From a virus, in the IMG/VR virus record IMGVR_UViG_3300000101_000021, positions 26,057 to 53,926 of that record: a DNA stretch of 27,870 nucleotides; one strand, 5' to 3'. Positions 1-27,870 of the stretch are shown in pieces. Under the pieces are notes generated by a model. That model was not told where the DNA came from. It saw nothing but the letters and a program-made list of their open reading frames with translations, and searched no databases. How positions within the stretch are numbered: the stretch's first letter is position 1; each line of letters begins with the position of its first letter. The position numbers were made by a program, and so were the translations under genes.

Positions 1-1596
1 GCTCCAATTGGCTTTTACTTTGATAGCAATAATCGTTTAGTTGCAGGTATCCCATCAGGTGGCGAGAAGACATATATCTGGTCAACTATATTAAACATAG
101 TTGGTGATGGATCAAACACTGGACAAGGAACATTTGCTAACGGCACAGGCCCTGTTATCGTAAATGGTTATATCCCAGACGGTGTTACACTGACAGAAAT
201 TATTCCTGTCTTTGATAATTCTTTATCATCTCCTGTAATACAAGAAGCAATTCTTAAAATTGAATTACAACAAGACTTTACTTTAATCTTTAATAATTCA
301 TTATTGATCAACCAAGAACGTTGGTCAATTGGCGCGCCTACAGCAACTAATTACTTTGTTAAGTTTACTAGTTTAGGAAACAATCGTTATACAATAACAT
401 ACAGATCACTTACTTATTACTTTGGCAGTGTTGCTGATACACGATTTACTTTTAGTAAGAATGAATTAGTATATGATCCTTTTACAGGTAAAGTTATACA
501 AGACTTTATTAACATGTTAGGTATCAACACAACATTTGGTTCTACAACAGCATTAGGTGCAGATACTAAAGTTAATATTTTAGGACAGACTGTTGAATCA
601 GATGGTTATGTAAATGACTTCCAAGTTGAAGTTGCGGCAACTGATGTTAACAATGGTCAATTAATTCTAAACCCAGACTTCTTTAATGACATCACGGGCT
701 ATGTCAACGATAGTGCAAACATTGGTGTCTACACGTTCTTCCAAACAACTGTAGACCCTATTAACTTGACACGTCAAGTAATTATTCCTAGCACAGATAT
801 AATTTACACTTATGCAACAAAGACACAAGTTGAAGTTGTTAAGTATGAGTTCCCAGTTGGGCAATTATTCTATGCATACACTGATAATGTCTTTTACAAA
901 ACAATACAAGATCCTACAGTAACAACGCCTTTTTATGTGTTGACTCCTCAACTTGATTTCTCAGTAAAAGAAGGTAGACAGGGCTTGTCTTATCAGTATA
1001 GACATAATGCTAATAACACAACTAGAATTGATCCAGCAACTACAAACATTATTGATTTGTATCTTGTAACTCAAGCATATTATACTGCATATACAAATTG
1101 GATTAACGATACTACAAACACAGTTGTAAAGCCACAACAACCAACGTTGAATGAACTAGAAACTGCATATAGCAAAATACAAGATTTTAAAATGCTATCG
1201 GATTCAGTCATATTAAATAGTGTAACATTCAAACCGTTGTTTGGAGCGAAAGCAGATCCAGCATTGAGAGCAACTATTAAAGTTATTAAATCTAGCACAA
1301 CAAATGCAAGTGACAGTGAAATACGAAGTGCTGTACTTGCGGCTATGGATACTTATTTTAGTATTAACTATTGGAACTTTGGAGATACATTCTTCTTCTC
1401 AGAACTAAGTGCATACTTACATGAAAAAACAAATGAACTTATATCTTCTGCTGTACTAGTATCAAATGATCCTGAAAAACTATTTGGAGACTTATACGAA
1501 ATTAAATGCAGACCATACGAAATTTTTGTCAATGCGGCCACAACATCTGATGTTGTCGTAGTATCGGCACTAACTCCTGCAACATTGCAGTCATAA
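1..1596 (+). CDS. Baseplate wedge protein, gp6-like (baseplate J-like family), 3' part; start lies outside the window
   Basis: The frame is open from the first base, giving 531 visible residues, so the gene begins upstream and the in-frame TTG at 304 is not its start. The C-terminal part has a helical-looking segment with WNFGDTFFFSELSAYLHE (visible residues about 458-475), followed by FGDLYEIKCRPYEIFVNAA (about 496-514). By memory these match the C-terminal signatures of gp6-like wedge proteins of marine T4-like phages. The upstream GTGP and IPDGV stretch also fits those proteins. T4 gp6 forms the ring that joins baseplate wedges around the hub. The next gene is a giant structural protein, as expected in a baseplate block. 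The gp6 assignment rests on recognised motifs, not an alignment; another large baseplate J-type protein is possible. The CDS itself is secure. Confidence 0.68.
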   Translation, partial: APIGFYFDSNNRLVAGIPSGGEKTYIWSTILNIVGDGSNTGQGTFANGTGPVIVNGYIPDGVTLTEIIPVFDNSLSSPVIQEAILKIELQQDFTLIFNNSLLINQERWSIGAPTATNYFVKFTSLGNNRYTITYRSLTYYFGSVADTRFTFSKNELVYDPFTGKVIQDFINMLGINTTFGSTTALGADTKVNILGQTVESDGYVNDFQVEVAATDVNNGQLILNPDFFNDITGYVNDSANIGVYTFFQTTVDPINLTRQVIIPSTDIIYTYATKTQVEVVKYEFPVGQLFYAYTDNVFYKTIQDPTVTTPFYVLTPQLDFSVKEGRQGLSYQYRHNANNTTRIDPATTNIIDLYLVTQAYYTAYTNWINDTTNTVVKPQQPTLNELETAYSKIQDFKMLSDSVILNSVTFKPLFGAKADPALRATIKVIKSSTTNASDSEIRSAVLAAMDTYFSINYWNFGDTFFFSELSAYLHEKTNELISSAVLVSNDPEKLFGDLYEIKCRPYEIFVNAATTSDVVVVSALTPATLQS

Positions 1597-1614
1597 GGAT
1601 AAGATTAAACTAGC

Positions 1615-2040
1615 ATGGCAAAAATTAGAACACTTGATTTCTTACCAGAGATATTTCAAACTGATACTAATGCCCAATTCTTGGGAGCAACACTTGATCA
1701 GTTAGTAAACCCTCCGGTTACTGAACAACTACAAGGCTATGTTGGAAGTAAGTTTGGCTATGGAATTAATGCTAGAAACAATTATGTTACAGAGCCTACT
1801 AAGACTCGTACAGATTATCAATTAGATCCTAGTGTCGTTTTCTTAAAGAAAAACGAAACAGTTGCTAAAGACTTTATTACTTACCCTGGCATGTTAGATG
1901 CCCTACAGTTACGCAATGGCGTTACTGAAGATAATGATAGACTTTTTACAAGTGAGATTTATTCTTGGGACTCATTCACAGACTTAGATAAACTAATTAA
2001 TTTTAATCAGTATTACTGGATCCCAAATGGACCACCAGTA
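1615..2040 (+). other. N-terminal conserved block of the giant protein (residues 1-142)
   Basis: This block contains FLPEIFQTDTNAQFLGATLD, then a tyrosine-rich YQLDPSVVF segment, and ends in FNQYYWIPNGPPVV (residues 129-142). From memory, these three signatures occur in the same order at the N-terminus of large structural proteins in marine T4-like phages. It probably anchors the protein in the baseplate, while the more repetitive remainder projects outward. The anchoring role is inferred from position and conservation only. Confidence 0.55.
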
Positions 2041-5000
2041 GTCACTGTAGCAACAGCAACAGTCTTTTCAACATCTGATTACATAGTAACAGATACTCCA
2101 AATGCATATAATATTAAAGCATTGGGTTCAGCAACAGGAACAAACAATCCTACACTAACATTGTTACGTGGTGGCTCATATAGATTTGCAGTCAACCAAG
2201 AAACTCAATTTTGGATTCAAGGCGTACCAGGAGTAACTGGATTAGACGGCAATCAAAACACTAGAGACATCTTAGGTGTTAGTAATAACGGTGCAACTCA
2301 AGGATATGTTAACTTTACAGTTCCAAATAGAGATGCACAAAACGATCTCTTATTTCCCGGAAACAATCTTGTAGATGTCGTAAGCACAACAGTATTTGCA
2401 GACATCAATGGTAAAAGACTTTCTGAAGTAGGTAATATTGATGGTGTAACATCACTTGAAAATCTTACTGTTATGTTCTATGATACAGGAGAACCAACAG
2501 AAGTAGGATTTGTTCAATCATTCTTTGATGAGAATGGAGCAAACTATGATGTAAACTTAACAACACCAGAACTTGTTGCACCAGTAACATTAGCAATCAC
2601 AGAAACAACAACGAATTCAGTTGTTACATCTGGCACAACTGAAGATTTAATTGTTAATCAAACAGTTACGTTTGAAGCAGTACCTGCAAGTGATCCGTTG
2701 TTAGGTGGCTTAGATGTTAATACAATTTATTATGTAAAAGAAATTGTCGATGCAACATCATTTAAATTATCAGACACATTGAACGGACCTGAATTAGTAC
2801 TCAGTGCTGAAACAGGAACAATGACTGCAAACATTAATGAAGGTCTTTTTGAAGAAGGCTTCTATACAAACGTTAGTGAAAACTTTTACACCATTCAATA
2901 TGTTGGAACGTCTGATGATCCTACTATTCGTCTGATACCTGCTGGCGTTATACCAACAGAAGAAAAAATTACAGCAGTATTTGGCACCGATTACATAGGC
3001 TTAACTTTCTATAGAAATGAAGCAGGAACTATTTTACAAATTCCTTATCTGTCAGCAGTACTAGATACATTATACTACCAAGACGGCACAAATGCAAACA
3101 AAGTTGGTGCAATAAGATTAATTGACAGTAACTTAACAAACACATTAGATGTTGACGAAGATATTATCGGACACAAAACATTTGAATCAACAAATGGTGT
3201 GGTCTTTACAAACGGATTAAAAGTTCAGTTTGACGGAGATATTATACCGACTAGTTATTTGTCTGGTGAATATTATGTTGAGGGTGTAGGAGAATCAATA
3301 CAACTTATTCCAACTACAGACTTAACTGTGCCAGAAGATTTTACTGGAACTGAATTTATTCCCTACGATACGTTAAACTACTCTATTGGTAACTTTGATG
3401 TTGAATTGTTTATACCTATCGATGAAGATTATCTTACAATCAACAGAGGTGCAATTAATAATAATGCATGGTCACGTTCTAACAGATGGTTCCACATTGA
3501 TGTTATTAATGCATCTGCAACATATAACAATGATCCAAACATTAGTACTGTTTTTGCAACAGGTACAAATAAAGCAAAACGACCTATTGTTGAATTCTAT
3601 CCAAACTTAAAACTATTTGATTCAGGTACAGTTGCAAAGGCACCTGTAGATTTTATTGATACACGAACAACAAATGCATTTGCACAAGTTGCAAATCAGC
3701 AACAATATTATCCTGACATTGAATCATACACTAATTATACTGCAACGATAGCACCTGCTACCGCGGCAACAACGACAACAATTACAATTGCTACTACTGA
3801 TATTGTAGCACCGTTTCAAGTTGCACAATATGTAACTGACTCTACAAACTTGTTGCCAAACAACACAACGATCACTGACATAGAAGTCAGTGGACTTAAT
3901 ACTATTATAACAGTGTCTTGGGAATCAAATGAAACATTTGTAGGCACAAGCATAGCATCTATTGTTGGTAGTGATACTACAGTAAACAATTATGAATTGT
4001 TCTCTGGTGCTAGAATTGTTTTTACAGCAGACACAAACCCAATTGTTAAAGATAAAATTTATGTTGTTGGATTCTCAAAGACATCAGTATCTTCTAGTCT
4101 TGTTATTACATTATCTGAATCAGAAGATTCTCCTGTATTAGTTGACAACCAGACTGTTTCTCTTCGTGGATTTTATAATCAAGGTTCTACATTCTGGTAC
4201 GATGGTACAAACTGGGAAGAAGGACAACAAAAGTTAAAAGTTAATCAAGCACCACTGTTTGATATTTTTGATAACAATGGAATCTCATTTGGAGATGCTA
4301 CAATTTATCAAGGTACATCATTCTTAGGTAATAAACTCTTTGCATATGGTCAAGGCGTTGGACAAAACGATGCAGTACTTGGCTTCCCAGTTAGATATTC
4401 TGATGTTGCTAACTTAGGTGATATTAGTTTTGATGTATCTCTTAATGTCGATACATTTAATTATGTAACAGGCACAAGTCCAGTTACTCAATTAGTCAAT
4501 ACAGGTTATGTGTATGATTATTCTGCACGTACAACGAAAACACGTGAATTAGGCTGGCAAACAGCAGTTGCCCCCTCAGTTCAATATCAAATCTTTGAAC
4601 TAGAATATACAACAGGGTCCACAGCCGAGTTTACGTGTGACGTTTCAGTAATAGCAGAAGACTACAGTAACTGGCCTCGTGTACAAGTTTATGTAAACAA
4701 TGTTTATCAATTACCAACTGAGTATACACTCTCGTCAACTGATAAAACAACTACAGTTACATTGAATACTGCTCCACTAATTGATACACCTATACAAATT
4801 TTATTGTTAAGCAAACAAGTTAGTAAAACTGCTTATTATAGCATACCTATTAATTTAAGCAACAACCCGTTCAATGAATCATTACAAGAAGCGGCACTAG
4901 GAGATATTAGAAGACAGTACCAAGATACATTTATTAATAATGCTAATACTACTGGTGTTATGTTTGGTGCTAACAACTACAGAGACTTAGGGAACATGGT

Positions 5001-8000
5001 TCCTTATGGTACATCTATTATTCAGAATTCTGCATCACTTGTTTTGCCTGGAACGTTCTTACGTAAATCAGAATATAATATCTTTGATGCATTACAATAT
5101 AACTCTGAGCAATATGTCAAATACAAACAACTTATAGTACAGACAGTTAACAACACTGAATTTGAACAAAGATTTAATCCTTCAGTTATATTAGATACTG
5201 CATTAGAAACAATTACACAAGCAAAATCAGAAGGTGATTCATTCTTCTGGTCTGACATGTTACCATCACAGTCTCCGTTTAAGTCAACATCTTATACGTT
5301 TGCAAATGCTTTATCAGAAGCAATTTATCCATTAAGTAAAATATATGATTTTACAAAAGCAAACTATAGCAGTGTATTAGTTTATCTAACACGAACAGAG
5401 TCTGGTGTAACAACAACAACTCAATTAACAACTGGCGTAGACTACACAGTATCTTCAACAGAGCCATCGTTGACAGTAACATTGGGATTGATATCCGAAG
5501 ACATCATAACAATCAAAGAGTATAATCAAACATATGGTTCGTTTGTTCCTAATACTCCAACTAAGTTAGGTACATACCCAGCGTTTATTCCAGGTGTTGT
5601 TTTAGATCCTAATTACAAAGTGCCAACATATATGTTGAAAGGACATGATGGTTCGTATACATCTTTGTATACACTTAACTATACTCCAGAAACAGGACTT
5701 ACTGATTTTAGAGATCAAGCATTATTAGAATTTGAAACTAGAATCTACAACAATATTAAATTAAGTACTATTGTTCCTATTGAAGCATATGAAATCTTAC
5801 CTGGATTCTTTAGAGAATCTAGTTACAGCAATCCTGACTGGATTAAAATGTACACTCCACGATTCTTAAGTTGGGCTGGACAAAACAGAATTAATTATAA
5901 AGACCAACAATACACAAGTTCAGATGAGTTTAGTTTTAACTATTATCAATCAGGCAACAAATTAACTAACACTCCAATCGATCAAGGTTATTGGAGAGGC
6001 GTATATCAATACTATTATGGTTCATCACAACCAAACATAGCACCATGGGAAATGTTAGGCTTTGCAGAAAAACCTGCGTGGTGGGAAGCACAATACGGTG
6101 CGGCACCATACACAAGTAATAACAGTGTTATGTGGAATGATATTGAAGCAGGTAAGATTTATAATACAGGTATCACAGTTGACGAATTAAAACGTCCTGG
6201 TTTAAGTAAAATATTACCTGTCGATGATCAAGGTGAATTGCTTTCTCCTTTGACTGCAATCTTAGGAAACTATACACAAACTACATTTAAAAGAGATTGG
6301 AAAGCAGGCGATAATGCACCAGCAGAATTCTCATACAGAAGAAGTTCTTCGTGGCCATTTGATTTAATGCGATTGTTTGCATTAACTAAACCTGCACAGT
6401 TCTTTAACTTGGCAGTAGACATAGACAACTACAAGTATAACACAGAATTCAAACAATATCTAGTAAATGATAGAAGTCATTTAATTATTTCTGATGTTGA
6501 TGTATATGGTTCTGGCACACCAAAGACAAGTTATCTTAATTGGATTGTTGACTTTGAAAAACAACAAGGCATAGATTCTACAAAAGAAATTACAACTGTA
6601 CTTGCCAACTTAGATGTCAGATTAGTTTATAGACTTGCTGGATACAGTGACAAGACAGCACTCAAGTTCTTTGTAGAAAAAGGAACACCTAATAGTATTA
6701 ACTCATCACTGCTTATACCAGATGAAAGTTATCAAGTATTGTTACACGATAACCAACCAGTCGATCAGATTATTTACTCTGCTGTCGTAGTACAACAAGT
6801 AGCAAATGGTTGGAAAGTATTCGGTAATTCACAAAGTCAAGCATACTTTACAATTGATCAGCCTATATTTAATGGCAACAACTCTGTTTGCGAATACGAT
6901 AACTTAACTGTTAAAGTTGCTAAAGATTATACAACATCTGCTACAGATGAGCAACTAGTTCCTTATGGTACACAGTTTTATACTCCACAAGAGTTATCAC
7001 AATTCTTGGGAAGTTATGGTGCTTGGACAAGACGTAAAGGAATGCAGTTCGACTACATTGATAATGCTATTGAAATCAATTGGGAATTGATGGTCAAAGA
7101 ATACATATACTGGGTATCATTAGATTGGTCAAACGGCTCGTTGATCACACTTAACCCAGCGGCACAATATTTAAAGATTAACAAAGACAGTACTATTGTT
7201 CAGCCATTAACTATTTCACAAAATAATTTTGTATTGAATCAAAATTTCTATCCTATTGCAATACAAGACATGTCTATATCAAGGCTTGATACTGAGTTTA
7301 CTATTAAAACTCAAAATGATGGAGACACATTCGCATATGGACAGTTCAATTTAAGTAACTTTGAACATGGTATTGTATTTGACAACACAACAAACTTTAA
7401 TGATGTAATCTATAACTTAGTTACCGGACTAAAACAAAATCGTGTTTTCTTACGAGGCACTAAGTCCGCAGAATGGAACGGAACAGTCTTTGCATCTGGA
7501 TTTATTTATAACCAAGACAATGTAAAAGAATGGGAAACTGGTGTAAAATACACTAGAGGAATGATAGTCACATTCAAAAACAAATACTGGACTGCAAGTA
7601 AAATCATTGAACCATCTGCTACATTCAGAGAATTAGATTGGGTAGAAACAGACTATGATCAAATACAAACTGGACTGTTGCCTAACTCATCAACTAGAGC
7701 ATATGAGCAAACATTATATTATAACACAAACAAAGCAAACTTAGAAAGAGATGCAGATCAATTATCATTCTCTCTAATCGGTTACAGACCTAGAGACTAT
7801 CTTGGCTTAATCGATCTTACAGATATTACACAAATCAATGTTTACAAAAACATGATTAAGTCAAAAGGAACTGTTAATGCAGTGTCTGCATTTAAAGGTG
7901 CAAACTTACCACAAGGTGGCATTGATTATGATGTTTATGAGAACTGGGGAATCTTAGCAGGACAATTTGGCGGTACACTGAATAATAACTTTGTTGACTT

Positions 8001-11000
8001 TAAATTAAACGAAGCATTATTAACAGGCAATCCAGCAATTACTGCTTTAACAAATGGCGTTGGGACACCAGGGTCACAACAAGAGATAGCAATTTATAAT
8101 TTGTATAACTATGCTAGACCAATTAGTTCGCCTGACGTATTGCCTACATTAACTAACTCATATACTGAAAACTTATATCCAACAGCGGGATATGTAAATT
8201 TCAATGATGTTAAGATGTCATCGTTTTATTACAGTGGCTTACCTAGAGCAGTTAACCAAGAACGTATTAGAGTTCCAATCAGAGACTTTTATGTTAGAGA
8301 CTATGCATGGTTAGCAAACTTTAAAGCAGACTGGGGAGTCTATGCGTGGAAGCCTATCGCAAGAGTAATAGGCATAACATCAAACACAGACAACACAACA
8401 ACAATTACATTTGATAAGCCACATGGATTAACAAGATTAGATCCAGTTAGTTTTATTAATGTAGCAAGACCAGTTAATGGTTATTATATTACAACAGCAA
8501 TTGTAAGTATTACTCAAATCACTATTAATTTAAACTTGCCAGATTCTGATGATATTATCTTAACTGGTAATGGATTAGGACTTAAGTTTCTTAATCAAAG
8601 AGTTAAGACTCCATCAGCAATTACAGACTTAGATTTAAATGAAGCAGAGTTCTCAAAGAACACTGTATGGGTAGACGAAGCACCTTCAGGAGACTGGGGA
8701 ACATATAGAAAGTCTATCAACTACGCACCACTAGATACACTATCAATAGCAGGAGCAGAAACATTTGCAAGTGCTGTTATGTATACTCCTAGAATGGGTT
8801 ATTTAGTTGGTGATCAGAAAGCAGGGAAGGTTTATCGTTATGGTTACAATACTGTTACTGGAGAGTTTGATCTGGATCCAGGAAGCACTCAAACAGAAGT
8901 AGCATCATTTGGTACAACAATTGCTTATTCAGGTAATCTTTTTGCAATTAGTGAACCAACAACTACAACAGGTGGATTAGGATCATCAACACTTAGAATT
9001 TATACATTAAATGATACAGTATTAAGTGATGACATTATTCCATTACAAGAATTTATTGGTCCAGAGGGTGCAGGCACAAGTCTAGCAATCAGTGATGACC
9101 AAGATTGGATATATTCAGGTAGCCCACTATCTAATCAAGTTGAAGTTTATAACAGACAACGTTTACCGTTCACAGCAGGGTTCTTTAATATAGGTGAAAC
9201 ATACGAAATTACATCTTTAGGAACTACAACTGATGATCAATGGAAAGCAATTGGCGCAGTAGAAGGTAAACTAGGTATTAAATTTAATGCGACTGGAGTT
9301 GGTACTGGTACTGGTACAGCAGATCAAATCTCTTATGTAGAAATGGCTGAGATCGAAGGAACTATTCCCCCAATCAATGCAGTAGCAGGTGACAACTTTG
9401 GCTTTAGTGTATCAACAGATGACAACGGTGATAAGATTGTTGTTGGCGCACCGAACACAGGCTCATCAGGCGGCACAGATAACTCTGGTGCATCATTTGT
9501 TTTCAACAGAGTCGTACAGAATTTTGAATCACAATATAATTCAATTCCCAATCAGCCACATCAATTTGATTTAGCATGGACACAAGTATATGTTACTAGA
9601 ACTGCTACTGGCGTAGCATCTAATGTTATCTCATATACTGGACCGGGAACTATTGCTGACAATGATGCAATCGTTTTCTCAGAGAACGGAACATTTGGAA
9701 ACTCTGGTATCAACCCAAATCAAGTTTACTATGCAACAGCAACTGGATTAGGAGTTTTCTCACTTAAAGAAAGTAGATCAACTAATACTGTTGTAACATT
9801 AATAGATGATCCTGCACTTAGCAGTTCTATCTGGAATCAAGTAGATAGTACAATAACAAAAGTATCAGTTAACGGTACATTTGTTGATGACAGCAATTAT
9901 GCTGTTGGTGGTGGACAACAAGCCTTAAGATACTTTGGTAATCTAGTAGCAGGTGACATTGTTAAAGTAGACAGTAAAGTAATTATATGGGAACAGTCAT
10001 TCTTATCAGAAAACGATACACGTGTTGGCGCACAATTTGGCTATGCACTTGATACAACTGCAAACGGCAGTGAACTATTAGTAGGTTCTCCACAAGAAAT
10101 TATAGTAGAAGGACAAGAAACATTTAATGGTGTTGTATATCGATTCACTAATGCAGGTGGAAAGTACGGAGTAGTATCAGGTACAAACGAATGTACCTTA
10201 ACTGCAAATAGAACATTATTGATTAACGGTTTCAGAGTTAACTTAACATCTGGTAGTAATGCAACAGCAGTTGCAAACTCCATCACAGGTGCTGGTATTA
10301 CTAATATCACAGCAAGTGCAACAAGTGACAACAAGTTAATTATTTCTGTCATTAGTTCAGGCTTAAGTCTTGTTAATGAAAGAATCGTTTTACAACAAAC
10401 AGACTTTGATACATTAACTGAGTTGGGAATCGACTCATATGTTCAAACACAAATTATTAAATGTCCACATAACAGAACTCGTAATGGGTTTGGTGAGACA
10501 ATTAAATTCAATGAATATGATTCTGTTGTTATTGCCGCTCCATTGGGAGAAAGATTCTTAGGCACAACATTTGATTTCACTGATGATGAAAACTTAGACA
10601 ACGATACTATCTTTGATAACAATGCAACACGATTTGTAGATGTATATACAAACGCTGGTGCTGTTTACATGTTTGACTTCTTACAAAACTATCAGCCAAG
10701 TTTACTGTCTCCTGGTAAATTTATTTACGCACAGAATGTTAATAGCAAAACAGAAAACTACGGCAATCAACCTTTGTATGGAACTGCATTAGACTTTAAT
10801 AGCAATCAAGTCGTTGTTGGTACGCCTAACTTCTTACCTGGAGATGTCAACGGACAACTTACAGTATACAACAATGAGTCAGGACAACGTGACTGGAGAA
10901 TATTTAGAGAGTCAGGTAAAGTTGTTGATATCAACAAGATACAAAACACACAAATTTATAGTGCTGAAACAAACAACACACTAGTTAATTTAGATTACTT

Positions 11001-14000
11001 AGACCCTATGCAAAACAACTTGCTAGGCGCAGTCAGAGAAAACTTAGATTATGTTTCTAACATCGATCCTGCTAGTTACAATGTTGATCCAGCAAATGTT
11101 ACTAGTGGTTTAGTTTGGGGTACTGATCATGTTGGTGAACTTTGGTTTGACACAACAAACACACGTTGGGTAAACTATCACCAAGACAACGATGCAGAAT
11201 ACAACAGTAGATATTGGGGTGCAACATTCCCTGGATCAGATGTAGCAGTTTACACATGGGTAAAGAGTAATCAACCACCAAGTCAATACACAGGTTTAGG
11301 AACAGTTAAAAATGCTACTGTATATACTATTGAAAGCAAATTAAATGCAACTAACATTGTAGTTCCTGTATACTATTTCTGGGTACGTAATACAAACGTT
11401 ATCATTACAGACTTAGACAAAACATTAGCAGACGGAACATTAGAAAGATACATTAAATTCCCACGTTCTTCAGGCATTGCATACATGGCACCAGTGTTGC
11501 CAAATGCATTTGCTATCTATAACTCAGATGAGTTTATTAATGCGAATGATTCAGTATTTCATGTAGGCTTTGCAACAGGCGACAGTGATGCTGTCCCTCA
11601 CCAAGAATTTAATTTAATCAGAGATGGTTTCGCAGATGACTTCTTGCCAGGACTTCCCAAGTTAGGAGTACAAAACTCTACAACTACTGTCCCAATTGGA
11701 TTGTATGATCGCTTATTAGACTCTATGTCTGGCGTAGATGAAAGTGGACAAGTTGTCCCTGATCCTTACTTACCCAAAGCAGTACAGTCAGGTGTATTAG
11801 CACGTCCAAGACAAAGTTTCTTCTTTGACAGATTCTTAGGAATACAAAACTATCTAGTATATGCAAACACAATATTAGCACAGTTCCCAATCGCTGAAAC
11901 AAGACAAAATGCAACATACTTATTTCAAACAGGAACATATTATGACACTACTGATTATTGGGAATATGTCAATTGGTATCTGCCTACAGTTAACCCAGTC
12001 GGTCAATACAATAATAACACTAAGTCAACTGTATCAGTAGAAAAATATGCAGACTTAGCCTCACTAACAGTCGATATAGACACAATAGCAACTGTTGAAC
12101 AAAACGGTGATGGCAAGTGGGAATTTTATCGATTTGATGGCAACGGTGTTTGGACTCGTATTGGTTTAGAAAACGGAACCATACAATTTAAAACATATCT
12201 TTGGGATTATGCGGCAGGCAAAACAGGCTTTGGTGATAACTTCTTTGACACTGATTCTTTTGATGAATATCCAAGTGAAGAAACACGTTGGATTATTCGT
12301 GCATTAAACGAACAAATTTATATTGATGAACTTATAACATATAGAAACAAATCATTGATTCTTTTATTTGAATACATTCAAAGTGAAACAGATGAATCAC
12401 AAAACTTCTTGCCATGGTTAAATAAAACTTCTCTTGTTGACGTAAGTCATACTATTAGAGAATTAAAACCTATTGAGAACTTCCAATCTGACAATCAGAA
12501 CTTCTTATCTGGATACTTAAATGAAGTCAAGCCTTACCACGTTGTAATCAAAGACTTCTTGTTTAACTATACTGGGTTAGAAGATTACAGAGGCACAATC
12601 AGTGACTTTGATTTACCTGCGGAATATAACTCAAACGTTGATAGATATATCAGTCCACAATTAGTTTACAATAATGTAAACAACGAGAATCAATATCTAC
12701 CAACTAATGCAATTTGGCAAACACCACAGTACAAAGATTGGTTTAACAATTACGGTGTTTCTATTTTAGGACAAACTGATTACGACATAACTATTCTAAG
12801 CAATTACATTGAGCAAGGTTCAACAACATTGATTGTTGATAATGCACAAGGATTCCCAATCAATGGTAGCATAACTATTGGTACAGAAGAAATTGCTTAT
12901 TCATATGTTGATCGTGCATTAAACATCTTGGGAGGATTACAGAGAGGTATCAATGATACTACTGCAACATCACATCTTCCTGGAGCTCCAATAATTATTG
13001 ATCTACCAGCAGTCTTGCTTTTAAATGGCGGGAAGAATTACGTGGAACCACCACGTGTCACAGCATACATTGATACAACAATTTATCCAGAGCCAAGAGT
13101 CGAAGCAGAATTCGAAGTGGTTATGTCATTAGATTCTGTAAACAGTGTGAAAGTTATAAATCCCGGCGAAGGGTATGCTGTATTACCAGAGATTAGAATT
13201 GATTCTGCTGTAGAACTATTCTTTACAAATTCAGATATCAACTCAACACTACATACTATCTCATTATTTGCACCTAACTTATCAACAGGTGATTTGATAC
13301 AGTATAAAGATTCTGAAGATGGAGAAAGTGTTACTTTATTAGAAAACGATCAGTGGTACTATATTAATGTATTAGAAAATACTCCAACTGCACTTATTGC
13401 GTTGTATTCTAGTTATGGCGATGCAGTCAACGAGACAAAAAGAATCAAGTTTACAAGCGGAACTGAAGACGGAAGTTTCTCACTGAATGTTGGTGCAAGA
13501 GCATCAGCAATTACTACATCATCTCCTGTAAGAGAAAACATCTATACATTAAAGTATGATAGAACAACTTACACAAGTCAAATAAAAGATTGGGAAGAAG
13601 GAGTGTTCTACGGATCATTCTTTGCAGGTAGTTATTTTAATAGTGAAGACATTGCATCATCTGCAATTAAACTACAATCAACTCAGCCTCCAATCGATTC
13701 AGTAGCGGCATCAGCACAAGGCGCAGTTTTTGAAATAGATGCTGTAGCAAATAAACAAACAGTTGAATATTCCGAGTTTGCTCGTAGAGTAATTGATACA
13801 GTTGCAACTGGAAATAAAATTAGATTGAATCCATATGACGAAGCATCAGGTGAGTTAAACGCATCTGGTTCTACAATTGGTTTCACTGTTGGCATGCCAA
13901 TTAAGTTTACTGGTGAAGTACTTGGTGGTATTATAGCAGACCAAGTTTACTTTGTCAAGTCCATAATTAATACAACAGATTTTACTATTAGTGAAACTAA

Positions 14001-17000
14001 TGGTGGCACAACATTTAGTGTGACTACAGCAACAGCAAGTATTCCAATGATTGCATATGCAGGTAAGGTTACTGATACAGCAGTATTAACTCTTAACTAT
14101 CCTGGCATCTTAGATGCAACTGCGACAAACGGAACTACTAACAAGATTACAATTCCACAAAGTATTATAGGCACTGGCGGTACAGACGGATTCTATATTG
14201 GTATTCCATTGTTCTTTACTGGAACTACATTCGGTGACGTTGTTGAAAACGATGTTTACTATGTAACAACTGTAGCGTCTAGTAGTGAGATAACAATCAG
14301 TTCCTCAACAACTCCGATCACTACAACAGTTTCTGCTACGACAACAGGAACAAACATAGTTACTGTAGAAGATTCAAGTAAGTTTACAATTAATGATCCT
14401 ATCATTTTTAATACAATGCTAGACTCATCAGGCAATGTAATTACAGACCTCGGTAATATTATATCAGGAACTGTATACTTTGTCAATGAAATAGTTTCTG
14501 GAACAGAAATTAAAATTGCAACACAAGTTAACACTTCTCCATTAGCACTCACAAGTGTAACTGGAACCGCACTGTTGACAAACCAGAAAGATGTGTTACA
14601 ATTAGCAACTGCTACAGGCTCAATGACAATAAATGTATCGTTGCCAGTATCACCAGGTCAAGTTGACGGACAGAAGTTTACACTTTACAACACGTCTCCG
14701 TACTATACTGATATTGCTTCAGGTACACTGACTGAACAACTTACTAAAAATGTTGATGCTACTATTGCAACTGTCGATAGAGTTGCATTGAGAAAAACAG
14801 ATGACGGCACAAGTAATTTTTATGTCAATATGCCAGTTGTATTTGATGACACAGTGGGTGGCATAACAACAGGTACTCCATACTTTGTTACAGACTTTAG
14901 TAATCTTCTTAGAACTGCTGGAACATTTATCATTGGAACAACTTATACAATTACTTCAGTAGGCACAACTGTCTTTACTGACATTGGTGCAACATCTAAC
15001 AACATTGGTGAAGTATTTGTTGCAACAGGCGTTGGTACTGGTGACGGTACTGCGACAACTACAGCGATCTCAGTATTCTGTACAGGAACATTAACAGTTG
15101 ATAACTCTGTCACATGTGTTACTACAGAATCAATGTATGACAACATGCCAATTATATTCACTGGAATAGGATTAGGAAACATTGTTGTTGGTACTGAGTA
15201 TTATGTTAGAGATATTTTAGATGCAACATCATTTACATTATCTGAAACTGTCGGTGGTGCAGAGTTTGATTTATTAACAGACAATGGATCAATGACAGGT
15301 ACTGGATCTCAGTACATTACAATATCAACTTCAGCAGGTGGAGCAAATCAAGTATTAAGTGCCTCTCTAGCAGAATTTGGATTTACACAAACTCCACAGT
15401 CTGTTGCTGAATTCGATATCGGTTATAAACTAGGTGGCTACAGAGCAATCATTAGTTCAGCAGGTTCAGGCTATGCAATTACTAATACTATTACAGTATC
15501 TGGTGCAGAAGTCGGTGGCACATCAACACCAAACGATGTCACATTAATCGTAGATGCAATCGATGACGATGGTGCAATTACAAGTCTGATAATATCAGGC
15601 GACCCTGCAGATATACTGTCAGACTATTATTTAAAAATTCAAAATCAAAATCAATTAGAAGTTTATTCAGACCCACTAATGACTGTTCCAGTCTCAGGTA
15701 CTGGATTTGAATTTGGTGGTTTTGTAACTACTAATGTTACAGCAACAGATTCAGGCGGAGCCACAACAGGTTACTTAACTGTTGATGACACGTCATCATT
15801 TGAACTCAATGATCCAGTAGTCTTTATGAATATTAGCACAGCAGAAAATACTGCATCTAACTTGACTAGTGAAGTAACATACTACATTGTATTAATCGAT
15901 GGCACAGGAATATCTGTAAGTGCAACACCAGGCGGCACTGCTATAGTATCTGCTACAAGTTTAGCAGTAGACTTCTCAATGTCTAAAGCAGGTAGTTATG
16001 CGTTCTTACCAGAACCATTCTACTTCAATCAGTCTATTATAAAATACTTAGACAGAGTTTATCGTTGTGTTATTTCTAATAACGATGATGAATTTGTTAT
16101 TGGTAAGTGGGAAGAGTTAAGATCAGATAATAGAATCTTAAATGCACTTGACAGAGTTGAAGGTTATTATAAACCAACTGTCAATATGCCTGGACTTGAT
16201 CTTACGCAACTATTTGAAGGCGTATCATATCCAAATGCAGTTTACTTAGGTAATTCATTTGCACCTGAAGATCAATTTACTATTGATACACAATTACAAG
16301 ATGAGCCTTTCTACCCGAAAAACATTTCAAGTACTGGAGTAGTTTGGAACGGTAATAATTATTATGCATCTTCAAACTTGGGAACATACTCGGGTATACT
16401 AACATCATTAACAGGTACTACTTGGTCAATCAAACAACTTGCAACATCAGTACTTGATTTGACTGATATTATATTAGGTGGTGGCGTTTATGTTATGTCT
16501 TGTACTAACACAGCAACACCAATCTTTAGATCAATTGATGGCGTAACTTGGACAACTAATTCAGAATCGTTGACTATTCCTGCTGTACAGTTACAAAGTG
16601 TAGCATACAGAAATGGATTCTATGTTGCAGTCGGAGACGAGATCGTACAAAGTAATGATAGTTTTGTATGGACATCACGTAAAACATATGACACAGTATT
16701 CGATGTCACATTAAACGGAGTCAATTCGATTGACGCATCTGGCTTTAGTGGATTTATCGCAGTTGGTAAAGGTAAAAAATATGATTACTCAACTGGCGTT
16801 ACTGAATTAATAGACACTAACATTGTTGCATATACTACTCAGCAAAATGGAGAATCATGGTCTAATGGAGATTCTGTTACACCAAACGGTTGGAACGCAG
16901 TTGCAAGTAATGGCACAACAGCAATAGTAGTTGGTGAAAACAATGTTGTTTATCAATCTAACAATGGTGGTAGTTGGACAGGCATTAATGAACTTAGTGT

Positions 17001-20000
17001 TGTCTCTATCAACCAAGCATCAGATCAACTTAATGTTAGTATGACAAGTGGACTCACAGATGGTGATCCAGTAAGAGTAACAGATTCGTTTGGTAACTTA
17101 ATAGTAGACACTACATATTATGTTAAAGTTATTTCTACTTCAAAAGTAGAACTATATAGTGACTCAGGATTAACAGCAATAGTAACATTAGTAGATGCAG
17201 TCATACCATTAGACAGTAGACTGTTCTTATATGATGCTACATCTCAAACACTAAATGATGTTGTTTATTATAACAGCATTTGGATGACTGTAGGAGACAA
17301 CGGTAGAGTACAAACATCATCAGATGGCTTACGTTGGACAACAAGAACATCAGGCGTGACTGAAAAACTCAACAGTCTAAACTATAACGCAGATGATGAT
17401 ATTTGGATTATAGTTGGCGATAATAATATAATTTTAGAATCACTTGACTCTGGTGTAACATGGGCATTATCAAATGCATTTACTACAGCAGAGCCTATCT
17501 ATGATGTTAAAGGCGCAAACTTTGCATTTGGCTACGGACCAGAAGAATTAGTACCAGGTTACATAAAAGATAACTTTGCAATGACAGTAGTCACACGTCC
17601 AGGTACATTATGGGATCCCACAGAGTATTCACACACAGGATTCAATGTAGTATCTCGCACACTTGCACCTACTTCAGAATTCCAAGTTGATTATAGTTTC
17701 GATTTATTCGTACAATATCCAATTGATCTTAACATACAAATCATTGATCCAGCAACAGGCTTAGGTACTGGACTTGCTACAAGTGAGTACACTATCGATT
17801 GGCCTACAAAAGTTATCACACTTAATACAGCACTACAGTTTGCACCAAAAGAAGAATTACGTATAGATGTTTACGAAGTTGGTAACGGTAATCAATTAGT
17901 AAAAGCAAATACAGATACTGATCCGATTAGACAAATAGAATCAACAGGCTTCGATGACATTTACTTAAACTGTAACTACAGTGCTACATATTTCGAAGGC
18001 TCTGGCTTGATCAGAACAGGATCAAATGCAATCGAAGTTGAAGCAACAGCAACAGAAGCATCATCAGACAGAATTACATGTGTAAGTGTTGAAGACTTTG
18101 TTGTCAACGATCCAATCTCATTCCAAGGAGTTGTGTTCGGTGGAGTAGCAGAAGAAACTGCTTACTATGTGAAGTCTATTTCTACAGCGACAAATTCAAT
18201 AACAATTTCAGCGACATACAATCCTACAACAGGCTTGGCTGGACCAGTGTTGAGTCTAACTGACGCAACTGGATCAATGATTGTTAACATACAAACTGGT
18301 ACAGGTACTGTTTGGACTGATCCAATTATATATCACAATGGATCTAAACTTGTATTAGGTAAAAACAATACAGTCAGTAGAACACGAGCATCAAACAATG
18401 CGATCACAACTGGTTCAACTGTAGGCTTAATTGCAAACAGTAGAATTTACTTTGCGGCAGATATGTTTGGAACTGACATTACACCTAATTCAGAATACTT
18501 TATTAAAACAATTGTAGACGGAAATGAATTTACGATTTCTGAAACTCTAGGTGGCACAACACTAACACTCGCAGATGCATCTGGTCAATCATCATATGTA
18601 TCAAACGATTATGCAATCTCAATACAACCAAATGGCATACAAGCAAAACTCGTATTCGGTCCTCCTAACTCTTACACAAACAATACAGATTACTTAGTCT
18701 ACTCATTGTTCGGAGAATCAAACGGTACTACTCAATACGGCTACACTATTCCAGAAGTACAAGAGTTTGTAGGTAATGGTTCAAGTGCATCGTATGCATT
18801 AGATAACTTTGTAGGTGGAACTAATCCACACAATGCTATTGTTGAGATCAATGGACTAAGACAAACTATATCACAATACACAATCGATGATGCAAGTGAC
18901 ACTATCTTGTTTAACTCTCCTCCTGCAAACGGAGCAAAGATTTCAGTCTTAACATACAATGATACTGGAAGACAATACTTATCAACACAATATGGTATCG
19001 CAGGAATCTCAGGAAGTTCTGCTGTAACAATTACAGTTACTGCTACAACTCACTTAGAAGGTACTTTCGATGAAGATGCTCCAAGTATAGAGACATATGA
19101 CCAAGACACGCCTACTATCGTTACATACGATGAGTTATTAGACACTTTAACTTGTGCAGACACATCAGTCTTAACAGCAGATGAGCCAATAGTCTTCTCT
19201 AATCCAACTATAGGTGGAATTACAGCAGGTGTAACATACTATATCTTAACGATTATTGACGCAACAACATTTACAGTCTCAACAGAAGTAGGTGGTGCGC
19301 CAGCAACTGTAACAACTGATTCAGGTTCAATGGTAGGTAGTTCAAACGCTGTTACTGTAGCAAATATTACTGCAATCGAAACATCTATTGAAGAACCATT
19401 GATCACTACAGCAACTGCTACATCAGTTACTGGAAACTTAATAACATTTACTGATACTTCTGGATTCGTACCAAGTCAGCCAATCTTGTTTGCAGGAACG
19501 CAAATGGGTAACATAGTACCTGGTACATATTACTTTGTTGGTACAGTATCAAGTTCAACAGAAGCAACGATAACTGATCAGTTTGGTGCTGTCATTACAC
19601 AGACAACTGCATCAGGCAACATGCTTGTTAAACAAGGCGGCAACCCAACTACAAGAATTACAACAGGCATTCCACATGCATTAGCAGATGATGTTTTATG
19701 TACAATTGACGGAACTCTAGGCTCAGTAGAATTGAATGGTAACAGTTACTATGCTAAAGTAATTGACGCATATAAATTTGATATCTATACTCAAATCTTT
19801 AACCCAGCAGTTGATGCTCCTAACAATCCTGTCGTAGGTGTTAGTACATATATAAGTGGTGGTTATGTTTGGAGACAAGGCACATTCTTCTTATCTACAA
19901 CTGTAGCAAGTGAAACAGTAGCATCTAATAACTCTATCGTTGTTAATTCAACAACTGACTTAGTTGTGAACACTCCAGTTATCTTTACTGCTCAAGGTTC

Positions 20001-20979
20001 TCAAGTAGATGATGTATTACTAGGTGGCATAGTACAAGGAACAACCTATTATGTAAATGAAATACTCTCTGGAACAACATTTACTATTAAAACAACCCGA
20101 ACAGGAATAGCATCACTCTCTTTAACAAACGAGACAGGTGTTATGAATGTAACGCAGTGGGAACAAACAAATGTTGAAAGAATTTGGGTAACAGTCAATG
20201 GATTGCGTATACCAAACAACAAACTAGTTGTTAATTCAGATAATGAAGTAAGTATCTTAACAGTAATTCAGCCTGGTGATATAGTTATTATGACTAATAT
20301 GATTCCACACTCAACACCAGATGAAGAAATATACTTGAACTTTGTTAATAGTGACCATGAAGCATCAATCTATCGTGCAAATGTACAAGCAAGAACATGG
20401 TTGACAAAACCAATTAATGATCTGACTACATCAATTTATGTACATGATGTTACTAGATTAACAGACAATGTAATACAGACAAATACAACAACTGCTCCTA
20501 GTAATAATTTATACTCTATTGGACTTGTATCTGATAAAAGAATTCTCACTGGTGTAACTGTTGTAAATACTACGACCGGTGTGACTTTAGATCCAGAAAC
20601 AGATTATTTTGTAACTGTAGAAGATTTAGCACCAATATTGAATATTAGAACTGGAACTTACATAACAACTGGCGATGAGTTAAAGATCACATCACTTGTT
20701 GGTAATCAAATCTATGTTAATGGTGAGCAAATTGGGTTTACAAGTGTAGACTTTGCAACAAACTCTATATCAGGATTGCAAAGAGGTACAGGTGGTACAG
20801 GTAAACAGAAAGATATCCCTGTTAACTCAGAAGTTCTTGGATTATTGAATACAAATAGACTTCCAAACGTTTATTATGATCAAACTTGGAACTCATATAA
20901 CTTTAATGCTGTTCAAGGAGACCCATTGCAGATCAGTGATACAGTCTCAGCACAGTTTCTACATACGGACATTACATAA
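1615..20979 (+). CDS. Giant virion structural protein (6454 aa), probable baseplate wedge/fibre component with two predicted beta-propellers
   Basis: A single frame of 19,365 bases encodes 6454 residues. The ATG at 1615 follows the previous stop by 18 bases; the only Shine-Dalgarno-like sequence, AAGGA at 1595-1599, is 15 bases away, so initiation may rely on coupling. The N-terminus (FLPEIFQTDTNAQFLGATLD, residues 9-28) looks like that of giant structural proteins of marine T4-like phages. No signal peptide or transmembrane segment is evident. Order by residue: N-terminal conserved block 1-142; beta-rich region to about 1300; aromatic-rich block 1401-1629; FG-GAP-like propeller 2384-3086; KPYH block 3606-3672; repeat array 4064-6179 enclosing an Asp-box propeller 4902-5307; C-terminal block with a GLQRG motif. 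It follows a gp6-like gene, so it may stand in for T4 gp7/gp10 and carry host-binding modules. That role is inference; the gene and its virion origin are well supported. Confidence 0.85.
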   Translation: MAKIRTLDFLPEIFQTDTNAQFLGATLDQLVNPPVTEQLQGYVGSKFGYGINARNNYVTEPTKTRTDYQLDPSVVFLKKNETVAKDFITYPGMLDALQLRNGVTEDNDRLFTSEIYSWDSFTDLDKLINFNQYYWIPNGPPVVTVATATVFSTSDYIVTDTPNAYNIKALGSATGTNNPTLTLLRGGSYRFAVNQETQFWIQGVPGVTGLDGNQNTRDILGVSNNGATQGYVNFTVPNRDAQNDLLFPGNNLVDVVSTTVFADINGKRLSEVGNIDGVTSLENLTVMFYDTGEPTEVGFVQSFFDENGANYDVNLTTPELVAPVTLAITETTTNSVVTSGTTEDLIVNQTVTFEAVPASDPLLGGLDVNTIYYVKEIVDATSFKLSDTLNGPELVLSAETGTMTANINEGLFEEGFYTNVSENFYTIQYVGTSDDPTIRLIPAGVIPTEEKITAVFGTDYIGLTFYRNEAGTILQIPYLSAVLDTLYYQDGTNANKVGAIRLIDSNLTNTLDVDEDIIGHKTFESTNGVVFTNGLKVQFDGDIIPTSYLSGEYYVEGVGESIQLIPTTDLTVPEDFTGTEFIPYDTLNYSIGNFDVELFIPIDEDYLTINRGAINNNAWSRSNRWFHIDVINASATYNNDPNISTVFATGTNKAKRPIVEFYPNLKLFDSGTVAKAPVDFIDTRTTNAFAQVANQQQYYPDIESYTNYTATIAPATAATTTTITIATTDIVAPFQVAQYVTDSTNLLPNNTTITDIEVSGLNTIITVSWESNETFVGTSIASIVGSDTTVNNYELFSGARIVFTADTNPIVKDKIYVVGFSKTSVSSSLVITLSESEDSPVLVDNQTVSLRGFYNQGSTFWYDGTNWEEGQQKLKVNQAPLFDIFDNNGISFGDATIYQGTSFLGNKLFAYGQGVGQNDAVLGFPVRYSDVANLGDISFDVSLNVDTFNYVTGTSPVTQLVNTGYVYDYSARTTKTRELGWQTAVAPSVQYQIFELEYTTGSTAEFTCDVSVIAEDYSNWPRVQVYVNNVYQLPTEYTLSSTDKTTTVTLNTAPLIDTPIQILLLSKQVSKTAYYSIPINLSNNPFNESLQEAALGDIRRQYQDTFINNANTTGVMFGANNYRDLGNMVPYGTSIIQNSASLVLPGTFLRKSEYNIFDALQYNSEQYVKYKQLIVQTVNNTEFEQRFNPSVILDTALETITQAKSEGDSFFWSDMLPSQSPFKSTSYTFANALSEAIYPLSKIYDFTKANYSSVLVYLTRTESGVTTTTQLTTGVDYTVSSTEPSLTVTLGLISEDIITIKEYNQTYGSFVPNTPTKLGTYPAFIPGVVLDPNYKVPTYMLKGHDGSYTSLYTLNYTPETGLTDFRDQALLEFETRIYNNIKLSTIVPIEAYEILPGFFRESSYSNPDWIKMYTPRFLSWAGQNRINYKDQQYTSSDEFSFNYYQSGNKLTNTPIDQGYWRGVYQYYYGSSQPNIAPWEMLGFAEKPAWWEAQYGAAPYTSNNSVMWNDIEAGKIYNTGITVDELKRPGLSKILPVDDQGELLSPLTAILGNYTQTTFKRDWKAGDNAPAEFSYRRSSSWPFDLMRLFALTKPAQFFNLAVDIDNYKYNTEFKQYLVNDRSHLIISDVDVYGSGTPKTSYLNWIVDFEKQQGIDSTKEITTVLANLDVRLVYRLAGYSDKTALKFFVEKGTPNSINSSLLIPDESYQVLLHDNQPVDQIIYSAVVVQQVANGWKVFGNSQSQAYFTIDQPIFNGNNSVCEYDNLTVKVAKDYTTSATDEQLVPYGTQFYTPQELSQFLGSYGAWTRRKGMQFDYIDNAIEINWELMVKEYIYWVSLDWSNGSLITLNPAAQYLKINKDSTIVQPLTISQNNFVLNQNFYPIAIQDMSISRLDTEFTIKTQNDGDTFAYGQFNLSNFEHGIVFDNTTNFNDVIYNLVTGLKQNRVFLRGTKSAEWNGTVFASGFIYNQDNVKEWETGVKYTRGMIVTFKNKYWTASKIIEPSATFRELDWVETDYDQIQTGLLPNSSTRAYEQTLYYNTNKANLERDADQLSFSLIGYRPRDYLGLIDLTDITQINVYKNMIKSKGTVNAVSAFKGANLPQGGIDYDVYENWGILAGQFGGTLNNNFVDFKLNEALLTGNPAITALTNGVGTPGSQQEIAIYNLYNYARPISSPDVLPTLTNSYTENLYPTAGYVNFNDVKMSSFYYSGLPRAVNQERIRVPIRDFYVRDYAWLANFKADWGVYAWKPIARVIGITSNTDNTTTITFDKPHGLTRLDPVSFINVARPVNGYYITTAIVSITQITINLNLPDSDDIILTGNGLGLKFLNQRVKTPSAITDLDLNEAEFSKNTVWVDEAPSGDWGTYRKSINYAPLDTLSIAGAETFASAVMYTPRMGYLVGDQKAGKVYRYGYNTVTGEFDLDPGSTQTEVASFGTTIAYSGNLFAISEPTTTTGGLGSSTLRIYTLNDTVLSDDIIPLQEFIGPEGAGTSLAISDDQDWIYSGSPLSNQVEVYNRQRLPFTAGFFNIGETYEITSLGTTTDDQWKAIGAVEGKLGIKFNATGVGTGTGTADQISYVEMAEIEGTIPPINAVAGDNFGFSVSTDDNGDKIVVGAPNTGSSGGTDNSGASFVFNRVVQNFESQYNSIPNQPHQFDLAWTQVYVTRTATGVASNVISYTGPGTIADNDAIVFSENGTFGNSGINPNQVYYATATGLGVFSLKESRSTNTVVTLIDDPALSSSIWNQVDSTITKVSVNGTFVDDSNYAVGGGQQALRYFGNLVAGDIVKVDSKVIIWEQSFLSENDTRVGAQFGYALDTTANGSELLVGSPQEIIVEGQETFNGVVYRFTNAGGKYGVVSGTNECTLTANRTLLINGFRVNLTSGSNATAVANSITGAGITNITASATSDNKLIISVISSGLSLVNERIVLQQTDFDTLTELGIDSYVQTQIIKCPHNRTRNGFGETIKFNEYDSVVIAAPLGERFLGTTFDFTDDENLDNDTIFDNNATRFVDVYTNAGAVYMFDFLQNYQPSLLSPGKFIYAQNVNSKTENYGNQPLYGTALDFNSNQVVVGTPNFLPGDVNGQLTVYNNESGQRDWRIFRESGKVVDINKIQNTQIYSAETNNTLVNLDYLDPMQNNLLGAVRENLDYVSNIDPASYNVDPANVTSGLVWGTDHVGELWFDTTNTRWVNYHQDNDAEYNSRYWGATFPGSDVAVYTWVKSNQPPSQYTGLGTVKNATVYTIESKLNATNIVVPVYYFWVRNTNVIITDLDKTLADGTLERYIKFPRSSGIAYMAPVLPNAFAIYNSDEFINANDSVFHVGFATGDSDAVPHQEFNLIRDGFADDFLPGLPKLGVQNSTTTVPIGLYDRLLDSMSGVDESGQVVPDPYLPKAVQSGVLARPRQSFFFDRFLGIQNYLVYANTILAQFPIAETRQNATYLFQTGTYYDTTDYWEYVNWYLPTVNPVGQYNNNTKSTVSVEKYADLASLTVDIDTIATVEQNGDGKWEFYRFDGNGVWTRIGLENGTIQFKTYLWDYAAGKTGFGDNFFDTDSFDEYPSEETRWIIRALNEQIYIDELITYRNKSLILLFEYIQSETDESQNFLPWLNKTSLVDVSHTIRELKPIENFQSDNQNFLSGYLNEVKPYHVVIKDFLFNYTGLEDYRGTISDFDLPAEYNSNVDRYISPQLVYNNVNNENQYLPTNAIWQTPQYKDWFNNYGVSILGQTDYDITILSNYIEQGSTTLIVDNAQGFPINGSITIGTEEIAYSYVDRALNILGGLQRGINDTTATSHLPGAPIIIDLPAVLLLNGGKNYVEPPRVTAYIDTTIYPEPRVEAEFEVVMSLDSVNSVKVINPGEGYAVLPEIRIDSAVELFFTNSDINSTLHTISLFAPNLSTGDLIQYKDSEDGESVTLLENDQWYYINVLENTPTALIALYSSYGDAVNETKRIKFTSGTEDGSFSLNVGARASAITTSSPVRENIYTLKYDRTTYTSQIKDWEEGVFYGSFFAGSYFNSEDIASSAIKLQSTQPPIDSVAASAQGAVFEIDAVANKQTVEYSEFARRVIDTVATGNKIRLNPYDEASGELNASGSTIGFTVGMPIKFTGEVLGGIIADQVYFVKSIINTTDFTISETNGGTTFSVTTATASIPMIAYAGKVTDTAVLTLNYPGILDATATNGTTNKITIPQSIIGTGGTDGFYIGIPLFFTGTTFGDVVENDVYYVTTVASSSEITISSSTTPITTTVSATTTGTNIVTVEDSSKFTINDPIIFNTMLDSSGNVITDLGNIISGTVYFVNEIVSGTEIKIATQVNTSPLALTSVTGTALLTNQKDVLQLATATGSMTINVSLPVSPGQVDGQKFTLYNTSPYYTDIASGTLTEQLTKNVDATIATVDRVALRKTDDGTSNFYVNMPVVFDDTVGGITTGTPYFVTDFSNLLRTAGTFIIGTTYTITSVGTTVFTDIGATSNNIGEVFVATGVGTGDGTATTTAISVFCTGTLTVDNSVTCVTTESMYDNMPIIFTGIGLGNIVVGTEYYVRDILDATSFTLSETVGGAEFDLLTDNGSMTGTGSQYITISTSAGGANQVLSASLAEFGFTQTPQSVAEFDIGYKLGGYRAIISSAGSGYAITNTITVSGAEVGGTSTPNDVTLIVDAIDDDGAITSLIISGDPADILSDYYLKIQNQNQLEVYSDPLMTVPVSGTGFEFGGFVTTNVTATDSGGATTGYLTVDDTSSFELNDPVVFMNISTAENTASNLTSEVTYYIVLIDGTGISVSATPGGTAIVSATSLAVDFSMSKAGSYAFLPEPFYFNQSIIKYLDRVYRCVISNNDDEFVIGKWEELRSDNRILNALDRVEGYYKPTVNMPGLDLTQLFEGVSYPNAVYLGNSFAPEDQFTIDTQLQDEPFYPKNISSTGVVWNGNNYYASSNLGTYSGILTSLTGTTWSIKQLATSVLDLTDIILGGGVYVMSCTNTATPIFRSIDGVTWTTNSESLTIPAVQLQSVAYRNGFYVAVGDEIVQSNDSFVWTSRKTYDTVFDVTLNGVNSIDASGFSGFIAVGKGKKYDYSTGVTELIDTNIVAYTTQQNGESWSNGDSVTPNGWNAVASNGTTAIVVGENNVVYQSNNGGSWTGINELSVVSINQASDQLNVSMTSGLTDGDPVRVTDSFGNLIVDTTYYVKVISTSKVELYSDSGLTAIVTLVDAVIPLDSRLFLYDATSQTLNDVVYYNSIWMTVGDNGRVQTSSDGLRWTTRTSGVTEKLNSLNYNADDDIWIIVGDNNIILESLDSGVTWALSNAFTTAEPIYDVKGANFAFGYGPEELVPGYIKDNFAMTVVTRPGTLWDPTEYSHTGFNVVSRTLAPTSEFQVDYSFDLFVQYPIDLNIQIIDPATGLGTGLATSEYTIDWPTKVITLNTALQFAPKEELRIDVYEVGNGNQLVKANTDTDPIRQIESTGFDDIYLNCNYSATYFEGSGLIRTGSNAIEVEATATEASSDRITCVSVEDFVVNDPISFQGVVFGGVAEETAYYVKSISTATNSITISATYNPTTGLAGPVLSLTDATGSMIVNIQTGTGTVWTDPIIYHNGSKLVLGKNNTVSRTRASNNAITTGSTVGLIANSRIYFAADMFGTDITPNSEYFIKTIVDGNEFTISETLGGTTLTLADASGQSSYVSNDYAISIQPNGIQAKLVFGPPNSYTNNTDYLVYSLFGESNGTTQYGYTIPEVQEFVGNGSSASYALDNFVGGTNPHNAIVEINGLRQTISQYTIDDASDTILFNSPPANGAKISVLTYNDTGRQYLSTQYGIAGISGSSAVTITVTATTHLEGTFDEDAPSIETYDQDTPTIVTYDELLDTLTCADTSVLTADEPIVFSNPTIGGITAGVTYYILTIIDATTFTVSTEVGGAPATVTTDSGSMVGSSNAVTVANITAIETSIEEPLITTATATSVTGNLITFTDTSGFVPSQPILFAGTQMGNIVPGTYYFVGTVSSSTEATITDQFGAVITQTTASGNMLVKQGGNPTTRITTGIPHALADDVLCTIDGTLGSVELNGNSYYAKVIDAYKFDIYTQIFNPAVDAPNNPVVGVSTYISGGYVWRQGTFFLSTTVASETVASNNSIVVNSTTDLVVNTPVIFTAQGSQVDDVLLGGIVQGTTYYVNEILSGTTFTIKTTRTGIASLSLTNETGVMNVTQWEQTNVERIWVTVNGLRIPNNKLVVNSDNEVSILTVIQPGDIVIMTNMIPHSTPDEEIYLNFVNSDHEASIYRANVQARTWLTKPINDLTTSIYVHDVTRLTDNVIQTNTTTAPSNNLYSIGLVSDKRILTGVTVVNTTTGVTLDPETDYFVTVEDLAPILNIRTGTYITTGDELKITSLVGNQIYVNGEQIGFTSVDFATNSISGLQRGTGGTGKQKDIPVNSEVLGLLNTNRLPNVYYDQTWNSYNFNAVQGDPLQISDTVSAQFLHTDIT
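2614..2838 (+). repeat. First, isolated copy of the YYV-type beta repeat (residues 334-408)
   Basis: It follows the same plan as the array at 13.8-20.2 kb: an NQTVTF strand, then GGLDVNTIYYVKEIVDATSF, then a LSAETGTM ending. The copies are recognisable only at protein level and there is no obvious nucleotide identity, so the duplication is old. The repeat resembles small beta-barrel modules that automated annotation of phage proteins often labels as E1 FCCH-like; that link is from memory and uncertain. Confidence 0.55.
4594..4818 (+). other. VNG-type beta-sandwich module in the giant protein (residues 994-1068)
   Basis: The segment has the pattern VQVYVNNVYQLPTEYTL, followed by a strand TTTVTLNTAP and a hydrophobic IQILLL strand. 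This is the common phage fibre pattern of a surface strand, an asparagine-containing turn, Q-x-x-P/S-x-Y-T, then a buried strand. Related copies lie at about 17692-17890, 18763-18960 and 20170-20320. A structural role in a tail-fibre-like stalk is inferred. Confidence 0.45.
5815..6500 (+). other. Aromatic-rich conserved core of the giant protein (residues 1401-1629)
   Basis: The region is dense in Trp and Tyr: a YSNPDWIKMYTPRFLSWAG segment, a WWEAQYG motif near 6079, and YRRSSSWPFDLMRLFALTKP near 6334, followed by NLAVDIDNYKYN. It differs from the Thr/Ser/Val-rich composition of the rest. I recall similar W-x-x-SS-x-WPF motifs in giant marine phage structural proteins. This is probably a folded baseplate-core domain; no enzymatic motif is visible. 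Confidence 0.45.
8383..8555 (+). repeat. PHGL-type FCCH-like repeat (residues 2257-2313)
   Basis: The unit reads TTTITFDKPHGLTRLDPVSF, then VNGYYITTAIVSITQITINL. It matches the pattern PHGL-x(4)-D-x-V-x(n)-LNGxYxV-x(n)-F/I-T-I that recurs in phage tail proteins and is often labelled E1 FCCH-like. A second PHGL-type unit (PHALADDVLCTIDG, then LNGNSYYAKVIDAYKFDIYT) lies at 19648-19820 within the main array. The family link is from memory. Confidence 0.5.
9175..9324 (+). repeat. GTYTI-type module, copy 1, inserted between propeller blades
   Basis: The unit reads FFNIGETYEITSLGTTTDDQ, then a WKAIGA strand, and ends in FNATGVGTGTGTA. Copy 2 at 14918-15055 reads FIIGTTYTITSVGTTVFTDI, then FVATGVGTGDGTA. 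The shared pattern is F-x-IG-x-x-Y-x-I-x-S-x-GTT and ATGVGTG-x-GTA. The GGTACT-type hexamer recurs three times around 9300-9317 and encodes the Gly-Thr run. Confidence 0.6.
9610..9813 (+). repeat. YYA-type beta repeat inserted in the FG-GAP-like propeller
   Basis: The unit follows the YYV plan: a NDAIVF strand, then NQVYYATATGLGVFSLKES. It lies between blades 4 and 5, so the same repeat type is found both inside this propeller and in the C-terminal array. The match is at the level of pattern only. Confidence 0.45.
12430..12630 (+). other. KPYH conserved block of the giant protein (residues 3606-3672)
   Basis: The stretch contains FLSGYLNEVKPYHVVIKDFL, then YTGLEDYRGTISDFDLPAEY. A similar signature with EVKPYH and TDFDLP recurs, from memory, in giant structural proteins of marine T4-like phages. 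It separates the first propeller half from the C-terminal repeat array. Function unknown; probably a structural core. Confidence 0.5.
12811..12999 (+). repeat. GLQRG module, copy 1
   Basis: The unit reads STTLIVDNAQGFPINGSITI, then IGTEEIAY, then GGLQRGINDTTATSH. A second copy lies near 20686-20860 (YVNGEQIGFTSVD, then SISGLQRGTGGTG), close to the C-terminus. This strand-turn plan (IG-x-E-x-I-x-Y/F, then G-x-x-RG) is frequent in phage fibre proteins. It is recognised as a pattern; no function is claimed. Confidence 0.5.
14918..15055 (+). repeat. GTYTI-type module, copy 2
   Basis: This segment, with FIIGTTYTITSVGTTVFTDI and FVATGVGTGDGTA, is inserted in the YYV repeat that begins near 14773. 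It is the counterpart of the copy at 9175-9324 within the FG-GAP-like propeller. The two are similar in protein pattern but clearly diverged in nucleotides. Confidence 0.6.
16318..17535 (+). other. Predicted Asp-box (BNR/sialidase-like) beta-propeller (residues 4902-5307)
   Basis: Seven Asp-box-like turns are spaced through the region: SLTGTTW near 16405, SIDGVTW near 16531, SNDSFVW near 16651, QQNGESW near 16840, SNNGGSW near 16957, SSDGLRW near 17317 and SLDSGVTW near 17441. Three to five match the S-x-D-x-G-x-x-W consensus well; others are partial. Between them, strands such as YVAVGDEIVQS, AIVVGENNVVYQS, WMTVGDNGRVQTS and WIIVGDNNIILES repeat one blade plan (VG-D/E-N-x-V-x-Q/E-S). A YYV-type repeat (17005-17212) is inserted between the fifth and sixth turns. 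Asp boxes are structural turns of propellers in sialidases and other proteins and do not by themselves show catalysis. Glycan or receptor binding is inferred. Confidence 0.7.
18763..18960 (+). other. VNG-type beta-sandwich module near the C-terminus (residues 5717-5782)
   Basis: The pattern is FVGNGSSASYALDNF, then AIVEINGLRQTISQYTID, then TILFNSPPANGAKISVL. It is the clearest of four such units in the protein (others near 4594, 17692 and 20170). It fits the widespread phage-fibre motif of a GNGS strand, an NG-x-x-Q turn and a SPP-x-x-G-x-x-I strand. Confidence 0.5.
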
Positions 20980-20981
20980 GT

Positions 20982-20989
20982 GATAAATA
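20982..20989 (+). promoter_or_regulatory. Putative T4-like late promoter (GATAAATA)
   Basis: GATAAATA differs at one base from the T4 late consensus TATAAATA, which is read by a gp55-type sigma factor. It lies three bases after the giant gene's stop. By the T4 geometry transcription would start near 20995, almost at the ATG of the 49-residue ORF. The promoter could therefore serve the 206-residue gene beginning at 21146. It is a sequence match only. Confidence 0.45.
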
Positions 20990-20994
20990 AAGAG

Positions 20995-21144
20995 ATGAAC
21001 GATAATAAGTCAGAAGACAATAAAAAAGAAGTTGCGGATGTGCAAAAACCGCACGAAACAGGTGGGATATATTTCTCGTCTAGTCTTAAAATTACTGACC
21101 CAAATACAGAAGAAGTGTTAGTACAAGTGAGAGGTGATAGTTAA
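20995..21144 (+). CDS. Small hypothetical protein (49 aa) sharing a motif with the next gene
   Basis: I do not recognise this gene. From ATG 20995 it encodes 49 residues: a charged, Asn/Lys/Asp/Glu-rich first half and a hydrophobic-patterned second half, LKITDPNTEEVLV at residues 31-43. A GTG at 20980, directly after the giant gene's stop and in the same frame, is an alternative start. There is no strong Shine-Dalgarno for either. The motif L-x-I-x-D-x-x-T-x-E-V-L recurs at residues 14-25 of the following protein. The stop ends one base before that gene's ATG, which suggests coupled translation. From memory, similar short DPxTxEVxV peptides occur in marine T4-like phages. Real gene likely; function unknown. 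Confidence 0.5.
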   Translation: MNDNKSEDNKKEVADVQKPHETGGIYFSSSLKITDPNTEEVLVQVRGDS

Positions 21145-21145
21145 T

Positions 21146-21766
21146 ATGTCAGGAGATCAACAAATTCTAAAAATGGAAGGCTTTCTGACTATCAGAGACT
21201 ATAAGACCGGAGAAGTCTTACAGGAAGCAAAGAACGCAATCAACTACGAGAATATGTCTGAAGCAATCGCTGATACATTATCTAGTAGAGGATATGGTGA
21301 AATATATCAAATGGCGTTTGGTAACGGTGGAGCCTCTGTTGATGAAACAGGCGTTATTACATACTTACCACCTAACACTACAGGTCAAAATGCGGCTTTA
21401 TACAATCAAACATACGCAAAAATTGTTGATGACACAAGTGTTTTCAACTTAGACCCAACAAGAAATAAAATGACAGTGTTTCATACAACTGGTAGAGTAT
21501 ATACAGACATACTCGTACAATGTCTATTAGACTACGGTGAGCCTTCAGGACAAGCCGCGTTTGATAATAGTACACAAACAGATTCTAACTACATATTTGA
21601 TGAATTAGGACTATTAGCAAACTACGGAACAGACAGTAATGGCAACGTAATTACACGACTTTTAACGCATGTAATCTTCCATCCAGTACAAAAATCACTA
21701 AACAGACAAATTCAAATAGATTACACAGTTAGAATACAATCCCTAACTAATTTAGTAACTATTTAA
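21146..21766 (+). CDS. Conserved-looking virion/baseplate-associated protein (206 aa)
   Basis: I chose ATG 21146 because AGAGG at 21130-21134 lies 11 bases before it; an in-frame GTG at 21134 overlaps that site and lacks its own. The protein has a short N-terminal strand motif, LTIRDYKTGEVL (residues 14-25), then an INYENMSEAIAD segment, a glycine-rich MAFGNGGASVD stretch, an FDELGLLA motif and a C-terminal RQIQIDYTVRI strand. No enzyme motif, signal peptide or membrane segment is seen. Its place between the giant baseplate protein and a fibre-like gene, and its beta-rich, acidic nature, fit a small tail or baseplate protein such as a fibre connector. It does not resemble T4 gp8 as I remember it. 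Function inferred from context only. Confidence 0.6.
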   Translation: MSGDQQILKMEGFLTIRDYKTGEVLQEAKNAINYENMSEAIADTLSSRGYGEIYQMAFGNGGASVDETGVITYLPPNTTGQNAALYNQTYAKIVDDTSVFNLDPTRNKMTVFHTTGRVYTDILVQCLLDYGEPSGQAAFDNSTQTDSNYIFDELGLLANYGTDSNGNVITRLLTHVIFHPVQKSLNRQIQIDYTVRIQSLTNLVTI

Positions 21767-21774
21767 GATAAATA
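21767..21774 (+). promoter_or_regulatory. Putative T4-like late promoter (GATAAATA)
   Basis: This octamer is identical to the one at 20982-20989 and starts immediately after the stop of the 206-residue gene. Transcription would begin near 21780, leaving a short leader that contains GGAG (21783-21786), 11 bases ahead of the ATG at 21798. The spacing fits a late promoter for the fibre-like gene. No experimental evidence. Confidence 0.55.
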
Positions 21775-21797
21775 ATATTAACGGAGTGAATTAAAAA

Positions 21798-23024
21798 ATG
21801 GCATATACAATCTTAAAAAGTGATGGGACAGTCTTAACGACCATTGCCGACGGTACTATCAATACGACAAGTACCTCAGTAGGACTACCCGGTAGAAACT
21901 TTGCTGGATACGGTCAGTCAATTGACACTAACTTCGTACACATCATTGAGAACTTTAAAAACAGCACTCCCCCAGCAAACCCACTAGCAGGTCAGATTTG
22001 GTATGACTCAGGCGATTCAACTCTAAAAGTATGCCCAACAGACGGTGAATCAAATGCGGCCGCTTGGTTATCATTGACTTCAACTAGTTCAGGTGGAAAC
22101 ACAACATTCGGTGCAGTTAACATCACTGGTAACGCAACAGCAAACAATTTCACAGCAACCAATGAAGTAAGTGCAAATGCATTTACAGCAGGTTATTTAA
22201 CAATCTCGGCTAATGCATCTATTGCAAACTTAACAGCAACAACAGCAACTGTCACAGGTGCTTTAACTACAACTGAGATCACTACAGGTTCAGCAACAAC
22301 CAATGGAACATTAACTGGTATCTGGACTGTAACTGGTAACACAGGTACAAACGCTTCAGCAATCGTATTAGACACAGGTGGTATCGCAATTAGTAACTCT
22401 GCTGGTGCAAACTTATACGGTATTAGAACAGACAAATATATGTATGCAAACGGAGATCCAATCTCATTTGCAGGTACATATAGTAATGCAAACGTTTCGG
22501 CTTTTCTACCAACATATAACGGCAATATCTTAACTGACACTACTCAAGCCGCTAACTTAACAACAGGTGCAAATACTACTGCAGGATCAATTACAGGTAA
22601 CTGGACATTGACTACAGGATCACGTCTTACAGCAACTTATGCTGACTTGGCGGAACGATTCTCAGCAGATGATGTATATACACCAGGAACAGTTGTTGAA
22701 TTAGGCGGAAGTGCTGAAGTTACTGCTGTTAAATATGAATTAAGTGAAGACGTATTCGGAGTTATCTCAGATAACATGGCGTTCTTAATGAACAATGGCG
22801 CAGGTGATAATGAAACTCACCCTGCTGTAGCAATGACAGGACGTGTACGAGTAAAAACATTAGGAACAGTACGAAAAGGTCAGAGACTTGTTAGTGCTGG
22901 AGAGGGTCATGCGAGAGCCGCTGAAGAGGGAGAAGCATCTGCTTTTAACGTCATTGGAAGAGCATTGGAAGATAAATACACTAGTGAACTAGGCACAGTT
23001 GAAGCCATAGTCACAATTAAATAA
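21798..23024 (+). CDS. Fibre-like virion structural protein (408 aa)
   Basis: The N-terminus (MAYTILKSDGTVLTTIADG, then GYGQSIDTNFVHIIENF, then GQIWYD near residue 65) matches, from memory, the conserved head of fibre-type structural proteins in marine T4-like phages. Residues about 100-270 are Ala/Thr/Asn-rich repeats (ATANNFTATNEVSANAF, ANLTATTATVTG), as in trimeric beta-structured shafts. Residues from about 275 form a compact C-terminal domain beginning YADLAERFSADDVYTPGTVV, with GVISDN and GRVRVKTLGTVRKGQRLV strands. A similar C-terminal domain ends many phage fibres; it may be related to the peptidase G2/IMC self-cleaving type, but I cannot confirm catalytic residues. It probably forms a tail fibre or its baseplate-proximal part. 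Confidence 0.72.
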   Translation: MAYTILKSDGTVLTTIADGTINTTSTSVGLPGRNFAGYGQSIDTNFVHIIENFKNSTPPANPLAGQIWYDSGDSTLKVCPTDGESNAAAWLSLTSTSSGGNTTFGAVNITGNATANNFTATNEVSANAFTAGYLTISANASIANLTATTATVTGALTTTEITTGSATTNGTLTGIWTVTGNTGTNASAIVLDTGGIAISNSAGANLYGIRTDKYMYANGDPISFAGTYSNANVSAFLPTYNGNILTDTTQAANLTTGANTTAGSITGNWTLTTGSRLTATYADLAERFSADDVYTPGTVVELGGSAEVTAVKYELSEDVFGVISDNMAFLMNNGAGDNETHPAVAMTGRVRVKTLGTVRKGQRLVSAGEGHARAAEEGEASAFNVIGRALEDKYTSELGTVEAIVTIK

Positions 23025-23039
23025 TTTAGGGATTATAAC

Positions 23040-23993
23040 ATGAGTTACGCACAAAACGGCTTAATCGAAGCAACAGACTTCAATACACTAGTAGGTACCA
23101 ACCCAGAAACTGGGGCTAACAAACTTAACACAGTTTGGGCAACAGGTGGAACAACTGCAGGGTATGGACAAACTGCTGTATCACAGGTTGCAGAAGGAGA
23201 CACAGTTATTGCAACTGGTCAATGGAATGCATTAGTTGCTAATACAGCATCTGCGGCGGCTCATAGTGGTTCATCAATCACTTCAGTTACAGCACCAACA
23301 TCAGGTGGAACAGTAACATACTTGTCTGCTATCCCAACTAACTTAACAACGATCTATACTAATAGACGTAATGCGGCATCAGTAGGATCAACTTCTTCAT
23401 CAACTGCAACACGTTCTAGTTCATGGGAGAATGGTTTAACATTCACTCATACTGTTACATTTGCTTCAGGCGATGCGGCTAGATACTTCTTTAATGCTGG
23501 TGGACAGATCAAAATGACTGCTTCACATCCAACAGGGTCAGGTATTAACTTATTGTTCTCTGACTTAGCATCAAACGCTGGTACACTTGTTCAATCTGCT
23601 CCTAACTCAGGCACAGTTTCAATTGCAGGTGTTAATTATTCTGGTATTAGTAGAGTCGGTGGCGGTGGTAACACACCTACTATTGATGCTAACAAAGGCT
23701 ACTTTGGTCTTTCAACATCAAACGCAACTGTATATACACAAACTGCATCATCTGGTCCTTCTGGTTACTTAAGTTCTTTCATTAGATATATTACTAAATC
23801 TAATGGTGCTCAAGGCTCTAACGGAGACACTGGTTCTGTTGTTACTATCTACACAATCTTTGACGAGATTCCTAACGAACTAGTAGCATCTTCAGGTACT
23901 GCTGTAACATTAACATTACAAGCACCAGAGACAACTAACTTATCAGCATCTTGGGGAACACCTACTTTAGCAAGTTCAGTAACTGGTTCTTAA
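23040..23993 (+). CDS. Virion structural protein, Gly/Ser/Thr-rich (317 aa)
   Basis: AGGGA at 23028-23032 lies 7 bases before the ATG, a good ribosome site. The N-terminal region, with MSYAQNGLIEATDFNTLVG, then LNTVWATGG and a GYGQTAVSQV segment, followed by WNALV near residue 62, is a signature I recall from virion proteins of marine tailed phages. The body is low-charge and rich in Ser, Thr, Gly and Ala, with a GVNYSGISRVGGGGNTPTID stretch near residues 195-214 typical of beta-structured fibre or decoration proteins. No catalytic motif is visible. It sits 15 bases after the fibre-like gene, so the two are probably co-transcribed and act in the same structure. Exact position in the particle is unknown. 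Confidence 0.68.
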   Translation: MSYAQNGLIEATDFNTLVGTNPETGANKLNTVWATGGTTAGYGQTAVSQVAEGDTVIATGQWNALVANTASAAAHSGSSITSVTAPTSGGTVTYLSAIPTNLTTIYTNRRNAASVGSTSSSTATRSSSWENGLTFTHTVTFASGDAARYFFNAGGQIKMTASHPTGSGINLLFSDLASNAGTLVQSAPNSGTVSIAGVNYSGISRVGGGGNTPTIDANKGYFGLSTSNATVYTQTASSGPSGYLSSFIRYITKSNGAQGSNGDTGSVVTIYTIFDEIPNELVASSGTAVTLTLQAPETTNLSASWGTPTLASSVTGS

Positions 23994-23996
23994 CTA

Positions 23997-24230
23997 GTGG
24001 CTGACACTACCGAATTTAAAGGTAAACACTATCCCTCATGGCACGGTTCCCCTTTTGACAGGGGTTCCGCTGACTCTTGGTATGACCGAGCCAAATCCCC
24101 TCACTATTATCCAAACGGCACTGGGAACAATCCCAGAATCGACCCACCCGAAATGAAAGATTCTGAAGTTGAAGCATACCTTATGGGATATGCTCACAAC
24201 GAACAGCATGGCGGCAAAAAAGAGTGGTAA
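23997..24230 (+). CDS. Small hypothetical protein (77 aa), high-GC, RMF-like pattern
   Basis: GTG start three bases after the previous stop, in the same frame and with no clear Shine-Dalgarno, so translation may depend on coupling or stop readthrough. The sequence has FDRGSADSWYDRAKSPHYYP (residues 20-39), then GTGNNPRID, and ends in an acidic helix plus a GYAHNEQHGGKKEW tail. From memory, small marine phage proteins share RGSADSYY...PH and GY...K-x-W. The plan of an RGxxD/A helix, a proline-rich middle and a G-Y/W helix faintly resembles ribosome modulation factor, but this is weak. By hand count 24001-24150 is about 51% GC, well above its neighbours. A perfect 6-bp hairpin with an ACAA loop lies at 24121-24136. 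Real gene probable; function unknown. Confidence 0.6.
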   Translation: MADTTEFKGKHYPSWHGSPFDRGSADSWYDRAKSPHYYPNGTGNNPRIDPPEMKDSEVEAYLMGYAHNEQHGGKKEW

Positions 24231-24262
24231 TGCCACTCATATCTTCCCAATAATTTTTTTTT
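24222..24262 (+). terminator. Possible weak terminator: hairpin at the stop codon plus T-run
   Basis: GAGTGG (24222-24227) pairs with CCACTC (24233-24238) over a five-base loop that contains the end of the coding sequence. A run of nine T follows at 24254-24262, but 15 bases after the stem, so this is not a canonical intrinsic terminator. A second CCACTC at 24266-24271 could pair with the same GAGTGG. The site lies at the boundary between the virion genes and the downstream cassette. Confidence 0.35.
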
Positions 24263-24279
24263 CTACCACTCTAAATCCC

Positions 24280-24287
24280 TCTAAATA
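24280..24287 (+). promoter_or_regulatory. Putative T4-like late promoter (TCTAAATA)
   Basis: TCTAAATA differs from TATAAATA at one base, and CTAAATA-type variants are known in cyanophages. CTCTAAAT occurs twice, at 24269-24276 and 24279-24286, ten bases apart. Transcription would begin near 24293, with GGGAG at 24293-24297 as the ribosome site 11 bases before ATG 24309. It probably starts the transcript for the train of overlapping genes to the right. Confidence 0.45.
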
Positions 24288-24308
24288 GATGTGGGAGATA
24301 GATAATCT

Positions 24309-24623
24309 ATGGATACAAAAACATTAATTAAAGATGCGAAAGCAAGGTTTAGTCACAACTCTGCTAAAGCATATTTAAAAGAAAAATACAACAGCAAACT
24401 TATCATTGCAGAACAAGGTGGACTATGGAGAGCAGATGCTCAAACTATTGCCTTGCTTTCTTCACTATCAAGTCAATTTACAGAAACTACAGTACTAATC
24501 GATACATTTGATAATCCAGTACAAGTAGACATCGTTCCTTTATTGGAATCTTTAACAAACCTATATAATAATGTTATGACTGAGTGGTACAGTGAATGGA
24601 CAGAATTAGAAAACAAGCGGTAA
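24309..24623 (+). CDS. Conserved-looking hypothetical protein (104 aa)
   Basis: First gene after the non-coding gap. The protein starts MDTKTLIKDAKARFSHNSAK, then AYLKEKYNSKLIIAEQGGLW, followed by a hydrophobic beta strand TVLIDTFDNPVQVD and a C-terminal helix (NNVMTEWYSEWTELENKR). I recall proteins with the same KARFxHNSAKxYLKEKY...GGLW layout among T4-like marine phages, where they are unnamed. It is acidic, soluble, without membrane segment or catalytic motif. Its last 28 bases overlap the start of the next gene, so translation is probably coupled. Function unknown; a virion assembly or chaperone role would fit the position but is a guess. Confidence 0.6.
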   Translation: MDTKTLIKDAKARFSHNSAKAYLKEKYNSKLIIAEQGGLWRADAQTIALLSSLSSQFTETTVLIDTFDNPVQVDIVPLLESLTNLYNNVMTEWYSEWTELENKR

Positions 24624-25453
24624 GTCGAGGTGTAGTTGTATTTGCATTCAATTCAAGCAAATATAATTATGTTGAGATGGCTGAGTACTGTGCAAGAAGG
24701 GCAGATCACTTCTTGGAACTCCCTACGACTATCATAACTGACGAAGAGTCCGCCCAAACAATCACTTACGACTTTGATAATGTAGTCATAGTCAAATCAG
24801 ATAAATCTAATACACGTGAACAACAAGTATGGATTAATAAAGGTAGATATCAAGCATATGAACTTAGTCCTTATGAGGAAACGCTTGTACTTGATGTTGA
24901 TTACATTATCAATTCAGATAAACTTTTAAAAACGTTTGATTACTCAGACTCATTCTGCTGTCATAACAGAACAGAAATGCTAATGTACCCAGAGGCTCCA
25001 CAAGAGTATCTTAGTTCATACAGTTACAATTCTTTATGGGCAACAGTGATTATGTTTAAGAAATCTGATCGTGCAAAACAAATATTTGGCACATTAGAAA
25101 TGGTACAAAACAATTATGATCATTATGCAAACATACACAGTTTTGTAGGTGGCATCTATCGTAATGACTATGCACTCACTCTTGCACTAAAGATCGTTAA
25201 CGGACACGCAGACGTACCAAGTGATTATATACCTTGGAACTTAGTTCACGTAGGCAAGAACACATCTGTATATGCAGATGAAACAGATATACAAGTACCT
25301 TGTGACGGTGATGTCTATGACTTTAATACAGAGTTTACAGTTATGTTCGATCATTGGAAGAACAGCAAGATGAGAAAAGAATATGTAACTATTAAAGACA
25401 TGGACTTTCACATAATGAATAAAGATTTATTTGAGGGGATAATGAATGGATAA
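24596..25453 (+). CDS. Glycosyltransferase-like protein A (285 aa), DVD motif
   Basis: ATG 24596 is the only good start before the conserved core; it overlaps the previous gene by 28 bases. The layout fits a GT-A fold: strand VVVFAFNSS (residues 13-21), helix NYVEMAEYCARR, strand TTIITDE (44-50), then YELSPYEETLVLDVDYIINS (88-107) containing a DVD at 100-102 where GT-A enzymes hold the metal and nucleotide sugar. VIMFKKSDRAKQIF (151-164) is the next secondary-structure pair. The following gene is a paralogue with the same blocks. From memory, such proteins are common in marine T4-like phages and are often unnamed. The sugar donor, acceptor and activity are unknown. Confidence 0.58.
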   Translation: MDRIRKQAVSRGVVVFAFNSSKYNYVEMAEYCARRADHFLELPTTIITDEESAQTITYDFDNVVIVKSDKSNTREQQVWINKGRYQAYELSPYEETLVLDVDYIINSDKLLKTFDYSDSFCCHNRTEMLMYPEAPQEYLSSYSYNSLWATVIMFKKSDRAKQIFGTLEMVQNNYDHYANIHSFVGGIYRNDYALTLALKIVNGHADVPSDYIPWNLVHVGKNTSVYADETDIQVPCDGDVYDFNTEFTVMFDHWKNSKMRKEYVTIKDMDFHIMNKDLFEGIMNG

Positions 25454-26246
25454 AGGATTCGTTATTATAGCACAAAACACTGACCTTGTCAACTATGTCC
25501 AATGTGCAGAACAACTAGCAAAGTCAATCATTCGTGTTATGCCTGATGCTAAGGTATCTTTGATTACAGATAATGAAACTGCATCAGATGTATTTGATCA
25601 AGTTATTAAATTGCCTTATGGAGATCAAGCACCAGATTCAGATTGGAAACTTGTTAACGATTGGCAAGTATATGAAGCAAGTCCTTATGAGTACACAATC
25701 AAGTTAGAAGCAGACATTTATGTACCATCATCAATTGATTATTGGTGGGACGTGTTGAAAGAAAGAGACTTAGTTATCTCTACAACTATAAGAGACTTCA
25801 AGCAAAATATATCCCCTGTAAGAGCCTATAGACACTTTGTAGACGATAACGAACTGCCAGACACATATAATGCAATAACATATTTTAAGAAGTCAGAAAC
25901 AGCAAAAGAATTCTTTGACATAGTAAGACACATGTTTGAGAATTGGGAAAAGTTTAGAGACACACTACAATGTAACCCAGGTGAGTTAGCAACTACTGAT
26001 TGGATTTATGCATATGCATCACACTTGATTGGTGTAGAGAAAACAACATTGCCTACTTTTACCGATATGTCAATGATACATATGAAACAATTCATAAATA
26101 CTATGCCTACAGAAAACTGGATTGATACGTTAGTATATGAAATACACCCACATTCATTACGAGTCAATACGATACCCCAGCGGTATCCGTTTCACTATCA
26201 TATCAAATCATTTTCTGCTATAATAGAGGAGTCAATTGGTGAGTGA
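25446..26246 (+). CDS. Glycosyltransferase-like protein B (266 aa), paralogue of A
   Basis: ATG 25446 follows GAGGGG (25433-25438) by 7 bases and overlaps gene A by 8 bases; a nearby ATG at 25442 is in gene A's frame. Blocks align with A: strand VIIAQNTD and helix NYVQCAEQLA near the N-terminus, strand KVSLITDNE (36-44), YEASPYEYTIKLEADIYVPS (76-95), and ITYFKKSETAKEFF (144-157). The DxD of A is replaced by EAD at 88-90. A TTDWIYAYASHLIGVE helix and a C-terminal YPFHYHIKSFS segment, both recalled from marine phage relatives, are present. It is probably a second GT-A-like enzyme or an inactive partner. Acceptor unknown. Confidence 0.6.
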   Translation: MDKGFVIIAQNTDLVNYVQCAEQLAKSIIRVMPDAKVSLITDNETASDVFDQVIKLPYGDQAPDSDWKLVNDWQVYEASPYEYTIKLEADIYVPSSIDYWWDVLKERDLVISTTIRDFKQNISPVRAYRHFVDDNELPDTYNAITYFKKSETAKEFFDIVRHMFENWEKFRDTLQCNPGELATTDWIYAYASHLIGVEKTTLPTFTDMSMIHMKQFINTMPTENWIDTLVYEIHPHSLRVNTIPQRYPFHYHIKSFSAIIEESIGE

Positions 26247-26604
26247 AGAAAATAACGAAGAATATATTCTTATTTGGGACGCACCAGTGATTGAGGCACC
26301 AGAATTTAGATTATACTACAAGGATGATGGGAGTGTAGACTTCTACACATGTGATAAGCCTGAGGGAGATTACATTGTTGTTGATGCAATGGCATTTGCT
26401 GAGGCTCGACCTGACATCAAAGTAGTTAATGGGCGTATTGCTAAGATTAGACCACATGCAATTGTACAAAAGTTAAGACCTAGTACAAAAGGACAGACAA
26501 CTTCTATAACAGACATAAGTATTATTATTAACCCTGAAAAGATCACAGAACAGGATCAATCAAAAGTTCAACATTGGGAGTTGTGTGATTATGAAATCGA
26601 ATAA
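26239..26604 (+). CDS. Hypothetical protein (121 aa)
   Basis: I chose GTG 26239 because AGGAG (26227-26231) lies 7 bases before it; the TTG at 26236 would be only 4 bases away. It overlaps gene B by 8 bases. The protein has an FRLYYKDDGSVDFYTCDKPE segment (residues 23-42), then GDYIVVDAMAFAEARPDIKV (43-62), then VVNGRIAKI, a compact alpha/beta pattern of about 70 residues, followed by a polar tail. From memory, short proteins with LYY...G...FY...KPEG-x-YI-x-VD occur in T4-like cyanophages without known function. No catalytic motif. It lies between glycosyltransferase-like genes and probably shares their transcript. Confidence 0.62.
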   Translation: MSEENNEEYILIWDAPVIEAPEFRLYYKDDGSVDFYTCDKPEGDYIVVDAMAFAEARPDIKVVNGRIAKIRPHAIVQKLRPSTKGQTTSITDISIIINPEKITEQDQSKVQHWELCDYEIE

Positions 26605-26764
26605 AGACATTACAGATTTACCGTCTGACATCAGAAACAAATGGAAGCCAAGTGAAGGCATTAACTGGGACTTGATTCAACGTATGAGATTTATGAATGC
26701 TGATGCAGAGATAGATCCAGAAGATACTTATAGTGAAGAAGCAAAAAAGGATATTGATGAGTAA
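26591..26764 (+). CDS. Small acidic hypothetical protein (57 aa)
   Basis: ATG 26591 follows GGGAG (26576-26580) by 10 bases and overlaps the previous gene by 14 bases. The 57 residues include ITDLPSDIRNKWKPSEGINW (residues 7-26), a helix DLIQRMRFMNADAE and an acidic end, PEDTYSEEAKKDIDE. The gene is too short for firm family assignment, but tight overlap on both sides and a ribosome site support it as real. Its stop overlaps the next gene's ATG by 8 bases. It could be a small regulator, an adaptor or, less likely, a substrate of the downstream radical SAM-like enzyme. Confidence 0.55.
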   Translation: MKSNKDITDLPSDIRNKWKPSEGINWDLIQRMRFMNADAEIDPEDTYSEEAKKDIDE

Positions 26765-27701
26765 TATTATTGACATTGCAGATTTAGATTGCATTTATCT
26801 TTCATATGATGAACCACAGAAAGAAGAGTTCTGGCTAGAGATTAAGAACATGGTGCCTTGGGCTCAACGTGTTGATGGCGTATTAGGTAGTGATGAAGCA
26901 CACAAAGCCGCAGGTGAACTAAGTGAGACTGAACGATTCATTCTTATCGATGGTGACACTTTGCCAGAAGAAGACTTCTTTAACATTCAATTAGACTTTA
27001 CAGACAAAGACCCAAGATATCACCAAGCACAATTTAGATGGAAGTCTATTAACAATATTAATGGCTTACGATATGGTAACGGTGGTATGTCCTCATGGAC
27101 TAAAGCATATGTAGAGAATATGACTACACATGAACACACTGACGGATCTGAAGCAACACAAGTAGACTTTATGATGAACTCAGAAGATTCGTTATACTGG
27201 GCAATGTATGATTGCTATTCAACTACTTACCCTAACAAATCAGCATTCCAAGCATGGAGAGCAGGCTTTAGAGAAGGTGTTAAGATGGTCTTAGATAGAG
27301 GCGCATTAGTAACAGTAGATCAGTTTAAACACAAAGTAGCAGACAAGAATTTAGATAACCTAACTGTCTGGCAGAATGTAGGCTTAGATGCAGAGAACGG
27401 TGACTGGGCGATCTATGGAGCAAGACTAGGAACATACATGACAATGTTAACAGACTTTGAACACACAGACATTCAATGGTTTGATAACTATCCTGCTATG
27501 TGGGAACAGTACATGAACAATGATCCAATTGCATCAGCAAAAGAAATAGGGGAAGAACTAAAAGCAAAATTGGGACTACCAATGAACATGCTTGATGAAG
27601 AACAATCAAAGTTCTTTAAAAGACATTACAATGCAGACAAAAGAAACTTAGGTCCCCTCGTAACAGAGATGGAGATTATCAGAGAAATAGAAGGCTGGTA
27701 A
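26757..27701 (+). CDS. Glycosyltransferase-like protein C (314 aa), DGD motif
   Basis: I prefer ATG 26757, 5 bases after AAGGA (26747-26751), over an in-frame GTG at 26733 that would add eight residues. The protein begins with the strand CIYLSYDEP (residues 12-20), then VDGVLGSDEAHKAAGELSET (39-58), then FILIDGDTLPEEDFF (61-75) with DGD at 65-67, matching the strand-DxD order of GT-A enzymes. Then come FRWKSINNINGLRYGNGG (93-110) and an acidic, Trp-rich C-terminal half. I recall proteins with LSYDEP, VxGVxG...AH and YGxGG in T4-like marine phages, usually unnamed. It is not a close paralogue of A or B. Activity and acceptor are unknown. Confidence 0.6.
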   Translation: MSNIIDIADLDCIYLSYDEPQKEEFWLEIKNMVPWAQRVDGVLGSDEAHKAAGELSETERFILIDGDTLPEEDFFNIQLDFTDKDPRYHQAQFRWKSINNINGLRYGNGGMSSWTKAYVENMTTHEHTDGSEATQVDFMMNSEDSLYWAMYDCYSTTYPNKSAFQAWRAGFREGVKMVLDRGALVTVDQFKHKVADKNLDNLTVWQNVGLDAENGDWAIYGARLGTYMTMLTDFEHTDIQWFDNYPAMWEQYMNNDPIASAKEIGEELKAKLGLPMNMLDEEQSKFFKRHYNADKRNLGPLVTEMEIIREIEGW

Positions 27702-27870
27702 TGTCTAAAGAAACAGACAGAATAAAAACAATACAAATCCGAGTTGAAGAGGAAGCCACTCCTTCATTCTGTCTTGCCAAATGGCAACATGTTACTATGT
27801 ATTTACAAACAGGTGAAACACATAGTTGTTATCATCCACAACCACATAAGATTCCATTACATGAATTAAA
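27701..27870 (+). CDS. Probable radical SAM (twitch-type) protein, 5' part; continues beyond the window
   Basis: Only 56 residues are visible. ATG 27701 overlaps the previous stop by one base (TAATG) and follows GAAGG (27690-27694) by 6 bases, so translation is coupled. The stretch SFCLAKWQHVTMYLQTGETH (residues 22-41), followed by SCYHPQPHKIPLHEL, matches my memory of the N-terminus of twitch-domain radical SAM proteins in marine phages, which share FCxAKW...HSCxHPxxHKIP. The CxxxCxxC cluster motif would lie further on and is not seen, so the call is unconfirmed. It lies in a train with three glycosyltransferase-like genes, suggesting shared modification of a glycan or protein (inference). 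Confidence 0.5.
   Translation, partial: MSKETDRIKTIQIRVEEEATPSFCLAKWQHVTMYLQTGETHSCYHPQPHKIPLHEL

Follow-up and report, generated by a model that had tools for sequence, protein, structure and literature searches.

A probable late glycan-assembly operon behind the tail-fibre genes of a T4-like aquatic phage, with a fibre-linked glycosyltransferase module and an exchangeable radical SAM block

What could glycosyltransferases, a radical SAM enzyme (rSAM) and several short proteins be making together beside the tail-fibre genes of a phage? The question is raised by the window analysed here, a stretch of 27,870 nucleotides (G000:C1:26057-53926) that closes a virus record of 53,926 bases, its end being also the contig end. 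At positions 24309-27870 it carries seven open reading frames (ORFs), on the plus strand like the other window features located below, and a check of these ORFs gave successive overlaps of 28, 8, 8, 14, 8 and 1 nt, exactly as in the initial annotation, which had seen in them a single and possibly undescribed system for modifying a virion protein, a surface sugar or a peptide. The phage is uncultured, T4-like and aquatic, and the gene set adjoins its tail-fibre genes. Upstream, the record encodes a portal protein, SbcC, SbcD and a T4-type baseplate wedge subunit (matching phrog_10646, E=1.6e-165 and 9e-84), followed by an ORF of 6454 residues with a match to a virion structural family and by two genes leading up to the cassette: P408 (21798..23024), a tail-fibre- or spike-like structural protein with a Peptidase_G2 autoproteolytic domain (Pfam PF11962, E=5.9e-6; PHROG virion structural protein, E=6e-10), and P317 (23040..23993), a fibre-region protein of 30% serine plus threonine that precedes the cassette in nearly all relatives, matches no Pfam or PHROG family and is a candidate acceptor. 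The cassette, none of whose proteins is predicted to contain a membrane segment, shares its position next to baseplate and tail-fibre genes with the host-recognition clusters (HRCs) of T4-like aquatic phages.

Scans of IMG/VR with GTB and the rSAM fragment returned 160 loci, of which 103 distinct loci with GTB were left once duplicates had been removed. The order P408-P317-P104-GTA-GTB-P121-P314, among the genes that each locus holds, is kept in 102 of these 103, as the initial annotation had anticipated for phage relatives, and in 80 of the 89 loci extending far enough the gene after P314 is of rSAM1 type. Since the same neighbours overlap in relatives (P104/GTA in 91/92, GTA/GTB in 98/103, GTB/P121 in 81/90, P121/P314 in 77/90, and P314/rSAM1 in 69/89), the overlaps are more than chance; that between P314 and the rSAM block amounts to 1-4 nt in most relatives. 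Conserved overlaps and order support the earlier view of glycosyltransferases and rSAM as probably one expressed unit in the context of a surface or virion sugar. Among isolate phages no match was found for rSAM1, GTB or P314, nor for distant P314 and GTA queries at E<=1, and rSAM3 found distant matches only, mostly in large Vibrio phages; the search itself works, because an epimerase query matched 191 isolate-phage records.

The cassette opens with P104 (24309..24623), a conserved small protein present in 92 of the 103 distinct relatives, and continues with GTA (24596..25453), whose predicted fold and DxD motif (D100 and D102, invariant over 51 aligned sequences) point to a GT8-like glycosyltransferase of the glycogenin/LgtC type. 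The best PDB matches of its AlphaFold model (pLDDT 91) are GT8 enzymes, including glycogenin (E=5e-7) and LgtC, and viral GT8 proteins match as well. As judged from the model, this similarity is structural only, neither GTA nor GTB matching any Pfam family, GT8 included, at E<=1; together with a TM of about 0.45, this lack of a Pfam match suggests that GTA belongs to a distant GT8 branch. GTB (25446..26246) is a GTA paralogue (hhalign 99.5%, E=2e-22) in which alignment reveals a [DE]xD motif with invariant D90, and homology to GTA argues for a GT-A fold with DxD here too. Sequence-profile searches of the PDB added nothing useful for GTA and P314, and the GTB profile gave matches too weak for use (RtcB, E=0.0094; glycogenin, E=0.4). 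Between GTB and P314, in 90 of the 103 distinct relatives, lies the conserved small protein P121 (26239..26604). The next frame, P57 (26591..26764), is a lineage-specific small ORF, and in loci that do not have it P121 mostly overlaps P314 directly by 11-14 nt. P314 (26757..27701) is a possible nucleotide-sugar enzyme with a GT-A-like N-terminal part and an invariant DGD (D65-D67 in the alignment). Its model (pLDDT 83) finds its best PDB match at E=1.3e-4 but with a TM of 0.3, and its weak matches comprise the sugar nucleotidyltransferase HddC, the peptide S-glycosyltransferase SunS and the PBCV-1 capsid glycosyltransferase, with no profile link to GTB; either a transferase or a nucleotidyltransferase role is possible for P314. 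Where three glycosyltransferase-like proteins had been proposed, two stand as paralogues, one of them with a GT8-like predicted fold, and the third, P314, retains a weak GT-A-like match only.

The timing of expression is suggested by a late-promoter-like motif, CTAAATA, at 24281..24287, 28 nt before the ATG of P104. In relatives, [CT]TAAATA occurs no more than 70 nt upstream of P104 in 82 of 92 cases against 2.8 expected, and is not above expectation before GTA, GTB, P121, P314 or rSAM1. The exact form, CTAAATA, is otherwise scarce in the window (3 occurrences where 10.6 are expected), and it is found again 33 nt ahead of the portal gene in the same record. It is the motif published for late promoters of Aeh1, a T4-like phage (PMC1524935), and cyanophages use NATAAATA (PMC2984593). 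Given its enrichment before P104, its presence at the portal gene and its published role in Aeh1, the reading of the cassette as a late transcription unit is well supported at the sequence level. A weaker excess, for a degenerate form of the motif only, was seen before P317 and rSAM4.

In evolutionary terms the cassette is not a single unit: the glycosyltransferases go with the tail-fibre gene, and the rSAM block has evolved along a path of its own. Distance correlations (Spearman), which come from non-independent pairs, are raised by physical linkage and indicate modularity, not function, reach 0.89 for P317-GTA, 0.88 for GTA-P314 and 0.82 for GTA-GTB within the fibre-transferase module, and 0.95 for rSAM3-rSAM4 and 0.87 for rSAM4-rSAM5 within the rSAM block, and only 0.24-0.62 between the two. 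P317 distances track those of GTA better than those of the direct neighbours P104 (0.80) and P408 (0.72). Between loci L133, L135 and L141 on one side and L017, L028 and L094 on the other, the transferases are 26-42% identical and the rSAM genes 64-78%. These comparisons indicate a first module of fibre gene, P104, GTA, GTB, P121 and P314 that co-evolves, a downstream rSAM block that is swapped as a unit, and a junction between P314 and rSAM1.

Of that second block the window holds only the beginning. Because the contig ends, rSAM1 (27701..27870) is cut to 56 codons. These code for the start of a twitch-domain radical SAM enzyme and share 98% identity with the first 56 residues of a 466-aa protein in the relative L083. 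The full L083 protein matches N_Twi_rSAM NF033640 (E=4.8e-93; 312.4 bits against a curated cut-off of 170), a score that, like the CxxxCxxC motif, comes from relatives only, the 56-residue fragment being too short to show either; further rSAM genes of 440, 415, 426 and 337 aa follow it. In the nearest full relative rSAM1-rSAM4 score 312-371 bits against the same profile, whereas rSAM5 falls below the cut-off. A radical SAM motif downstream had been named beforehand as a test of the initial annotation, and CxxxCxxC indeed occurs in 94/95 rSAM1, 58/59 rSAM2, 63/65 rSAM3, 55/55 rSAM4 and 61/61 rSAM5 proteins of relatives. Across 52 aligned sequences of the rSAM2-4 types, C21, C39, C40, C81, C84, C136, C140, C143 and G194-G195-E196 are invariant, a pattern that matches N-terminal SPASM/twitch cysteines and the GGE motif.

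The 29 related records hold 1 to 17 such rSAM genes each, and the longest uninterrupted array counts 12 (L245:1664-17116). A tree built from 147 rSAM proteins groups most array members with the gene in the corresponding slot of another genome and places them far from the adjacent genes in their own: nearest relatives lie ~0.1-0.5 substitutions per site apart across genomes versus 1.1-5 within a genome. The arrays are thus mostly ancient fixed slots of different enzymes kept together and, as old sets of different enzymes, they suggest several distinct enzymatic steps. Recent tandem duplication was considered as the origin of the arrays and rejected for most members, the nearest relative being in another genome. 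A few members depart from this, having either their partner in the same genome or no close partner at all (e.g., the L248 pair, and L243 12478 and 9996). Fe-S carriers of A-type accompany the arrays in 13 of the 29 records. In bacteria (mostly Bdellovibrionota and Flavobacteriales), a Pfam tally over 130 genes neighbouring related rSAM genes showed no clear enrichment that could hint at function.

Gene content further downstream is known from relatives, lying beyond the contig end for the phage of the window. It includes a B12-binding rSAM (17/29 records), a carbamoyltransferase, an NAD-dependent epimerase, a DegT aminotransferase (19/29), a UDP-sugar dehydrogenase and DUF6071. The carbamoyltransferase is present in 23 of the 29 related records versus 2 of 14 control genomes, and it lies on the downstream side in 18 of 18 measured cases, at 4.8-28.5 kb; this enzyme and DegT are absent from some rSAM-rich records (G023, G024). 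Such content argues for sugar tailoring rather than peptide maturation.

Taken together, the cassette is probably a late glycan-assembly operon, whether its sugar ends on the fibre or on the host surface, and the tail fibre is, tentatively, the most likely acceptor of what would be a heavily tailored sugar. Transcription would start at the CTAAATA before P104 and run through GTA, GTB, P121 and P314 into the rSAM block and the sugar-tailoring genes. Epimerases, dehydrogenases, DegT, the different rSAM enzymes, the B12-dependent rSAM and the carbamoyltransferase would build a modified sugar stepwise, and the GT8-like transferases would attach the finished product, the likeliest acceptor being a fibre protein encoded next door, the Ser/Thr-rich P317 or else P408. 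Fibre glycosylation might then alter receptor binding or shield the fibre. We infer the single shared pathway, the sugar substrate and the fibre acceptor from this organization; the fibre is favoured because of the late promoter, the translational coupling and the co-evolution with P317. The most specific form of this proposal, in which fibres carry a sugar made by up to a dozen sequential rSAM enzymes and finished by B12-rSAM and carbamoyl transfer, with an exchangeable tailoring block, is rather less likely than not.

The same sugar pathway could instead serve the host surface, decorating lipopolysaccharide (LPS, or its O-chain) or capsule and altering the receptor to exclude competing phages, a possible though more doubtful reading. 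It is the published interpretation of pelagimyophage HRCs with GT8 enzymes, argued in PMC7029224 from the common action of Gram-negative GT8 enzymes on LPS; GTA does resemble LgtC among other GT8 enzymes, and in the closest relatives a DUF481 protein with a signal-peptide-like start adjoins the rSAM block. However, the promoter motif is of late type and the genes are translationally coupled behind those for the fibre, which would be late for competitor exclusion, and few membrane proteins are found downstream (a hydrophobic segment in 3 of 75 genes), so that no flippase or polymerase set is evident.

Alternatively, there may be no joint pathway, only a glycosyltransferase module tied to the fibre and, next to it, a hotspot where unrelated metabolic genes collect. 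The independent exchange of the rSAM block is in keeping with this, but the array slots are ancient and keep their order across genomes, the block overlaps P314 by a few nucleotides in most relatives, and the carbamoyltransferase is always downstream where measured, making mere adjacency unlikely. Improbable, too, is the maturation of a small RiPP-like peptide, or of the fibre itself, by rSAM enzymes with glycosylation by the transferases. Peptide maturation is the best-known role of SPASM/twitch rSAM enzymes, and P314 weakly resembles SunS in structure; yet the genes downstream are of sugar type, P104 and P121 persist in loci that lack rS1-rS5 or have other genes in their stead, and no conserved precursor stands beside the array. 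The 57-residue protein initially proposed as the substrate was rejected in that role, its ORF occurring in 6 of the 103 distinct loci. Hypermodification of phage DNA bases by the two enzyme types is highly improbable, for although phage transferases can modify DNA (reviewed in PMC12619734), the location at the tail fibre and the shared evolution with fibre genes speak against it and no cassette protein matches a DNA-modifying transferase in PHROG.

The preferred reading, a late operon for a fibre-borne glycan, has partial precedents. HRCs of pelagimyophages and cyanomyophages (PMC7029224) likewise belong to T4-like aquatic phages and comprise, in a variable island past the baseplate region, tail fibres, GT8-type glycosyltransferases and rSAM cassettes, the latter without an assigned role in the available text. 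The likeness is one of position and content, the HRC boundary genes VrlC and gp14 not being identified here; relative to that text, the present locus differs in its constant fibre-P104-GTA-GTB-P121-P314 module, which has its own late-type promoter and stands apart from a swappable rSAM and sugar-tailoring block. The T4-like environmental genome TARA_ERS488813_N000010, a rSAM-rich marine phage with 12 rSAM genes and A-type Fe-S carriers, was treated in terms of Fe-S metabolism, and array order, slot orthology and a fibre-glycosyltransferase link are not reported in the accessible portion of that work (PMC5332604). To call the system undescribed was therefore too strong, as glycosyltransferases and rSAM cassettes in host-recognition regions of T4-like aquatic phages are already in print (PMC7029224, PMC5332604); the two-module anatomy, the promoter, the size, age and orthology of the rSAM arrays and the downstream partner genes appear to be new to the open-access literature. 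If the acceptor, here a candidate only, is a virion protein, the principle would be that of known phage virion glycosylation, as on mycobacteriophage capsid and tail or the PBCV-1 capsid, whose transferase P314 weakly matches. We know of no rSAM arrays in the mycobacteriophage and PBCV-1 systems.

That large uncultured aquatic phages carry many rSAM genes, some beside tail fibres, has long been known, and the open-access literature, as far as available, offered no explanation. The proposal put forward here is testable: a transfer module that is fixed, linked to the fibre and preceded by a late-type promoter, joined to an exchangeable sugar-tailoring block with ancient, non-interchangeable slots. 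If it is true, phages exchanging the tailoring block would come to differ in their glycan in the way that exchanging fibres makes them differ in receptor, the rSAM arrays would represent a large, still unexploited repertoire of sugar-acting radical enzymes, and the chemistry of glycans would join phage host recognition.

Positions 1615-20979 of the window are occupied by a single giant ORF of 6454 codons, about 900 residues in the first part of which match the virion structural family phrog_10938. Between the Ser/Thr-rich fibre-region protein P317 upstream and the late-promoter-like motif CTAAATA downstream lies a 77-aa ORF with a GTG start (23997-24230), for which a homology search found homologues only in the close relatives L003 and L004.

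The same phage (G000:C1) encodes a further radical SAM gene on the minus strand (L163:10635-11648), which adjoins an SbcC-like gene and whose family, phrog_21308, differs from that of the cassette radical SAM gene. In the nearest relatives, a DUF481 gene (L083:13931-14605) is inserted into the twitch-domain radical SAM array, flanked by slots rSAM3 and rSAM4, and its product, with a signal-peptide-like start, is possibly a phage-encoded outer-membrane protein.

Long twitch radical SAM clusters also occur on Bdellovibrionota chromosomal contigs (L226:275-11251 and L168:9977-14688), some of their genes being similar to the phage rSAM4, rSAM5 and rSAM1 slots. Although its bin is that of a Rhodobacteraceae genome, the 18.7-kb contig L165 is clearly closely related to the window's phage (rSAM3, 93-94%), which makes it probably a misbinned viral contig.
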